Assembly: GCA_013373175.1 (NCBI GenBank)
Contig: JABXII010000020.1
Coordinates: forward strand, 1-64,000
Length of the DNA: 64,000 nucleotides
Direction of reading: 5' to 3'
From: Campylobacteraceae bacterium
GTDB lineage: Bacteria > Campylobacterota > Campylobacteria > Campylobacterales > Arcobacteraceae
Within the stretch, counting starts at the first letter, position 1, and each line of letters opens with the position of its first letter. Below are positions 1 to 64,000 of the stretch, piece after piece. The notes under the pieces were generated by a model. That model saw only the letters and a program-made list of their open reading frames with translations, did not search any database and was not told the origin of the DNA. A program made the position numbers and the translations under genes.

Positions 1-129
1 AACAAATTTTTCAGCAGCAGGCTTAGCCTCAGCAGTTTTAGTCTCCTCTTTGTTATCCCCACAACCTGTGAATAATAATAGTGATGCTACTGCAACACTT
101 GATACTATCCCTTTCATTGTTTTAGTCAT
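1..129 (-). CDS. Putative lipoprotein, N-terminal part (runs off the left edge)
   Basis: Reading the minus strand from an ATG at 129 gives an open frame of 43 codons that is still open at base 1. The product begins MTKTMKGIVSSVAVASLLLF and continues TGCGDNKEE. This is a typical type II signal peptide: short basic start, hydrophobic core, and an LFTGC lipobox with the lipidated Cys at residue 23, followed by an acidic and Ala/Lys-rich linker. A perfect AAGGAG ribosome-binding site lies 5 nt upstream (complement of 135-140). The protein should be exported and anchored to a membrane. The functional domain lies outside the window, so the role cannot be assigned; solute-binding proteins often look like this at the N-terminus. 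It is divergent from gltB. Confidence 0.75.
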   Translation of the reverse strand, partial: MTKTMKGIVSSVAVASLLLFTGCGDNKEETKTAEAKPAAEKFV

Positions 130-157
130 TTTTTCTCCTTAAAAATAAATTATGAAA

Positions 158-163
158 AGTATA
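158..163 (-). promoter_or_regulatory. Candidate -10 box for the lipoprotein gene
   Basis: On the minus strand a TATACT hexamer lies about 30 nt upstream of the lipoprotein ATG, leaving a short leader that contains the AAGGAG site. Campylobacterota sigma-70 promoters generally rely on a -10 box with a weak or absent -35 box, and none is evident here. The surrounding 130-409 region is extremely AT-rich and otherwise holds no gene that I can see. Confidence 0.35.
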
Positions 164-356
164 ATCAAAAGATATGTAAAACTTATGTATAAAACTACAA
201 AATGCAGAAAAAATTGCAAAATAATTTTTTTCTGTATATTGAAGTATACTAGGTGTTACAAATATCAATTGCAAGTATAAATGTCAAAAAAGTACTACAA
301 AAAGCATTACTCTTAAGGAGATATTTATCTTAACCATGCTTTAAACAAAAAAAAAG

Positions 357-362
357 TATAAT
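357..362 (+). promoter_or_regulatory. Candidate -10 box of the gltBD operon
   Basis: A perfect TATAAT lies 47 nt upstream of the gltB ATG, which would give a leader of about 40 nt containing the AAAGG ribosome-binding site. It follows an A-run, a usual context for sigma-70 promoters in this phylum. A second TATACT at 245-250 could serve a longer transcript. No regulator site is recognisable by eye. Confidence 0.5.
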
Positions 363-409
363 CCCCCACTTTATGAGGAATATAAAGATACAAATAATAA
401 AGGATAAAG

Positions 410-3400
410 ATGGGATGTAATTTAGATTTACTTACTTCTTTTAAAGACAACTGTGGTTTTGGTTTGATAGCAGACTTAAAAAATAGACCAAGCCATGAGA
501 ATTTAGAAGATGCTATTACTTCGCTTGAGCGAATGATGCACAGAGGTGCAGTGGCAGCAGATGGTAAAACTGGAGATGGTTCAGGATTATTATTATCAAT
601 GCCAAATAAATTTATGAGAAAAATAGCTAGTGAAAAAGGTATTGATTTACCAGAAAAATATGCAGTAGCTATGATATTTACAAGAGATTTAGAAGATATC
701 GAAACTTTCAAAGAACACTGTGAAGAGAATGATTTAAAAATTCTTTTAACAAGGGAAGTTCCTGTAGACACTGATGCATTAGGGCAACAAGCATTAGAAA
801 GTTTACCTCACATTATTCAAGTATTTGTTGGACCAAATGCACTTATGACATCAAAAAGATTTGACGCGATGTTATATTTAACTAGAAAAGAATGTGAACA
901 CAAATTAGTAGATAAAAAAGATTTTTATATTCCAACATTTTCATCTAAAGTAATTGCGTACAAAGGGCTTGTAATGCCTACGCACATAAAAAAGTTTTAT
1001 ATTGATTTAAGAGACGAAGATTTTAAAATCTCTTTCTCATTATTTCACCAAAGATTTTCAACTAATACTCTACCTCAATGGAGATTAGCACAACCATTTA
1101 GAGCCATTGCTCATAATGGAGAGATTAACTCTGTTGAAGCAAATAGAGTTAATGTTCAAATCAAATCTGAAAACTTAAAATCTGAAATTTTTACAGATGA
1201 AGAATTAGAAAGAATTTTACCAATTTTACAAGTATCAGGTTCAGACTCAGCGTCACTAGACAATATGTTTGAATTTTTAGTTGTAAATGGTGTTGATTTC
1301 TTTAAAGCAGCAAGAAGTTTAGTTCCTGCACCTTGGCAAAATGCTCCACATATGGATTCTGATTTAAGAGCATTTTATGAATATACTTCAACAGTAATGG
1401 AAGCTTGGGATGGTCCTGCGGCTGTTTCATTAACTGATGGAAGACATATTGGATGTTTAATTGATAGAAATGGTTTAAGACCTTCTAAATATGTTATTAC
1501 AAAAAGCCATAAAATCTATATAACATCTGAATATGGAACAATTGATATTGATGAAGATAACATTAGTGAAAGAGGAAGATTACAATCAGGACAAATGATT
1601 GGACTTGACCTTAAACACGGAAAAGTTTTAAAAGAAGACGATATCAATGATTATTTAAAATCATCACAAAACTATGTTAAATGGTTAAACAATGACATGG
1701 AATACTTACAAGAGTATATCGATGAGTCATTTGTAGATACTAGTGATTATGAAATGGATGATATAGAGAAAAAACAAAAGTATTTTAATATTACTTATGA
1801 AGTACTAGATCAAATGATTGACCCTATGGCAAAAGATGGTAAAGAACCTGTTGGTTCTATGGGTGATGATACTCCTTTAGCATGTTTTTCTACTGTAAAC
1901 AGAAACTTTACAGACTTTTTTAGACAAAAATTTGCTCAGGTTACAAACCCACCAATTGACCCATATAGAGAAAAAATCGTAATGTCTTTAGAGACAGGTT
2001 TTGGTCATATTCATAATATCTTAGACGAAAAAGCAGAAGATGCAAAAAGATTAAAAGTAGCATCTCCTATTTTAATGAAAGAAAAATTTGATGTATTAAA
2101 CTCTTTTGGTAATACAACATCTCCAAGATTTGATGAATACTATAAAAATCAAATTTTCTCAACTACATTTAAAACTGATTTAAAAGAATCTTTAAAAGAG
2201 CTTGCAAATAAAGTTGAAAAAACAGTTAGAGAAGATAATGTTTCTGTTGTTATTCTTTCGGATAAAGATATTGATGAAAATGCAAAACTAATTCCTATGG
2301 CTATGGCAATTGGATTTGTAAATGAATCATTAATTAAAAAAGGTATTAGACATAAAGTTTCAATTGTAGCAGTAACTGGTGAAGTTTATGACCCACATAT
2401 GGCATCAGTTATGATTGCATATGGTGCTAGTGCAATTTATCCTTATATGATGTATGCTTCTGTTGTAGAGTTACACAAAACAAAAGTATCTTCTAAATAT
2501 GAGATGCAAAGATTACTTAAAAATACTCAAAAAGCATTAAATGCTGGACTTCTAAAAATCATGTCTAAAATGGGTATTTGTACAATTGCTTCATATAGAA
2601 ACTCAAGACTGTTTGATGTAATTGGTTTAAGTGATGAAATTATTAGTGACTGTTTTGAAGGTTCACACTCAGACTTAGCAGGTCTTACTTATGAAGATAT
2701 TGAAAAAAGAATTGAGAAGTTACACTTCAATGCATTCTTTGATGATAAACATATTTTCCCACTTGATTTAGGTGGTTTCTATAAGTATATGAATGATGGT
2801 GAATACCATGATTATGGGCCAGCTACAACTAGAGCTATGCATAATAAACAAGCTAAAGATAAAGAAGATATTTCTGACTTTAAAAAACTTAAAGAGCTTG
2901 TAGATACAAGAGATAAAAAGTTTATTAGAGACTTCTTTGAGTTTAACTCTGATAGAAAAGCTATTGATATATCAGAAGTTGAATCTGTAGAAGATATTTT
3001 CAAAAGATTTGCAACGGCAGCAATGTCTTGTGGTTCTATTTCTCCTGAAGCTCATGAAGCAATGGCGATGGCTATGAATACTATTGGTGGTATGTCAAAC
3101 TCAGGTGAGGGTGGTGAAGACCCAGCTAGATTTGGAACACTTAGAAATTCTAAGATTAAACAAGTTGCTTCTGGTAGATTTGGTGTTACTCCAGGATATT
3201 TAAGAAGTGCCCAAGAGATACAAATTAAAGTTGCACAAGGTGCAAAACCAGGTGAAGGTGGTCAATTACCAGGACATAAAGTAACTCCACTTATTGCATC
3301 TTTAAGACATACAGTTGAAGGTGTTACTTTAATTTCACCTCCACCACACCATGATATTTATTCTATTGAGGATTTAGCTCAGTTAATTTTTGATTTAAAA

Positions 3401-4846
3401 CAAATTAACCCAGAAGCAAAAATCACTGTTAAGTTAGTATCAACAATCGGTGTTGGAACTATTGCAGCTGGTGTTGCAAAAGCTTATGCAGATAGAATTG
3501 TAATCTCTGGTGCTGATGGTGGTACAGGAGCTGCTCCACTTACATCTATTAAACATACAGGTAATCCTTGGGAAATGGGTCTTTCTGAAGCACACAATGC
3601 TTTAAAAGCAAACCACTTAAGAGAATCAGTACATGTACAAACAGATGGTGGTTTAAAAACTGGTCTTGACGTAGTAAAAGCTGCAATGCTTGGTGCTGAG
3701 TCTTATGCCTTTGGTACAGCAGCACTTACACTTTTAGGATGTAAAATCTTAAGAATTTGTCATACAAATAAATGTTCTGTTGGGGTTGCAACTCAAGATG
3801 AAGATTTAAGAGACCACTTTACTGGAACAGTTGAAAGACTGATTTCTTACTTTACATTTATTGCAGAAGATGTAAGAGAAATTCTTGCTTCTTTAGGTTA
3901 TAAAACATTAGAAGAGTTAGTTGGTAGATCTGATTTATTAAAAGTTATTGATGATGAGTTTGCACAAAAATTTGATTTCCAAAATGTGCTTAGAAAAATT
4001 GATGGAGTTGATACTTGTCAAAAAGAATCAAATGTTCCTTTTGATAACAATAAATTTGAAAAAGAATTACTTAAAAAAGTTCATAAAACAATTGAACAAC
4101 CAACTACACCAATTAAAGTTAAAGAGACTATTTGTAACTTAAATAGATCATTTGGTACTTTAATTTCTGGTGAAATTGCTAAGTATTATGGCGATGAAGG
4201 TTTACCTGATGGTTCTATTAATATCTTCTTAAAAGGTATTGCTGGTCAATCATTTGGAGCACTTTTATCAAAAGGAATGAACTTATACCTAGAAGGTGCC
4301 GCAAATGACTATGTTGGTAAGGGAATGAATGGTGGTAAAATCATCGTAAATACTCCTCATCAAGGTCCAGAGTTTGCAGGTGCTGGTAATACTTGTCTTT
4401 ATGGTGCAACTGGTGGTAAACTTTATGTTAGAGCTGCAGCTGGTGAAAGATTTGCAGTAAGAAATTCAGGTGCTATATCGGTAGTTGAAGGAACTGGAGA
4501 TAATGCTTGTGAATATATGACAGGTGGTATCGTAGTTATCTTAGGTAATACAGGTATTAACTTTGGTGCTGGTATGACTGGTGGTTTATCATTTGTTTAT
4601 GACCCAGAAAAATTATTTGTAGATAAAATGAATCAAGAGTTAATTGAAGCAGTTAGAATTGATACAGATGATACAGAAAGAGAAAGACTATTCTTAAAAA
4701 GATTATTAATGGATTATTTAAATGAGACTGAGTCTGAAAGAACTGAAATGATTTTAGAGAATTTCAGAGCTGAAATTAGAAACTTCTGGATGGTTAAACC
4801 TAAAAATATGACAGTGTTACCTCTAAATCCTGAGGAGGGAGATTAA
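410..4846 (+). CDS. gltB: Glutamate synthase (GOGAT), large subunit
   Basis: This is the alpha subunit of glutamate synthase, which takes the amide nitrogen of glutamine and transfers it to 2-oxoglutarate to give glutamate; it acts in the cytoplasm with GltD. The 1478 residues match the family length. The class II glutaminase domain begins at the DNCGFGLIA motif, so Cys15 should become the N-terminal nucleophile after propeptide removal. The central and FMN-binding TIM-barrel domains follow at roughly 450-1200. Cys1111, Cys1117 and Cys1122 in GCKILRICHTNKC are the 3Fe-4S ligands. A glycine-rich beta-helix (GXGXG) domain forms the C-terminus. An AAAGG site precedes the ATG. The gene is followed after 1 nt by gltD. 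Nothing looks damaged. Confidence 0.97.
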   Translation: MGCNLDLLTSFKDNCGFGLIADLKNRPSHENLEDAITSLERMMHRGAVAADGKTGDGSGLLLSMPNKFMRKIASEKGIDLPEKYAVAMIFTRDLEDIETFKEHCEENDLKILLTREVPVDTDALGQQALESLPHIIQVFVGPNALMTSKRFDAMLYLTRKECEHKLVDKKDFYIPTFSSKVIAYKGLVMPTHIKKFYIDLRDEDFKISFSLFHQRFSTNTLPQWRLAQPFRAIAHNGEINSVEANRVNVQIKSENLKSEIFTDEELERILPILQVSGSDSASLDNMFEFLVVNGVDFFKAARSLVPAPWQNAPHMDSDLRAFYEYTSTVMEAWDGPAAVSLTDGRHIGCLIDRNGLRPSKYVITKSHKIYITSEYGTIDIDEDNISERGRLQSGQMIGLDLKHGKVLKEDDINDYLKSSQNYVKWLNNDMEYLQEYIDESFVDTSDYEMDDIEKKQKYFNITYEVLDQMIDPMAKDGKEPVGSMGDDTPLACFSTVNRNFTDFFRQKFAQVTNPPIDPYREKIVMSLETGFGHIHNILDEKAEDAKRLKVASPILMKEKFDVLNSFGNTTSPRFDEYYKNQIFSTTFKTDLKESLKELANKVEKTVREDNVSVVILSDKDIDENAKLIPMAMAIGFVNESLIKKGIRHKVSIVAVTGEVYDPHMASVMIAYGASAIYPYMMYASVVELHKTKVSSKYEMQRLLKNTQKALNAGLLKIMSKMGICTIASYRNSRLFDVIGLSDEIISDCFEGSHSDLAGLTYEDIEKRIEKLHFNAFFDDKHIFPLDLGGFYKYMNDGEYHDYGPATTRAMHNKQAKDKEDISDFKKLKELVDTRDKKFIRDFFEFNSDRKAIDISEVESVEDIFKRFATAAMSCGSISPEAHEAMAMAMNTIGGMSNSGEGGEDPARFGTLRNSKIKQVASGRFGVTPGYLRSAQEIQIKVAQGAKPGEGGQLPGHKVTPLIASLRHTVEGVTLISPPPHHDIYSIEDLAQLIFDLKQINPEAKITVKLVSTIGVGTIAAGVAKAYADRIVISGADGGTGAAPLTSIKHTGNPWEMGLSEAHNALKANHLRESVHVQTDGGLKTGLDVVKAAMLGAESYAFGTAALTLLGCKILRICHTNKCSVGVATQDEDLRDHFTGTVERLISYFTFIAEDVREILASLGYKTLEELVGRSDLLKVIDDEFAQKFDFQNVLRKIDGVDTCQKESNVPFDNNKFEKELLKKVHKTIEQPTTPIKVKETICNLNRSFGTLISGEIAKYYGDEGLPDGSINIFLKGIAGQSFGALLSKGMNLYLEGAANDYVGKGMNGGKIIVNTPHQGPEFAGAGNTCLYGATGGKLYVRAAAGERFAVRNSGAISVVEGTGDNACEYMTGGIVVILGNTGINFGAGMTGGLSFVYDPEKLFVDKMNQELIEAVRIDTDDTERERLFLKRLLMDYLNETESERTEMILENFRAEIRNFWMVKPKNMTVLPLNPEEGD

Positions 4847-4847
4847 G

Positions 4848-6221
4848 ATGTTAAACTTTACTAAATTTGAAAGAATTAGTCCTGAAAAAAGAGATGTATT
4901 ACAAAGATTAAAAGATTATAATGAAGTTTATCAAGTATTTGGTAAGCATAGAGCAAGAGAACAAGCTGATAGATGTATGCAATGTGGTGATCCATATTGT
5001 CATACAGGATGTCCATTAGGAAACTATATTCCTGCATGGTTAAAGCAAACTTCTGAAAAGAATATGCAATTAGCATTTGCTTTATCAAATGAAACTTCTC
5101 CTTTCCCTGAAATTTTAGGAAGAATTTGTCCTCAAGATGTACTTTGTGAAGGTGCATGTTCTTTAAATACTGGACATGGAGCTATTTCAATTGGTGCAAT
5201 TGAAACACATGTTAGTGAAAGAGCTTTTGAAAATGGAATGAAACCAACTTTTACTGATAAAAAAGTAGATAAAAAAGTTGCAATTATTGGTTCAGGGCCA
5301 TCTGGAATCTCTGCTGCAACATTCTTACTTAGAAAAGGTTTCGAAGTAGAAATGTTTGAAAGAGAAGACAGAGCTGGTGGACTTTTAATGTATGGTATTC
5401 CAGGATTTAAACTTGATAAATCTACAGTTGAAAGAAGAATGAACTGGCTAATTGAAGCTGGTATGAAACTTCACTTAAATTGCGAAATTGGTAAAGATAA
5501 GTCTGCAAAAGAGCTTGAAGAAGAGTTTGATGCAGTTTATTTAGCAGTTGGAGCTAAAAAAGGTAGATTTGCTGGTGTTGAAGGTGAAAATGCTTCAAAT
5601 GTTCATTTAGCAATGAAATTCTTAACAGGGGTTCAAAAAAGAAACCTTGGAAATACAGATGTTGAATTTATTGATGTAAAAGATAAAAATGTAGTTGTAA
5701 TTGGTGGTGGAGATACTGCTATGGACTGTGTTAGAACATCTGTAAGAGAAAAAGCAAGATCTGTTAAATGTCTTTATAGAAGAGATGAAGCAAATATGCC
5801 AGGAAGTAAAAAAGAAGTTGTTAATGCAAAAGAAGAAGGTGTTGAATATCAATTTAATGTAAGCCCTAAGTCTATTGTAGTTAACAATGGAATTGCAACT
5901 GGAGTTGAGTTATTAACTACTTCTATGAGTGAACCAGATGAATCTGGAAGACAAAAAGTTGTTATCAATGAAGGAAGTGAATATATTGAGGAAGCTGATG
6001 TTGTAATTATGGCATTAGGTTTCTCTCCTGAAATTCCAGAATTCTTTAAAGAGTTAAATATTGAAACTAACTCTTGGGGTGGAGTTGAAACAAACAACTA
6101 TGTAACTTCAAACAAAAAAGTTTATGCAGGTGGAGATTGTCAAAGAGGTGCTCACCTAGCTGTAACTGCTGCACTTGATGGTAGAGAAGCAGCAAAAGAG
6201 ATAGTGAAAGCGCTAGCTTAA
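4848..6221 (+). CDS. gltD: Glutamate synthase, small subunit
   Basis: This is the beta subunit that oxidises NAD(P)H and feeds electrons through FAD and iron-sulfur clusters to GltB. The N-terminus carries the cluster cysteines (Cys43, 46, 51, 55 and a second group Cys94, 100, 104). An FAD-binding dinucleotide motif GSGPSG follows at 148-153, and the NAD(P)H-binding motif GGGDTAMDC lies in the second half. The length of 457 residues is close to that of E. coli GltD. The start is 1 nt after the gltB stop, and the ribosome-binding site (GGAGG) lies inside the gltB end, so translation is probably coupled. Confidence 0.96.
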   Translation: MLNFTKFERISPEKRDVLQRLKDYNEVYQVFGKHRAREQADRCMQCGDPYCHTGCPLGNYIPAWLKQTSEKNMQLAFALSNETSPFPEILGRICPQDVLCEGACSLNTGHGAISIGAIETHVSERAFENGMKPTFTDKKVDKKVAIIGSGPSGISAATFLLRKGFEVEMFEREDRAGGLLMYGIPGFKLDKSTVERRMNWLIEAGMKLHLNCEIGKDKSAKELEEEFDAVYLAVGAKKGRFAGVEGENASNVHLAMKFLTGVQKRNLGNTDVEFIDVKDKNVVVIGGGDTAMDCVRTSVREKARSVKCLYRRDEANMPGSKKEVVNAKEEGVEYQFNVSPKSIVVNNGIATGVELLTTSMSEPDESGRQKVVINEGSEYIEEADVVIMALGFSPEIPEFFKELNIETNSWGGVETNNYVTSNKKVYAGGDCQRGAHLAVTAALDGREAAKEIVKALA

Positions 6222-6222
6222 T

Positions 6223-7252
<1,030 letters not shown>

Positions 7253-7253
<1 letters not shown>

Positions 7254-8725
7254 TGGCTAAAGTAACAACTATTATAGACATTGGGTCAAACTCAATGCGT
7301 ATGGTTGTTTTAGAAAAGAGTAGTAGATTTTCTTTTAACTTAATTAACGAGACAAAAAGTCGTGTTAAAATCTCTGAAGGTTGCTATGAAAACAATGGTA
7401 ATCTTCAAGAAGCTCCTATGCAAAGAGCATTTAACTCATTGCAGTCTTTTTTAAATATTTCTAAAGCACTAAAATCAAGAAAAATCATTTGCGTTGCTAC
7501 ATCAGCACTAAGAGATGCACCAAATTCAAAACTTTTTATAAATAAAGTTAAAAATGAATTGGGGTTAAATATTAGAATTATTGATGGACCTAAAGAGGCC
7601 TATTATGGTGGTGTTGCTGCATTAAATTTAATACATGGTCAAGAGTTTGTAACTGTGGACATTGGTGGAGGTTCTACTGAGTTTGCATTTATAAAAGATG
7701 GACAAATTGTTGACTGTATATCACTTGATGTAGGAACAGTAAGATTAAATGAACTGTTCTTTTGTAAAGGTGATTTAGAAGGTGCTAGAAATTATATATT
7801 AGAAAAACTTGAAGAAGTGAAAAGTTGTGGTCTTTCTATTCCTAATACTGTAGTTGGTATTGGTGGAAGTATTAGAGCGCTTAGTAAAATTATAATGAAA
7901 AAAACAGAATATCCTTTAGATATTTTACATGGTTTTTCTTATATTGTTGATTTAAACTCTTATATTTTTGATGATATTTTAAGAGCAAAGAATAATAACT
8001 CTTTAAAACATATTGGTATAAAAAAAGATAGATATGACACTATAAAAGAGGGTACTTTTATTTTTAAAACTATTTTAGAAGAGTTAAAAACTACAAGAGT
8101 TATTACTTCTGGAGTTGGAGTTCGAGAAGGTGTTTATTTAACTGATATTTTAAGAACTAACAATTGTAAATTTCCAGCAAATTATAATGTGAGTGTAAGA
8201 AGTCTGCTTGATAGGTTTGAAGTTTGTTCAAAACAAAGTTCTTACTTAGGTAATAATGCAAGACAAATCTTTGAAGCTTTAAAGCCACTTCATAATCTAG
8301 ATGATAAATATAAAACACTTTTAGTAATAGCTTCTAAACTTCATTCTATTGGTACAAGGTTAAACTTCTATAAGTCAAATGATAATACATTTGATTTCAT
8401 ATTGAATGGTTTAAATTATGACTTCTTACACTCTTCAAGGGTAACTGTTGCTCATATGATTAAATTTTCAAAAAAAAGATTACCTAAAAAGGGCGATTTA
8501 GAGAAATATTCAAAACTATTACCTTGTTATGAAACTATGCAATGGTTGTCTTTTATGATTAGTCTTAATTTAACTATCAATCAAGACATGTCAAACCCAA
8601 AGGTAACTTATAAACTTAAAAATGATAAACTAAAATTATCACTTGAAAGACCTATTTATTTAGTAGAGAGTGAAGTTAAAAAGATAGAAACTCCTAAGGG
8701 TGTAAAAGTAAAAGTAGTTTTATGA
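7253..8725 (+). CDS. ppx: Ppx/GppA family exopolyphosphatase / pppGpp phosphohydrolase
   Basis: The protein belongs to the sugar-kinase/actin-fold Ppx-GppA family, which removes phosphate from polyphosphate or converts pppGpp to ppGpp. The first phosphate-binding loop is DIGSNSMRM near residue 10, the second is DIGGGSTEF near residue 140, and VGIGGS lies near 203. The C-terminal 190 residues resemble the helical HD-like domain found in longer members. Length (490) fits the Ppx/GppA class with the C-terminal domain. From sequence alone I cannot decide between polyphosphate and pppGpp as main substrate. It overlaps the ferredoxin by 1 nt and waaC by 4 nt, so it is part of the same transcription unit. 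Confidence 0.88.
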
Positions 8726-9726
8726 AAATAGCTATTGTTAAACTCTCAGCCATGGGCGATATTATTCATGCCATGGTTGCCTTACAATTTATAAAAAAAG
8801 CTAATCCTACAATTAAAATTGATTGGTTTGTAGAAAAAGCATTTGTTGGTGTATTAGAAAACAATCCAGATATTGATAATATTTTTGCCCTTGATTTAAA
8901 ATCTATAAAAAAGAAAAAAACTAAACTTTTTTCACAAATTTTGCTTATTAAAAAATATTCAAAAAACAATTATGACTTAGTAATAGATGCCCAAGGATTA
9001 ATCAAATCAGCAATTGTCTCAAAACTACTTGGAAAAAATAGAGTAGGTTTTAGTAAAAGTTCTACAAGAGAAAGTTTAGCTTCTCGCTTTTATAACAAAA
9101 AGATTGATTCTGATTACTCAAAAAATGTTATTGAAAGAAACTTAGATATTTTATTAAAACCTTTAAATATAGAGTTTGATAAAGAGATTATTTTAGATAA
9201 GAAACCTTTTTTGTTTTTTAAAAATGGATTTGATTTCAGTGATATATTAAGTAAAGAAAAAAAGAATATCTTGCTTATTGTAGGGGCTAGTTGGCCTTCA
9301 AAAATGTATTCTAAAGAGAAATTCGCTAAAATAGTAAAAAATATAGATGAGAATTTTATTATTGCTTGGGGAAATGAAGAAGAAAAAAGCATCGCTGAAA
9401 GTATTGCTAAAACTTCAAAGGCTGTTGTTTTACCAAGATTAAGTTTAAATGACTTAAAAGAATTAGTATCTAAAGTAGATTTACTTATAGGAAATGATAC
9501 GGGTCCTACACATATGGCATGGGCTTTAAATATTCCTTCTATAACTATATTTGGTTGTACTCCTGGGTATAGAAATACTTATGAAACAGATATAAATAAA
9601 ATTATTGAATCAAAGTCTAAAGTTAATCCGCAAAGATTAAATAAAGAAGACTATTCAATAGAAAATATTGATGAAAATGAAATAATAAAATTAGCGAAGG
9701 ATTTATTGTTTGAAGGCAAACGTTAA
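8722..9726 (+). CDS. waaC: LPS heptosyltransferase I
   Basis: This GT9 enzyme transfers the first L-glycero-D-manno-heptose from ADP-heptose onto Kdo of the LPS inner core, at the cytoplasmic face of the inner membrane. The N-terminal loop KLSAMGDIIHAM and the C-terminal nucleotide-sugar motif GNDTGPTHMA (residues 257-266, Asp259 conserved) are typical of WaaC. The length of 334 is normal. It heads the large LPS block and starts with an ATGA-type overlap with the Ppx gene. Together with waaF near 29.6 kb it bounds the core gene region, a familiar arrangement in Campylobacterota. Confidence 0.93.
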   Translation: MKIAIVKLSAMGDIIHAMVALQFIKKANPTIKIDWFVEKAFVGVLENNPDIDNIFALDLKSIKKKKTKLFSQILLIKKYSKNNYDLVIDAQGLIKSAIVSKLLGKNRVGFSKSSTRESLASRFYNKKIDSDYSKNVIERNLDILLKPLNIEFDKEIILDKKPFLFFKNGFDFSDILSKEKKNILLIVGASWPSKMYSKEKFAKIVKNIDENFIIAWGNEEEKSIAESIAKTSKAVVLPRLSLNDLKELVSKVDLLIGNDTGPTHMAWALNIPSITIFGCTPGYRNTYETDINKIIESKSKVNPQRLNKEDYSIENIDENEIIKLAKDLLFEGKR

Positions 9727-10618
9727 AGAATATTTAGTATATTATGTATATGTCTCTTTTAAATTTCTTTTTACTTTTCTTCCTAAGGCTTTTGTAAAAC
9801 AAATTTTAATTTTATGTGCAAAATTAGCTTTTAGATTTAATAAAGAACATAAACATATTGCAAAGGTAAATTTAGATTTAGCTTTTGAAGATACAAAATC
9901 TGATGATGAAAAAAATGAAATTATCTACGAATCATATAAATCACTTCTTTTTAATATGTTTGAGTTTGTAGAGAATCAATCCCTTTCAAAAGAGAAGCTT
10001 TTAGAAAAAGCAGTAATAGAAAATGAAGAAGTGATTTTAAATGCTTTAAGGGATAAAAGAAAAATTATCTTTGTTACTGCTCATTATGGTGGTTGGGAAT
10101 TAGCCCTTCCTTATACTGCTTTAAAGTATGGTACTTTGGCAGTTGTAAATAGAAAGATGGATAATCCTTTAATAAATGATATGTATGTAAAAGCAAGGGA
10201 TAGAAACAATATTGTTATGCTTGAAAAAAAAGTTGCAGCAAAGGGAATGTTAAAAGCTTTTAAACAAGGTCAAAATGTTGCTGTTGCAATTGATCAACAT
10301 ATTAAAAATGGTGTAGAAATAAACTTCTTTGGGAAAAAAGCTATGGCTACAGATTCAACTGCAAGGTTAGCTTTGAAATTTGATGCAGTGATTATTCCTA
10401 TTTTTGCAATTATGAATGATTTTAGAGATTACACAATAAAAGTTTATGATGCAATTGATCCTTTAGAAATAGAGTTTAAAAGTGAAGATAAGATAAAAGA
10501 ATTAACACAACTACAAAATGATGTTATTGAAACTCAAATAAAAAGTAAAACTACTCAGTGGTTCTGGCAACATAAGAGATGGAAAAAGTTCTATAAAGAC
10601 TTGTATAAAAGAAACTAA
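9710..10618 (+). CDS. lpxL: Lipid A acyltransferase, LpxL/HtrB type
   Basis: This inner-membrane enzyme should add a secondary acyl chain from acyl-ACP to the lipid A precursor. The protein (302 residues) has an N-terminal hydrophobic anchor at about 8-40 and the catalytic HX4E motif His125-YGGW-Glu130 characteristic of the LABLAT superfamily. The start is a TTG 17 nt inside the end of waaC, with an AAGGA site about 8 nt upstream. The choice between laurate and myristate, and the acylation position, cannot be read from the sequence. Being directly behind waaC fits a role in lipid A/core assembly. Confidence 0.9.
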   Translation: MKANVKEYLVYYVYVSFKFLFTFLPKAFVKQILILCAKLAFRFNKEHKHIAKVNLDLAFEDTKSDDEKNEIIYESYKSLLFNMFEFVENQSLSKEKLLEKAVIENEEVILNALRDKRKIIFVTAHYGGWELALPYTALKYGTLAVVNRKMDNPLINDMYVKARDRNNIVMLEKKVAAKGMLKAFKQGQNVAVAIDQHIKNGVEINFFGKKAMATDSTARLALKFDAVIIPIFAIMNDFRDYTIKVYDAIDPLEIEFKSEDKIKELTQLQNDVIETQIKSKTTQWFWQHKRWKKFYKDLYKRN

Positions 10619-10975
10619 ATGAATAATAAACCTAAATATAATCTTTTTAAAAATACAAAATATGCTCTTGATGGACTTAAACATGCTTTTAAAACAGAAA
10701 GTTCTTTAAAGCTAGAGCTTTTTTGTTCAATTTTTATTATTACTGGGATAGTATTAATTGATGTTTCAATACTTTGTAAACTTATTCTTTTTATCACAGG
10801 TATTCTTGTTTTAATTGTTGAACTTGTAAATTCAGCTATTGAAAATGTAGTTGATCTTGTAACTAAAGAGTATGACCCTTTAGCAAAAATAGCAAAAGAT
10901 ATTGGTTCTACTGCAGTTATGTTTACAATAGGACTTCATATAATTTCATGGATAGTAATACTAGTATGGGCATGA
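10619..10975 (+). CDS. dgkA: Diacylglycerol kinase
   Basis: This small integral membrane kinase phosphorylates diacylglycerol to phosphatidate. The 118 residues show three transmembrane helices and the family motifs: a LKHAFKTE amphipathic entry segment, VELVNSAIENVVD around residues 67-79, and LAKIAKDIGS in the loop before the last helix. It begins immediately after the acyltransferase stop. In this locus it probably recycles diacylglycerol released when the two alkaline-phosphatase-fold transferases (11772 and 23868) use phospholipids as donors; this is inferred from context and from the known role of DgkA in E. coli. Confidence 0.95.
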   Translation: MNNKPKYNLFKNTKYALDGLKHAFKTESSLKLELFCSIFIITGIVLIDVSILCKLILFITGILVLIVELVNSAIENVVDLVTKEYDPLAKIAKDIGSTAVMFTIGLHIISWIVILVWA

Positions 10976-11757
10976 ATTTAAATAGTAATAAAAATTTTGT
11001 AGATTATGTAACAAAGTTATATAAAAATGCAGATGAAGAAATTTTCTCTTTTGAATATGACAGTCAAAAATATTGGTTAAAAAAAGCAAGAACTACAAAA
11101 TCTAATTTAATACATAAACTTTTTTATAAACTAACTAATATAGATATACTATTACCTGTTGAAAAAAAGAGTGCTAAAGAGAGTTTAATATTTGAAACTT
11201 CAAAAATAGAAAGATTAAAAGAAATAGGCATTCAAACTCCTAATATAGCTTTTAAAAATGATGATTTTTTTGTATTAGAAGACTCAGGAAGAATGGTTAA
11301 TTCTTATATTAGGAAAAGAGATATAACAAAAGAAAAAATGTATTATTATATTGATTTGATGTTAAATGTATTAGCATTAATTCATAATAATAGTGAATAT
11401 CATGGTGGGGCCCAAGCAAGAAATTTTATATATAAAGAAGGAAAAGTTACAGTTATAGACTTTGAAGATAGTTTTGATAAAAATATTTCTTTAGAGACAT
11501 TGCAGTTTAGAGACTTGATTTTGTTTTTATTATCTCTAACAAAAACAAGAGCAAGTTTCGAATTAGATTATGATTTTATTATTAATGAATATATAAAGTT
11601 AGTACCAAAAAATAAAGACTTCAAATCTAAATTAAAAGATTTAGCGAATAAAATCTCTTTTCTTATAACTTTTAGCCAAAACAAATTTGTAAAGAAAATT
11701 ATTGGTAGAGATGGTGAAGGCTTTTTTAAACTATTTGTAGTTTTAAAAAATTTATAA
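10972..11757 (+). CDS. Kinase-fold protein of the LPS-kinase/Bud32-like type, catalytic Asp apparently missing
   Basis: The protein has the layout of a small protein-kinase-like sugar kinase (261 residues): a Lys pair in YWLKKAR (37-38), a hinge VLEDSG near 101-106, a catalytic-loop equivalent H144-GGAQAR-N151, and the metal-binding Asp163 in VIDFED. In active members the loop usually reads HxDxxxxN; here the Asp position is Gly146. It might phosphorylate LPS core sugars like WaaP/KdkA, use a variant mechanism, or be a pseudokinase. I chose ATG 10972 because it makes an ATGA overlap with dgkA; an in-frame ATG at 10948 would add eight residues and lacks a clear ribosome site. Confidence 0.65.
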   Translation: MNLNSNKNFVDYVTKLYKNADEEIFSFEYDSQKYWLKKARTTKSNLIHKLFYKLTNIDILLPVEKKSAKESLIFETSKIERLKEIGIQTPNIAFKNDDFFVLEDSGRMVNSYIRKRDITKEKMYYYIDLMLNVLALIHNNSEYHGGAQARNFIYKEGKVTVIDFEDSFDKNISLETLQFRDLILFLLSLTKTRASFELDYDFIINEYIKLVPKNKDFKSKLKDLANKISFLITFSQNKFVKKIIGRDGEGFFKLFVVLKNL

Positions 11758-11771
11758 GGCTGATTGTTATT

Positions 11772-13757
11772 ATGTCTAAGACATTAAATATTTTTAGAAA
11801 ACTAATTTTTGTACATATTCTATTTTTAATAGTAATGTCTCTTTTTAGAACAGTTTTTTTCTTTTATTATTCACCATTAAAAAGTTTTGATGGGTTTTAT
11901 CTAGATATTTTAAATGCTTTTATTTTAGGTTTTCGAATTGATTTAACTGTGATTGGATATATTCAAGCTATTCCAACTATATTATTAATAGTTTTATATT
12001 ATATAAAAAAAGAAGTACTATTAAACTATTTTGAAAAGTTTTTAATTTATTATCTATTTATATGTTTTTTTATAGTGAGTCTTCTTTTATGTGCTGACTT
12101 TGGTTTTTACTCATACTTTAAAGAACATATAAATATTCTATTTTTTGGTCTTTTGGACGATGATACAAAAGCTTTAATGATAACATTTTGGCAAAATTAT
12201 AATGTAATATTAATTTTAGCTATTTTCTTTTTTTATTTAGTTATTTTATTTTTTTGTATTAAGAAAATATTTTTAATAAAGAATAAAAACTATAACTCTT
12301 TTTTAGGTCTTAAAGTAGCTAGTTTTATTTTTATAACTTTTTTTATATTAAACTTTTTAGTAATTAGAGGAACATTAGGAATGTATCCTTTAGGAAAAAT
12401 GATTCCTAATATTTCTACAAATGAGTTTATAAATAAAATATCACAAAATGGTTTTAGAGCCTATACAAATGCCTTAAGTGCAAGGGAAAAATATCTTGCA
12501 AGAAAATATGATTTACTTAAAGCAACAGGATATAAGGGAAAGATAGAAAAAGCTTTTGAAGTTTATAAAGGTACAAGTGATATAAATAGAGAAGACTTAT
12601 TAAAAAATATTACATACAAAACAAAAAAAATTGATAATAGAAATTACAATGTTGTAGTTTTAATGGTAGAAAGTTTTGGTATGCCAATTTTAAAATACCA
12701 AAGTGAAAAATTTAATATATTAGGAGAATTAGAAAAACATTTTAAAGAAGATACTCTTTTTACTAATTTTATATCTGAAGGTGATGGTACAATCTCAAGT
12801 TTACAAGCACTTCTTTTAAATATCCCTCATAGACCTGCCTCTTTTGCTTTTTCTCAATCAATATATAAACAAACTGAGTTTACATATTCTCCTGCATTTC
12901 TTTATAAAAAACAAGGTTATCAAACAAGTTTTATATATGGTGGTGACTTAAGTTGGAGAAGTTTAGGTCAGTTTGTTAAACACCAAGGTTATGATAATGT
13001 AGAAGGTAAGATAAATATCTTTAATCATCTTGAAAATATTACAAAAGATAAAGATGTGTATTTTCATCCTTGGGGCATATTTGATGAGTATTTATATTCT
13101 CATATTCTAAAGAAACTTGAAAAAAGTGATAAAAAACAATTTATAGTAGCACTTAGTACAAATAATCACCCTCCATATAATATTCCTAACGACTATAAAT
13201 CAAAAAGTTTAATATATAATAATGAAATAAAAAAACATATCACAGGTGATTTTGATTTAGCACAACAAAGATTTAAGTCATATGCTTATGCTGTTGATCA
13301 AGTAGGAGTTTTCCTTGATAAATTTAAAAAGACTAAATTTAAAAATAATACAATAATTGTAGTTACTGCTGACAATAATACTATTGATGGAATTATGGAG
13401 TATGATAATAATAAACTTTTAAATTCAAAAAATATTCCTTTATACTTTTATTTACCAAATGAGTTGAAAAGTAAATTAAATATAGATACAAAGGTGGCTG
13501 GTTCTCATAAAGATATTTTCCCTACACTTTACAATTTAACATTAAAAGATCAAAATTATATTTCCATTGGTAGAAACCTTTTAGATTTATCTATTGAACA
13601 CTTTGGTTTCAATGGTTCAAGAATTGTAAATACAAAAGAAAATACATATAAAATTAAAAGTTATAATGATAAAGATATAATTACTGAATACTATAAGGCA
13701 TCATTGGCAATATCAGAGTTTTTAGTTAAAAGTGAATATATAAAAGGTAAAAAATGA
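11772..13757 (+). CDS. LtaS/OpgB-like sulfatase-family phospho-alcohol transferase
   Basis: This integral membrane enzyme has five or so transmembrane helices in the first 200 residues and a periplasmic alkaline-phosphatase-like domain after about residue 290. Metal ligand Glu300 (LMVESFG) and the presumed nucleophile Thr340 (EGDGT) match the LtaS/OpgB family, in which a Thr takes phosphoglycerol from phosphatidylglycerol. A second metal motif TADNN appears near 530 where relatives have GDHG-like residues. The likely job is adding phosphoglycerol or phosphoethanolamine to LPS core or another periplasmic glycan. Length 661. It sits 14 nt after the kinase-fold gene and 4 nt overlaps the next glycosyltransferase. 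Confidence 0.82.
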   Translation: MSKTLNIFRKLIFVHILFLIVMSLFRTVFFFYYSPLKSFDGFYLDILNAFILGFRIDLTVIGYIQAIPTILLIVLYYIKKEVLLNYFEKFLIYYLFICFFIVSLLLCADFGFYSYFKEHINILFFGLLDDDTKALMITFWQNYNVILILAIFFFYLVILFFCIKKIFLIKNKNYNSFLGLKVASFIFITFFILNFLVIRGTLGMYPLGKMIPNISTNEFINKISQNGFRAYTNALSAREKYLARKYDLLKATGYKGKIEKAFEVYKGTSDINREDLLKNITYKTKKIDNRNYNVVVLMVESFGMPILKYQSEKFNILGELEKHFKEDTLFTNFISEGDGTISSLQALLLNIPHRPASFAFSQSIYKQTEFTYSPAFLYKKQGYQTSFIYGGDLSWRSLGQFVKHQGYDNVEGKINIFNHLENITKDKDVYFHPWGIFDEYLYSHILKKLEKSDKKQFIVALSTNNHPPYNIPNDYKSKSLIYNNEIKKHITGDFDLAQQRFKSYAYAVDQVGVFLDKFKKTKFKNNTIIVVTADNNTIDGIMEYDNNKLLNSKNIPLYFYLPNELKSKLNIDTKVAGSHKDIFPTLYNLTLKDQNYISIGRNLLDLSIEHFGFNGSRIVNTKENTYKIKSYNDKDIITEYYKASLAISEFLVKSEYIKGKK

Positions 13758-14917
13758 ATATAGCAGTAATTGTTAGAAGTTTAAAATATGGTGGAATGGA
13801 AAGGGCTGCATGTAATCAAGCAGATGCTTTTTATTTAGCTGGACATAAAGCAGATTTGATATATTTTTCTAACAAAGAAAAACAGATTGAGCCACGACAA
13901 AAAAATGTAAATGTAATCCAGATGGATTTAAACTCTCTTATGAAAAGTGATTTTCAAGGTAAAGTTTGGGATATATTTGCACGCTTTATTAATGTATTTT
14001 TTAGAAAAACTTACCCTATGTTAAAAGGTTTTTATACTAGTAAGATATTTAAAGAAGAGTTCAAAAAGTTAGAAAAAGAAGAAAAATATGATTTAATTTT
14101 AATTAGAGGTCAAGGGACTTTTGAACAAATTTGGCAATTCAAAGATAAAAGAAGTGTTAGAATTTGCGTAAATGTATCAAAGAAAAACGAATCATCTTTT
14201 TTAGATAAACTAATGAGTAAATGTTATTATAATGATGTACGAGTTAATTGTAACTCTGATGGTTCTAGAGAATTTTATGTAAAAAAATTTAAAAGAGAAA
14301 ATATAACTCCTTTATCTTTAGATTCAATAAAAAATCCTTTTTTTACAGATAAAGTAATTGCTTTATCAAATGAAGAAAATGAAAGAATACCAAATGAACC
14401 ATATATTTTAGGCTTAGGTAGACTTGTAAAGACTAAAAATTTTGAATTATTAGTTGATAGTTATTTTGAATTAAAAACCAAATTTAATTTACCACATAAG
14501 CTTGTTCTTGTTGGAGATGGAGAAGATAAAGAGTTTTTAGAAAGTAAATGTAAGTCTTTAGGAATAGAAGATGATGTTTTATTTGTTGGATATGAAAGCA
14601 ATCCTTACCCTTGGATAAAGAACTCAGAAATAATAGCCTTTACTTCAAAAAAAGAAGGTTTATCAAATGTTTTAATTGAAGCAATGTGTTGTAAAACTCG
14701 AATATTGATTACTAAATCTCCAGGAGGAATGCTTGAAATGATGCAAGGAGAATTATCTAATAATATTGCAGAAAATGATAAAGAGGATATTTCTAAAAAA
14801 ATAGTAAATATTTTAAATAAAGAAAAAGAGTATTATTTTGAAGATTATGAAAAAGCTTTATCTTTGTTTGAACCCTCGAAAGTTGTAAACAAATGGTTAG
14901 AGAAATATGTTAATTAG
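13754..14917 (+). CDS. Glycosyltransferase, GT4-type (GT-B fold)
   Basis: A 387-residue retaining-type glycosyltransferase. The N-terminal Rossmann domain starts IAVIVRSLKYGGMERAA, with the glycine-rich acceptor loop common in GT4. The C-terminal donor-binding domain shows GLGRLVKTKNFELLV, LVGDGED and a nucleotide-sugar motif with SKKEGLSNVLIEAM, where the EGLSNVLIEA stretch corresponds to the EX7E motif. It most likely adds a hexose or similar sugar to the LPS core from a nucleotide donor in the cytoplasm. Donor and acceptor cannot be named from sequence. It overlaps the upstream membrane transferase by 4 nt. Confidence 0.85.
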   Translation: MNIAVIVRSLKYGGMERAACNQADAFYLAGHKADLIYFSNKEKQIEPRQKNVNVIQMDLNSLMKSDFQGKVWDIFARFINVFFRKTYPMLKGFYTSKIFKEEFKKLEKEEKYDLILIRGQGTFEQIWQFKDKRSVRICVNVSKKNESSFLDKLMSKCYYNDVRVNCNSDGSREFYVKKFKRENITPLSLDSIKNPFFTDKVIALSNEENERIPNEPYILGLGRLVKTKNFELLVDSYFELKTKFNLPHKLVLVGDGEDKEFLESKCKSLGIEDDVLFVGYESNPYPWIKNSEIIAFTSKKEGLSNVLIEAMCCKTRILITKSPGGMLEMMQGELSNNIAENDKEDISKKIVNILNKEKEYYFEDYEKALSLFEPSKVVNKWLEKYVN

Positions 14918-14929
14918 TAGGAGTTTATA

Positions 14930-15934
14930 ATGTTCGATGATTTGAATTTTCTTGATAAAAGTATAGCATATAATATATATATAGTTAGAACTCCTTTTCA
15001 ATTTATTAATGCCTATGAAACATTAGATTATTTTAAAACAAAAAACAATATTTTAGTAATAATTGATAATGGAACTGCAAATAATAAAAAACAGCTAACT
15101 CAACAATTAGATGAAAAATATTGGGATTTAATTATTCGTTTTGGAGACCAAGATTCTAGTAACTTTATGAATTATGTAAACTTAATTAAAAAAATTAAAA
15201 AATTAAATATTGAAACACTATTTACAAGTAGTGGTTTTAATAAAATGCAGCAAATAATAATTGCAAATGTTAACTCTAAAAAAACATGTTTTTTTGACCA
15301 AGGAACTGGAACAATATTAACTTACAAACTTTTCAAAAATAATGAAATTAATAAGTTTAATTTAAAAAAATTGAGATTTATTTTTCTTGGATTAAAAACA
15401 AAAATTGATAAGCAAATAGATTTCTTTACAATGTTTGATTTTAAAGACTTAGAAAAGTCAAAAATTTATAGAAATAATTATGACTTTGCAAAGAAAAAGT
15501 ATAATCTAAACAATAAAAAAATAGTCGATGAAGTATTCATTATAGGACAAAAATTAGTTAAATCAAAAATGGTAACAGAAAAAGAGTATTTTATTTATTT
15601 AGATAATATTTTGAATAAATATAAAGGCTTTAAAATTAATTATCTTATGCATAGAACTGAAGATAAAGAGTATCTACTTAAAAATGCTTATGATAAAAAA
15701 ATGAATTTACTTGATAGTACAAAACCTGGAGAATTATATTTTTTAGAAATGGATATTCAACCTAAATATATTATAGGGAATGTTTCAGCCTTGCTTATCT
15801 CATTAAAATATATATTTAAAGATATTAATATTATTTCTTATAAATTTAAAGATAAAAGATTTTTAGCAAATACTGAATACCAATTAGCTTATGACAATAT
15901 GAGTGTAAGTGGAATAAAGATTATTGAATTATAA
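14930..15934 (+). CDS. Sialyltransferase-like (GT52-type) glycosyltransferase, paralogue 1
   Basis: A 334-residue protein with the pattern of GT52 and related CMP-sialic-acid transferases. It opens with an IVRTPFQFINA motif at the first strand. It has a D/E-x-G-type loop (DQGTGT near 124) and a YLMHRTED segment resembling the HxR/HP-type CMP-binding motif. A GNVSALL segment near 285 occupies the position of the conserved Ser motif. It is clearly paralogous to the minus-strand gene at 22046-23062; both share FTMFD, IIGQ, MHR and GELYF blocks. It may transfer a CMP-activated ulosonic acid to the LPS core. Assignment to GT52 is by motif recognition, not by alignment. Confidence 0.6.
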   Translation: MFDDLNFLDKSIAYNIYIVRTPFQFINAYETLDYFKTKNNILVIIDNGTANNKKQLTQQLDEKYWDLIIRFGDQDSSNFMNYVNLIKKIKKLNIETLFTSSGFNKMQQIIIANVNSKKTCFFDQGTGTILTYKLFKNNEINKFNLKKLRFIFLGLKTKIDKQIDFFTMFDFKDLEKSKIYRNNYDFAKKKYNLNNKKIVDEVFIIGQKLVKSKMVTEKEYFIYLDNILNKYKGFKINYLMHRTEDKEYLLKNAYDKKMNLLDSTKPGELYFLEMDIQPKYIIGNVSALLISLKYIFKDINIISYKFKDKRFLANTEYQLAYDNMSVSGIKIIEL

Positions 15935-15935
15935 A

Positions 15936-15946
15936 TATAATATAAT
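15936..15946 (+). promoter_or_regulatory. Overlapping TATAAT boxes upstream of the HAD gene
   Basis: Two overlapping TATAAT hexamers (15936-15941 and 15941-15946) lie about 30-40 nt upstream of the ATG at 15976, in one of the few real intergenic gaps of this block. The leader contains an AGAGAAAGAGAAG purine run as ribosome site. This could be an internal promoter for the HAD-to-fusion gene set. The AT-rich context makes chance occurrence quite possible. Confidence 0.35.
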
Positions 15947-15975
15947 AAATATATAAATTAAAGAGAAAGAGAAGA

Positions 15976-16611
15976 ATGATAAAAGTAATTTTTTTTGATT
16001 TTGATGGCGTTATTTTAGACTCAATGCCAATAAGAGACTATGGTTTTAGAAAAATATTTGAAAATTATCCTAATGAGCTAGTAGATAAATTGATTTCTTA
16101 TCATCAATCAAATGGTGGATTATCAAGATTTCATAAGATTAGATATTTTTATAATGAATTATTAAAAAAAGATATTTCTGAAGAAAGAATAGAAGAATAT
16201 GCAAATAAGTTTTCAGAAATAATGAAAGAACAACTTACCAATAAAAAATATTTAATTTCACAAACAGTAAATTTTATTCAAAAAAACTATAAAAACTATA
16301 ACTTACATATAGTATCTGGTTCAGAACAAAATGAATTAAGATATTTATGTGAAAAACTTGATGTATCAAAATACTTTATTACAATAGAAGGCTCTCCTAC
16401 ACCTAAAAATGATTTAGTAAAAAATAGATTAAAAAATGAGAGTTATAATTCAAATGAAGCAATACTTATTGGTGATAGCATAAATGATTATGAAGCAGCA
16501 AATATTAATGGTTTAAAATTCTTTGGTTTTAATAATATTGAATTAAAAGAAAAAGATGAGTATATAGATAGTTTTGAAAAGTTTGATATAAAGGATTTTT
16601 CTTGCAAATAG
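15976..16611 (+). CDS. HAD-superfamily phosphatase, subfamily I
   Basis: This is a soluble 211-residue hydrolase with motif I DFDGVILDS near residues 8-16, motif II IVSGS near residue 116, and motif III/IV GDSINDYEAA near 167. These are the nucleophile Asp and metal-site residues of phosphoglycolate-phosphatase-like HAD enzymes. A helical cap domain lies between motifs I and II. In this setting it could dephosphorylate a sugar-acid phosphate, in the way KdsC or the NeuB-linked phosphatases do, possibly serving the aldolase/CMP-synthetase fusion 3 kb downstream. That link is inferred from proximity. It overlaps the next gene by 10 nt. Confidence 0.8.
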   Translation: MIKVIFFDFDGVILDSMPIRDYGFRKIFENYPNELVDKLISYHQSNGGLSRFHKIRYFYNELLKKDISEERIEEYANKFSEIMKEQLTNKKYLISQTVNFIQKNYKNYNLHIVSGSEQNELRYLCEKLDVSKYFITIEGSPTPKNDLVKNRLKNESYNSNEAILIGDSINDYEAANINGLKFFGFNNIELKEKDEYIDSFEKFDIKDFSCK

Positions 16612-17891
16612 CTGAAAATAAAAAGTATGATTGGTATACTTATTATATATTTTTTTATATATTCATAACACCTTGGCATTTTTCAAAAGCTCAATTATCT
16701 ATATCGTCTTCAATTGCATTGATTTGGACTATATTTAAATATAAAAAAGAGCTAATATTAAAAATTAAAGAGTATATCAAATTTTTACCTATACTTTTAA
16801 TGTTTTTATTTTTTGCATATTCTTATTTAAGTTCTTTATGGAGTGAACCTATTTCAAAAGGTTTTGAACACGTAACTAACTTTTATAAATATTACTTTAT
16901 GATCATTCCAATTTTATTAGTTTCTTTAAATAAAGAAAATGCAATAAAAGCATTTAAAATTCTTATTATAAGTTTTAGTTTATATGGAATATATACTTTT
17001 TTTATTTATTTTGGAATTTTAAATGATAATAACATGTCTTTTTTATATAATGATGAAAATGGATTTAATTCTTATAATCCTACTGGCCATTTAAGATATT
17101 TAATTGTTTCCCAATATATGGTGATTGCATTCTTTTCTGGTATTTTATTGTCATCCTATTCAAAGAATAAAAAAGAAAAATCTTTATTTATTATAGTATC
17201 TTTAGTATCTTTTATATCTTTATTTATTAATAATAGTCGAACGGCTCAATTATCATTTATAGTAATACTTTTAATTTTAATAGTTTTATTTTTCAAAAAA
17301 AGTATTTTCAAAATTAAGAACATAATATTAATTTCTATTGTTTTTATTTCAATTATATATTTTGTGCAAGGTAATAAACTTGAACGATATAAAACATCAT
17401 ATAAAGAATTAAACCAGGCAATAACAAATAATACTTATGATGGTAGCTTTGGACTAAGACTTTATTTAACAAAAACAGGATTAGAAATTTTTTCAAATAA
17501 TATATTATTTGGTACAGGACCAAAAGATAATAGAATGCTTCTTATGGATATTGCAAGAGAAGATCCTCATTATAAAGGAGCAAAAAATGAGAAAGATCTA
17601 CTAAATCATTTTCATAGTGAACAAATGGATACTTTAACCGCATATGGTCTAGTAGGTTATTCTTTACTATTTTTTAGTATTATTTTATTAGTTTATAAGT
17701 TAAGAAAAGAACCTTTATATTATTATTTAAGTTTATCAGTATTTTCAACACTATTTATTAATTCTTTTGCAAATAAAACTTTATCAGTAAAACCTTTAAA
17801 TTATGTCTATATGATACTATTTATTCTTTTTGTTATAATTGCATATAAATTAGAGAAAGAAGAAAAGGAAAAAATTGAAAATAACAGCTAA
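16602..17891 (+). CDS. O-antigen ligase-like (WaaL/Wzy) membrane protein
   Basis: A 429-residue integral membrane protein with about ten to twelve predicted transmembrane stretches and a large hydrophilic loop around 245-340. That is the layout of the Wzy_C/O-antigen ligase family. The segment NNSRTAQLSF before a long hydrophobic helix is the conserved Arg region of this family, and the loop contains the usual GLRLYLTKTGLEIF pattern. In the middle of core genes, a ligase (WaaL) joining O-chain or another glycan to the lipid A-core is the better guess; the second membrane protein of this type at 57919 lies among O-chain genes and is the better polymerase candidate. Start is TTG with an AAAGG site. 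Confidence 0.72.
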   Translation: MQIAENKKYDWYTYYIFFYIFITPWHFSKAQLSISSSIALIWTIFKYKKELILKIKEYIKFLPILLMFLFFAYSYLSSLWSEPISKGFEHVTNFYKYYFMIIPILLVSLNKENAIKAFKILIISFSLYGIYTFFIYFGILNDNNMSFLYNDENGFNSYNPTGHLRYLIVSQYMVIAFFSGILLSSYSKNKKEKSLFIIVSLVSFISLFINNSRTAQLSFIVILLILIVLFFKKSIFKIKNIILISIVFISIIYFVQGNKLERYKTSYKELNQAITNNTYDGSFGLRLYLTKTGLEIFSNNILFGTGPKDNRMLLMDIAREDPHYKGAKNEKDLLNHFHSEQMDTLTAYGLVGYSLLFFSIILLVYKLRKEPLYYYLSLSVFSTLFINSFANKTLSVKPLNYVYMILFILFVIIAYKLEKEEKEKIENNS

Positions 17892-18618
17892 TATAATTAC
17901 ATTAAATGAAGAAAAAAATATAGAAGCTGTAATAAAATCAGTAAAAGAGGTTTGTGACGAGGTTTTAGTAGTTGACTCATTAAGTACTGATAAAACTTGT
18001 GAAATTGCTGAAAACTTAGGTGCAAAAGTTATAAAACAAGAGTATTTAGGCGATGGCCCTCAAAAAGCTTTTGGGGAACCACTTGCAAAATATGATTGGG
18101 TACTAAGTATTGATGCTGATGAGAGATTAGATTTAAATGCAATTGAAGAGATTAAAAAACTTGATTTAGATAATACACAATATGATGGGTTCTCTTTTGC
18201 TAGAAAAACTTATGTAGGAGATAACTTTATAAAACTTTGGTATCCAGACAGAGTAACAAGACTTTATAATAGAGAGAAATGTGGATATTCAAAAGTAAAA
18301 GGTCATGCAAAGGTTGAAGCTAAAAATATTTGTGATTTAAAAGCTGATATGCTTCATTACTCTTATGAAGATTACATTCATATGATTAGAACAACTGAAA
18401 AGTTTATAAAAAGGGGAGCTCAGATTTCATACGATGCAGGAAAAAGAGCAAACTCTTTTGATCCTTTTATTCATGGAGTAGGAGCTTTATTTAAGGCTTT
18501 AGTTCTAAAAGGTGGAGCTTTTCATGGAATTAATGGTTGGAATGTAGCTGTAATTTCTGCATATAGTTCTTACATGAAATATGCTTTAATGCTTGAGATG
18601 CAAAAGAATGAAAAATAA
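17875..18618 (+). CDS. Glycosyltransferase family 2, WaaE/KdtX type
   Basis: This 247-residue GT-A enzyme begins TANIITLNEEKNI, has the VVDSLSTDKT loop near 33-42 and the metal-binding DADERLD motif near 83, all typical of the WaaE/LgtF branch of GT2. Members of that branch add a beta-1,4-linked glucose or similar to the first heptose of the inner core. C-terminal half carries GALFKALVLKGGAFHG, an amphipathic, possibly membrane-associated stretch also common in the branch. TTG start with an AAGGA site 17 nt inside the preceding gene. Cytoplasmic face of the inner membrane. Confidence 0.87.
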   Translation: MKITANIITLNEEKNIEAVIKSVKEVCDEVLVVDSLSTDKTCEIAENLGAKVIKQEYLGDGPQKAFGEPLAKYDWVLSIDADERLDLNAIEEIKKLDLDNTQYDGFSFARKTYVGDNFIKLWYPDRVTRLYNREKCGYSKVKGHAKVEAKNICDLKADMLHYSYEDYIHMIRTTEKFIKRGAQISYDAGKRANSFDPFIHGVGALFKALVLKGGAFHGINGWNVAVISAYSSYMKYALMLEMQKNEK

Positions 18619-19705
18619 TAAGATTTTAGAAGTTTGTTTATCTCCTGATTTAGGAGGTTTGGAGCTTTATATGAGTAGATGTACAAATGAATTATCAAAG
18701 AGTTTTGATGTTTCGTGCTTAGTCGCTTCAAAATCAAAACTTAAAGATTTCATTCAAGATGTTCAAAAATTTGAAATAAATAGAAAAAGTAGCTTTTCTA
18801 TAAGTGCATCTTTGAAATTAGCAAAAATCATTGATAAACAAAATATTGATATTATTCATCTTCATTGGACAAAAGACCTTCCAATTGTTGTGCTTGCTAA
18901 AATCTTTTCAAAAAGAAAACCAAAGATTGTACAAACAAGACATATGACAATGACAAGATTTAAAAGTGATTTTTATCATAAGTTTTTATATAAAAATATT
19001 GATACAATTATTTGTGTTACAAAAGCTTTAGAAGAGCAAATAAAAAAATTTATTCCCCAAAATATTAGACCTAAAACTTTAACTTTATATCTTGGAGCAA
19101 ATGAAAGTAAATTTTTAAGCAATGAACAAATACGAGACTTCAAACAAGAGTTAAAAGTAGAAGACTCTTTTATGTTAGGACTTATTGGAAGAATTAATGA
19201 GTTTAAAGGGCAACATTTACTTATAGAAGCTATGAAAATTTTAAAAGCAAAAGAATTAAATATCAAAGCTTATATTATTGGGTCTCCTATGAGTGAAGAT
19301 TATTTACAGCAGTTAAAACAAAAAGTTAAAGATTTTAATTTAGAAGAGCAAGTTATCTTTGTAGGTTTTACAAAAGAACCAGCAAAGTTTATGCAAGCTT
19401 GTGATGTAGTTTTAATGACTTCAAAAAATGAAACTTTTGGTTTAGTTACCATTGAAGCCATGAGAAATGGTAGCTGTGTTATTGGTTCAAACTCTGGTGG
19501 AGTTTTAGAGATAATAGATGATGAAAAAACTGGGTTATTATTTGAAAGTGGAAATTATGAAGATTTAGCTTTAAAGATAGAGAAGCTATATAAAGATGAA
19601 GCTTTAAGAGAAAAACTTGCTAAAGCAGGACAAAAAAAAGCAGAAGAGTTTTTTGATAATAAAAAACAGTTTGATAAGTTAATTAATTTCTTTAAAGAAT
19701 TTTAG
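18608..19705 (+). CDS. Glycosyltransferase, GT4-type
   Basis: A 365-residue GT-B enzyme. The acceptor loop is DLGGLELYM near the N-terminus. The donor domain shows LIGRINEFKGQHLLIEA, IIGSPMSEDY, VIFVGFTKEPAKFM and a KNETFGLVTIEAM motif with the two Glu residues of EX7E. It probably extends the LPS core in the cytoplasm; donor unknown. I preferred ATG 18608 (MKNNKILEV) over a TTG at 18593, since the ATG places GLELYM at the family-typical distance and has a GAGATG site before it. It overlaps the GT2 gene by 11 nt and is followed 34 nt later by the fusion gene. Confidence 0.86.
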   Translation: MKNNKILEVCLSPDLGGLELYMSRCTNELSKSFDVSCLVASKSKLKDFIQDVQKFEINRKSSFSISASLKLAKIIDKQNIDIIHLHWTKDLPIVVLAKIFSKRKPKIVQTRHMTMTRFKSDFYHKFLYKNIDTIICVTKALEEQIKKFIPQNIRPKTLTLYLGANESKFLSNEQIRDFKQELKVEDSFMLGLIGRINEFKGQHLLIEAMKILKAKELNIKAYIIGSPMSEDYLQQLKQKVKDFNLEEQVIFVGFTKEPAKFMQACDVVLMTSKNETFGLVTIEAMRNGSCVIGSNSGGVLEIIDDEKTGLLFESGNYEDLALKIEKLYKDEALREKLAKAGQKKAEEFFDNKKQFDKLINFFKEF

Positions 19706-19739
19706 TTAACATATTTCAATTATTTAAAAAAGGAAAGTT

Positions 19740-22049
19740 TTGAGTATTAAAATTTTAGATTGTACTTTAAGAGATGGTGGATATATTAACGATTGGAATT
19801 TTAGCAATCAACAAATTAATAAAATAATTAAATCTTTAGATGAGTCAAATGTTGATATTATTGAGTGTGGATATCTTAATTCAAAAGATGGCCAGGACTC
19901 AAATTCTACTTTATTTAAAGATTTAAAGCAGATTGATAATTTTATTAATGTCTCAAATAATTCTAAAAAAGTAGCAATGATAAACTTTTTGGATTTTGAC
20001 CCTAAAAACTTACCTTCATCTGAAGAAACAGCAATAAAGGGAATTAGATTAGCTTTTCATAAAAAAGATATAGAAAAAGCATTGGAAAGTGGCGCAGAAA
20101 TAAAAGAAAAAGGTTATGATCTTTATTTTCAACCGATGATTACTAAAAATTATAGTGATTTAGAGTTTTTAGAAGTATTAGAAAAAGTAAATAAGCTTAA
20201 TCCTTGTGCTTTTTATATTGTTGATAGTTTTGGTTCAATGAGTTTAAAAGAGTTTACAAGATATGTAAACTTAGCTGATAATAATTTAGCTGAAGAAATA
20301 GCATTAGGTTATCATTCTCACAATAATATGCAACTTGCCTTTTCTAATGCAATTAGTCTTTGTATGGCAAGATTAAATAGAGATATAATCTTAGACTCAA
20401 GTATTTATGGAATAGGACGAGGAGCTGGAAATTTAAATACTGAACTTATTTTTGACTTTATGAATAAAACTTTTAATACTGATTATCAAACAATGCCTTT
20501 ATTAGAAGTTATAGATGATTTTTTAAACTCTTTAATGCATGAAAACCCTTGGGGCTTCTCTCCTGCACAATTCTTATCTGCAGCATTTAATTGTCATCCT
20601 AATTATGCAACATATTTAATTAATAAGAATACAAAGCATATCACAGAAATAAGTCAAATGCTTAGTCTTATACCTATGGATAAAAAATCAAGTTTTGATA
20701 AGAATTTCATAGAACAAATCTATTTAGATAATTATGTTAATTCTCCTAAAAGTAATTTAAATAATGAATTAGAATTTGATAAAAATAAGAAAATACTTCT
20801 AATTGCTTCTGGACCAAGTATAAGTGAGTATGAAACAGTAATAGAAAATAAAATTTCAAGTGGTGAATATATTATTGTAAGTTTAAATCATAATTCAAAG
20901 TTTAGTTCAGATTATTACTTTTTTACAAATCAAAAAAGATATGACGAGTTTTCACAATCAATTGATTTGTCTAAAACAATTATTTCAAATAATATTCAAT
21001 CTTCGCATAATGTATTTTCAACTATTGATCTTAGTAAATATTCATCTTTCTCAAATCAAGTTTTTACAAATGTATCTTTAATTGCAATTAATATGTTTCT
21101 ACAAAAAGGTTTTAAAGAAGTAGAAATAGCTGGTCTTGATGGTTATAATACTGATAAAATGGAAAACTATAATTATCATGAAACAACACAAATACATGAC
21201 AAAAAAGCCTTAGAAGAAGAGAACCAAACTTTATTAGGAGGACTTAGAGCTTTAAATGAAAAGATATTAATTCATTTTGTTACTCCTTCTTTATTTAAAG
21301 GAGAATTGAAACTTAGCATTATTGGAGTAATTCCTGCAAGATATAAATCAAGTAGATATGAAGGTAAACCTTTAGCTTTAATTAATGGTATTCCTATGAT
21401 AAAAAGAACATATGAGCAAGCAAAAAAATCAAAATTGCTTGATGAACTTGTTGTTGCAACAGAACATATAAAAATAAAAGAGTATTGTGAAAGTGAAAAT
21501 ATACCAGTTGTTATGACCACAGATAACTGCTTAACAGGTACTGATAGAATTGCAGAAGTTGCACAAGAAAAACATTTTGATTTATATGTAAATATTCAAG
21601 GGGATGAACCTGTAATTGATCCTAAAAGTATTGATGAAGTTGTTAATGAGTATAAGCTTTATCAAGATGAATATGTAGCATATAATCTTTACAAAATAAT
21701 TGATGATGAAAGTGAAGTAATTGCAAATACTATTATTAAAACAATAGTAAATGAAAAAGATGAACTAATGTATATGTCAAGACTTGGTATTCCTTTTAAT
21801 AAGTCAGAAAAAGATGTAAAGCATAAAAAACAAGTATGTGTTTATGGTTTTACAAAAAAAGCACTTGAACTATTTTCTTCAAGAGATAAGACTGTAAATG
21901 AGCAATTTGAAGATATTGAAATTTTAAGATTTGTAGATATGGGATATAAGGTTAAAATGAAAGAAACTTTTGTTGATTCAATAGCTGTTGATATTCCTGA
22001 GGATGTACAAAAAGTAGAAGAGTTTTTAAAGCAAAGAGGATTAAATTAA
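19740..22049 (+). CDS. Three-domain fusion: pyruvate aldolase-like (HMGL/DmpG), Rossmann-like middle domain, KdsB-like CMP-sugar synthetase
   Basis: The 769-residue product has three parts. Residues 1-340 form an HMGL/DmpG-type TIM barrel: LDCTLRDGGY at the N-terminus, the metal-binding GYHSHNN, and YGIGRGAGNLNTE. Such enzymes make 4-hydroxy-2-oxo acids from pyruvate and an aldehyde or the reverse. Residues 346-520 hold IASGPSI and EIAGLDGYN motifs resembling DUF115/CstII-type Rossmann domains. Residues 526-769 are a full-length KdsB-like CMP-3-deoxy-octulosonate cytidylyltransferase (IPARYKSSRYEGKPL, GTDRIAEV, VNIQGDEPVIDP, VDIPEDVQKVEEFL). An aldol product that is CMP-activated on the same chain is a reasonable inference. 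TTG start with an AAGGAAAG site. A terminator overlaps the stop. Confidence 0.85.
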   Translation: MSIKILDCTLRDGGYINDWNFSNQQINKIIKSLDESNVDIIECGYLNSKDGQDSNSTLFKDLKQIDNFINVSNNSKKVAMINFLDFDPKNLPSSEETAIKGIRLAFHKKDIEKALESGAEIKEKGYDLYFQPMITKNYSDLEFLEVLEKVNKLNPCAFYIVDSFGSMSLKEFTRYVNLADNNLAEEIALGYHSHNNMQLAFSNAISLCMARLNRDIILDSSIYGIGRGAGNLNTELIFDFMNKTFNTDYQTMPLLEVIDDFLNSLMHENPWGFSPAQFLSAAFNCHPNYATYLINKNTKHITEISQMLSLIPMDKKSSFDKNFIEQIYLDNYVNSPKSNLNNELEFDKNKKILLIASGPSISEYETVIENKISSGEYIIVSLNHNSKFSSDYYFFTNQKRYDEFSQSIDLSKTIISNNIQSSHNVFSTIDLSKYSSFSNQVFTNVSLIAINMFLQKGFKEVEIAGLDGYNTDKMENYNYHETTQIHDKKALEEENQTLLGGLRALNEKILIHFVTPSLFKGELKLSIIGVIPARYKSSRYEGKPLALINGIPMIKRTYEQAKKSKLLDELVVATEHIKIKEYCESENIPVVMTTDNCLTGTDRIAEVAQEKHFDLYVNIQGDEPVIDPKSIDEVVNEYKLYQDEYVAYNLYKIIDDESEVIANTIIKTIVNEKDELMYMSRLGIPFNKSEKDVKHKKQVCVYGFTKKALELFSSRDKTVNEQFEDIEILRFVDMGYKVKMKETFVDSIAVDIPEDVQKVEEFLKQRGLN

Positions 22050-22064
22050 AAGTCCTCTTTTTTT
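22033..22064 (+). terminator. Intrinsic terminator spanning two convergent stop codons
   Basis: An 8-bp perfect inverted repeat, AAAGAGGA at 22033-22040 and TCCTCTTT at 22053-22060, surrounds a 12-nt loop and runs into a T-tract ending at 22064. The loop holds the overlapping stop codons of the + strand fusion (TAA 22047-22049) and the minus-strand GT52-like gene (complement of 22046-22048). The T-tract makes it strongest for + strand transcripts; in the minus direction the tail is poorer. Confidence 0.75.
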
Positions 22065-23062
22065 ACAAATTTAATCTTTTCTTTTTCAAAAGATTTATAG
22101 TTATTGTAGAACCATTCATGTTCTGCTAATATTTCATTATCTTCAAAAACATAAGATAGAATGTCTAATTTAGGGAAAAACTTTTTAAGTGAAAAAAGTA
22201 AAGTACTAGCTGTCCCAATAATCATAAATGGTTGATAAGATAGTTGAATAAAATATAATTCTCCCATAGTATCACTTTTTAATATTTCTAAGTTTTTATA
22301 TTTAGAAGTTAAAGGCTCAAACTTATCTTCTAACTCTTTTCTATGCATCATATATGTAATCTTGCAATTAGGATATTTTTTTATAATTGCTTCAATAAAT
22401 CCTAGGTATGTTTCAAGAGATAAATATTTTGTTTCAACATGTTGTTGCCCAATTATAAATATTTTATCTTGTGATTTTTCTTTTGATTCTATTTCATATT
22501 TTTTTCTTAGATATTCGAAATTATGTTTATGTACTTTGTATTCTTTTAATTTAGGTAAATCAAACATTGTAAAAATCTCAAAGCTATATTTTTTCTTTAG
22601 GTTTAATCCTAGAAGATAAAATCTGTAAAGTTTTTTCTTAAAAGAAAAAAGAGGTTTCTTATTTATAATTCTATCGATTAATCTAAATGTAATAGTACCA
22701 TCTTCTAATAATATTAATTTATTATATTCTATATTTGAAAGTAAAAGTTGATCATTTGCTAAAAAACTATTTTTTATAAATACATAATTATATTTTTCTT
22801 TTTTTAGTTCTTTTATATGTTTTGCAAGTTTAAAGAAGTTACTACCTTTTTCCTCTTCATAAATTAAAACTTTGTCCCAAAAATCATAATCAATAAGGTT
22901 TTTTAATTGAGCTTTATGTTTCTCTGGATTATTATAGTTTAAAACTACAATTAAGTGATTGTTTGTAAGTTTAAAATAGTTCACTGCTTCTTGAGCACTA
23001 AGTAATTGAAAAGGAAACCTAATTATAAAAAGGTTTGAAGAAGTAGAATCTTTATTTATCAT
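22046..23062 (-). CDS. Sialyltransferase-like (GT52-type) glycosyltransferase, paralogue 2
   Basis: The only complete minus-strand gene in the window. Product of 338 residues from the ATG at 23062: LFIIRFPFQLLSAQEA at the first strand, the LLEDGTITF loop (a D/E-D/E-G motif) near 130, IIGQQHVETKY, YMMHRKE and GTASTLLFSLKKFF near the C-terminus. These match the CMP-sialic-acid transferase pattern, and the protein is a paralogue of the 14930 gene. I chose the ATG at 23062 over an upstream TTG/ATG (23158/23152): an AAGG site lies 6 nt upstream and the resulting N-terminus aligns with the paralogue. It converges on the fusion gene and diverges from the first YrbL gene. Confidence 0.65.
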   Translation of the reverse strand: MINKDSTSSNLFIIRFPFQLLSAQEAVNYFKLTNNHLIVVLNYNNPEKHKAQLKNLIDYDFWDKVLIYEEEKGSNFFKLAKHIKELKKEKYNYVFIKNSFLANDQLLLSNIEYNKLILLEDGTITFRLIDRIINKKPLFSFKKKLYRFYLLGLNLKKKYSFEIFTMFDLPKLKEYKVHKHNFEYLRKKYEIESKEKSQDKIFIIGQQHVETKYLSLETYLGFIEAIIKKYPNCKITYMMHRKELEDKFEPLTSKYKNLEILKSDTMGELYFIQLSYQPFMIIGTASTLLFSLKKFFPKLDILSYVFEDNEILAEHEWFYNNYKSFEKEKIKFVKKEDF

Positions 23063-23143
23063 TTTGAACCTTATGAAGTTAATAGCCCGTGATTTTACCA
23101 TTTTTTTCTTGTTTGTCCTATTAGATAGAAATTTAATTTTTGA

Positions 23144-23169
23144 TATAATCATTTTCAATTATATATACT
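23144..23169 (+). promoter_or_regulatory. Candidate promoter of the YrbL/kinase block
   Basis: In the divergent gap between the minus-strand GT gene and the YrbL gene, a TATAAT (23144-23149) and a TATACT (23164-23169) precede the ATG at 23185, with an AGGAGA ribosome site at 23174-23179. The first box gives a leader of about 30 nt, the more plausible choice. No -35 box is evident, as usual for this phylum. Confidence 0.45.
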
Positions 23170-23184
23170 AACTTAGGAGAATTA

Positions 23185-23775
23185 ATGATAGTTTTAAAAG
23201 AAGAAGATTTTATTGGAAAAGGAAATGAAAGAGCTTGCTATCTTCATCCTGATGATAAAAATAAAGCTATTAAAGTTAGTTATGATCAAGAAATAGGTCG
23301 GTCAAAACAAAGTGATACGGAAATTAAATATTATAAAAAACTTTTAAAAAGAAAGAAATTATCTTGGAAACATTTACCTAAATTTTATGGAGAAGTTCAA
23401 ACAAATAAAGGAAAAGGATTTGTTGTAGAATTAATCAGAGATTACGATGGAGAAGTGTCAAAAAGTTTTAAATATTATATAGAAAAAGATGGATTACAGA
23501 AGTACAAAAAAGAGTTAGAAAATTATAAAAACTATTTACTAGAAAACTACATCATTTTTAATTATGGAATGATGCAAGGAAATATTCTTTTAAGAAAAAA
23601 TAGTGAGATTGATTTTGATTTAGTGCTAATTGATGGATTAGGAGATGTGGCTCATTTTACATTATTTAATGAGATACCTTATTTTGCAAGAAGAAGAATA
23701 ACAAGAAGATGGAATAAGTTTGTTAATAAATATTTGCAAGAAGATTGGATAGAAAAACATAGAGATAAAAAATAG
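23185..23775 (+). CDS. YrbL-family protein, copy 1 (kinase-like fold)
   Basis: A 196-residue homologue of E. coli YrbL, the PhoP-regulated protein of kinase-like fold. Shared features: IGKGNERACYLHPDD near the N-terminus, AIKVSYD (the Lys strand), an LPKFYGEVQTNKGKGFVVELI hinge region, and a C-terminal VLIDGLGD segment in place of the DFG-like motif. The catalytic-loop equivalent reads NYGMMQGNIL, lacking an Asp, as also in E. coli YrbL where Ser is found. Biochemical function of the family is not established; its place among LPS genes suggests phosphorylation or binding of core sugar. Two further copies lie at 27299 and 27904. Confidence 0.85.
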   Translation: MIVLKEEDFIGKGNERACYLHPDDKNKAIKVSYDQEIGRSKQSDTEIKYYKKLLKRKKLSWKHLPKFYGEVQTNKGKGFVVELIRDYDGEVSKSFKYYIEKDGLQKYKKELENYKNYLLENYIIFNYGMMQGNILLRKNSEIDFDLVLIDGLGDVAHFTLFNEIPYFARRRITRRWNKFVNKYLQEDWIEKHRDKK

Positions 23776-23867
23776 ATATTATTAATATGAATTTTTATTC
23801 ATTATAGTTTCATATTTTGTTCATTTTCTCTTTATAAGATACTACAAATTTATTTTGGAGATCTTTT

Positions 23868-25553
23868 ATGACTACTTTTTTCAATACCTTAAAATACTTC
23901 TTTTTCTTTTTCTATTTTTCTGCTATTTATAATTTATTATGCATCATCTTTAATGTTACAGGTTCTATTGGTTTAAGAGAGAGTATTTATGCTACTTTTT
24001 TATGGCTTGTTCCTATTTTATTGTTTCAAAAACATGCAAAGAAAATTGCAGCTTATATAGGTATATTCTTATGGTTAGGTTCATTATTTAGTTTAAATTA
24101 TTTCTTTTTATATGGTCAAGAGTTTTCACAAAGTGTTATTTTTATTATATTTGAATCAAATTTCGTAGAAAGTTTTGAATTTTTACAAACTTATTTTCAG
24201 TGGTGGATTATACCATTTATTGTTATTTATAGTTTTTTATCATACTACTTTTGGAAAAAATTACCTAAGATTGAGACTTCTTCAAAAGCTATTTACCTTT
24301 TTATAGTTTTTTCTCTTTTAGTACCTTTCCATAAATTTTTAGAATTATATTATGTTGAAAAAAAACCTTATGAAGAAGCTAGCTATAAGCAGATGGCAAG
24401 AATGCAAGCTTCAAGCCCTTGGAATATTGTTTTAGGTTATGTGAATTATAAAAATGATTTAAAACAAATGGAAAAATTATTAGAAAAAAATAGTACTTTA
24501 AAACCTGTTGAAAATTTAAAAGATAATTATAAAGATGAAGCTTCTACTTTAATATTGGTGTTAGGTGAATCAACAAATAGAAATAGAATGGGAATCTATG
24601 GTTATAAAAGAAATACAACACCTAATTTAAATAGATTAAAAGATGATTTAATTTTATTCGACAATGTATATTCTCCAAGACCTTATACAATCGAAGTATT
24701 ACAACAAGCTCTAAGTTTTGCAGATGAAAAAAATCCAAATTTATATTTGAATAAACCAAATCTTATAAATATCATGAAACAAGCAGGTTATTCAACATAT
24801 TGGATAACAAATCAACAAACACAAACAAAAAGAAATACAATGCTTACTACTTTTTCTAAGATGTGTGATAATCAAGTATATTTAAATAATAATCAAAAAC
24901 AAAATAGTAATTCTTATGATGAAGTTGTTTTAGACCCATTAGAAAATGTGTTAGCTAATACTTCTGTTAAGAAAAAGTTTATTGTTGTACACCTTTTAGG
25001 AACACACAATAAATATGAATATAGATATCCCAAAGATTTTGCAGTATTTGATAACTTTAAAGTAGATGATAATAGATTAAGTGAAAAAGAAAAAAGATAT
25101 TACAATGATTATGATAATGCAGTTTTTTATAATGATTATGTAATTTCAAAAATTATTGCAGATGCAAAAAATAGTAAAAAACCAACAGCTTTATTATATT
25201 TATCTGACCATGGAGAAGAAGTCTTTGATAATAAAAAGGTAAAAAAACTAGGTAGAAATGAAGATTCTCCTACTTTATCTATGTACTCAATCCCTTTTAT
25301 AATCTATGAAAATACTGATTTTAAAAAGAAGATAAAAGATTTTACTAGCCTAAAAAAATATACAAATAGAGAGTATTCTTCTTCAGATTTAATTTATACA
25401 TTTATAGATTTAGCAGGATTAAACTTTAAAGAATTTGATTCTTCTAGAAGTGTTATAAATAAAAATTTTTTAGAAAAACCTGTTCTAATAGGTAACCCTT
25501 CAAATAAAAATAAGTTAAGAGATATAAATGCATTGAAAGTAGTAAATATGTAA
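23868..25553 (+). CDS. Phosphoethanolamine transferase, CptA/EptC type
   Basis: This inner-membrane enzyme with a periplasmic sulfatase-like domain moves phosphoethanolamine from phosphatidylethanolamine to LPS (lipid A or core heptose; in C. jejuni EptC also modifies flagellar rod protein). About five transmembrane helices fill residues 10-160. The catalytic domain shows the nucleophile Thr236 in LGEST, IYGYKRNTTPNL, HLLGTHNKYEYRYP, and the metal motif YLSDHGEE. Length 561 fits. GEST with the following IYGY resembles CptA rather than EptA. It is preceded by a 92-nt AT-rich gap that may hold a promoter and by a TGGAG ribosome site. The diacylglycerol by-product links it to dgkA. Confidence 0.9.
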   Translation: MTTFFNTLKYFFFFFYFSAIYNLLCIIFNVTGSIGLRESIYATFLWLVPILLFQKHAKKIAAYIGIFLWLGSLFSLNYFFLYGQEFSQSVIFIIFESNFVESFEFLQTYFQWWIIPFIVIYSFLSYYFWKKLPKIETSSKAIYLFIVFSLLVPFHKFLELYYVEKKPYEEASYKQMARMQASSPWNIVLGYVNYKNDLKQMEKLLEKNSTLKPVENLKDNYKDEASTLILVLGESTNRNRMGIYGYKRNTTPNLNRLKDDLILFDNVYSPRPYTIEVLQQALSFADEKNPNLYLNKPNLINIMKQAGYSTYWITNQQTQTKRNTMLTTFSKMCDNQVYLNNNQKQNSNSYDEVVLDPLENVLANTSVKKKFIVVHLLGTHNKYEYRYPKDFAVFDNFKVDDNRLSEKEKRYYNDYDNAVFYNDYVISKIIADAKNSKKPTALLYLSDHGEEVFDNKKVKKLGRNEDSPTLSMYSIPFIIYENTDFKKKIKDFTSLKKYTNREYSSSDLIYTFIDLAGLNFKEFDSSRSVINKNFLEKPVLIGNPSNKNKLRDINALKVVNM

Positions 25554-25618
25554 CTTTTAATTAGAATATTTGACTTTTTCCGATAAAATATTATTACTTA
25601 TAACACTTAAGGAAAAAG

Positions 25619-26365
25619 TTGAACTTCAAATTTGAACTAAATGAACAATATAAAAATACAAAAGACTTTTTATTAAATATAAAAAAATATTTTCAAGAAA
25701 ACTCTAATACTATTCATAAAGCAAGAAATGAGTTAAAAGTGATTAACTATAATGACTTGCAAACTGTAGTAAAAGCGTTTAGAATACCAAATAAAGTAAA
25801 TCAGATAGTTTACGCATACTTTAGAGATTCAAAGGCAAAAAAATCATATAAAAATGCAGTAAAACTAAGAAGTCTAGGATTAAATACACCAGAACCAATA
25901 GGGTATATAGAATTTTATAGAAATTTTTTATTTAAAGAGAGTTTTTTTATAGCAAAAAAGTATGAGTATGATTTTACAATTAGAGAACCTCTTAGAAATA
26001 AGACTCTAAAAAATAGAGAAGAAATTATAAAAAAGTTTGTAGAGTTTACTTTTAATTTACATAAAAACAATGTTTATCATAAAGATTTCTCAGCAGGTAA
26101 TACTTTAGTATCTATAAAAGATGATTTTTATGAGTTTTCAGTTGTAGATATCAATAGAATGGAATTTAAAACCATTGATTTAGAAACTGGACTTGATAAC
26201 TTTGCAAAACTTTGGTTAGATGAAGATGATATTATTTTAATAGCAACTACTTATGCAAAGTTTGCAAAAGTCGATGAAGATAAAGCAATAAATATTTTAA
26301 AAAAATGTGATAAAAAATTGAAAGACTTTGTAGAGTTTAAAAGAAAAATAAGAGGTAAAAAATAG
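25619..26365 (+). CDS. LPS kinase, WaaP/KdkA-like
   Basis: A 248-residue kinase-fold enzyme likely to phosphorylate a core sugar (Kdo or heptose) with ATP. Visible residues: the Lys strand VVKAF (Lys52), the catalytic loop His154-K-Asp156-FSAG-Asn161 and the metal Asp177 in VVDINR. Unlike the kinase-like gene at 10972, all catalytic positions are intact. The start is TTG with an AAGGAAAAAG ribosome site, following a 65-nt gap. The stop overlaps the GTG of the GT9 gene by 1 nt, so the two are translated together. It might be KdkA, given that Kdo kinases have this size, but the target is unproven. Confidence 0.8.
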   Translation: MNFKFELNEQYKNTKDFLLNIKKYFQENSNTIHKARNELKVINYNDLQTVVKAFRIPNKVNQIVYAYFRDSKAKKSYKNAVKLRSLGLNTPEPIGYIEFYRNFLFKESFFIAKKYEYDFTIREPLRNKTLKNREEIIKKFVEFTFNLHKNNVYHKDFSAGNTLVSIKDDFYEFSVVDINRMEFKTIDLETGLDNFAKLWLDEDDIILIATTYAKFAKVDEDKAINILKKCDKKLKDFVEFKRKIRGKK

Positions 26366-27306
26366 TGAATCTTCTTATTACAAGACATGATAAAATAGGT
26401 GATTTTGTTGTAACTTTACCTTTAATTAAAGCTATAAAAGAACAATATCCAAGAACTAAGATTACAGTATTAGTTAGCAAAATAAATTTTGACTTTGCAA
26501 AAGAGATAGATTTTATAGATGATGTAATTTTATTTGATAAAAACAATTTAAACAAAACTTTGGTTGAAATAAAAGAGAAAAAATTTGATGCAAGTATTAG
26601 TGCATATATCGACACAATTCTAGGTAAACTTCTTTTTAAAAGTAGAATAAAAATAAGAGTTGCTCCTGCTACAAAAATAGCGCAAATCTTCTTTACTAAA
26701 AAAATAACTCAACGAAGAAGTAAAGTAGAAAAGACTGAATGGCAATATAATTTAGATTTAGCAAAAACTCTTTTCCCTAACATTAGTTTAGATTTTTCAA
26801 GACCAGTAATTACAACACATACTTCATATCAAGCAACAAAAAAAAGAGTTATTTTGCATCCAGGTTTTGGAGGAAGTAGTGATGGAAATTTATCTTTGGA
26901 TGATTATATAAAGCTTGCTAGAAAAGCAATGCAAACTTCATACAAAGTTGTTTTTACTTTTGGACCAGATGATAAGTCTTCTAAAGATTATATTTCTTCT
27001 AAACTTACAGTAGATGAAAAAAGTAAAATAGAGCTTTTTGATTCAAAGATACCTTTATTTGAGTTTACAAAATATATTGCATCATCTTATCTTTTTGTTA
27101 GTACTTCAACTGGACCTATGCATCTTGCTGGTGCTACAAATACTAAGACAATATCTTTTTTTGGTGATTCTTTATTTGCTAGTTCAAAAAGATGGGCAAC
27201 AATTAGTGAAGAAGAAAATCAAAATAATTTTATGCTTTCAAGTGAATACTCAAAAGAAAAGTATAAAGAAATAGAAAATTGTTTAATGGAACTTTTGAAT
27301 GACTAA
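26365..27306 (+). CDS. Heptosyltransferase-family (GT9) glycosyltransferase
   Basis: A 313-residue GT9 protein, third of its family in the window. The N-terminal loop is RHDKIGDFVVTLPL; the C-terminal donor motif is STSTGPMHLAGAT near residues 246-258. At the place of the Asp conserved in WaaC (Asp259) and WaaF (Asp243) this protein has Ser248, so its donor or mechanism may differ from a normal ADP-heptose transferase. It could be a heptosyltransferase III (WaaQ-like) adding a side-branch heptose. GTG start, overlapping the kinase gene stop by 1 nt and the next YrbL start by 8 nt. Confidence 0.83.
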   Translation: MNLLITRHDKIGDFVVTLPLIKAIKEQYPRTKITVLVSKINFDFAKEIDFIDDVILFDKNNLNKTLVEIKEKKFDASISAYIDTILGKLLFKSRIKIRVAPATKIAQIFFTKKITQRRSKVEKTEWQYNLDLAKTLFPNISLDFSRPVITTHTSYQATKKRVILHPGFGGSSDGNLSLDDYIKLARKAMQTSYKVVFTFGPDDKSSKDYISSKLTVDEKSKIELFDSKIPLFEFTKYIASSYLFVSTSTGPMHLAGATNTKTISFFGDSLFASSKRWATISEEENQNNFMLSSEYSKEKYKEIENCLMELLND

Positions 27307-27889
27307 AAAGTTAGTTTTAAATGAAAAGTATTTTTTAGCAAAAGGTGGAGAAAGGAACTGTTATATTCATCCAAAAGATGAAAATAAAGTCATAAAAATT
27401 GTTCATAGAAATGAAAAACATAATGAACAAAATAAGTTAGAATATAAGTATTATAATTTTTTACAGAAAAAAAATAAACCTTTGACTCATTTGACTAAAT
27501 GTTATGGTTTTATAAATACTAATTTAGGTTTGGGATTAATGTACGAAAGACTCAAAGATTATGATAGCAATCCATCTAAGTCTTTTAGAATATATTTAGA
27601 AGAAAAAATATTTACTAAAGAAGAAGAAAATAAGCTAGTTAGCGAATTAAAAGACTATTTATTTAAAAATGATATTTTATTTATTGATGTAGATTTGAGT
27701 AATGTTTTTTGTCAAGAGTTTATGAAAGACAAATATAAACTTGTAATAATAGATGGACTAGGTGCAAGAAGGTTAAATTGGAGATTTTATACATACCTTT
27801 ATTCAAAGGCATTTACTCGATATAAGATAAAAAAACAATGGAAAAAGTTTTTTGAAAACTTTAAGAAGTATAGTACTTATTATAAATAA
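27299..27889 (+). CDS. YrbL-family protein, copy 2
   Basis: A 196-residue YrbL homologue. It has LAKGGERNCYIHPKDENKVIKIVHR near the N-terminus, LTHLTKCYGFINTNLGLGLMYERL in the middle, and a loop FIDVDLSNVFCQ with Asp and Asn in positions closer to an active kinase than copy 1, followed by VIIDGLGARRL. It is most similar to copy 3, which follows 14 nt later (DVxLSNVFCQ and DGxG shared), so the pair looks like a tandem duplication. Possible role in decorating or sensing LPS core; unproven. Overlaps the GT9 gene by 8 nt. Confidence 0.83.
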   Translation: MTKKLVLNEKYFLAKGGERNCYIHPKDENKVIKIVHRNEKHNEQNKLEYKYYNFLQKKNKPLTHLTKCYGFINTNLGLGLMYERLKDYDSNPSKSFRIYLEEKIFTKEEENKLVSELKDYLFKNDILFIDVDLSNVFCQEFMKDKYKLVIIDGLGARRLNWRFYTYLYSKAFTRYKIKKQWKKFFENFKKYSTYYK

Positions 27890-27903
27890 AAGGGAAAAAT
27901 AAC

Positions 27904-28518
27904 TTGAGTTTTATAAATTTAAATAAAAAGCATTATTTAGGTAAAGGTAGAGAACGAGCATGCTATCTACATCCTACTGATGATACGAAGGTAATAAAGG
28001 TAGTTTATAAGCCTTTGGAAAATTTAAATCAAAATCAATTAGAGTACGAATATCTAAAATATTTAGAAAAAAAAGATATTCCTTTTTCTCATCTTTCAAA
28101 ATGTTATGGAAAAGTTCATACAAACCTTGGGGAAGGTTATGTTTTTGAAAGAATAAAAGACTATACAGGTGAAACATCAATATCTTTTAAAAACGTTGTA
28201 ATGAATGGACTTCTTTCTTCAAAACTTGAAATTGAACTTTTAGATGAGTTAAAGAATTATTTACTTGAAAATAGTATTATTTTTGTTGATGTAGCTTTAA
28301 GTAATGTATTTTGTCAAAAAATTTCAGAAGATAAATATAAATTAGTTTTAACTGATGGAATAGGTGGGAAAAGAATAGGGCTTAAATCAAAACTTTACTT
28401 GTATTCAAATCTTTTTACAAAGTATAAAGTCAAAAAACAATTAAAGAAACTTGATTCAAGATATAAAAAAGTAATTAAACAAGGAATAGATGCTAAAACA
28501 AGGTTATTAAGTGAATAA
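27904..28518 (+). CDS. YrbL-family protein, copy 3
   Basis: A 204-residue YrbL homologue starting at a TTG preceded by an AAAGGG ribosome site. Motifs: LGKGRERACYLHPTDDTKVIKVVY, FSHLSKCYGKVHTNLGEGYVFERI, VDVALSNVFCQ (Asn retained, Asp one step earlier than in copy 2) and VLTDGIGGKRI. Close relation to copy 2 suggests a recent local duplication followed by divergence. The stop overlaps the GTG of the glycoside-hydrolase-like gene by 8 nt. The function of YrbL proteins is unknown. Confidence 0.83.
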   Translation: MSFINLNKKHYLGKGRERACYLHPTDDTKVIKVVYKPLENLNQNQLEYEYLKYLEKKDIPFSHLSKCYGKVHTNLGEGYVFERIKDYTGETSISFKNVVMNGLLSSKLEIELLDELKNYLLENSIIFVDVALSNVFCQKISEDKYKLVLTDGIGGKRIGLKSKLYLYSNLFTKYKVKKQLKKLDSRYKKVIKQGIDAKTRLLSE

Positions 28519-29578
28519 AGCACCTTTCTTTTGGGATAAATATTCCGACCAACCAAGTGTTATAAAAGATAAATCTTATAAAAAAGCTATGAGAAAGAAG
28601 TATATTATTGATTATATCAAAATGCTTTTCTCTTCATTTTTTATTTTACCTCTTGCAATTTTTCTTATGAAACTATTTCGAGGTAAAGAAGAGCTTTCAA
28701 AAATAGAGTTTATTGGACTTGGAGTAAATCTAGACAAAGATGATGGGAATAATATACAACAAGAACTTATAGAAGAACTTGGTGTTAAAAATCTTATAAT
28801 TAGAATACCTCTTTGGGATATGCAAAATATTGATTCTTATGTAGAGTTTGCAAAAAGTTTTAATCAAAACTCATCTAAAAATATTTTACTAAATATCATG
28901 CAAGACAGAACTCATATTGAGAACAAAGAACTTTTAAAAAAAGATTTGGAAGTTATATTTTCAAAATTTAGTTCTTTTGTAAATGAGTATCAAATAGGTA
29001 CTACTATAAACAGAGCAAAATGGGGATTCTTTGCTGTAAAAGAGTATCTAGAAGTTTTCAAAGTAGCTCAAGATATAAGAGATGAAAAATATAAAGATTT
29101 AAAGTTAATAGGACCTAGTACAATAGATTTTGAATATTACTATAATGTAAGAGCAATGTTTAATCTATATAATGTTAAGTATGATAAAGTTAGTTCTCTT
29201 TTGTATGTAGATAGACGAGGAGCTCCATCAAATACTCAATATGGTTTTTTTGATACAAAAAATAAGATTGATTTACTTTACTCTTTATGTAAACTATCAA
29301 CTAAAACAAATGATGAGGTATATATTACAGAAGTTAATTGGCCCCTTTCAAATACTGCTCCTTATGCTCCAACAAGTGAACATGAGTGTATTTCTAATGA
29401 AGACTATTCAAAGTATATGCTTGAGTATTTAGAAACTACAAGAAAAAGTAAAAAAATACAAAAAGTTTTTTGGCATCAACTTATAGCCCCAGGCTATGGC
29501 TTAGTTGATAATCGAGATGGCAAAATAATTAAACTGCCACAATTTTATGTGTTAAAAGAGTTTTTGAATGCAAAATAA
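28511..29578 (+). CDS. Glycoside-hydrolase-like TIM-barrel protein (GH39/clan A type), possibly membrane-anchored
   Basis: A 355-residue protein with a basic N-terminus, one hydrophobic segment at about 35-55 (SSFFILPLAIFLMKLF), and a barrel-like domain starting IEFIGLGVNL. LIIRIPLWD and LLNIMQD suit the early strands, and YITEVNWPLS near 272 supplies a Glu in the position of the clan A nucleophile. The usual acid/base motif (NEP) is replaced by QIGTTINRAKWG, so the general acid seems missing. It may bind or trim core glycan, or be inactive. GTG start, overlapping copy 3 of YrbL and followed by waaF with 11-nt overlap. Family call is tentative. Confidence 0.55.
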   Translation: MNKAPFFWDKYSDQPSVIKDKSYKKAMRKKYIIDYIKMLFSSFFILPLAIFLMKLFRGKEELSKIEFIGLGVNLDKDDGNNIQQELIEELGVKNLIIRIPLWDMQNIDSYVEFAKSFNQNSSKNILLNIMQDRTHIENKELLKKDLEVIFSKFSSFVNEYQIGTTINRAKWGFFAVKEYLEVFKVAQDIRDEKYKDLKLIGPSTIDFEYYYNVRAMFNLYNVKYDKVSSLLYVDRRGAPSNTQYGFFDTKNKIDLLYSLCKLSTKTNDEVYITEVNWPLSNTAPYAPTSEHECISNEDYSKYMLEYLETTRKSKKIQKVFWHQLIAPGYGLVDNRDGKIIKLPQFYVLKEFLNAK

Positions 29579-30512
29579 AATGAAGATAGAAAAAATATTT
29601 ATTGAAATACCAACTTGGCTTGGTGATGCTATTATGACAACTCCTGCTATTGAAAATGTTATAAAAACATATCCAAAGGCAAAGATAACTCTTCTTGGCT
29701 CTTTTGTATCAACTCAAGCATTAGGTAACTTTAAAAATATAGAGAAAGTTATAATTGATGATACAAAAAAGAAAGGGAATAGATATTTAAATCTTTATAA
29801 GTTAGCAAAAAAAATAGGAAAAGTTGATGTAGCCATTTCTTTTAGAAGAAGTTTTTCGTCAAAACTTATGATGTTCTTTGTAGATGCGAAGAAAAAGTTT
29901 AATTATAAGAGATTAGAAAAAAAGCAAATACATCAAGTACTAAGATACAATGATTTTGTAAATCATGTTTTAAAGTTAGATAATAAAGTAGGAGATTTAA
30001 AACTATATTTCACTCCTTATAAATATCCTAAACCAACACTTGGAATTAATCCAGGGGCAACTTATGGAAGTGCAAAAAGATGGTACCCAGAAGAGTTTGC
30101 CAAAGTTGCAATAACTATGTCAAAAACTCATGACATAGTTATTTTTGGAGGACCTTCTGAAACTGATATTGCAAAGGATATTGAAGAAGAACTTTTAGCA
30201 AATGGAATTAAAAACTATCAAAACCTTGCAGGAAAAACTACAATACCAGAACTTATAGAAAAAATTGCAGGCTTAGATATCTTTATTACAAATGATTCTG
30301 GACCTATGCATGTAGCAGCTGCATATAAAGTAAAAACTGCAGCTATTTTTGGACCAACAAGATTTAAAGAAACAAATCAATGGAATAATCCTAATGAAAA
30401 TATAATAACAAAAAATTTAGAGTGTGCACCCTGTATGAAAAGAACTTGCCCACTTAAACATCACAACTGTATGAAGTTAATAACTGCACAAGATGTTTTA
30501 AAAGTTTTGTAG
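29568..30512 (+). CDS. waaF: LPS heptosyltransferase II
   Basis: This GT9 enzyme adds the second heptose of the inner core from ADP-heptose. The N-terminal EIPTWLGDAIMTTPAI loop, the NPGATYGSAKRWYP motif near 160-175 and the FITNDSGPMHVAAA motif (Asp243) are hallmark WaaF segments. The C-terminal cysteine cluster (ECAPCMKRTCPLKHHNCM) is also usual for the family. Length 314. An in-frame ATG at 29580 (MKIEKIFIEIP) is an alternative start that avoids part of the overlap. The gene ends the core block; a 65-nt gap with a promoter-like site follows. Confidence 0.94.
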   Translation: MQNKMKIEKIFIEIPTWLGDAIMTTPAIENVIKTYPKAKITLLGSFVSTQALGNFKNIEKVIIDDTKKKGNRYLNLYKLAKKIGKVDVAISFRRSFSSKLMMFFVDAKKKFNYKRLEKKQIHQVLRYNDFVNHVLKLDNKVGDLKLYFTPYKYPKPTLGINPGATYGSAKRWYPEEFAKVAITMSKTHDIVIFGGPSETDIAKDIEEELLANGIKNYQNLAGKTTIPELIEKIAGLDIFITNDSGPMHVAAAYKVKTAAIFGPTRFKETNQWNNPNENIITKNLECAPCMKRTCPLKHHNCMKLITAQDVLKVL

Positions 30513-30542
30513 TAATTTAAAAGTAATATTATTTTAATAGGG

Positions 30543-30548
30543 TATAAT
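30543..30548 (+). promoter_or_regulatory. Candidate -10 box for the wzz-to-pgi unit
   Basis: A TATAAT lies 35 nt upstream of the wzz ATG in the 65-nt gap after waaF, with an AGGAG ribosome site at 30569-30573. The spacing gives a plausible leader of about 20-25 nt. It probably starts a new transcription unit for chain-length control and precursor genes. Confidence 0.5.
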
Positions 30549-30577
30549 AGAATTTATTATTACAATTTAGGAGACTC

Positions 30578-31162
30578 ATGCAACAAAATAGAGAATATAT
30601 TTCAGAAGATGAAATTGATTTAAAAGAATTATTTAAAACATTATGCTCATATAAAAGATTTATTATAATTTTTACAAGTTTAATTACAATTTTTTCGATA
30701 CTTTATGTGATTTCTTTAAATCCTAGACCTATATATAAAGGTTCACTTTTAATTGAAATAGGTGCGTATAAAACTAGTGATAATGAATTTATCAATATTG
30801 ATAATACAAATAATTTAAAAGTTATTCTAGAAGAAAAATTTAATATTAATATTTCTACCCCTACTAGATCTGATTCTTTAATTAAAATAATTGCAAAAAA
30901 TGTAGATAGAACTAAGATAGAAAAAGAAATAAATCAAGTATATAATTTTGTAGAAGAAAGACATTCAGAAAAATTAAAAACATTTAAAGAATTTATTTCT
31001 ACTAAAAAAGTAAGTGAAGTTAAAATATCTAATGAACCTATAAATAAACCGAAGAAAAAACTTATAGTTATAGTTTCTTTTGTTACTGGGCTTATTTTAT
31101 CTATTTTCTTAGTATTTTTTATAGAGTTTATTAAAGGTATTAAAAAGGAAGAAGAATTTTGA
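30578..31162 (+). CDS. wzz: Wzz-type chain-length regulator
   Basis: A 194-residue polysaccharide co-polymerase with the Wzz layout: short cytoplasmic start with an acidic DEIDLKELF segment, transmembrane helix at about 31-50, periplasmic domain, and a second helix near 166-187 preceded by a Pro-containing stretch (NEPINKPKKKL). It would set O-chain modal length together with a Wzy polymerase in the inner membrane. It is shorter than classical Wzz (about 320 residues), the periplasmic part being only some 115 residues. Good AGGAG site. It overlaps the next gene by 4 nt. Confidence 0.85.
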   Translation: MQQNREYISEDEIDLKELFKTLCSYKRFIIIFTSLITIFSILYVISLNPRPIYKGSLLIEIGAYKTSDNEFINIDNTNNLKVILEEKFNINISTPTRSDSLIKIIAKNVDRTKIEKEINQVYNFVEERHSEKLKTFKEFISTKKVSEVKISNEPINKPKKKLIVIVSFVTGLILSIFLVFFIEFIKGIKKEEEF

Positions 31163-31908
31163 TATACGATTTTTGGAAAAATTATCAAGATATTTTATCT
31201 TATGATCAAGCACTAGCCTTTGATTATAGACTTGATAATATTGTATTAAAACTTAATGAATTTTTTCAAAGGCTTTTAATAGAACCAATTGAAAAAAAAG
31301 AAATTACTTTGTATTTAGCGGGTTCATGTATTAAGTCAGATAGTTTTAGAGATTTAGATATGATTTTTCCAATATCAGAAGATAGAGAAATTCTTAACAA
31401 TGCTTTAAATAAAGACTATTTTGAGTATGAAAACAATTCATATACTTATAGATATAAAAATGATATTTATCAACTAGTTTTTAGAGAGAAGTTTAAAGAT
31501 GCAACTTTACAAGAACTTGTAGATGGTTTTGATTTTGATTCTACAAAAGTTGCTTTTGAATGCAAATATAATACAAAAAAGAGACTTCTCACTGTTGTAT
31601 CTTGTGAAATGAGAGAAGAGTTTATTACTTATATAAATACAAGGGTAAATAATCTTTGTAAAGTTAGTGTGAATCCTTTTGTATCTTTGCAACGTTCAAT
31701 CCATTTTTTAAAACGAGGTGATGATGTTCCATATAGTGTTTTTTTAGATATTTGTGAAAAAATAGCAGAGTTAAAAATTAAAGAGAATGAAAATGTAGAA
31801 AAACACTTTGATAGACTTCAAGGAAATCCTAATAAATTAGAAAATATTAAAGATGCAATTTCAAACTTTATTGAACACAAGATAGAAGAGATTGAGGAGA
31901 AGAAGTGA
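31159..31908 (+). CDS. Nucleotidyltransferase-fold protein of unknown role
   Basis: A 249-residue soluble protein. The segment YLAGSCIKSDSFRDLDMIFP at about 51-70 has the GS...DxD pattern of the DNA polymerase beta nucleotidyltransferase fold (antitoxin MNT, aminoglycoside adenylyltransferase and poly(A)-polymerase-like proteins). The rest is helical with an acidic, Lys-rich coiled-coil-like C-terminus. I do not recognise a specific family. It sits between wzz and pgi with 4-nt overlaps on both sides. A role in transferring a nucleotide to a sugar or protein is possible but unproven. TTG start. Confidence 0.5.
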   Translation: MIYDFWKNYQDILSYDQALAFDYRLDNIVLKLNEFFQRLLIEPIEKKEITLYLAGSCIKSDSFRDLDMIFPISEDREILNNALNKDYFEYENNSYTYRYKNDIYQLVFREKFKDATLQELVDGFDFDSTKVAFECKYNTKKRLLTVVSCEMREEFITYINTRVNNLCKVSVNPFVSLQRSIHFLKRGDDVPYSVFLDICEKIAELKIKENENVEKHFDRLQGNPNKLENIKDAISNFIEHKIEEIEEKK

Positions 31909-33107
31909 AGTATCAAAAAAGCTTTTATCAAATAAAATCAAACGATGCTATCTTTGAAAAAATTAAAAATGAGAAAGAAACAATAGGTTATTATAATCTT
32001 CCTTTTCAAGATATAAACTCTATAAAAGAGTTTGCAAAAAATGTACAACAACAACATATTGTAGTAGTTGGTATTGGAGGGAGTTCTTTAGGTACTTTTG
32101 CCATTCATCATTTTTTAATAGATAAAGAAAATGATAAAAAACTTCATTTTTTAGAGTCAACAGATCCTATTGATTTACAAAGAAGAATAAAAAAGATTGA
32201 TTTAGATGATGCTTTATTTATAATTATTTCTAAGTCTGGAACAACAATTGAAACTATTTCTATTTTAAAATACTTATCTTCTAAAATAGAGTTAACTAAT
32301 ATTAACACAGTATGTGTAACTGAAGAAGATAGTAAACTAAGTATTTTTGCAAAATCAAAAGATATAAAAATATTTAATATCCCTAAAAATGTAGGTGGAA
32401 GATTTTCTGTTTTTTCAAACGTAGGTTTGCTACCACTTGCTATCATGGACTTAGATATAGATAAACTACTAAAAGGTTGTCAAGATATATATAATAGTTT
32501 TTTTTCAAAAGAGGACTATTACAATATCATTATGGAAAAAGCAAGATTTATAGTTGAAAATAAAAATAGATTTAATATAAATGTTGTTTTTTCTTATTCC
32601 TCACTACTCGATGGTTTTAATGAATGGTATGTACAACTTTGGGGTGAAAGTTTAGGAAAAATAAATATAAATGGAACTAAACAAGCTTTAACACCAGTTG
32701 GCCTTTTAGGACCAGTTGATCAACACTCTTTTTTACAACTTATAATGGAAGGGAAAAGAGATAAAACAGTAACTTTTATTAAGATTGAAGATTTTAATGA
32801 TGATTTAACTATCCCAAATGTTTCACTAGAAGGTTTGGAAGAACTTGATTATTTAAATGAGATAAAATTTAAAGACTTAATAAATAAACAAGCAGATTCA
32901 ACTATTCAAGCAATTGAAGAATTAAAAGATGTACCATATGATGTAATTACAATTCAATCTCAAGATGAGTATAATATAGGAAAACTTATGTTTACCTATG
33001 AACTATTAACTTCTATAGTTGGAAGTTTTGTTCAAATAAACACATATGATCAACCAGGTGTTGAAGCTGGAAAAATTATTTTAAAGAATAGATTGAAAAG
33101 AAAATAA
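31905..33107 (+). CDS. pgi: Glucose-6-phosphate isomerase
   Basis: This cytoplasmic SIS-domain enzyme interconverts glucose 6-phosphate and fructose 6-phosphate. The 400-residue protein carries VVGIGGSSLG near 56, SKSGTTIETI near 111-120, VGGRFSVFSNVGLLP near 163-178, and the C-terminal YDQPGVEAGK signature. It is short for the family (about 550 in E. coli) but typical of the compact forms in epsilonproteobacteria. GTG start, 4-nt overlap with the preceding gene. In context it supplies hexose phosphate for UDP-glucose, CDP-glucose and aminosugar precursors. Confidence 0.93.
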   Translation: MKYQKSFYQIKSNDAIFEKIKNEKETIGYYNLPFQDINSIKEFAKNVQQQHIVVVGIGGSSLGTFAIHHFLIDKENDKKLHFLESTDPIDLQRRIKKIDLDDALFIIISKSGTTIETISILKYLSSKIELTNINTVCVTEEDSKLSIFAKSKDIKIFNIPKNVGGRFSVFSNVGLLPLAIMDLDIDKLLKGCQDIYNSFFSKEDYYNIIMEKARFIVENKNRFNINVVFSYSSLLDGFNEWYVQLWGESLGKININGTKQALTPVGLLGPVDQHSFLQLIMEGKRDKTVTFIKIEDFNDDLTIPNVSLEGLEELDYLNEIKFKDLINKQADSTIQAIEELKDVPYDVITIQSQDEYNIGKLMFTYELLTSIVGSFVQINTYDQPGVEAGKIILKNRLKRK

Positions 33108-33192
33108 TATAACAAACTTGTAAGAAGAAAATAGCTAAAATGACAAATTAATATTTAATAGAATATAGATAATATCAAGGATAAAATTATTA

Positions 33193-34416
33193 ATGCTTAA
33201 TAATAAATCATATAAAATAGCAATAGCAGGTACAGGATATGTAGGTCTATCAAATGGACTACTTCTTGCACAACATAATGAAGTGATTGCATTAGATATC
33301 ATTCCAGAAAAAGTAGAACTGTTAAATAATAAAAAATCCCCTATTGAAGATAAAGAAATAGAAGAATATTTACTAAAAGATGATTTAAACTTCACTGCAA
33401 CTTTAGATAAACAAAAAGCTTATGAAAATGCAGATTATATTATTATAGCTACACCAACAGACTATGATCCTGAATCAAACTATTTTAATACAAAGTCAAT
33501 AGAGTATGTAGTACAAGATGTACTAGCTATAAACTCAAATGCTATAATGGTAATTAAGTCAACTATACCAGTAGGCTATACAAAATCTTTAAACAAAAAA
33601 TTTAACACAAATAATATTATTTTTTCTCCGGAGTTTTTGAGAGAAGGAAAAGCTCTCTTTGATAATTTATATCCAAGTCGTATAATAGTAGGTGAAAAAT
33701 CAGAACGTGCTACAATTTTTGCAAACCTTTTAGCACAAGGAGCAATAAAAGAAAATATAGATATTCTTTTTACAGATTCAACAGAAGCAGAAGCTGTAAA
33801 GCTTTTTTCAAATACATACTTAGCTATGAGAGTAGCATACTTCAATGAACTTGATTCGTATGCTCAGACTCATAATTTAGATACAGAACAAATTATTAAG
33901 GGTGTAGGATTAGATCCAAGAATTGGAACTCACTATAACAATCCTTCTTTTGGATATGGAGGATATTGTTTGCCAAAAGATACAAAACAATTAAGAGCAA
34001 ACTATGAAGATGTACCCTCAAACTTGATAGGTGCAATTGTAGAATCAAATACTACAAGAAAAGATTTTATAGCAGATAGTATTATTAAAAAACTTCATCT
34101 AACATCACAAAATGCTACAAATATAGATACAAATAAAAAAGTAGGTATTTTTAGACTTGTTATGAAACAAGGAAGCGATAACTTTAGAAGCTCTGCAATA
34201 GCAGGAGTAATCAAAAGAATCAAAGCAAAAGGAATAGAGATAGTAATATATGAGCCAAACTTTAGTGAAGATACTTACTTTAATTCAAAAGTAATTAAGA
34301 ATATTGAAGAGTTTAAAAGTATATCAGACGTGATAGTTGCAAATAGAGTAGAAGACTGTATAAATGATGTAGCAGATAAAATTTATACAAGAGATATATT
34401 TAATAGTGATAGTTAA
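33193..34416 (+). CDS. ugd: UDP-glucose 6-dehydrogenase
   Basis: A 407-residue nucleotide-sugar dehydrogenase that oxidises UDP-glucose twice to UDP-glucuronate with NAD. The NAD-binding motif [12 protein letters not shown] begins at about residue 11. The central helix bears [21 protein letters not shown], and the catalytic Cys259 lies in [10 protein letters not shown]. It resembles the shorter E. coli-type Ugd. An 85-nt gap separates it from pgi, with an AAGGA ribosome site and a weak GATAAT box (33168-33173). The product probably passes to the epimerase encoded next. Confidence 0.92.
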
Positions 34417-34424
34417 GAGATAAA

Positions 34425-35432
34425 ATGAAGATATTAGTCACTGGAGCAGCAGGTTTTATAGGTTTCCATTTAGTAAAAAAACTTCTTGAAAGAGGAGATG
34501 AAGTACTAGGATTAGATAATATTAATGATTACTATGATGTAAATCTTAAATATGCAAGATTGAATGAACTTGGAATAAATAAAGATGAAATCAAAGAAGA
34601 TAAATTAATTAAATCTTCAATTTTTTCACAACATAAATTTATTAAAATAAATCTAGAAAATAAAGAAGCGATGAATAAACTTTTTGAAAATGAAAAGTTT
34701 GATGCTGTATGTAACTTGGCCGCACAAGCAGGAGTAAGATATTCGCTAGAAAATCCTCATGCTTATATTCAATCGAATGTAGTAGGATTTATGAATATAC
34801 TTGAGGCTTGCAGATACTATGGTGTAAAGAACTTATCTTATGCTTCCTCTTCTTCTGTATATGGACTAAATAAATCTCAACCATTCAGAACTACTGATAA
34901 AACAGATACGCCAATAAGTCTTTATGCTGCAACAAAAAAGTCAAATGAACTTATGGCACATACATATAGTCATCTTTATGGGATTAAGACTACAGGACTT
35001 AGGTTCTTTACAGTATATGGACCATGGGGAAGACCTGATATGGCACCTATGCTTTTTGCAGATGCAATTACAAATGATAGACCAATAAAGGTATTTAATC
35101 ATGGAAATATGAGTAGAGACTTCACTTATATAGATGATATTGTAGATGGAATAGTAAAAGTTATAGACTGTCCTCCTTCTCTAACCTCTAACTATAGGAT
35201 CTATAATATAGGGAATAATGCTCCTGTATCATTAATGAAATTTATTGAAACTTTGGAACGTTCATTTGGAAAAGAATCTAAAAAAAACTTTTTACCAATT
35301 CAAAAAGGTGATGTAGAAACTACATATGCAGATGTAACTAGTTTGATAAATGATTTTAATTATAAGCCAAGTACAAAACTCTTTGATGGTATTAATAATT
35401 TTGTAAAGTGGTATAAAGGATTTTATAAATAA
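34425..35432 (+). CDS. NAD-dependent epimerase, UDP-glucuronate 4-epimerase type
   Basis: A 335-residue extended SDR beginning with GAAGFIGFHLVKKLLERG. LDNINDYYDVNLKYARL is a stretch highly characteristic of UDP-GlcA 4-epimerases (and of related epimerases in capsule loci). SSSSVYG with the following YAATKKSNE give the catalytic Ser/Thr, Tyr and Lys. It would convert UDP-glucuronate to UDP-galacturonate, fitting the ugd gene 8 nt upstream. Galacturonate in the O-chain or core is therefore likely. The 1-nt overlap with kpsF indicates one operon. Confidence 0.9.
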   Translation: MKILVTGAAGFIGFHLVKKLLERGDEVLGLDNINDYYDVNLKYARLNELGINKDEIKEDKLIKSSIFSQHKFIKINLENKEAMNKLFENEKFDAVCNLAAQAGVRYSLENPHAYIQSNVVGFMNILEACRYYGVKNLSYASSSSVYGLNKSQPFRTTDKTDTPISLYAATKKSNELMAHTYSHLYGIKTTGLRFFTVYGPWGRPDMAPMLFADAITNDRPIKVFNHGNMSRDFTYIDDIVDGIVKVIDCPPSLTSNYRIYNIGNNAPVSLMKFIETLERSFGKESKKNFLPIQKGDVETTYADVTSLINDFNYKPSTKLFDGINNFVKWYKGFYK

Positions 35433-36382
35433 TGAATATTTTAAATATAGCAAAAGAAGTATTTGAAGTGGAATCAAAAGAAATATTAAAGTTATCAAAG
35501 TTTTTGACAATTGACTTTGAACAAGCTGTCAATGCAATTTATAATTCAAAAGGTAAGCTTATAGTTTGCGGTATGGGGAAATCAGGTATAATAGGTAAAA
35601 AGATAGCAGCAACCTTGGCTAGTACTGGAACTCCTAGTTTTTTTTTACATCCTGGGGAGGCATACCATGGTGACCTTGGCATGATAGAAAATGAAGATGT
35701 CATTTTACTTATTTCAAATTCAGGTGAAACAGATGAAGTATTAAAATTAATACCTTTTTTAAAAAATCAGGGTAATATAACTATATCTATGACTGGTAAA
35801 CCTAAATCGACTTTATCAATTAATACAAACTATCATCTAAATATAGCAATTGAGAAAGAAGCTTGCCCTTTACAACTTGCTCCAACAAGTTCTACTACAG
35901 CAACATTAGTTATGGGTGATGCATTAGCGATTGCCTTAATGAGATTAAAACAATTTGAGGATAAAGATTTTGCACAATTTCATCCTGGTGGTACATTAGG
36001 AAAAAAACTTCTTACAAAAGTTGAAAATGTTATGAAAAAAGACAACTTACCAACATGCAATAAAAATGAAAATATAAAAAAAGTTATTCATAAAATTACA
36101 GATGGGAAATGCGGATTGGTTGTAGTTATAGAAGATGATTCAATTAGCGGTATAATAACAGATGGTGATATTAGAAGGGCTATGGAAAATAACGAAGAAG
36201 AGTTTTTTTCTTTAAAAGCGAATAATCTTATGAGTTCTAATCCTAAAGTAATAGAAAAAGATGAAAAATTAACAACTGCAAGTGCATTAATGAATACTTA
36301 CAAAGTAAATTCACTTTTAGTTGTAGATGAAAATAATATTTTAACAGGTATTGTTCAAATATATGATTTTGAAGTATTATAG
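35432..36382 (+). CDS. kdsD: Arabinose-5-phosphate isomerase (SIS + CBS domains)
   Basis: This 316-residue KpsF/KdsD/GutQ-family enzyme interconverts ribulose 5-phosphate and arabinose 5-phosphate, the first step to Kdo. The SIS domain (about 35-165) has VCGMGKSGIIGKKIAATLASTG, HPGEAYHGDLG and ISNSGETDE. Two CBS repeats occupy about 200-316. It may be the only Kdo-pathway isomerase of the cell, or a second, cluster-specific copy. The nearby KdsB-like domain of the fusion gene raises the possibility that both serve a Kdo-like sugar, but they are 13 kb apart. Confidence 0.92.
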   Translation: MNILNIAKEVFEVESKEILKLSKFLTIDFEQAVNAIYNSKGKLIVCGMGKSGIIGKKIAATLASTGTPSFFLHPGEAYHGDLGMIENEDVILLISNSGETDEVLKLIPFLKNQGNITISMTGKPKSTLSINTNYHLNIAIEKEACPLQLAPTSSTTATLVMGDALAIALMRLKQFEDKDFAQFHPGGTLGKKLLTKVENVMKKDNLPTCNKNENIKKVIHKITDGKCGLVVVIEDDSISGIITDGDIRRAMENNEEEFFSLKANNLMSSNPKVIEKDEKLTTASALMNTYKVNSLLVVDENNILTGIVQIYDFEVL

Positions 36383-36390
36383 GTTATTAA

Positions 36391-38094
36391 ATGTTTAAAA
36401 AAAAATATATACAAATTAAAAATATTTTAGATAAAAATCATTTAAATAAATTAAAATGGCTATTAATATTATCTATTTTTGTATCAATTTTAGAGATTAT
36501 TGGTATATCTTCTATTATGCCTTTTTTAGCAGTAGTTAATGATTCTCAAATAATTCAATCTAATCAATATTTAAATTTTATTTATAAAACATTTAACTTT
36601 AAAAGTGAAGATTCTTTTATTATTTTTTTTGGATTGTCTGTTATCTTTTTTTATATATTTAGAGCAATGATTAATATTTTTTTTAATCAAAAAGTTTTTA
36701 AGATTACATTTATGATTAATTATTTAATTGCTTCAAAGCTTTTTACTAAATATATGAATATGTATTATATAGATTTTATAAGAAAAAATAGTTCTTATTT
36801 AAATAAAACAATAATTACAGAAGCAGCTTATACTTCTCAATTAATACAGTCTGGAGTAATATTAATAAGTGAACTAATTATAGTTATGTTGATATTAGTT
36901 CTTTTTGTGTATATAAATTATTTAGTTGCACTATTTATTATAGCTTTTTTTGCTCTGTCAGGAGTTTTAGTTTTAAGGATGATCTCAAAAATTATAAAGA
37001 CAAAAGGTGTAGAGAGGGAAATTATTCAGAAAAATTATTATGAAATAATAAATCGAAGTTTTCACAATTTTAAATTTATTAAACTTTTGGCAAATGCAAA
37101 AGATATTGAAAATGATTTCAATAAAATAAATCATTCTTATAGTCAAATAAATATTATAACTAATACGTTAAAAGTTGTTCCTAAATATTTAATCGAATTT
37201 ATGGGGTTTGCTCTTGTAATTTCGATAATATTATTTGTTTTAGTATATGATAAAGATAACTTTAAAAATGTCCTACCTTTATTGACTATTTTTGTAGTTG
37301 GTTTATATAGACTTTTACCTTCAATAAATAAAATTGTATCAAGTTATAATTCAATTATATTCTTTATAAAATCTTTAGATTTAGTTGATATTGATTTAAA
37401 AATTGACTCTGAAAGATTATCAAATGGAAATATATTTTTAGAAAATAAAATTGAATTAAAAAAAATATATTTTAAGTTTAATAGCAAAGTAAATGTACTA
37501 GAAAATATTAATTTACAAATTTTAAAAGGTTCTAAAATAGCATTTATAGGAGAAAGTGGTAGTGGTAAATCAACGTTAGTAGATTTAATTATGGGGGTTC
37601 ATCTTTCAACGCAAGGTAAAATACTTATTGATGGTAATGAATTATCTGAAAATAATATAATTTCTTGGCGATCTCAAATAGGATATATACCACAACATGT
37701 ATATCTATTTGATGGAACTGTTGCTGATAATATTACTTTTGGAAGAAAATATGATAAAGAGAAAATTATTAAAGTTTTAAAACAATCAAATATACATAGT
37801 TTTCTGTCATTAAAAGAAGGAATTGATACATATGTAGGTGAAGGAGGTGTAATGTTATCTGGTGGACAAAAACAAAGAATAGCTATAGCAAGAGCATTAT
37901 ATGGAGACCCTGATTTACTTATACTTGATGAAGCAACTTCAGCATTAGATAATGAAACAGAGAAACAAATTATGGATGAAATATACGAAATTAGTAAAAA
38001 TAAAACTTTAATAGTAATTGCACATAGACTTAGTACAATTGAGAAATGTGACAAAGTTTATAAAATAAAAAATGGAAATATAATTGATGAATAA
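36391..38094 (+). CDS. ABC transporter, PglK/MsbA-type flippase
   Basis: A 567-residue half-transporter with an N-terminal membrane domain of about six helices (20-310) and a C-terminal ATPase: Walker A GESGSGKST from residue 387, signature LSGGQKQR from 489, Walker B LLILDEATSALD, and the H-loop in IAHRLST. The first helix, with LEIIGISSIMPFLAV, is characteristic of the PglK/WlaB flippases that move undecaprenyl-linked oligosaccharides across the inner membrane. It could flip O-chain units in place of a Wzx, which I did not find in this window. It overlaps legB by 8 nt. Confidence 0.88.
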   Translation: MFKKKYIQIKNILDKNHLNKLKWLLILSIFVSILEIIGISSIMPFLAVVNDSQIIQSNQYLNFIYKTFNFKSEDSFIIFFGLSVIFFYIFRAMINIFFNQKVFKITFMINYLIASKLFTKYMNMYYIDFIRKNSSYLNKTIITEAAYTSQLIQSGVILISELIIVMLILVLFVYINYLVALFIIAFFALSGVLVLRMISKIIKTKGVEREIIQKNYYEIINRSFHNFKFIKLLANAKDIENDFNKINHSYSQINIITNTLKVVPKYLIEFMGFALVISIILFVLVYDKDNFKNVLPLLTIFVVGLYRLLPSINKIVSSYNSIIFFIKSLDLVDIDLKIDSERLSNGNIFLENKIELKKIYFKFNSKVNVLENINLQILKGSKIAFIGESGSGKSTLVDLIMGVHLSTQGKILIDGNELSENNIISWRSQIGYIPQHVYLFDGTVADNITFGRKYDKEKIIKVLKQSNIHSFLSLKEGIDTYVGEGGVMLSGGQKQRIAIARALYGDPDLLILDEATSALDNETEKQIMDEIYEISKNKTLIVIAHRLSTIEKCDKVYKIKNGNIIDE

Positions 38095-39277
38095 TACTTT
38101 AAATCTAATAGGGCGAACAAAAGAATTATTTGCTGATGATATAACAAATAATGAAAATAAATTAAAAGAAATAGTTTCACAGTCTTCATTTCTTGTTATT
38201 GGTGGAGCAGGAAGTATTGGGCAAGCTGTAACAAAAGAAATTTTTAAGAGAAATCCTAAAAAACTTCATGTTGTTGATATTTCAGAAAACAATATGGTTG
38301 AATTAGTAAGGGATATAAGAAGTTCATTTGGATATATCGATGGAGAGTTTGGAACTTTTGCTCTTGATATTGGCTCTTGGGAATATGATGCTTTTATAAA
38401 TAATGGTGGTAAATATGATTATGTATTGAACCTATCAGCATTAAAACATGTACGAAGTGAAAAAGATCCTTATACTTTAATGAGAATGTGTGAGACAAAC
38501 ATTTTTAATACTGATAAAACACTTCAACAAGCAATAGAAAAAGGTACTAAAAAATATTTTTGTGTAAGTACTGATAAGGCTGCAAATCCAGTAAATATGA
38601 TGGGTGCAAGTAAAAGAATAATGGAAATGTTTGTAATGAGAAAATCAAAACAAATTGACGTTTCTATGGCAAGATTTGCAAATGTAGCTTTTAGTGATGG
38701 TAGTTTACTTCATGGTTTTAATCAAAGAATACAAAAAAATCAACCAATAGTAGCTCCAAATGATATAAAAAGATACTTTGTAACTCCTCAAGAAAGTGGT
38801 GAACTTTGTCTTATGTCATGTGTTTTTGGTGAAAATAGAGATATATTTTTCCCAAAATTAAGTGAAAACTTACACCTTATAACTTTTTCTGAAATTGCAA
38901 TTAAATATTTAAAAAATATTGGATATGAACCATATTTATGTGAAGATGAAGAAGAAGCTAGAAAATTGGCTAAAACTTTACCAACTGAAGGTAAATGGCC
39001 TTGTTTATTTACTCCAAGTGATACAACAGGAGAAAAAGATTTCGAAGAATTTTTTACAGATAAAGAGATTTTAGATATGAATAGATTTGAGAATCTTGGT
39101 ATTATTAAAAATGAAGCTATTTATAATGAAGAGAAGTTAAATAGTTTTGAGGAAAAAATAAATAGTTTAAAATCAAATTTGTCATGGACTAAAGAAGATA
39201 TTGTAAAAGAATTTTTCAAACTTATTCCAGATTTTGGGCATAAAGAAACTGGTAAATATTTAGATTCAAAGATGTAA
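38087..39277 (+). CDS. legB: LegB-type NDP-N-acetylglucosamine 4,6-dehydratase
   Basis: The 396-residue SDR (polysaccharide biosynthesis CapD-like group) opens the legionaminic-acid pathway by forming the 4-keto-6-deoxy sugar from an NDP-GlcNAc. Visible: VIGGAGSIGQAVTKEI near 37-52, DISENNM, LSALKHVRSEKDPYTLMRM, STDKAANPVNMMGASKRIMEM (catalytic residues shifted as in this group). The length and the C-terminal extension are those of LegB rather than PseB. I chose ATG 38087; a TTG one codon earlier exists. Next gene follows after 1 nt. In C. jejuni the substrate is GDP-GlcNAc made through PtmE, and a PtmE-like gene occurs here at 48358. Confidence 0.9.
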   Translation: MNNTLNLIGRTKELFADDITNNENKLKEIVSQSSFLVIGGAGSIGQAVTKEIFKRNPKKLHVVDISENNMVELVRDIRSSFGYIDGEFGTFALDIGSWEYDAFINNGGKYDYVLNLSALKHVRSEKDPYTLMRMCETNIFNTDKTLQQAIEKGTKKYFCVSTDKAANPVNMMGASKRIMEMFVMRKSKQIDVSMARFANVAFSDGSLLHGFNQRIQKNQPIVAPNDIKRYFVTPQESGELCLMSCVFGENRDIFFPKLSENLHLITFSEIAIKYLKNIGYEPYLCEDEEEARKLAKTLPTEGKWPCLFTPSDTTGEKDFEEFFTDKEILDMNRFENLGIIKNEAIYNEEKLNSFEEKINSLKSNLSWTKEDIVKEFFKLIPDFGHKETGKYLDSKM

Positions 39278-39278
39278 T

Positions 39279-40412
39279 ATGAAAGAAATAGTAAACTTTA
39301 TAAAACAAACTTTTAATACTAATGAATTTATTCCATTACACGAACCAAGATTTAGAGGTAATGAAAAAAAATATCTTAATGATTGTATAGATTCAACTTT
39401 TGTATCAAGTGTCGGTAAATATGTTGATATGTTTGAAAAAGAGTTTGCATCTTATGTTGGAAGCAAATATGCTATTGCAACAGTAAATGGCACAGCAGCC
39501 TTACATATTTCTCTTATACTAGCAGATGTTAAAAGGGATGATGAAGTAATAACTCAGCCTTTAACTTTTATAGCTACTTGTAATGCAATTAGTTATTGTG
39601 GTGCAAAACCTATATTTGTTGATGTTGATTTAGATACTCTTGGATTAAGTCCAGAATCTTTAAAGAACTTTTTAGAAAAAAACTGTGAGATAGTAGATAA
39701 TAGATGTATTAATAAAACAACTGGAAAAATAATAAAAGCTTGTGTTCCTATGCATACATTTGGGCATTCTTGTAGAATTGATGAGATAAAAGAGATATGT
39801 GATATTTGGAATATTATGTTAGTTGAAGATAGTGCTGAGTCATTAGGAAGTACTTATAAAAATAAACATACAGGTACATTTGGACAAATTGGCGCTTTTT
39901 CCTTTAATGGTAATAAAATTATAACTTCAGGTGGTGGTGGAGTTATTGTAACTAATGATGAATATTTAGCTAAAAGAGCAAAACATATTACTACTACTGC
40001 AAAAGTTCCCCATGCTTTTGAATATGTACATGATGAAATAGCATATAACTATAGATTACCAAATATAAATGCAGCATTACTTGTAGCTCAAATGGAAAAT
40101 CTTGATAAGTTTTTAAAATCAAAAAGAGAGTTAACTGAAAATTATAAAGATTTTTTCTCTAAATCAGAAGTGAAATTGGTTTTAGAACCTAAAAACTCAA
40201 AATCTAATTATTGGCTACAAGCTGTGTTGTTAGAGAATAAAAAACAAAGAGATGAGTTTTTAGAAACAACTAATAGAAATGGTGTTATGACAAGGCCAAT
40301 TTGGAAATTAATGAATGAACTTGAGATGTTCAAAGATTGCCAAAAAACAGATTTAAAAAATGCCAAATATCTTGAAGAAAGAATTGTAAATATTCCAAGT
40401 TCGGTGAGATAA
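39279..40412 (+). CDS. legC: LegC-type PLP-dependent aminotransferase
   Basis: A 377-residue DegT/DnrJ/EryC1 aminotransferase that puts the amino group on C4 of the keto sugar made by LegB, using glutamate. Motifs: FVSSVGKYVDMFE at the start, ATVNGTAALHISL near 68, VEDSAESLGSTY with the PLP-facing Asp near 185, and FSFNGNKIITSGGGG with the Schiff-base Lys213. Order legB-legC with minimal spacing is the standard arrangement for legionaminic-acid loci. It overlaps the acyltransferase gene by 1 nt. Confidence 0.92.
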   Translation: MKEIVNFIKQTFNTNEFIPLHEPRFRGNEKKYLNDCIDSTFVSSVGKYVDMFEKEFASYVGSKYAIATVNGTAALHISLILADVKRDDEVITQPLTFIATCNAISYCGAKPIFVDVDLDTLGLSPESLKNFLEKNCEIVDNRCINKTTGKIIKACVPMHTFGHSCRIDEIKEICDIWNIMLVEDSAESLGSTYKNKHTGTFGQIGAFSFNGNKIITSGGGGVIVTNDEYLAKRAKHITTTAKVPHAFEYVHDEIAYNYRLPNINAALLVAQMENLDKFLKSKRELTENYKDFFSKSEVKLVLEPKNSKSNYWLQAVLLENKKQRDEFLETTNRNGVMTRPIWKLMNELEMFKDCQKTDLKNAKYLEERIVNIPSSVR

Positions 40413-40990
40413 TGACAAAAGAAAAAATAATATTAGTAGGTGGTGGTGGACATTGCCATAGTGTAATTGATGTTATTGAACAAGAGAATAAATATGATAT
40501 ATATGGAATTATTGATTTAAAAGATAATATAGGGGGAAAAGTTTTAGGATATAAAATTATTGGTTGTGATGAAGATTTAGAAAATCTTTTTAAAACTTGT
40601 AAAAATGCATGTATAACAGTGGGACATATAAAATCAAACGATTTAAGAATTAAATTATTTAATAAAATTAAAGAGATAGGTTTTAATTTACCAACTATTA
40701 TTTCACCTTTAGCCTATGTCTCGAAATATACAAAAATAGATGAAGGAACTATTGTAATGCATCATGCATTAATAAATGCAAATACAAAAATAGGTAAAAA
40801 TTGTATCATAAATACTAAAGCACTTATTGAACATGATTGTATAGTTGAGGACAATTGCCATATTTCAACCGCAAGTATCTTAAATGGAGCAGTTTTTGTT
40901 AAAGAAAATACATTTTATGGAAGTAATAATGTATGTAAACAAGGTATTGAAATAAGTGGCTTTAATAAAGCAGGTAGTATAATAAAATGA
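40412..40990 (+). CDS. NeuD/PglD-type sugar acyltransferase (LegH candidate)
   Basis: The 192-residue protein has an N-terminal Rossmann-like half (ILVGGGGHCHSVIDVIEQE) that binds the nucleotide-sugar, and a left-handed beta-helix with hexapeptide repeats from about residue 95 (ISPLAYVSKYTKIDEGTIV, NTKALIEHDCIVEDNCHIS). This is the NeuD/PglD/VioB family that N-acetylates 4-amino sugars from acetyl-CoA. In the sequence legB-legC it is the natural LegH, acetylating the amino group added by LegC. The active-site His is likely in IEHDC. It overlaps both neighbours by 1-4 nt. Confidence 0.87.
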   Translation: MTKEKIILVGGGGHCHSVIDVIEQENKYDIYGIIDLKDNIGGKVLGYKIIGCDEDLENLFKTCKNACITVGHIKSNDLRIKLFNKIKEIGFNLPTIISPLAYVSKYTKIDEGTIVMHHALINANTKIGKNCIINTKALIEHDCIVEDNCHISTASILNGAVFVKENTFYGSNNVCKQGIEISGFNKAGSIIK

Positions 40991-41790
40991 ATAAAATTGT
41001 ATTCTTAACAACAATATTTCCGATGAATAAAAAATACTTATATGATTTTTTTGATTCATTAAAAAATCAAATATATAAAAAATTTGATATTGTAGTAGTA
41101 AATGATGGATTTGAAAATTTTGAAAAAATAAAGTTAAAATATAATCAAGTTTTAACTATAATTGAGCTTAATTATTCTAATACACCAGCTAAAAATAGAG
41201 AATTCGGAATAAATTATTGTATTGAAAATAATTATAATATACTAATATTTGGAGATAGTGATGACTATTTTGAAAAAAATCGTATAAATAAATCAATTGA
41301 ACTTTTAAAGAATAATGATATTGTAGTTAATGATTTAAGCCTTTTTGATGATAGTGGTGTTTATGAAGAAAAATATTTATCTAATAGACTTAAGAACTTA
41401 CAATTAGTTGATTTTAAATTTATAAGGGATAAAAATATTTTTGGACTTTCTAATACAGCAATAAAACTTAATAATTTAGAAAAAGTTATTATTCCTGAAG
41501 ATTTAATTGCAGTAGACTGGTACTTTTTTACATTACTATTAGATGCATTAAAAAAAGCAATTTTTACAAATGAAACAGTGAGTTATTATAGACAATATCA
41601 AGAAAATACAGTTGGAATTACTGAACTTAATATAGACTCTTTTCAAAAAATTGTAAAAGTAAAAAAACTACATTATGAAGCTTTAAAAGACAAGATTAAT
41701 GGATTTGATATAAAATTAAAAGGATTATTAGATATTAAATTTAATAATCAAAAAAAAATAAATAATCCACTTTGGTGGGAACTAACTTAG
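40987..41790 (+). CDS. Glycosyltransferase family 2-like protein
   Basis: A 267-residue GT-A protein. Motifs are VFLTTIFPMNKKYLYDFFDSL at the start, the VVVNDGFENFEKI loop, an acceptable NTPAKNREFGI segment and a metal-binding IFGDSDDYFEKN motif near 90-100. It is more divergent than the other GT2 genes of the window. Interposed between the acyltransferase and legI, it may transfer a sugar next to the legionaminic unit. Donor and acceptor unknown; overlaps the previous gene by 4 nt. Confidence 0.75.
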   Translation: MNKIVFLTTIFPMNKKYLYDFFDSLKNQIYKKFDIVVVNDGFENFEKIKLKYNQVLTIIELNYSNTPAKNREFGINYCIENNYNILIFGDSDDYFEKNRINKSIELLKNNDIVVNDLSLFDDSGVYEEKYLSNRLKNLQLVDFKFIRDKNIFGLSNTAIKLNNLEKVIIPEDLIAVDWYFFTLLLDALKKAIFTNETVSYYRQYQENTVGITELNIDSFQKIVKVKKLHYEALKDKINGFDIKLKGLLDIKFNNQKKINNPLWWELT

Positions 41791-41800
41791 AGGAATAAAT

Positions 41801-42862
41801 ATGAAAGTACAGTTAACAAAAAATAAAGAACTATTTAATTACTGTAAACCATACGTAATTGCAGAATTAGGATCAAATCATAATGGTAATATGGATTTAG
41901 CTAAAAAACTTATAATACAAGCTAAAGAAGCTGGAGCAGATTGTGTTAAGTTCCAAAGTTGGTCAAAAGATACTATTTTTGCAAAAAAGAAATATGATGA
42001 TAATTATTTTATTGCAGATGACTATAGAGATAGAAATGACTATACTCTTGAAGAAATAGTTGATGAATATTCTATTTCAGAAGAAGAATTATTAGATATG
42101 AAAAAGTTTGCTGATGAAGTTGGAATTGATTGCACTTCAACACCTTTTAGTAAGAAAGAAACAGATTTTTTAGTAGATAAATTAGAGAGCCCTTTTATAA
42201 AAGTAGCTTCTATGGATTTAAATAACTATCCTTTTTTAGAATATTTAGCAAAAAAGGGAAAGCCTATTGTTATTTCAACAGGACTTAGTGAATTATATGA
42301 AATAGATAGAGCTGTTAAGACAATAGAAAATACTGGGAATAACCAAATAGTTATTTTACATTGTGTATCAACTTATCCCCCAGTTGATAGTGATGTTCAT
42401 TTAAATAATATTAAAACTTTGATGGCAACTTATCCTGAATATCCTATCGGTTTTTCTGATCACACTTTAGGTACAGCTATTCCTATTGCATCAGTTGCAC
42501 TAGGTACTTGCCTGATTGAAAAACATTTTACTCTTGATAAAAATATGGAAGGTTGGGATCATAAGGTTTCAGCTACAAAAGATGAAATGAAAGAGATAGT
42601 AGAAAATTCGCAAAGAATTAGTGATGCGATGGGCTCTTTTAGAATAGCTGCAACTGAAAGTGATGAAAAGAAAAGAGAATTTAGAAGAAGTATAGTTTTA
42701 ACTAGAGAAATAAAAAAAGGTGAAATTATAGCTTATCAAGATATAGATTATAAAAGACCTGGTGGTGCATTTGATCCAGAAATGACAGAATTTATAGTAG
42801 GAAGAACTGTAAATAAAGATTTAAAATATGATCATATTTTGACAATAAAAGATATAGTATAA
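41801..42862 (+). CDS. legI: Legionaminic/N-acetylneuraminic acid synthase
   Basis: A 353-residue NeuB-family enzyme that condenses phosphoenolpyruvate with a 2,4-diacetamido-hexose to form a nonulosonic acid. The TIM barrel starts YVIAELGSNHNGNMDLAKKLI, includes AGADCVKFQSW, TPFSKKE, KVASMDLNNYPFL, STGLS, ILHCVSTYP and SDHT motifs. The C-terminal SAF/antifreeze-like domain begins at EFRRSIVLTREIKKGEII near residue 288. In context with legB/legC it is assigned as LegI rather than sialic acid synthase. Preceded by a GAGGA ribosome site. Confidence 0.92.
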   Translation: MKVQLTKNKELFNYCKPYVIAELGSNHNGNMDLAKKLIIQAKEAGADCVKFQSWSKDTIFAKKKYDDNYFIADDYRDRNDYTLEEIVDEYSISEEELLDMKKFADEVGIDCTSTPFSKKETDFLVDKLESPFIKVASMDLNNYPFLEYLAKKGKPIVISTGLSELYEIDRAVKTIENTGNNQIVILHCVSTYPPVDSDVHLNNIKTLMATYPEYPIGFSDHTLGTAIPIASVALGTCLIEKHFTLDKNMEGWDHKVSATKDEMKEIVENSQRISDAMGSFRIAATESDEKKREFRRSIVLTREIKKGEIIAYQDIDYKRPGGAFDPEMTEFIVGRTVNKDLKYDHILTIKDIV

Positions 42863-42871
42863 GGTGAAGTT

Positions 42872-43864
42872 GTGAATATAAAAGAAGAAGAAATTAGACC
42901 AGTAGTAATCTCTAACTACAATAGAGAAGTTTTATTTTACGAAGATATAGAACTTTTTCATAAAAAATTTAAGAATGATTTAATTAAAGTAGAAAAATGT
43001 ATAGCTTGTGATTGTAGGAATATTTACTTTATATTCAATAAAGATGGATTTGAATTTAGTAAATGTAATAGTTGTAAGACAGTCTTTGTTTCATCAAGAC
43101 CTAATGATTTTCAGTTAAAGTGGTGGTATACACATTCAAAATCACAACTTCATTCAGTTAAAATCCTTGAATCTACACAAGATGCTAGAAAAGCTCTATA
43201 TGAAAGAAGAGTTGACTTGTTTTTAGATAGAATTGACAAAGAAGTTAAAACATTCTTAGAAATTGGACCTGGTAATGGTCAGTTGTTAGAAATTATAAAA
43301 AATAAGATTAATGGTTCATATGTAAAAGGGATTGATTTAAATCCAAATGCAGTTGATGCATGTAATAAAAAAGGGATTGATTGTGATGTTGTTGACATAA
43401 ATGATATGGCAGGTAAAATAAATGAAAAATATGATGCTATCATGGCTTTTGAAGTATTAGAACATTTACCAAATGTTAAAAAATCTATTAAAAATGTTTC
43501 TGAAACATTAAATGAAGGTGGTATATTTTATGGAACTTTGCCTAATTACCAAGGGTATGATTTTCTTGAAATTGGTCAAGTTTATAGAAACTTATTCGCA
43601 CCGACACACCTAAACTATTTTAATCCTAAATCATTAGAGATTTTATTGAAAAAAAATGGTTTTAAAGAAGTTGAAATTATAACTGATGGGGTTCTTGATG
43701 TGAGTTTGGTAGAAAGTTATAACAAAGTAAAAAAAATTAAGCTGTCTGATTTTTGGTCAATGATATATGAGAATGATGAATACAAAGATTTTTTAAGTGA
43801 ATTTCAAAATTTATTATCTAAGTATAAGTTATCAGGCAATATGACCTTTATTGCGAGAAAATAA
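42872..43864 (+). CDS. Zinc-ribbon plus SAM-dependent methyltransferase
   Basis: This 330-residue protein has an N-terminal zinc-ribbon-like pair, CIACDC near 46-51 and CNSC near 67-70. These precede a class I methyltransferase core (FLEIGPGNGQLLEII for SAM binding, GIDLNPNAVDACNKKGI, AFEVLEHLPN). This layout is known from sugar C- or N-methyltransferases in nucleotide-sugar or glycan pathways, though fold similarity does not give the target. Being directly between legI and legF it may methylate the nonulosonic acid or its N-acyl group. GTG start with an AAGGTGAAG site. No membrane region. Confidence 0.78.
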   Translation: MNIKEEEIRPVVISNYNREVLFYEDIELFHKKFKNDLIKVEKCIACDCRNIYFIFNKDGFEFSKCNSCKTVFVSSRPNDFQLKWWYTHSKSQLHSVKILESTQDARKALYERRVDLFLDRIDKEVKTFLEIGPGNGQLLEIIKNKINGSYVKGIDLNPNAVDACNKKGIDCDVVDINDMAGKINEKYDAIMAFEVLEHLPNVKKSIKNVSETLNEGGIFYGTLPNYQGYDFLEIGQVYRNLFAPTHLNYFNPKSLEILLKKNGFKEVEIITDGVLDVSLVESYNKVKKIKLSDFWSMIYENDEYKDFLSEFQNLLSKYKLSGNMTFIARK

Positions 43865-43867
43865 TTT

Positions 43868-44560
43868 ATGATAGCTATTATACCAGCAAGATGCGGTTCT
43901 AAAGGATTGCCAGGTAAAAATATTAAAAACTTACTTGGTAAACCAATGATGGCTTATACAATAGAAGAAGCTTTAAAATCTAAATATATAAGTGAAGTAA
44001 TAATATCTACTGATTGTAAAGAGATAGAAGATGTAGCTTTAAAATATGGAGCAAAAAGTCCATTTTTACGACCTGAATATTTATCAAGCGATAGTGCCAA
44101 AGCAATTGATAACTATATCTATACTATTGATAAACTAAATAGTAAATTTGATTATGATATAAATAAGTTTATAGTATTGCAGCCAACTTCACCTCTAAGA
44201 ACTGTAGAAGATATAGATGGGGCAATTGAGCTTTTTAAAGAAAAAAAAGCTGATAGTGTAGTTAGTTATACAGAAGAACATCATCCAATAGAGTGGCATA
44301 AATACATCACTGAAGATGGTAAGTTTGAAAATATATTTGAAGAAAAACTTTTAAATCGTCAAGAAATAAAAAGAAGTTACTATCCAAATGGTGCAGTGTT
44401 TGTTTTTGATTATGAACTAATAAAACAAAATAAATATTATAGTAATAACTCTTATGCTTATATAATGCCAAGATTTCGATCTATCGATATAGATACTATT
44501 GAAGACTTTAAATATGTAGAGTTTTTATTAGAGTATAAGAGAAGGAATAATAATGATTAA
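43868..44560 (+). CDS. legF: CMP-legionaminate/CMP-sialate synthetase
   Basis: A 230-residue NeuA-family cytidylyltransferase that activates a nonulosonic acid with CTP. The nucleotide loop IPARCGSKGLPGKNI opens the protein, ISTDCKEI and LRPEYLSSDSAKAIDNY follow, and VLQPTSPLRTVEDI near 98-111 is the second family motif. RSIDIDTIEDF near the C-terminus is the metal/sugar-binding Asp region. Its placement behind legI makes CMP-legionaminic acid the expected product. It differs from the KdsB-like domain at 21.3-22.0 kb, so the window encodes two unrelated CMP-ulosonate synthetases. Confidence 0.92.
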   Translation: MIAIIPARCGSKGLPGKNIKNLLGKPMMAYTIEEALKSKYISEVIISTDCKEIEDVALKYGAKSPFLRPEYLSSDSAKAIDNYIYTIDKLNSKFDYDINKFIVLQPTSPLRTVEDIDGAIELFKEKKADSVVSYTEEHHPIEWHKYITEDGKFENIFEEKLLNRQEIKRSYYPNGAVFVFDYELIKQNKYYSNNSYAYIMPRFRSIDIDTIEDFKYVEFLLEYKRRNNND

Positions 44561-45677
44561 ATATTGTAAAAGATGTATTACCCCAACTACAAGGCCAGGA
44601 TTAATACTTGATAATGATGGTATATGTCAAGGCTGTCGATATTTTGAAACTTTAAAAGAAATTGACTGGGATAAAAGAAAAGCTGAATTGAATAATATAT
44701 TAAAGTGGGCAAGAGATAAAAAAAGTCCTCAAGGATATGATGCTATTGTATCAGTTAGTGGGGGGAAGGATAGTCTTAGACAGGCATTATATGCAAGAGA
44801 TAGTTTAGGTTTAAACGTTCTTTTAGTTTCTACTCGTTACCCTCCTGAAAAGGTAACAGAAGTAGGAGTTAGAAATTTTGATAATTTAGTTAGTTTAGGC
44901 TTTGATACAATATCAATTACTCCAAATCCAGAAATTTATAAAAAATTAATGAAAAAATGTTTTTATGAATATGGTAATATATATAAAGCAAGTGAAAGCA
45001 TAGTGTATGCCAGTGCTCATAAAATAGCAATAATGTATGATATTCCTTTAATTTTACTTGGAGAAAATGGTTCATTAGTATATGGAGATAAAGCCTCTAA
45101 TAAAGATGGAGGTATAGCTAAAAATATTCGTAACAATAATACAATAGGTGGAGGTGATTTATCTATATATATTGATGAAGAACTAGATATTAAAGAAGAG
45201 GATTTAAATGCTTTTGAAATACCATATTATAATGATGAAGATTTGAAAGTTATTTACCTAGGTTATTATATGAAAGATTTTTCACAAATAACAAATGCAG
45301 TATATGCCATGACATATGGACTTGATTATATTCATGAGCCATTAAATAAACTTGGGACAATTTACAATTTTGGACAAACTGATACAGATTTTATGCCTAT
45401 GAATCAATTAATAAAATTTTATAAGTTTGGTTTTGGTAAAGCATCAGAAGATTTATCAGAGTTAATAAAATTGGGTATTATGTCTAGAGAGACTGCAATA
45501 GAGTTAGCTAAAACTTTAGATGGGAAATGTGATAGAAAATATATTTTAATGTTTTGTGATTATATAGGTATAAGTGAAAAAGAATTTTGGGAAGTTGCCG
45601 AAAAATATAGAAATCAAGATATTTGGAAAAAAAATAAGTATGGGAAATGGGAGCTTGATAGTGAATTTTATAAATAA
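44553..45677 (+). CDS. N-acetyl sugar amidotransferase (WbpG/PseA family), copy 1
   Basis: The 374-residue protein carries Cys5, Cys8, Cys25 and Cys28, which look like a zinc site, and a PP-loop SGGKDS at 69-74 for ATP. This is the WbpG/PseA family that converts an N-acetyl group to acetamidino using ATP and ammonia. Ammonia normally comes from a HisH-type glutaminase and passes through a HisF-type channel, both encoded downstream. In legionaminic/pseudaminic pathways PseA makes the Am derivative. The stop lies 17 nt inside the hisH frame. A second copy sits at 47119. Confidence 0.88.
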   Translation: MIKYCKRCITPTTRPGLILDNDGICQGCRYFETLKEIDWDKRKAELNNILKWARDKKSPQGYDAIVSVSGGKDSLRQALYARDSLGLNVLLVSTRYPPEKVTEVGVRNFDNLVSLGFDTISITPNPEIYKKLMKKCFYEYGNIYKASESIVYASAHKIAIMYDIPLILLGENGSLVYGDKASNKDGGIAKNIRNNNTIGGGDLSIYIDEELDIKEEDLNAFEIPYYNDEDLKVIYLGYYMKDFSQITNAVYAMTYGLDYIHEPLNKLGTIYNFGQTDTDFMPMNQLIKFYKFGFGKASEDLSELIKLGIMSRETAIELAKTLDGKCDRKYILMFCDYIGISEKEFWEVAEKYRNQDIWKKNKYGKWELDSEFYK

Positions 45678-46293
45678 AGATATATTAGTTTTAAATATAG
45701 GAATAGGGAATATTCAATCTGTAGTAAATGCAATAAACTATCTTGGGTACAATTGTATAGTTGGTAATAGTAAAAATGATATTGATAATGCAAAAGCAAT
45801 TATATTACCAGGTGTTGGTGCTTTTGGAGAAGCTATTGATCTTATGAAAGAACAAGATATATTAGAGCATTTGAAAGAATCAATATCTAATAGAAATATT
45901 TATTTTCTTGGTATTTGTTTGGGTATGCAACTATTGTTTGAGAAATCTTTTGAATATGGAACTCATAAAGGTTTTGGCTTATTTAAAGGAACAGTTAATA
46001 GAATGAACTTTTCTAATAGATTACCACATGTAGGCTGGAATGATATAGAAATAGAAAAAGAAACTATACTATTTCAAGGTATAGACCAAAAAAGTGATTT
46101 TTATTTTGATCATAGTTTTAGTGTTATTTGTGATAAAGAATTAGTTTCATCTTTCGTAGAATACCAAGGGAAAAGAGTTGTTGCTAGTGTTGAAAAAGAT
46201 AATATTTTTGGCGTACAATTTCATCCAGAAAAAAGTCAATTTATTGGTATAGAGTTAATAAATAATTTTTTAAAAAAGGTGAATAATGCTTAA
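45661..46293 (+). CDS. hisH: HisH-type glutamine amidotransferase, sugar-amidation version
   Basis: This 210-residue class I glutaminase releases ammonia from glutamine. Triad residues are Cys86 (LGICLGMQ), His188 and Glu190 (QFHPEK). The N-terminal DILVLNIGIGNIQSV is typical of HisH. I chose the GTG at 45661 because a GGGAG site lies 7 nt upstream and the N-terminus matches HisH; longer in-frame starts add a poorly conserved leader. No other histidine gene is nearby and two amidotransferases flank the pair, so it probably belongs to sugar amidation, like HisH2 of Pseudomonas aeruginosa O-antigen loci. Overlaps hisF by 8 nt. Confidence 0.88.
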   Translation: MNFINKDILVLNIGIGNIQSVVNAINYLGYNCIVGNSKNDIDNAKAIILPGVGAFGEAIDLMKEQDILEHLKESISNRNIYFLGICLGMQLLFEKSFEYGTHKGFGLFKGTVNRMNFSNRLPHVGWNDIEIEKETILFQGIDQKSDFYFDHSFSVICDKELVSSFVEYQGKRVVASVEKDNIFGVQFHPEKSQFIGIELINNFLKKVNNA

Positions 46294-47119
46294 AAAAAGA
46301 GTTATTGCTGTAATTATGATAAAAGATGGCTTGGTTGTTCAATCAATAGGGTTTAAAAAATATCTACCAATAGGAAAAATTGATATTGCAATAGAATTTT
46401 TAGAACATTGGGATGTTGATGAAATAGCTATAATTGATATAGAAGCTACTGCTAATAATAAAGTTATAAATCATAATAGTATAAAAAAAGCTTCTAAAAA
46501 ATGTTTTTTACCAATTTGTGCAGGTGGAGGTATAAATAGTATTTCTGATGCAAGAAGAATATTGGCTAGTGGTGCAGATAAAATTATTTTAAGTAGTGTA
46601 GTCTTTGAAAAAAATGATTTTATATTAGAATGTGCTGAAACATTTGGTACTCAAAGTATAATAGTCTGTTTAGATGTAAAAAAAATAGGTGGAGAATATA
46701 GGTGTTTTACAAATAGTGGAACAATTAATACAAATATTTCTCCAATAGATTTTATAAAAGAAAACCAAGAAAAAGGAATTGGAGAAATATTGATAAATTC
46801 TATTGATATGGATGGAACTAAGAAAGGATATGACATAGAATTAATAAATTCAGTTCAAGAAGTATCAAACATTCCAGTTATTGCACTTGGAGGAGCTGGT
46901 AATTTTGAACATATGAATAGTGTAATAAAACAAACAGATGTAAGTGCAGTTGCTGCTGGAAATATTTTTCATTTTATTGAACATAGTACAGCAATTGCTA
47001 AAGCGTATCTTAAAAATTCTAATGTTTCAATTAGAAAAAGTAACCTTTTAGATTATTCAAATCATTTGTTTAATGAATATACTAGAGTAATACCTTTTCA
47101 ATTTAGTGAGGCATTATAA
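46286..47119 (+). CDS. hisF: HisF-type cyclase subunit, ammonia channel of sugar amidation
   Basis: A 277-residue TIM-barrel protein of the HisF family. It begins KKRVIAVIMIKDGLVVQSI, has CAGGGINSISDARRILASGADKIILSS near 76-100, NSIDMDGTKKGYDIELI near 171-187 and IALGGAGNFEHM in the C-terminal half. True HisF enzymes are about 255 residues; the extra C-terminal tail (YLKNSNVSIRKSNLLDYSNHL) is seen in glycan-locus versions such as HisF2. With HisH it delivers ammonia to the flanking amidotransferases rather than making histidine; this is from known precedents in P. aeruginosa and C. jejuni loci. Confidence 0.87.
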   Translation: MLKKRVIAVIMIKDGLVVQSIGFKKYLPIGKIDIAIEFLEHWDVDEIAIIDIEATANNKVINHNSIKKASKKCFLPICAGGGINSISDARRILASGADKIILSSVVFEKNDFILECAETFGTQSIIVCLDVKKIGGEYRCFTNSGTINTNISPIDFIKENQEKGIGEILINSIDMDGTKKGYDIELINSVQEVSNIPVIALGGAGNFEHMNSVIKQTDVSAVAAGNIFHFIEHSTAIAKAYLKNSNVSIRKSNLLDYSNHLFNEYTRVIPFQFSEAL

Positions 47120-48354
47120 TGAAAGTTTGCAAAAGATGTTTATATTCAGAGGGACATGCATTAAATTTGACTTTCGACAAGGAAGGAATTTGTAGTGGAT
47201 GTAGAGTTCATGAAGAAAAAGATAGTATTGATTGGATTGAAAGAGAAAAAAAATTATTAAAACTTTTAGATTTTTATAGAGCTAAAACTAAAAAGAATTA
47301 TGATTGTATTATTCCTATAAGTGGAGGTAAAGATAGTTATTTTATAGTAGATTTGATAAAAAATAAATATAAAATGAGACCTTTATTAGTTGCATATAAT
47401 AAACAATATAATACAAAAATGGGAATTAGAAATTTAAACTATCTAAAAACAATTTTCCAATGTGATTGTATAGAGAATACTATCAATCCAAATTTATCAA
47501 AAAAAATAACTAGATATACATTAGATAAAATAGGCAGTATCTATTGGTATAATCATTTAGGTACTACTACTTTCCCTGTTCAAGTAGCAGCTAAATACAA
47601 AATACCTTTGATTATTTGGGGTGCTCATCAAGGAATAGATCAAGTTGGAATGTTTTCTCATACAGATGAAGTAGAAATGACTAGAAAATATCGTAAAGAA
47701 CATGATTTAATGGGATATGAGGCTGAAGATATGATTTCTGAAAAGGATGAATTATATGAAAGGGATATGTCGAAGCTTTTCTACCCATCGAATAAAGATA
47801 TTGAAACAATAGGAATTAGAGGTATATATCTTAATAATTATATAAGATGGGATTCTAAACTACAACATGAAGAGATGATAAAAAAATATAATTATGAAAC
47901 AATGCAGCAAACGAGAACATTTAATACTTATGATAATGTAGATTGTTTTATGTATTCCGATTTACATGATTATATAAAATATATTAAGCTTGGTTATGGA
48001 AAAGTAACAGATCATGTTTCTCGTGAAATAAGGTTAAATCATTTAAGTAGAGAAGAGGGACTTAAAATAGTAGAAAAATATCAATACAATTTTCCTAAAT
48101 ATTTAAATATGTTTTTAGAATGGTTAGAAATTTCAGAAAAAGAGTTTTTTAAAAAACTTGAAAAATTTAATAAATTAAAAAAAGAAGATATAAATAAACT
48201 AGAAAAAAGAGTTCTTTTTAATGAAAATATTCACTCTCGTGATTTACTATATACTAATAATGAAAAGTTTATTATTAATTCTCGTACTAATTGTATTGAT
48301 GATAAGATTTTATTATTTGATAAAGGGTATATTAATAATATTAAAGGAAATTAA
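47119..48354 (+). CDS. N-acetyl sugar amidotransferase (WbpG/PseA family), copy 2
   Basis: A 411-residue paralogue of the 44553 gene with Cys4, Cys7, Cys25, Cys28 as likely zinc ligands and the PP-loop SGGKDS at 68-73. It differs in the middle (TRKYRKEHDLMGYEAEDM) and has an additional C-terminal tail of about 30 residues. It may modify a different sugar or a different N-acyl group than copy 1. Directly after hisF (1-nt overlap), it completes the order amidotransferase-HisH-HisF-amidotransferase. Confidence 0.85.
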   Translation: MKVCKRCLYSEGHALNLTFDKEGICSGCRVHEEKDSIDWIEREKKLLKLLDFYRAKTKKNYDCIIPISGGKDSYFIVDLIKNKYKMRPLLVAYNKQYNTKMGIRNLNYLKTIFQCDCIENTINPNLSKKITRYTLDKIGSIYWYNHLGTTTFPVQVAAKYKIPLIIWGAHQGIDQVGMFSHTDEVEMTRKYRKEHDLMGYEAEDMISEKDELYERDMSKLFYPSNKDIETIGIRGIYLNNYIRWDSKLQHEEMIKKYNYETMQQTRTFNTYDNVDCFMYSDLHDYIKYIKLGYGKVTDHVSREIRLNHLSREEGLKIVEKYQYNFPKYLNMFLEWLEISEKEFFKKLEKFNKLKKEDINKLEKRVLFNENIHSRDLLYTNNEKFIINSRTNCIDDKILLFDKGYINNIKGN

Positions 48355-48357
48355 AAT

Positions 48358-49395
48358 ATGAATTACAGTAAATTAGTCTTAACAGATGAAACTAATTTAG
48401 AAGAAGCAATAACATTACTTGATCAGAATAATATTTTTGGTTTACCAGTTGTAGATACTAAGAATAATTTTATTGGTCTTATAACTGATTATGATATTAG
48501 AAAATCAGTATTGAATAAAGTACTTAATTTAGAAACAATAATTAATAGAAAGCCTTTTGTGTTAAGAAGTTCATTAAGTAAAGAAGATATTTTTCAGATT
48601 TTACGGAAAAATCATAGGAGACATGCTCCAATACTTGATGAAAATGATAAATTAGTTGATTTTGTTTGTTTAGAAGATGCACCAAGTAGACCTAATAAAG
48701 TAATTATAATGGCTGGAGGTTTAGGAACAAGACTTGGTGAACTTACAAAAGACACGCCTAAGCCAATGTTAACTGTTGGTAATAAACCAATGATAGAGCA
48801 TATTATAGATATGTTTATATATTATGGATTTAAAGAATTTATATTATCTGTAAACTATAAATCAGAAGTTATAAAGAATTATTTTAAAGATGGTACTAAT
48901 TTTGGTATAAATATAGAATATATTGAAGAAACAAAAAGACTTGGCACCGGTGGTGCATTAAGTTTAATAAATACGAATATTGAAGATTCTTTTTTTGTAA
49001 TAAATGGTGATGTTTTATCTTCTGTTAATTATTTAGAATTATTAAATTTTCATATTTTAAATAAATCACTTGCTACAATGTGTATAATTAAAAATAATTA
49101 TGAAATACCTTATGGTGTTGTAGAATCTGATAATGAGAATAATATTATAAATATTAAAGAAAAGCCAGTTTATGATTTTTTTATTAATGCCGGAATATAT
49201 GTTTTAAATCCATATGTATTAAAAAAAATACCTAAAAATATATTTTTTGATCTACCAAATCTTTTTGAAATTTTGAAATCTGAAAAAAAAGTAATTAAAA
49301 CTTATGAAATTAGTGATTATTGGATAGATATGGGTCAGCCAAAAGATTATAAAAACTTAAATAATAAGTTATCGAGAATCAATAATGAAAAATAA
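48358..49395 (+). CDS. ptmE: PtmE-like CBS-nucleotidyltransferase
   Basis: A 345-residue protein with two CBS repeats (about 1-115) and a nucleotidyltransferase domain starting at VIIMAGGLGTRLGELTKDTPKPML near 118. The same architecture is that of C. jejuni PtmE, a glucosamine-1-phosphate guanylyltransferase which makes the GDP sugar used for legionaminic acid. LGTGGALSLI, VINGDVLSS and the C-terminal WIDMGQPKDYKNLN (sugar and metal binding) are visible. It therefore supports a GDP-based route for this cluster, although the nucleotide cannot be proven from sequence. It overlaps the next gene by 11 nt. Confidence 0.87.
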   Translation: MNYSKLVLTDETNLEEAITLLDQNNIFGLPVVDTKNNFIGLITDYDIRKSVLNKVLNLETIINRKPFVLRSSLSKEDIFQILRKNHRRHAPILDENDKLVDFVCLEDAPSRPNKVIIMAGGLGTRLGELTKDTPKPMLTVGNKPMIEHIIDMFIYYGFKEFILSVNYKSEVIKNYFKDGTNFGINIEYIEETKRLGTGGALSLINTNIEDSFFVINGDVLSSVNYLELLNFHILNKSLATMCIIKNNYEIPYGVVESDNENNIINIKEKPVYDFFINAGIYVLNPYVLKKIPKNIFFDLPNLFEILKSEKKVIKTYEISDYWIDMGQPKDYKNLNNKLSRINNEK

Positions 49396-51178
49396 AATTA
49401 TATTAATTGATAAATTGAATTTAATAACATTTTTTATATCTATTCTATTTTATAAAGAAAAAGTAATATTTTTTTCTATAACATATTCATTAACTGAAAA
49501 AGTATATTTAAATTTATTAAAAATTTTAAAAAAAGATTTTGAATTTGATATTGTAGATTATGATACAAATAATGAAAAGTTTAAGCAGGTTATTAGTAAA
49601 ACATTTGCTATGACTAAGCTAAATACAATGGGTTTTGATGACACAAATATTATACAAAATTTTTGTCGAATAAATTTATATTATAGTCTTTTTAAAATCA
49701 ATGAAGTAGAGGTTTTTTACAAGAATAAATATGATATTAAATATGTATTTATTAATTATATTAATGTTTTAAAGAATTTGAATAACCTTGATAAGTTTCA
49801 TAAAAAAATAAAGTTTTATACTTGGTTTAATTCAAGGTTAAATGATTTACCAGATTCATCTTTAGATAAAAAATCTTTAGATAAAAGAATAAAAGATAAA
49901 GTAAAATGGCTTTTATTAATTTTAAAAGTTAAATTACTTTTCAAAGAATCAAAATATCAAATAGATACCTTATATTGTAGTGATAGAACATATAAGAGTA
50001 ATGAGATAAATAATATTTATAGAAATTTTGATGATACTAAAGATGCTTTTTTAAATGTGGTAACAAATATTATTTATTTTAAAAATCAAGAAAAAAGTCT
50101 CTATTCTTTGGAAATCAGATCATTATACAGTTATATTTTATATGTAATTAAACATTTTTTTAAATATAGAAGCTTTTTTCAAAAATATAAAGTTGTAAGC
50201 TTATATGAACAATTTTATATATTTAAAAATATGTATTTTATGAATAAATTGATAAGAAAAAATAGTATTAAAATTATATTTTCAGTTCATGAAACTATGC
50301 CCGTAACTATAATTAGTTATGTATGTAGTAAATCTCAAAGTACAATTTCTTTGTCAGCAACCTGGTCTTTAGGTTACTTTCCTGCTTTTGAAGCAGGATT
50401 TATAAAACAAGCAGATATATATTTTTTGTGGGGAGAATTTCAACAAACAATTTTTTCAAAATCACATGATTGTTCAAAATACTATATAAAAAATGGGTAC
50501 TTAGGTGATTTTGCTGTAGATTATTTCAAAAGAACATCTAAAAAATATAGAAATTTAAATTATATAGTTCTATATGATAATGTTTTTTATGATGATTTGT
50601 TTATAACTCAAAAACAAGTATATGAATTTATTAAGACAACATTAGAGTTTTGTAAAAAGAATGATTTGAAGTTAATAATAAAAACAAAATATGAAAAAAC
50701 TTTTAAAAACTACGATAATCTAAAAGTTTTAGCAAATAAATTTAAAGAAATAATAATCTTCGAATATGGTAGAGCAGATTTGACTCCTGTCTTTAATGCA
50801 AAAATGGCCGTTGGAATTTCTAATAGTAGTTTGGTTAATATTGCAAGTTGTTGGGGTATTCCATCAATACTTTATGATAAATATAATTTAATAGACACTG
50901 ATAATATTTCAATAAATTGTGTTGTTGCTAAAAATATTTTTGAATTAGAAAGACAACTAAATATATTATATAATGATACAAAAGTTTGTAAAGTTGATTG
51001 TTGTTCTAAAGTTGACTCATTTGTTGATGGAAAAGCATTGAATAGAATATACGAATACATAAATAAACTGAAAGAATGTAGAGGAACAAAAGAAGAAAAG
51101 ATAAATTATGCTAATAAATTATATAAATTAAAATATGGAAAAGATAAAGTAATAAAAAATAAAAAGGAAATATATTAA
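49385..51178 (+). CDS. Large GT-B-like protein, probable glycosyltransferase
   Basis: A 597-residue protein without a clear family match by eye. The N-terminal 250 residues are Lys/Ile/Asn-rich with short hydrophobic strands; the C-terminal half (from about 290) looks like a GT-B donor domain, with SVHETMPVTIISYVC, a LGYFPAFEAGF segment, LWGEF, and a late GISNSSLVNIASCWGIPSILYDK motif similar to the Ser-containing phosphate-binding loop of surface-carbohydrate GT-B proteins (capsule and CDP-glycerol transferase types). It could transfer the CMP-nonulosonic acid. It is even more AT-rich than its neighbours. No signal peptide. It ends immediately before the ParB-like gene. Confidence 0.5.
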   Translation: MKNKIILIDKLNLITFFISILFYKEKVIFFSITYSLTEKVYLNLLKILKKDFEFDIVDYDTNNEKFKQVISKTFAMTKLNTMGFDDTNIIQNFCRINLYYSLFKINEVEVFYKNKYDIKYVFINYINVLKNLNNLDKFHKKIKFYTWFNSRLNDLPDSSLDKKSLDKRIKDKVKWLLLILKVKLLFKESKYQIDTLYCSDRTYKSNEINNIYRNFDDTKDAFLNVVTNIIYFKNQEKSLYSLEIRSLYSYILYVIKHFFKYRSFFQKYKVVSLYEQFYIFKNMYFMNKLIRKNSIKIIFSVHETMPVTIISYVCSKSQSTISLSATWSLGYFPAFEAGFIKQADIYFLWGEFQQTIFSKSHDCSKYYIKNGYLGDFAVDYFKRTSKKYRNLNYIVLYDNVFYDDLFITQKQVYEFIKTTLEFCKKNDLKLIIKTKYEKTFKNYDNLKVLANKFKEIIIFEYGRADLTPVFNAKMAVGISNSSLVNIASCWGIPSILYDKYNLIDTDNISINCVVAKNIFELERQLNILYNDTKVCKVDCCSKVDSFVDGKALNRIYEYINKLKECRGTKEEKINYANKLYKLKYGKDKVIKNKKEIY

Positions 51179-52249
51179 ATGGGGTCAGTTAGAAAATATT
51201 TATTTAAAGAGAAATTACCAGATAGAGAAAGTCATCATTCTAGATTATTTATAGATTTAGCAGAAAATATACATATCCATCATAGAGAATATAGAACAGT
51301 TTTTTCACTAGATGAGTATTTTGAGTATGCGGACATAGTAGCAAAATCAACAAATGATGTAAGAAACTTTTTGGAACAAAATCCAAACTATGAAGAGCAA
51401 AAATATCCAACTACAATTATGATTGCAGGAGGAAAAGAAAGACAACTAAAATTTTTAAAAAACTCACCTAAACCAAATCAAAGTGCATATTTTGGAAATG
51501 ATTTTGCAATAGAACTGCAAGATGAATTTGTTACAGATGAAATACATATTCACTATAGAGATTTTCGTATAGCTATGGATAGAAAAAGATTTCGAAGGGT
51601 TGCAGAGGGATTTAGAGTTTCACTTAAAGAACTAGATAAGTTTGAAAAACTTGAAGAATATAACAGAGATAGTCATCCAGATAGAATGATAAAAGATTTT
51701 AACAATTTAGATAAAGATGATATTGACACAAAACAAATGGGTGTAAATCAAGTTAATATAGATAAAATATTTTCTAATTGGTATAAAAATATAGAAAATG
51801 AATGGACTCCAAGTAAGGAAGCAATTAATGCACTTGAAATTGAATTCAATAAAACAAAAAAATTTGTTCCGATATTATTAAGTACCGAAAAAGATGGTAA
51901 ACATTTAATTGTAGATGGTCATCATCGTTATTATTGTGCAAAACAATTAGGTTTAAATAAGCTAGATGCAGTTGTTTTAAATTTAACTTTTGAAGAAACA
52001 TCAAAAATTAGAGAAGCAGAAGTACTATTGAAACAATTTGATCAAGAAACTAATTACGAATACAATGTTTCTAGTTTTATAAAATCCTATTTAGGGTATA
52101 GATTGAATAGGTTTTATTCCAATGCATTTAAGAGTAAAATGAGAAGTCAAAAACTTTGGTACAGAGTGTTAAGAAAAATTAAACAAATGGTTTTTGGCAA
52201 AAAACAGATATTCAAAACATTTAATGAAGCACATAATAATCATAATTAA
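51179..52249 (+). CDS. ParB-fold protein with a duplicated HxHxR-type motif
   Basis: The 356-residue protein has two near-repeat segments, IHIHHREYR (31-39) and IHIHYRDFR (122-130), each followed by an amphipathic stretch (FSLDEYFEYAD, AMDRKRFRRVAE). A C-terminal domain has VPILLSTEKDGKHLIVDGHHRYYCAKQLGL, where Gly247-His248-His249-Arg250 match the GxHR loop of ParB/Srx-fold proteins. The ParB fold binds nucleotides or DNA; a role in chromosome partitioning is unlikely here. I cannot assign a function. The tail (330-356) is basic. Start ATG follows the previous stop by 1 nt, and the next gene begins 14 nt later. Confidence 0.6.
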   Translation: MGSVRKYLFKEKLPDRESHHSRLFIDLAENIHIHHREYRTVFSLDEYFEYADIVAKSTNDVRNFLEQNPNYEEQKYPTTIMIAGGKERQLKFLKNSPKPNQSAYFGNDFAIELQDEFVTDEIHIHYRDFRIAMDRKRFRRVAEGFRVSLKELDKFEKLEEYNRDSHPDRMIKDFNNLDKDDIDTKQMGVNQVNIDKIFSNWYKNIENEWTPSKEAINALEIEFNKTKKFVPILLSTEKDGKHLIVDGHHRYYCAKQLGLNKLDAVVLNLTFEETSKIREAEVLLKQFDQETNYEYNVSSFIKSYLGYRLNRFYSNAFKSKMRSQKLWYRVLRKIKQMVFGKKQIFKTFNEAHNNHN

Positions 52250-52263
52250 TATATGGACAACTA

Positions 52264-53886
52264 GTGAAATTAAAGTATAAAAAGACTAATCTAGAAATAT
52301 ATATAAAAAATAAACAATATGATTATAATATAAATACAGATATTGATGTAGAATATATAAGAAATCTATTTAACAATAGCATTGGAAAACTTAGTCAAAA
52401 ACATAATTCAATAGAATATTGGCTTATGAAGTTAAGTGAACGAAATACATTAACACATGATCTTTTTCTAGATATATGTAAAATTTATCTTTTAAAGTCT
52501 TTAAATAAGCAATATAAAAATATTGAAATCTATACAAATAATATAACCTTTTATCTTTATTTTTCATCTTTTGTTAAAATGTCGCTAAAAGATATACTAT
52601 TTTTTGAGGTTAAAAGAATTTTAATTTTTAATAAACCATATTTGCAAACTATCAAATTTTTAATAAACAAATTGATTTTTATTATGAAATATAAAAGTAA
52701 AGAATCGGCCAAACCAATCCAAAACACAACTATTATCCAAACATGGGTAAGTGATAATAATTTTAAAAATAATAGTTTTAAAGATAGTTATTATGGTGAT
52801 TTGTTTAAATATTTGCAAAAAAAATCTAAAAAAGTAATTACATGGCCAGTATTTTATAATGTAAAAAATGAAGCTAAAGCAGTTAGTTTTATACGAAAGT
52901 ATAATGATGATTTTATTTTGATAGAGGATTATTTAAAGCCAGCTGATTATTTAGAAGCTATTAAACATTTTATTAAAAAAAGGTTTTTAAATCTAGGGAT
53001 TATAAATATAGGAAATGAAGACTTTTCTAAAGTTTTCAAATATTACCAAAATATAGAAACAATTGAAGAGGTGTCTCTATTTTACAATTTTACTAAAAGA
53101 CTAAAGGAAAAAAGGTCTAACAATATTGTTTTTATACATAATCATGAAAATATGATATCAGAAAAGGCACTTGTTTTAGGGGTAAAAAAACATTTAAAAG
53201 ATTCAAAAGTAATAGGCTACTTTCATACTACTAAACCTAGAAATCAATTATGTTTAGAGTATGCATCATTAGAGGAATTTAATATAGCTCCTAAGCCTGA
53301 ATTAATAATCTTTAATAATTATAAGTATAGAAAATATTTTGAAAATGCATTCCCTGAAATGAGATTTAAAGATGGTGTAGCATTTAAGCAACTTCACTTA
53401 AAAAATAAAATTGAAAAAAATAATAATAAGAAAAATAAAGTATTAGTCTTGTTTTCTGGCACAAATGATGAAATAAAATTAATGTTTGATCTTTTAAATA
53501 ACTTAAAAGATGATTATGAATTTATATTTAGAATGCATCCTATGAATCGATTTAATGTAAAAAAATATTATAAAAAAGAAAACTATGAAGTTGAAAATGA
53601 AATAAGTTTAGATATCTTATTAAATCAGGTTTTAAAAGTAATTTCTACATATTCAGCAGTTGCATTAGAATCTGCATTAAGTGGAGTAAGTGTTGGACTT
53701 TTGTATAATAAAAAAAGATTATTATTAAATCCATTTGATGATACAAATATAGAAAATTATAAACTTATTTCAAATTACAAAGAATTAGAATCTTTTTTAA
53801 TCACAAATTTTAAGAATAAAATAGTTGAACAAAGCTTTAATATCAAAGATGAAAATTATAAAATATTTCTGGAGGTAACTAAATGA
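52264..53886 (+). CDS. Large GT-B-like protein, probable glycosyltransferase
   Basis: A 540-residue protein. The N-terminal 150 residues are poorly recognisable; a GT-B-like core starts near TTIIQTWVSDNN. Further on are FIHNHENMISEKALVLG, RMHPMNRFN (HP-type motif) and a STYSAVALESALSGVSVGLLY motif resembling the Ser-rich donor loops of polysialyltransferase and capsule transferase families. It could add a nonulosonic acid or an acidic sugar. GTG start with only a weak ribosome site, probably translationally coupled to the preceding gene. It overlaps rfbF by 4 nt. Confidence 0.55.
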   Translation: MKLKYKKTNLEIYIKNKQYDYNINTDIDVEYIRNLFNNSIGKLSQKHNSIEYWLMKLSERNTLTHDLFLDICKIYLLKSLNKQYKNIEIYTNNITFYLYFSSFVKMSLKDILFFEVKRILIFNKPYLQTIKFLINKLIFIMKYKSKESAKPIQNTTIIQTWVSDNNFKNNSFKDSYYGDLFKYLQKKSKKVITWPVFYNVKNEAKAVSFIRKYNDDFILIEDYLKPADYLEAIKHFIKKRFLNLGIINIGNEDFSKVFKYYQNIETIEEVSLFYNFTKRLKEKRSNNIVFIHNHENMISEKALVLGVKKHLKDSKVIGYFHTTKPRNQLCLEYASLEEFNIAPKPELIIFNNYKYRKYFENAFPEMRFKDGVAFKQLHLKNKIEKNNNKKNKVLVLFSGTNDEIKLMFDLLNNLKDDYEFIFRMHPMNRFNVKKYYKKENYEVENEISLDILLNQVLKVISTYSAVALESALSGVSVGLLYNKKRLLLNPFDDTNIENYKLISNYKELESFLITNFKNKIVEQSFNIKDENYKIFLEVTK

Positions 53887-54662
53887 AAGTATTGCTATTA
53901 GCAGGTGGATATGGAACTCGATTAGCAGAAGAAACGGAACTAAGACCAAAACCTATGGTAGAAATTGGTGGGAGACCTATATTATGGCATATAATGAAGA
54001 TATACAGCAAATGTGGTTTTAATGATTTTGTTATATTGCTAGGATATAAAGGATATTATATTAAGGAATATTTCGCAAATTATTTTTTACATCAAAGTGA
54101 TGTAACTATAGATATGTCAAATGGACAAATGGAAATTCATAATAATTCTGCAGAACCTTGGAAAGTGACACTTTTAGATACAGGACTTAATAGTATGACT
54201 GGTGGAAGAGTAAAAAGAGCTCAAGATTTTGTAGGAAATGAACCTTTTATGTTAACTTATGGCGATGGAGTAAGTAATTTAGATATTAATGAACTTGTTA
54301 GTTTTCACAAATCACATGGGAAAGTTATGACAATGACATCGGCTCAGCCAGATGCACGTTTTGGTGGATTAAATATTACTAAGGATAATCAGGTTACAGA
54401 ATTTAAAGAAAAGCCTAAAGGTGAAGGGGGTTGGATAAATGCTGGATTCTTTGTATGTGAGCCAAAAGTATTTGATTATATTACAGAAGGTGATAGTACA
54501 GTCTTTGAAGAAGCTCCTCTTATGAATTTAGCAAGAGATGGTGAAATATATACTTTTAAACATGATGGATTTTGGAAACCTATGGATACATTGAGAGATA
54601 AACAACAACTTCAAAAGATGTGGGAAACAAATCAAGCTCCTTGGAAAGTTTGGGATAAATAA
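53883..54662 (+). CDS. rfbF: Glucose-1-phosphate cytidylyltransferase
   Basis: A 259-residue enzyme making CDP-glucose from CTP and glucose 1-phosphate, the first step in CDP-6-deoxyhexose synthesis. Motifs: LLAGGYGTRLAEETELRPKPMVEIGG, VILLGYKGYYIKEYF, GYGDGVSN-type metal motif (TYGDGVSNLD), EKPKGEGGWINAGFFV, and FWKPMDTLRDKQQL at the end. The sequence is close to the classic RfbF/DdhA family in length and motif spacing. It overlaps rfbG by 1 nt and begins the CDP-sugar set. Confidence 0.95.
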   Translation: MKVLLLAGGYGTRLAEETELRPKPMVEIGGRPILWHIMKIYSKCGFNDFVILLGYKGYYIKEYFANYFLHQSDVTIDMSNGQMEIHNNSAEPWKVTLLDTGLNSMTGGRVKRAQDFVGNEPFMLTYGDGVSNLDINELVSFHKSHGKVMTMTSAQPDARFGGLNITKDNQVTEFKEKPKGEGGWINAGFFVCEPKVFDYITEGDSTVFEEAPLMNLARDGEIYTFKHDGFWKPMDTLRDKQQLQKMWETNQAPWKVWDK

Positions 54663-55762
54663 TGTTTAAAGATGTTTACAGAAATAAAAAAGTTTTAGTG
54701 ACTGGTCACACTGGTTTTAAAGGCAGTTGGCTTACAAGTTGGCTTATTAAACTTGGTGCAAATGTGGTGGGTATTTCAAAGGACATACCAACTAAGCCAT
54801 CAATGTTTGAAGAGTTGAAATTAGAAGACAAGATTAAACATTATCAAGAAGATATTAGAGATTTATTAAAGATGAAAGAGATTATCTCAAATGAAAAACC
54901 ACAATTTTTATTTCATCTTGCTGCTCAACCTATAGTATCTACTTCATACAATGATCCAATAGAAACCATATCATCAAATGTGGTAGGTACAGCAAATATT
55001 TTGGAGGCTTTAAAAGTATCAAATCATAACTGTACAGCTATCATCATTACAAGTGATAAGGCTTATGACAATGTAGAACAAGTTTGGGGTTATAAAGAAG
55101 ATGATAAAATGGGTGGAAAAGATATTTACAGTGGTAGCAAGGGTGCAGCTGAACTTATCATAAAGTCATATTATCATTCATTTTTCAAAAAAGATCATTG
55201 CAATATAAAATTAGGAATAGGTCGAGCCGGTAATGTTATAGGCGGTGGTGATTGGGCAAAAGATAGAATAGTAGTTGATTGTATGGTTGCTTGGAGTAAA
55301 AAAGAAGTAGTTGAGATAAGAGCTCCAAAAGCTACAAGGCCATGGCAACATGTGTTGGAACCTCTTAGCGGATATCTTAACCTTGGAGAAGAACTTTATC
55401 AAAACGATAGCTTGCATGGTGAAGCATTTAACTTTGGCCCAAGGGCAGAACAAAATCATACAGTAGAAGAGTTGCTAATAGACTTAAGTAAGTATTGGAA
55501 TTTTGAAGATGTAAATAATGCATATAAAGTGACAGGAAATATCCCATTTCATGAAGCTGGACTTTTGAAGCTCAATTGTGACAAAGCACTTTTTTATTTA
55601 AAATGGCAAGCAAGTCTAGAATACAAAGATACTATAAAATTCACAAGTGAATGGTATTATGACTTTTACATACGTGAAAAAAACATACTTGGTAAGACAC
55701 TTGAACAAATTGTAGAATATGAAAATATAGCAATTAGTAAAGGTTTAAAATGGACGGAGTAA
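54662..55762 (+). CDS. rfbG: CDP-glucose 4,6-dehydratase
   Basis: A 366-residue extended SDR that turns CDP-glucose into CDP-4-keto-6-deoxyglucose. The NAD loop VTGHTGFKGSWLTSWL is a hallmark of this family; LAAQPIVSTSYNDP, SDKAYDNVE (family variation of the Ser/Thr position), IYSGSKGAAELI (Tyr and Lys) and GRAGNVIGGGDWAKDRIV follow. It sits between rfbF and the RmlC-like gene with 1- and 13-nt overlaps. No ddhC/ddhD genes for 3,6-dideoxy sugars are present nearby. Confidence 0.95.
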   Translation: MFKDVYRNKKVLVTGHTGFKGSWLTSWLIKLGANVVGISKDIPTKPSMFEELKLEDKIKHYQEDIRDLLKMKEIISNEKPQFLFHLAAQPIVSTSYNDPIETISSNVVGTANILEALKVSNHNCTAIIITSDKAYDNVEQVWGYKEDDKMGGKDIYSGSKGAAELIIKSYYHSFFKKDHCNIKLGIGRAGNVIGGGDWAKDRIVVDCMVAWSKKEVVEIRAPKATRPWQHVLEPLSGYLNLGEELYQNDSLHGEAFNFGPRAEQNHTVEELLIDLSKYWNFEDVNNAYKVTGNIPFHEAGLLKLNCDKALFYLKWQASLEYKDTIKFTSEWYYDFYIREKNILGKTLEQIVEYENIAISKGLKWTE

Positions 55763-56187
55763 TACTTACACCACTTAAGCAAATCTATAACCCTAAAGGT
55801 GATATTCTTCATGCTATGAAAAAAAATGATGAAGGGTATGATGGATTTGGGGAAGCATATTTTTCTACTATCAATAAAGATGATATCAAAGGTTGGAAAA
55901 AACATACTCAAATGACTTTAAATCTTGTGGTGCCAATTGGAGAGATAGAATTTGTTGTTTATAATGAAAAGTCAAAAAAATTTTTCATTGTAAAGTTATC
56001 ACAGAATAACTATCAAAGATTGACTATAGAAGCTGGACTTTGGGTTGGATTTAAAGGAATTGGTCAATATAATATGTTATTAAATTTAGCTAGTATTGAA
56101 CATGATCCAAGAGAAGCAGTCAATATTGATTTAAGTGAGATTACGTATGAGTGGAACAAGTATGAAAGTATTAATAACCGGAGCTAA
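55750..56187 (+). CDS. RmlC-like cupin sugar epimerase
   Basis: The 145-residue protein belongs to the dTDP-4-dehydrorhamnose 3,5-epimerase-like cupins. The opening VILTPLKQIYNPKGDILHAMKKND, the GWKKHTQMTLNLVVPIGEIEFVVY core with the putative catalytic His, and the LWVGFKGIGQYNMLLNLASIEH segment are visible. It is shorter than classic RmlC (about 180). Sitting behind rfbF-rfbG it probably epimerises CDP-4-keto-6-deoxyglucose at C3 and/or C5. The dTDP-rhamnose pathway is unlikely, as rmlA/rmlB are absent here. Confidence 0.82.
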   Translation: MDGVILTPLKQIYNPKGDILHAMKKNDEGYDGFGEAYFSTINKDDIKGWKKHTQMTLNLVVPIGEIEFVVYNEKSKKFFIVKLSQNNYQRLTIEAGLWVGFKGIGQYNMLLNLASIEHDPREAVNIDLSEITYEWNKYESINNRS

Positions 56188-57028
56188 TGGTATGCTTGGG
56201 ACTAACTTAATGAAGTTAATCTCATATGAAGCTATTGGATTTACTTCAAAAGAGTTAGATGTATCTGATTCTAAAAAATGTATTGAATTATTAGAATCTA
56301 AAAATCCAAATATTATTATTCACACTGCAGCATATACGAATGTGGAAGATTGTGAAGGAAATCCAAAAAAAGCTTATAAGATAAATACGATTGGTACTCA
56401 AAATTTAGTTAACTATTGTATTAATAAAGATATTTTATTTATTTATATTTCCAGTACAGGAATCTATGGTACAAAAAAAGAAAATATACATTATAATGAA
56501 TTTGATGAAGTTAACCCAACTACGATTCATCATAAATCAAAATATGAAGCAGAAAAAATAATTCAAAGTCACTTATGCAAATACTTGATTTTAAGAACAG
56601 GTTGGCTTTTTGGTGGAGACATACAACACAATAAAAATTTTGTTTATAAAAGATATTTAGAAGCTAAGAATAATCGTGAAATATATAGTGATAATTCTCA
56701 AATTGGAAATCCTACTAGTATTAAAGATCTAGTTAAACAAATTGAAATTTTAATTAAATATAATCAATATGGGATATTTAATTGTGTAAATGAGGCAAAG
56801 AATATTTCAAGGTATGATTATGTAAGAAAGATTGTAGAACTATTTGAATGTAATTGTGAAGTGAAAGTTGCAGATGATACTATGTTTAAAAGAGCCGCTC
56901 CTGTATCAAAAAATGAATCTGCAGAAAATTTTAAACTCAATTTATTGAAAATAAATAAAATGATAAATTGGGAAATATCATTAAAAGAATATATAGAAAA
57001 ATTAAAGATGGAAATAAATGAAAAATAA
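56162..57028 (+). CDS. RmlD-like NAD(P)-dependent 4-reductase
   Basis: A 288-residue SDR that begins VLITGANGMLGTNLM and shows HTAAYTNVEDCEGNPKKAY, YISSTGIYG and SKYEAEK with the Tyr and Lys of the active site; ILRTGWLFGG follows. These are the landmarks of the dTDP-4-dehydrorhamnose reductase family. It should reduce the 4-keto group of the CDP-sugar produced by the three upstream genes. I used ATG 56162, 26 nt inside the cupin gene, rather than a longer in-frame start; the NAD loop then starts at residue 2 as in RmlD. It overlaps the next gene by 11 nt. Confidence 0.86.
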   Translation: MKVLITGANGMLGTNLMKLISYEAIGFTSKELDVSDSKKCIELLESKNPNIIIHTAAYTNVEDCEGNPKKAYKINTIGTQNLVNYCINKDILFIYISSTGIYGTKKENIHYNEFDEVNPTTIHHKSKYEAEKIIQSHLCKYLILRTGWLFGGDIQHNKNFVYKRYLEAKNNREIYSDNSQIGNPTSIKDLVKQIEILIKYNQYGIFNCVNEAKNISRYDYVRKIVELFECNCEVKVADDTMFKRAAPVSKNESAENFKLNLLKINKMINWEISLKEYIEKLKMEINEK

Positions 57029-57926
57029 ACCACTCGTTTCAATACTTATGAACTGTTATAATGGGGAAAAGTATCTTAAAGAAGCTATAGATAGTATTTA
57101 TGCACAGACATATGAAAACTGGGAAATAATATTTGTAGATAACTGTTCAGTTGATGGTAGTGCAGATATTGCTAAGTCTTATGATAAAAGATTAAAGTAT
57201 TACAAAACAAGAGAAAATATTCCATTAGGGGCGGCAAGAAATTGGGGATTGCAGTTTGTAAAAGGGGAATTTTTAACATTTTTAGATACAGATGACATAT
57301 GGCTTAATAATAAACTTGAATTACAATTAAAAACTATTGAAGAAGATGTAGCATTTGTTTATAGTTCAGTAATTCATATAAATGAGGTAGGAATAAAATT
57401 AAGAGATACTATTTTAAATATTGATAATAATTTTGAATCATTGTTAAAAAGATATGATATAAATATGCATAGTACATTAATAAACTTAAATCTTGTAAAT
57501 GTAAAATTTAATGAAAAACTATTATATTGTCCAGATTATGAATTGTTTATGAATATTTCTGCAAAAGGCTATAATTATAAAGCTATTAATAAATCATTAG
57601 TGAAGTATAGAGTACATAGTGATTCTTTATCTTTTAAGACTATTGACATTCAAATAAATGAGATAATATCAGTAATTAATAATTTAAAAAAAGACTATCC
57701 TATTTTATATGGACAATATAGAAATACTTTTAAAATAGCAATTTATAAATTCACCTACCTTATAAATGCTAAAAAGTTTTTAAATATGAAAAGATATTTT
57801 AAAGCAGCAAAAGAACTGTTTTTTTTAGCACAATATGATAAAAAATATTTTATTGTTTCTTTACTTTTATTTATTCCTATGTTTAATTCATTGATTTATA
57901 ATAGGTTTTTAAAAAAATATGTATAA
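57018..57926 (+). CDS. Glycosyltransferase family 2
   Basis: A 302-residue GT-A enzyme: VSILMNCYNGEKYLKEAIDSIYAQTY at the N-terminus, EIIFVDNCSVDGS, PLGAARNWGLQFVKGEF and the metal motif FLDTDDIW near 91-98. The C-terminal 60 residues contain a hydrophobic patch that could associate with the membrane. It likely adds an O-chain sugar such as the CDP-6-deoxyhexose. Overlaps the Wzy-like gene by 8 nt. Confidence 0.87.
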   Translation: MKNKPLVSILMNCYNGEKYLKEAIDSIYAQTYENWEIIFVDNCSVDGSADIAKSYDKRLKYYKTRENIPLGAARNWGLQFVKGEFLTFLDTDDIWLNNKLELQLKTIEEDVAFVYSSVIHINEVGIKLRDTILNIDNNFESLLKRYDINMHSTLINLNLVNVKFNEKLLYCPDYELFMNISAKGYNYKAINKSLVKYRVHSDSLSFKTIDIQINEIISVINNLKKDYPILYGQYRNTFKIAIYKFTYLINAKKFLNMKRYFKAAKELFFLAQYDKKYFIVSLLLFIPMFNSLIYNRFLKKYV

Positions 57927-59145
57927 ATTACTAATATTTAATAAAATATCAATATTGTATTATGTCATTATATTTCTTTTTGCTATAAATACTGATATTA
58001 CAACAGGTTTATATTTATATGATGTAGTTATATTATTTACGGTAGTAAAATTATTTTATAAGAAAAATATTTATTTAAGTAAAAATACAAAAAAATTTAT
58101 ATTTAGTATATTATTTTGTATTACACTACCAACTTTTTTAAGTTTATTATATCAATCTTTTTTCTATCCTGAATTAATGCAAAAATATTCTATTTACGTT
58201 GCATACAATACTTTTGTTGTAATATTATACATCATTTTTTTCGAAAATACATATAAAAATTTATACTTAAATTTTAATATAGTTTCAATAGTGCTAGCTA
58301 TACCTATACTTATTAGTTTAGCAATGTATTTTGATCCGACAATTAATGATTTCTTTGCATTTGTATACAATATAGAAAGACAACATTCTTTACGTTATGC
58401 AGGTATTTGGGGTAGAGATGTAAATCAATTAGGTTATTATGCAACTGTTTTTTTATTCTTTAACATTTGCATATATTATTATAAAAAAATATCTAAATAT
58501 TTATTTATTTTTCTTATTATATTATCCTTGCTTTCAATTATTATTAGTGGAATGAGGTTAGGAATTTTTGTTTTAGGCTTTATATTAGTTATTTTTGCTA
58601 TTTTATATAAAAAGCCCATTGTATCTTTAAAGTCACTATTTAGTTATATATTATTTTTATTGTTATTAGGATTTATATATTCTCTTACTATTGAAAATAG
58701 TTACATTATATCTTATCTAATAGAAAGATTTGATATTAATTTATTCTTTGGTGATTTAACTGGTGCATCAGGGCGAAATCATATCGGTAAAATGTATGCT
58801 AAGTGGTATACAATTTTCACATACAAAGATGATTTATTAGATATCTTATTTGGCATGTACCCTAAGTGGAAATTCCCTGACTCTTTAGTTATATTTTATT
58901 TTGCAAACCATGGTTTTATAGGAGTATTACTTCTGTTATTCTATATTGGATTTATCTTTAAAATATTGTTAAAATTTAACTTACCATATATTCCAACTTT
59001 TATATTGTTTTTTTTATTAATCGTTTCATTTAAAGGAAACTTTATTTTTAATAATATGGGCATGTATATTTTTGTATTTATATTTTATATATTTCTAGAA
59101 GAGAAATACTGCAGAAAGGATATCAGTGATAATAATAGTAGGTAA
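57919..59145 (+). CDS. wzy: O-antigen polymerase-like membrane protein (Wzy candidate)
   Basis: A 408-residue protein with about ten hydrophobic helices and one larger hydrophilic loop around 265-330 that contains SGRNHIGKMYAKWYTIF. The layout suits the O-antigen polymerase/ligase superfamily. An SGMRLGIF motif with an Arg before a helix resembles the conserved region of these proteins. It is the best Wzy in the window: it stands among O-chain sugar genes, whereas the similar protein at 16602 stands among core genes and may be WaaL. The assignment between the two is inference from position. It overlaps the next gene by 20 nt. Confidence 0.7.
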   Translation: MYKLLIFNKISILYYVIIFLFAINTDITTGLYLYDVVILFTVVKLFYKKNIYLSKNTKKFIFSILFCITLPTFLSLLYQSFFYPELMQKYSIYVAYNTFVVILYIIFFENTYKNLYLNFNIVSIVLAIPILISLAMYFDPTINDFFAFVYNIERQHSLRYAGIWGRDVNQLGYYATVFLFFNICIYYYKKISKYLFIFLIILSLLSIIISGMRLGIFVLGFILVIFAILYKKPIVSLKSLFSYILFLLLLGFIYSLTIENSYIISYLIERFDINLFFGDLTGASGRNHIGKMYAKWYTIFTYKDDLLDILFGMYPKWKFPDSLVIFYFANHGFIGVLLLLFYIGFIFKILLKFNLPYIPTFILFFLLIVSFKGNFIFNNMGMYIFVFIFYIFLEEKYCRKDISDNNSR

Positions 59146-59944
59146 AAGAAGTAATCTATCTAAAAATATTGCTTTGCAAATAGAAGGTTGTATCTTAATC
59201 TCAAATTCTTCAGAATTAGAAACTATTTTAAATACTACGAAAATAGATGAAAAAATAGAATTAATATTTAATAATTTTCAAATATCAACGAAATTAAATA
59301 ATTGTATAGATTTAGCTGAATATATAGATAAGTCTATATATGAAACATCTAAAACTTTAGATATTTTAGATAAAAAAGAAATATATATTAGTAAAATTAT
59401 CTATACAAGTAGTAGTTCAGTATATGGCAATAATAAATTTTGTTCAGAAATAGATAATGTGATGCCAATGAGTTTACAAGCTTCGTTAAAAGTGGCAAAT
59501 GAAGAGTTAATTAAAAGATTTTGTGAATCTAGAAGTATTAATTATACAATAACTAGAGTATTTAATATGTATGGTGGTGATGATAGATTTTCTGTAATTA
59601 GTAAAATCAAAGATACTTATATTAAGGATATACAATTAAATATTATTAATAGTGGATCGGCTATTCGTGACTTTATATATATATTTGATGTAGTTGATGT
59701 ATATAAAAAACTCTTAAAGAGTAATAATATACCAAGAGTTCTAAATATTGCTAGTGGTAATGGCAAAAGAGTACAAGATATTTTAAATTTTTTAAGAACT
59801 AAAGATATATTAATCAAAACTGTAAACACTCAAAGAAATGAACTTAAAGCATCAATAGCAAATATTGATTTATTAGATACTTTTGTAGATACAAGAAATT
59901 TTATGCAAGTTGAAGATTATTTATTGAGAGAGCTAAGAAAATGA
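59126..59944 (+). CDS. NAD-dependent epimerase/dehydratase-like protein, degenerate active site
   Basis: A 272-residue extended-SDR-like protein. It has an IIIVGKRSNLSKNIALQ opening in which the usual GxxGxxG is not intact, YTSSSSVYGNN for the catalytic Ser/Thr, and then LQASLKVANEELIKRF, where Lys122 is kept but the Tyr expected four residues earlier is Gln118. NMYGGDDRFS and an ASGNGKRVQDIL segment follow. The lost Tyr and loop suggest it may be inactive or catalyse something without the Tyr base. GTG start with a GAAAGGA site. It overlaps the GT4 gene by 4 nt. Confidence 0.65.
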   Translation: MIIIVGKRSNLSKNIALQIEGCILISNSSELETILNTTKIDEKIELIFNNFQISTKLNNCIDLAEYIDKSIYETSKTLDILDKKEIYISKIIYTSSSSVYGNNKFCSEIDNVMPMSLQASLKVANEELIKRFCESRSINYTITRVFNMYGGDDRFSVISKIKDTYIKDIQLNIINSGSAIRDFIYIFDVVDVYKKLLKSNNIPRVLNIASGNGKRVQDILNFLRTKDILIKTVNTQRNELKASIANIDLLDTFVDTRNFMQVEDYLLRELRK

Positions 59945-61065
59945 AAATTATCATAAATACAACAAACTTAAAAACTGGTGGTGCATTGCAAGTTGCAATC
60001 TCTTTTATAAAAGAATGTATTAATTTTGATGAACATGAATATTTTGTTTTTTTATCTCCTTCTATGAATAAAGAAATTCAACAAGATAAATTTCCAAATA
60101 ATTTCAAGTTTTATATATTTAATAATCCAAGCAGATTTATATTATTTGATAAAACAATTAAGAAATTGGATAAAAAAGAAAAAGAAATTGTTCCAGATGT
60201 CGTTTTTTCTGTATTTGGACCTACATATTGGAAACCAAAATCAAAACATGTAATGGGATTTGCAAATGGGCTATATCTCTATTCTGAATCACCATATTTT
60301 AATACTTTTTCATTTTTAGATAAAATAAAGTTTAAGTTAAAAAAAGAATATCATAGATTTCTTTTACGTACAAATGCAGACTTTTATGTTTTACAAACAG
60401 AAGATATGAAAAAAAGATTTGCACAATTTATCAGTAAAGAAGAAAATATTATGCAAGTTATATCTAGTCGACATGACTCAATTTTTGAACAACCTTTCAA
60501 TGATTTGAAATTATTACCTAACAAAAGTGATGGTGAATTTTGGTTTATAACAATTTCTGCGTATTATCCACATAAAAGATTAGATTTAATTAATGATTTA
60601 GTTCCATTAATTAAAAAAGAAAAATTAAATGTCAAATTTATATTGACAATACCTGAAGATGTTTTAGAGAAGAATTTTAGAAATGTGAAAGAGTATATTA
60701 TAAATTTAGGCCCAGTTAAACTTGAAGAATGTTCATATATTTATAGTAAATGTGATGCTCTTTTTTTACCAACATTAATTGAAAGTTTTACAGCTTCTTA
60801 TCCTGAAGCAATGATAATGAAAAAACCGATTTTAACTTCTCATTACTCTTTTGCAAAAACAGTTTGTAAAGATGCTGCACTCTATTTTAATCCTTATGAT
60901 ATAAACGATATAATGAATCAGATTAGAATAATTTATACTGATAAAAAGCTTTATACTGATTTAGTTGAAAAAGGTTTGAAAGTTGTTGAAATATTGCCTT
61001 CTTCAAAATCAAGAGCAAATAAATATTTGAATATATTAGAGGAAATAAAGGGTAGAAATGTTTAA
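59941..61065 (+). CDS. Glycosyltransferase, GT4-type
   Basis: A 374-residue GT-B protein beginning INTTNLKTGGALQVAISF with the usual glycine-rich loop. The C-terminal half has ITISAYYPHKRLDLINDL, LGPVKLEECSYIY and FLPTLIESFTASYPEAMIMKKPIL, in which the Glu residues resemble the EX7E signature. It probably extends the O-unit using the UDP-L-FucNAc or CDP-deoxyhexose made by neighbouring genes. Donor not assignable. Overlaps fnlA by 8 nt. Confidence 0.85.
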   Translation: MKIIINTTNLKTGGALQVAISFIKECINFDEHEYFVFLSPSMNKEIQQDKFPNNFKFYIFNNPSRFILFDKTIKKLDKKEKEIVPDVVFSVFGPTYWKPKSKHVMGFANGLYLYSESPYFNTFSFLDKIKFKLKKEYHRFLLRTNADFYVLQTEDMKKRFAQFISKEENIMQVISSRHDSIFEQPFNDLKLLPNKSDGEFWFITISAYYPHKRLDLINDLVPLIKKEKLNVKFILTIPEDVLEKNFRNVKEYIINLGPVKLEECSYIYSKCDALFLPTLIESFTASYPEAMIMKKPILTSHYSFAKTVCKDAALYFNPYDINDIMNQIRIIYTDKKLYTDLVEKGLKVVEILPSSKSRANKYLNILEEIKGRNV

Positions 61066-62083
61066 AGATAAAATACTATTAATTACAGGAGGAACTGGCT
61101 CTTTTGGGAATGCTGTTCTTCGTAATTTTTTAAATACTGATATAAAAGAAATAAGAATTTTTAGTAGAGATGAACTCAAGCAAGATGATATGAGAAAAAA
61201 ATATAACAATGATAAGCTTAAGTTTTATCTTGGTGATGTTAGAGATGTAAATTCACTTGATGATGCTATAAGAGGAGTGGATTATATCTTTCATGCAGCT
61301 GCACTCAAGCAAGTGCCATCATGTGAATTTTATCCTATGCAAGCAATCCAAACAAATGTAGTTGGTACTGAAAATGTACTAAATGTAGCAGTAAAACATA
61401 AAGTTAAAAATATAGTAGTCCTAAGTACTGATAAAGCTGTATATCCTATCAATGCTATGGGTATAAGTAAAGCTATGATGGAAAAAGTAGCGGTTGCCAA
61501 AAGCAGAAATATTGATAATTCTGAAACTATTATCTCTTGTACACGATATGGAAATGTTATGGCAAGTAGAGGTTCAGTAATACCACTTTTTATAAAACAA
61601 ATAAAAAGTGGTCAAGATATAACAATAACAGATCCAAATATGACTAGATTTATGATGAGTTTGGATGATGCTGTAGATTTAGTAATGTTTGCTTTTAAAA
61701 ATGCAAAGAATGGAGATATATTTGTCCAGAAAGCACCTGCTTGCACTGTTGAATTACTTGCGAATACTTTGAAAAATATGCTTGGATTTCCTAATCACAG
61801 AATAAATATCATTGGTACAAGACATGGTGAAAAACTATATGAAACACTTCTAACAAGGGAAGAAATGGTTCATTCTGTGGATATGGAAAGATATTATCGA
61901 ATTCCTGCTGATAATAGGGATTTGAATTATGGGAAGTTTTTTGAAGAAGGTGAGGTAATAACCGAAGCACATGATTATCATTCACATAATACAAAACAAT
62001 TAAATAAGGAAGAACTAAAAGAAATGCTTTTGAATCTTACTGAAATAAAACAAGACTTGAAAGAATTTGGAGTTATGGTATGA
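61058..62083 (+). CDS. fnlA: UDP-N-acetylglucosamine 4,6-dehydratase/5-epimerase
   Basis: A 341-residue SDR of the FnlA/WbjB/CapE group: ILLITGGTGSFGNAVLRNFL at the start, AAALKQVPSCEFYPMQAI, VVLSTDKAVYPINAMGISKAMMEK and YGNVMASRGSVIPLF. It converts UDP-GlcNAc to the 4-keto-6-deoxy talo/arabino intermediates on the way to UDP-L-FucNAc (2-acetamido-2,6-dideoxy-L-galactose). It differs clearly from legB. It is followed by fnlC with a 4-nt overlap and fnlB. Confidence 0.92.
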   Translation: MFKDKILLITGGTGSFGNAVLRNFLNTDIKEIRIFSRDELKQDDMRKKYNNDKLKFYLGDVRDVNSLDDAIRGVDYIFHAAALKQVPSCEFYPMQAIQTNVVGTENVLNVAVKHKVKNIVVLSTDKAVYPINAMGISKAMMEKVAVAKSRNIDNSETIISCTRYGNVMASRGSVIPLFIKQIKSGQDITITDPNMTRFMMSLDDAVDLVMFAFKNAKNGDIFVQKAPACTVELLANTLKNMLGFPNHRINIIGTRHGEKLYETLLTREEMVHSVDMERYYRIPADNRDLNYGKFFEEGEVITEAHDYHSHNTKQLNKEELKEMLLNLTEIKQDLKEFGVMV

Positions 62084-63201
62084 AAACAGTTATGACAATA
62101 GTTGGGACAAGACCAGAAATTATAAAACTTAGTCGAGTTATAGCTGAGCTTGAAAAATATACAAATCATATTTTGGTTCATACTGGACAAAATTATGATT
62201 ATGAACTAAACGAAGTGTTTTTTAATGATATGGGAATAAAAAAACCTGACTATTTTTTAAATGCAGCAGCATCTAATGCAATTGAAACTATTGCAAATGT
62301 AATATCTAAATCAGATAAACTTTTTGAAAAGTTAAAACCAGATGCAGTTTTACTTTATGGAGATACAAATAGTTGTTTGTCTGTAATCTCCGCAAAAAGA
62401 AGGAAAATTCCAATTTTTCATATGGAAGCAGGGAATCGATGTTTTGACCAAAGAGTTCCAGAAGAGATAAATAGAAAAATTGTTGATCAATTAAGTGATA
62501 TAAACATGACTTTAACAGAACATGCAAGAAGATATTTAGTTGCGGAGGGGATTCCCTCTGAAACAGTAATAAAAACTGGTTCTTCTATGCAAGAAGTTTT
62601 AGAGTATCATAAAGAAGATATAAAAAATTCAAAAGTTTTAGAAAATTTAAATTTAGAACCAAAAGAGTTTTTTATCGTAAGTACACATAGAGAAGAAAAT
62701 TTAGATAGTGAGCAGAACTTTAATGACTTATTAAAATCATTAAATGTCATAGCTACAACGTATAATAAAAGACTAATTGTATCTACGCATCCTAGAACAA
62801 GGAAGAAACTAGAATCTTTAGAAAATAAAGATTTCAATTCTTTAATAGAATTTATGAAACCACTTGGATTTTTTGATTATATAGCATTACAACAAAATGC
62901 ATATTGTGCTATCAGTGATAGTGGAACAATCACAGAAGAGTCTTCAATATTAGGTTTCCCTTCAATTACTATAAGACAAGCTCATGAAAGACCAGAAGGA
63001 ATGGATGAAGGAACATTAATAATGTCTGGACTTAAAAGTGATGATATTATAAACTCTATAAATATAGTAACAGAACAAACTGCAAAGCAGCCAATGAATA
63101 TAGTAAAAGATTATGATACAAATACAGTATCAAAAAAAGTAGTCAGAATAATAGTAAGTTATATAGATTATATAAATAGAACTGTATGGAAAGAGTATTA
63201 A
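62080..63201 (+). CDS. fnlC: UDP-sugar 2-epimerase of the UDP-L-FucNAc pathway (WecB-like)
   Basis: A 373-residue non-hydrolysing UDP-N-acetylglucosamine 2-epimerase relative. Typical segments are IVGTRPEIIKLSRVIAEL, VHTGQNYDYELNEVFFND, YGDTNSC, HMEAGNRCFDQRVPEEINR and STHREEN. In the setting of fnlA and fnlB it is FnlC/WbjD/CapG, which makes UDP-L-FucNAc from the reduced intermediate by C2 epimerisation. It is not a hydrolysing NeuC/LegG enzyme on present evidence. Overlaps fnlA by 4 nt. Confidence 0.9.
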   Translation: MKTVMTIVGTRPEIIKLSRVIAELEKYTNHILVHTGQNYDYELNEVFFNDMGIKKPDYFLNAAASNAIETIANVISKSDKLFEKLKPDAVLLYGDTNSCLSVISAKRRKIPIFHMEAGNRCFDQRVPEEINRKIVDQLSDINMTLTEHARRYLVAEGIPSETVIKTGSSMQEVLEYHKEDIKNSKVLENLNLEPKEFFIVSTHREENLDSEQNFNDLLKSLNVIATTYNKRLIVSTHPRTRKKLESLENKDFNSLIEFMKPLGFFDYIALQQNAYCAISDSGTITEESSILGFPSITIRQAHERPEGMDEGTLIMSGLKSDDIINSINIVTEQTAKQPMNIVKDYDTNTVSKKVVRIIVSYIDYINRTVWKEY

Positions 63202-63202
63202 T

Positions 63203-64000
63203 ATGAAAAAAATAGTTATTTTAGGTGCATTAGGTATGGCTGGTCATATTATGGCTGAGTATTTGAATTCTTTAAAAAAATATGAGATATATGGAGTTGC
63301 AAGAACTAAAGATACTGAATATGTATCAAAAGAGCTTGATGTAACTAATTTTAATGAATTAGAAGAATATTTAGAAGAAAGTAAACCTGATATTGTGATA
63401 AATTGTATTGGTATACTTGTTTCAAAGTCAAATAGTGAGTTAACAACTGCCATACAAATCAATAGTTATTTACCACAATTTTTATCTGAATTGGGAAATA
63501 AATTAGATTATAAACTTATTCATATAAGCACAGATTGTGTTTTTTCTGGAAAAGATGGACAATATAGTGAAAACTCTTTTAGAGATGGTGATGATAACTA
63601 CGCGCGAACAAAAGCTTTAGGTGAAGTAATAAATGAAAAAGATTTAACTATTAGAACATCTATCATAGGTCCTGAATTAAAATCTAATGGAACAGGATTA
63701 TTAGACTGGTTTTTAAAGCAAGAAAATACTATAAGCGGATATTCAAAAGCTTTTTGGTCGGGTGTTACAACATTGGAGTTAGCAAAACAAATGGAGGCTT
63801 TTATAGATCAAGATATAAAAGGTTTATTTCAATTATGTCCAGATGATAAAATATCAAAATATGATTTATTAAAAGAGTTTGCAAAAGTTTGGAATAAGAC
63901 TATAGAAATTGGTGAAAACTCTGATTATAAGGTAGATAAAAGTTTAGTTTGTACAAGAACAGATTTTATTTATACAAATAATCAAAGACCAAATTTTGAA
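63203..64000 (+). CDS. fnlB: UDP-L-FucNAc pathway reductase, N-terminal part (cut by window end)
   Basis: An open frame from the ATG at 63203 continues to the last base (266 codons, no stop). It begins KKIVILGALGMAGHIMAEYL, an RmlD-like NAD loop, then INCIGILVSKSNSELTTAI, ISTDCVFSGKDGQYSENS and DNYARTKALGE with Tyr and Lys of the SDR active site. This matches FnlB/WbjC/CapF, the bifunctional C3-epimerase/4-reductase of the pathway, which in CapF carries a C-terminal cupin that would lie outside the window. It starts 1 nt after fnlC. The gene order A-C-B differs from the usual A-B-C. Confidence 0.85.
   Translation, partial: MKKIVILGALGMAGHIMAEYLNSLKKYEIYGVARTKDTEYVSKELDVTNFNELEEYLEESKPDIVINCIGILVSKSNSELTTAIQINSYLPQFLSELGNKLDYKLIHISTDCVFSGKDGQYSENSFRDGDDNYARTKALGEVINEKDLTIRTSIIGPELKSNGTGLLDWFLKQENTISGYSKAFWSGVTTLELAKQMEAFIDQDIKGLFQLCPDDKISKYDLLKEFAKVWNKTIEIGENSDYKVDKSLVCTRTDFIYTNNQRPNFE

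Follow-up and report, generated by a model that had tools for sequence, protein, structure and literature searches.

Can a single bacterial polypeptide both build an ulosonic acid and activate it with CMP? A central place in bacterial surface glycans belongs to Kdo and the nonulosonic (sialic-like) acids, which are known as products of PEP-dependent synthases; two of these, KdsA and NeuB, draw the irreversibility of their reaction from PEP. The gene at positions 19740–22049 of the window (the whole 64,000-nucleotide stretch of Campylobacteraceae DNA analysed here) raises the question because it was originally predicted to encode a DmpG-type aldolase that makes a 3-deoxy-ulosonic acid from pyruvate, fused to a KdsB-type domain that activates it. 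Among open-licence papers, a literature search gave nothing relevant on the fusion, on the pairing of such an aldolase with a CMP synthetase, or on the NCBI product name.

Domains of the fusion protein

Positions 19740–22049 form one uninterrupted open reading frame of 769 amino acids, with a TTG start at 19740 (preceded by AAGGAA at 19730–19735) and a stop at 22049. A Pfam search of the whole protein places an HMGL-like domain (PF00682) at residues 3–252 (E 1.4e-20) and CTP_transf_3 (PF02348) at residues 528–732 (E 4.8e-38), and returns no match for the residues between them. The structure, predicted from a 48-row alignment of the window protein and fetched proteins, is confident throughout (mean pLDDT 93.6), and in this model the fusion consists of three well-folded domains:

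19740–20744, plus strand: aldolase domain (residues 1–335), a metal-dependent HMGL/DmpG-type TIM barrel with C-terminal helices (from PF00682, structural matches and invariant residues)
20775–21299, plus strand: middle domain (residues 346–520), a Maf/MptE/GT42 (CstI, CstII)-like fold (from the predicted structure and structural matches)
21315–22049, plus strand: CMP-ulosonate synthetase domain (residues 526–769 and the stop codon), KdsB/KpsU type with the changed motif KQVCVYGF (from PF02348 and NF003952)

The Pfam and structural matches thus bear out the domain calls of the original prediction, and the motifs that it quoted lie where it placed them: DCTLRDGGY at residues 7–15, HSHNN at 192–196, GPSI at 358–361, GLDGY at 465–469, and the KdsB motifs from about residue 529.

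The first domain had been called an aldolase, and both its fold and its residues agree. In structural comparisons the barrel gives Z 30.9 to 3dxi (the putative, functionally uncharacterised aldolase BVU_2661 of Bacteroides) and Z 29.3 to DmpG (1nvm). DmpG/BphI is a class II pyruvate aldolase that joins pyruvate to aldehydes (PMC3962088). R11, D12, R103, H192, H194, N196 and W271 are invariant in the 37 aldolase rows of the family alignment; in the alignment to 1nvm, R11/D12 and H192/H194 fall on the Arg-Asp and His-x-His of DmpG, so that none of the metal and pyruvate residues has been lost. The His that follows RDG in DmpG (TLRDGSH) is, in contrast, Tyr15 in the fusion and Tyr or Phe in all 37 rows; 3dxi likewise has Tyr at the position of this catalytic His. 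Beyond the barrel, Y289 is invariant and H286 is present in 36 of the 37 rows. The predicted active site hence appears to keep the pyruvate/metal part of DmpG and to differ in the acid-base part, whose chemistry would not be simply that of DmpG.

An ordinary 4-hydroxy-2-oxovalerate aldolase of aromatic degradation was considered and rejected: the fusion scores 88 bits against the corresponding NCBIfam model (TIGR03217), far below the cut-off of 286, and its neighbours are glycan genes. Among the recurrent neighbours of the aldolase loci there is no acylating dehydrogenase partner of the kind that DmpG has. The fusion family therefore shares with DmpG/BphI and 3dxi the barrel fold and the pyruvate/metal residues, and differs from DmpG/BphI in its biosynthetic glycan setting, its Tyr in place of the catalytic His, and its additional Maf-like domain. 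The window genome also encodes a second HOA-like aldolase (L003:1435–2409, on G000:C11), a 324-residue protein with no middle domain that lies away from glycan genes, near an ABC-type ATPase and a methyl-accepting-chemotaxis-like gene; similar proteins of 322–330 residues are common in the family. It was discarded as a duplicate of the fusion's function, being only 28% identical, lacking the middle domain and having other neighbours.

The middle domain had been guessed to resemble CstII/DUF115 folds, and structural realignment proved the guess right. Modelled alone (pLDDT 91.9), the domain realigns with the Maf flagellin glycosyltransferase (Z 12.4), MptE (11.5), SteA (10.8), CstI/CstII (9.2–9.9), thiamine pyrophosphokinases (about 7–9) and mammalian sialyltransferases (7.0–8.4); below this fold family, scores drop to Z 4.8. 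In sequence the likeness to Maf, CstI/CstII and MptE is only weak: searched alone, 10 of 37 members match PF01973 (best E 5.6e-4); hhalign against MptE-like neighbours gives 94.9%. A Foldseek search with the domain gave nothing under E 0.001. What sets the domain apart from these proteins is also its position between an aldolase and a synthetase.

The domain could act as a transferase, bind a nucleotide sugar or serve as a scaffold. As a tentative addition to our main reading, a middle domain acting as a Maf/GT42-type glycosyltransferase would unite synthesis, activation and transfer of the sugar in one polypeptide; the structural scores against Maf, CstI/CstII and mammalian sialyltransferases, which stand well over background, and the conserved motifs G-x-S, N, SN-x-KR and AGxDG are consistent with this. 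However, the same fold serves pyrophosphokinases (MptE, thiamine pyrophosphokinase) and SteA, so that fold does not equal function; no candidate catalytic His is evident among the conserved motifs of the domain; and separate candidate transferases are encoded close to the window fusion. Moreover, the domain is also present in loci without a nearby synthetase, including relatives paired with a thiamine pyrophosphate (TPP) enzyme, which argues against a strict CMP role.

The third domain superimposes end to end on KpsU (1gqc; Z 34.3, 1.8 Å over 242 residues). It passes the cut-off of the NCBIfam KdsB subfamily NF003952 (232.6; cut-off 193), falls just below that of NF009905 (252.1; cut-off 255), and lies below that of the kdsB equivalog TIGR00466 (130.6 bits; cut-off 155.2). 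Motif comparison shows that the CTP-side cytidylyltransferase motifs are kept. Compared with the CMP-Kdo synthetases KpsU/KdsB (1gqc, 3k8d), then, the fold and the CTP side are the same, whereas the window domain is fused to an aldolase, is under the kdsB equivalog cut-off and has a changed motif on the sugar side. The motif concerned is KHVGIYAY of KpsU, which we take to contact the sugar in KdsB: it reads KQVCVYGF in the window subgroup, while the genome's own KdsB keeps the His, and the other aldolase-linked synthetases have yet other residues at this position. Kdo is bound by the C-terminal domain of KdsB (PMC3149649). The altered and variable motif suggests that the ulosonic acid product is probably not simply Kdo, and that products probably differ among the synthetase subgroups.

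Gene neighbourhood in the window

The fusion gene is part of a long series of surface-glycan genes, all on one strand. The neighbours that matter here are:

14930–15934, plus strand: polysialyltransferase-like protein, candidate CMP-ulosonate transferase (homologue of 22046–23158)
15976–16611, plus strand: HAD hydrolase (HAD_2, PF13419; phosphoglycolate phosphatase/beta-PGM-like), probable phosphatase partner
16602–17891, plus strand: O-antigen ligase/polymerase type protein (Wzy_C, PF04932), glycan context
17875–18618, plus strand: family 2 glycosyltransferase (PF00535) in the same gene run, with synteny in G304
18593–19705, plus strand: GT4-type glycosyltransferase (PF00534) directly upstream of the fusion, with synteny in G304
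22046–23158, minus strand: second polysialyltransferase-like protein, candidate CMP-ulosonate transferase, convergent with the fusion (homologue of 14930–15934)

The two polysialyltransferase-like proteins have no Pfam match by themselves; in their family alignment, 6 of 13 members match the alpha-2,8-polysialyltransferase model PF07388 (best E 2.7e-12). The HAD hydrolase is of the same family as the HAD that directly adjoins the aldolase in seven other loci (L007, L008, L009, L013, L014, L038 and L039); its best NCBIfam matches are of the beta-PGM and phosphoglycolate phosphatase types, with no KdsC-type match. In a genome of the same genus (G304) the HAD gene abuts the fusion, and upstream of the two stand genes whose lengths correspond to those of the GT4, GT2, polysialyltransferase-like and sulfatase-like genes in the window. 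By these lengths, the window locus contains the same gene set, rearranged.

The window genome has its own KdsA and housekeeping KdsB; here, therefore, the aldolase-synthetase system is an addition to normal Kdo synthesis. Other genes of related interest lie further along the window. Positions 35432–36382 encode a second arabinose-5-phosphate isomerase of the KpsF/KdsD family (over cut-off), the other copy being on contig C18; as proof of an arabinose-5-phosphate substrate it is weak, because of that other KdsD and a distance of 13 kb. A nonulosonic-acid cassette at 41801–47119 comprises a NeuB-type synthase (41801–42862), a NeuA-type synthetase (43868–44560) and, after these, two N-sugar amidotransferase-like genes and HisH/HisF-like genes. 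Three small YrbL-like kinase-fold proteins (23185–23775, 27299–27889 and 27904–28518) are encoded within 6 kb of glycan genes; PF10707 is confirmed for the first only.

Recurrence of the fusion and of the gene pair

The three-part fusion exists as originally described and is not unique: it recurs in eight genomes (that of the window plus L007, L013, L014, L038, L039, L040 and L067). One of the other hosts is a member of the same genus (L007), two come from the same phylum sample (L013, L014) and two are named Campylobacterota (L038, L039); the last two are a Verrucomicrobia bacterium (L040) and, from the Bacillota, Pseudogracilibacillus auburnensis (L067). The fusion is thus spread over three phyla: Campylobacterota, Verrucomicrobiota and Bacillota. 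Since it is found in seven genomes besides that of the window, and since the predicted fold is confident, an assembly artefact or a chance join is excluded.

The original prediction also proposed looking for the same two functions as adjacent genes, and in most relatives the pair is indeed present as separate genes. Genome contigs were scanned with two conserved aldolase stretches, blind to the neighbouring genes, which gave 80 loci; the pairing counts cover the 68 of these that have both the aldolase and the middle domain, and enough flank. In 49 of the 68, a CMP-ulosonate synthetase is either fused to the aldolase (4 loci) or encoded within 300 bp of it (23 of KdsB type, 22 of NeuA type). 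Within the same distance there is a HAD hydrolase in 24 loci, a TPP enzyme in nine and a PfkB kinase in five. When the same genes are placed at random in the same loci, a synthetase is expected to adjoin the aldolase in 7.8 loci (observed: 45) and a HAD in 4.5 (observed: 24), figures that describe a strong association rather than a p-value, the loci being partly related by descent. The fusion is thus the joined version of a common gene pair. Recurrent neighbours also include GT52 and polysialyltransferase-type proteins.

In the aldolase tree, the fully supported clade that contains the window protein has nine members: four fusions with a KdsB-type synthetase, and five aldolases adjoining a NeuA/PseF-type synthetase. 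Within one aldolase clade, then, the synthetase gene appears to have been exchanged between types while the predicted activity persists, as functional coupling would predict. Some genomes of the same order (L012 with G172:C10:6915–14075; G371:C11; G103) carry two or three distinct members of this aldolase family and, close to them, several NeuA/KdsB-type synthetases, which suggests several ulosonic acids in one organism.

Two further kinds of neighbour bear on the chemistry. PfkB kinases adjoin the aldolase in six loci; all six match the kinase half of a KHG/KDPG-aldolase/kinase protein (E 6.5e-98 to 5.8e-182) and also match KDG/KDGal kinases, with scores below the curated cut-offs. By sequence they would belong to a family of kinases acting on 2-keto-3-deoxy sugar acids, a hint at the very compound class that a pyruvate-aldose aldolase would yield. 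In ten loci (L073, L077, L081, L083, L085, L088, L101, L105, L108 and L114), the aldolase and Maf-like protein adjoin an acetolactate-synthase-like TPP enzyme and never a CMP-sugar synthetase. A TPP enzyme that decarboxylates or condenses a 2-keto acid would represent a different sugar-making route. With roughly a quarter of the relatives lacking a synthetase next door, and nine paired with a TPP enzyme, the aldolase family serves other ends as well.

These relatives point to other chemistry in the family and, together with the DmpG His-to-Tyr replacement and the varied sugar-side motifs of the linked synthetases, they could be accommodated by a barrel that is active on a different donor or towards a different product (the donor might be 2-oxobutyrate, for instance, or the product a branched or non-sugar 4-hydroxy-2-oxo acid), the product then being activated with CMP by a relaxed KdsB-like domain. 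We consider this improbable, given that R11, D12 and His-x-His, the holders of pyruvate and metal in DmpG, are invariant, and that the neighbouring KDG-type kinases speak for 2-keto-3-deoxy sugar acids.

Probable source of the ulosonic acid and the proposed route

Sixteen carrier genomes were searched for KdsA (TIGR01362) and NeuB (PF03102, a match over 120 bits being counted as strong). KdsA passes its cut-off only in the window genome and in the Polaribacter, Verrucomicrobia and Fusobacterium carriers, and strong NeuB is found only in the window genome, Gottfriedia, Polaribacter, the Verrucomicrobia MAG and a Lachnospiraceae MAG. In this profile search of draft genomes, 10 of the 16 carriers (Pseudogracilibacillus, Bacillus sp. 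EAC, two Paenibacillus, Desulfosporosinus, Proteocatella, Lactimicrobium, Flavonifractor, Robinsoniella and a Roseburia MAG, the only MAG of the ten) have neither KdsA over cut-off nor full-strength NeuB. Their weak matches to the two models fall at the same places, which is what DAHP synthases would give.

Nine of these ten, all nine Gram-positive, hold a clear CMP-sugar synthetase; the exception is Desulfosporosinus, whose aldolase pairs with a TPP enzyme. Pseudogracilibacillus has no clear synthetase apart from the fusion. Because nine synthetase carriers thus lack KdsA and a real NeuB, the aldolase appears to be the only visible source of the synthetase substrate in them, although a synthase of some other family may be present.

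The same carriers weigh on another explanation of the fusion, in which the C-terminal domain is an accessory CMP-Kdo synthetase supplied by the housekeeping KdsA pathway, and the aldolase acts separately, for example by breaking down or buffering excess ulosonic acid. The window genome does have KdsA and a housekeeping KdsB, the closest structure is KpsU, a capsule CMP-Kdo synthetase, and aldol reactions of the pyruvate aldolase type are reversible. Yet both KdsA and a real NeuB are missing from nine Gram-positive synthetase carriers, one of them a host of the fusion; the sugar-side motif KHVGIYAY is altered; the partner synthetases may be of NeuA type; and a degrading aldolase joined to an activating enzyme would presumably waste that enzyme's substrate. 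We therefore regard this explanation as improbable.

We consider it likely, instead, that the fusion has two functions, possibly three, and makes a CMP-activated 3-deoxy-2-ulosonic acid. The original proposal of a DmpG-type aldolase feeding an attached KdsB domain is in this way supported in outline by genomic context: by the fusion in eight genomes, the adjacency of the separate genes, the KdsB/NeuA swap, the KDG-type kinase neighbour and the carriers without KdsA or NeuB. The reaction, its direction and the order of its steps, as we infer them, would be as follows: (i) the N-terminal metal-dependent barrel would bind pyruvate and form its enolate, (ii) the enolate would attack, without PEP, the aldehyde group of an aldose, free or phosphorylated, yielding a 4-hydroxy-2-oxo acid with CH2 at C3, that is, a 3-deoxy-ulosonic acid, (iii) if the aldose is phosphorylated, the phosphate would be removed by the HAD hydrolase encoded nearby, (iv) the KdsB-like domain would couple the free ulosonic acid to CMP from CTP, and (v) a transferase, either among the polysialyltransferase-like proteins encoded nearby or in the form of the Maf/GT42-like middle domain, would place the sugar on a surface glycan. 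CMP coupling in the attached domain would draw the reversible aldol step forward, which would explain both the fusion and the tight adjacency of the separate genes.

The logic of such a route is that of KdsA-KdsC-KdsB and NeuB-NeuA: three carbons are added onto an aldose, a phosphate is removed where present, and the product is activated with CMP. The differences are a predicted pyruvate aldolase in place of a PEP-dependent synthase, a HAD hydrolase of another type than KdsC, and the occurrence of the aldolase-synthetase pair in genomes without KdsA/NeuB. A reaction of the proposed type has a counterpart in 3-deoxy-octulosonate (Kdo) aldolase (EC 4.1.2.23), which reversibly joins pyruvate and D-arabinose to Kdo. 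This enzyme appears, graded "difficult", in a survey of enzyme activities without sequence (PMC1940265).

Our best reading of the aldolase-synthetase pairing is that it represents a widespread and so far undescribed route, independent of PEP, by which CMP-activated 3-deoxy-ulosonic acids are supplied to surface glycans. Since the pairing recurs across many phyla, Gram-positive bacteria without the textbook synthases among them, a major class of cell-surface sugars seems to have a second route of synthesis. A bolder version, which we find rather doubtful as a whole, has the route widespread in Bacillota, Bacteroidota, Campylobacterota, Melainabacteria and others, giving a family of undescribed 3-deoxy-ulosonic acids, with the fused form building, activating and transferring the sugar. 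If a pyruvate aldolase does supply these acids across many phyla, a whole class of ulosonic acids escapes prediction of surface sugars from genomes, also in gut Bacillota without KdsA and NeuB, and the fusion would be a one-polypeptide catalyst that converts pyruvate, an aldose and CTP to a CMP-sugar, offering a direct test of the sugar's identity.
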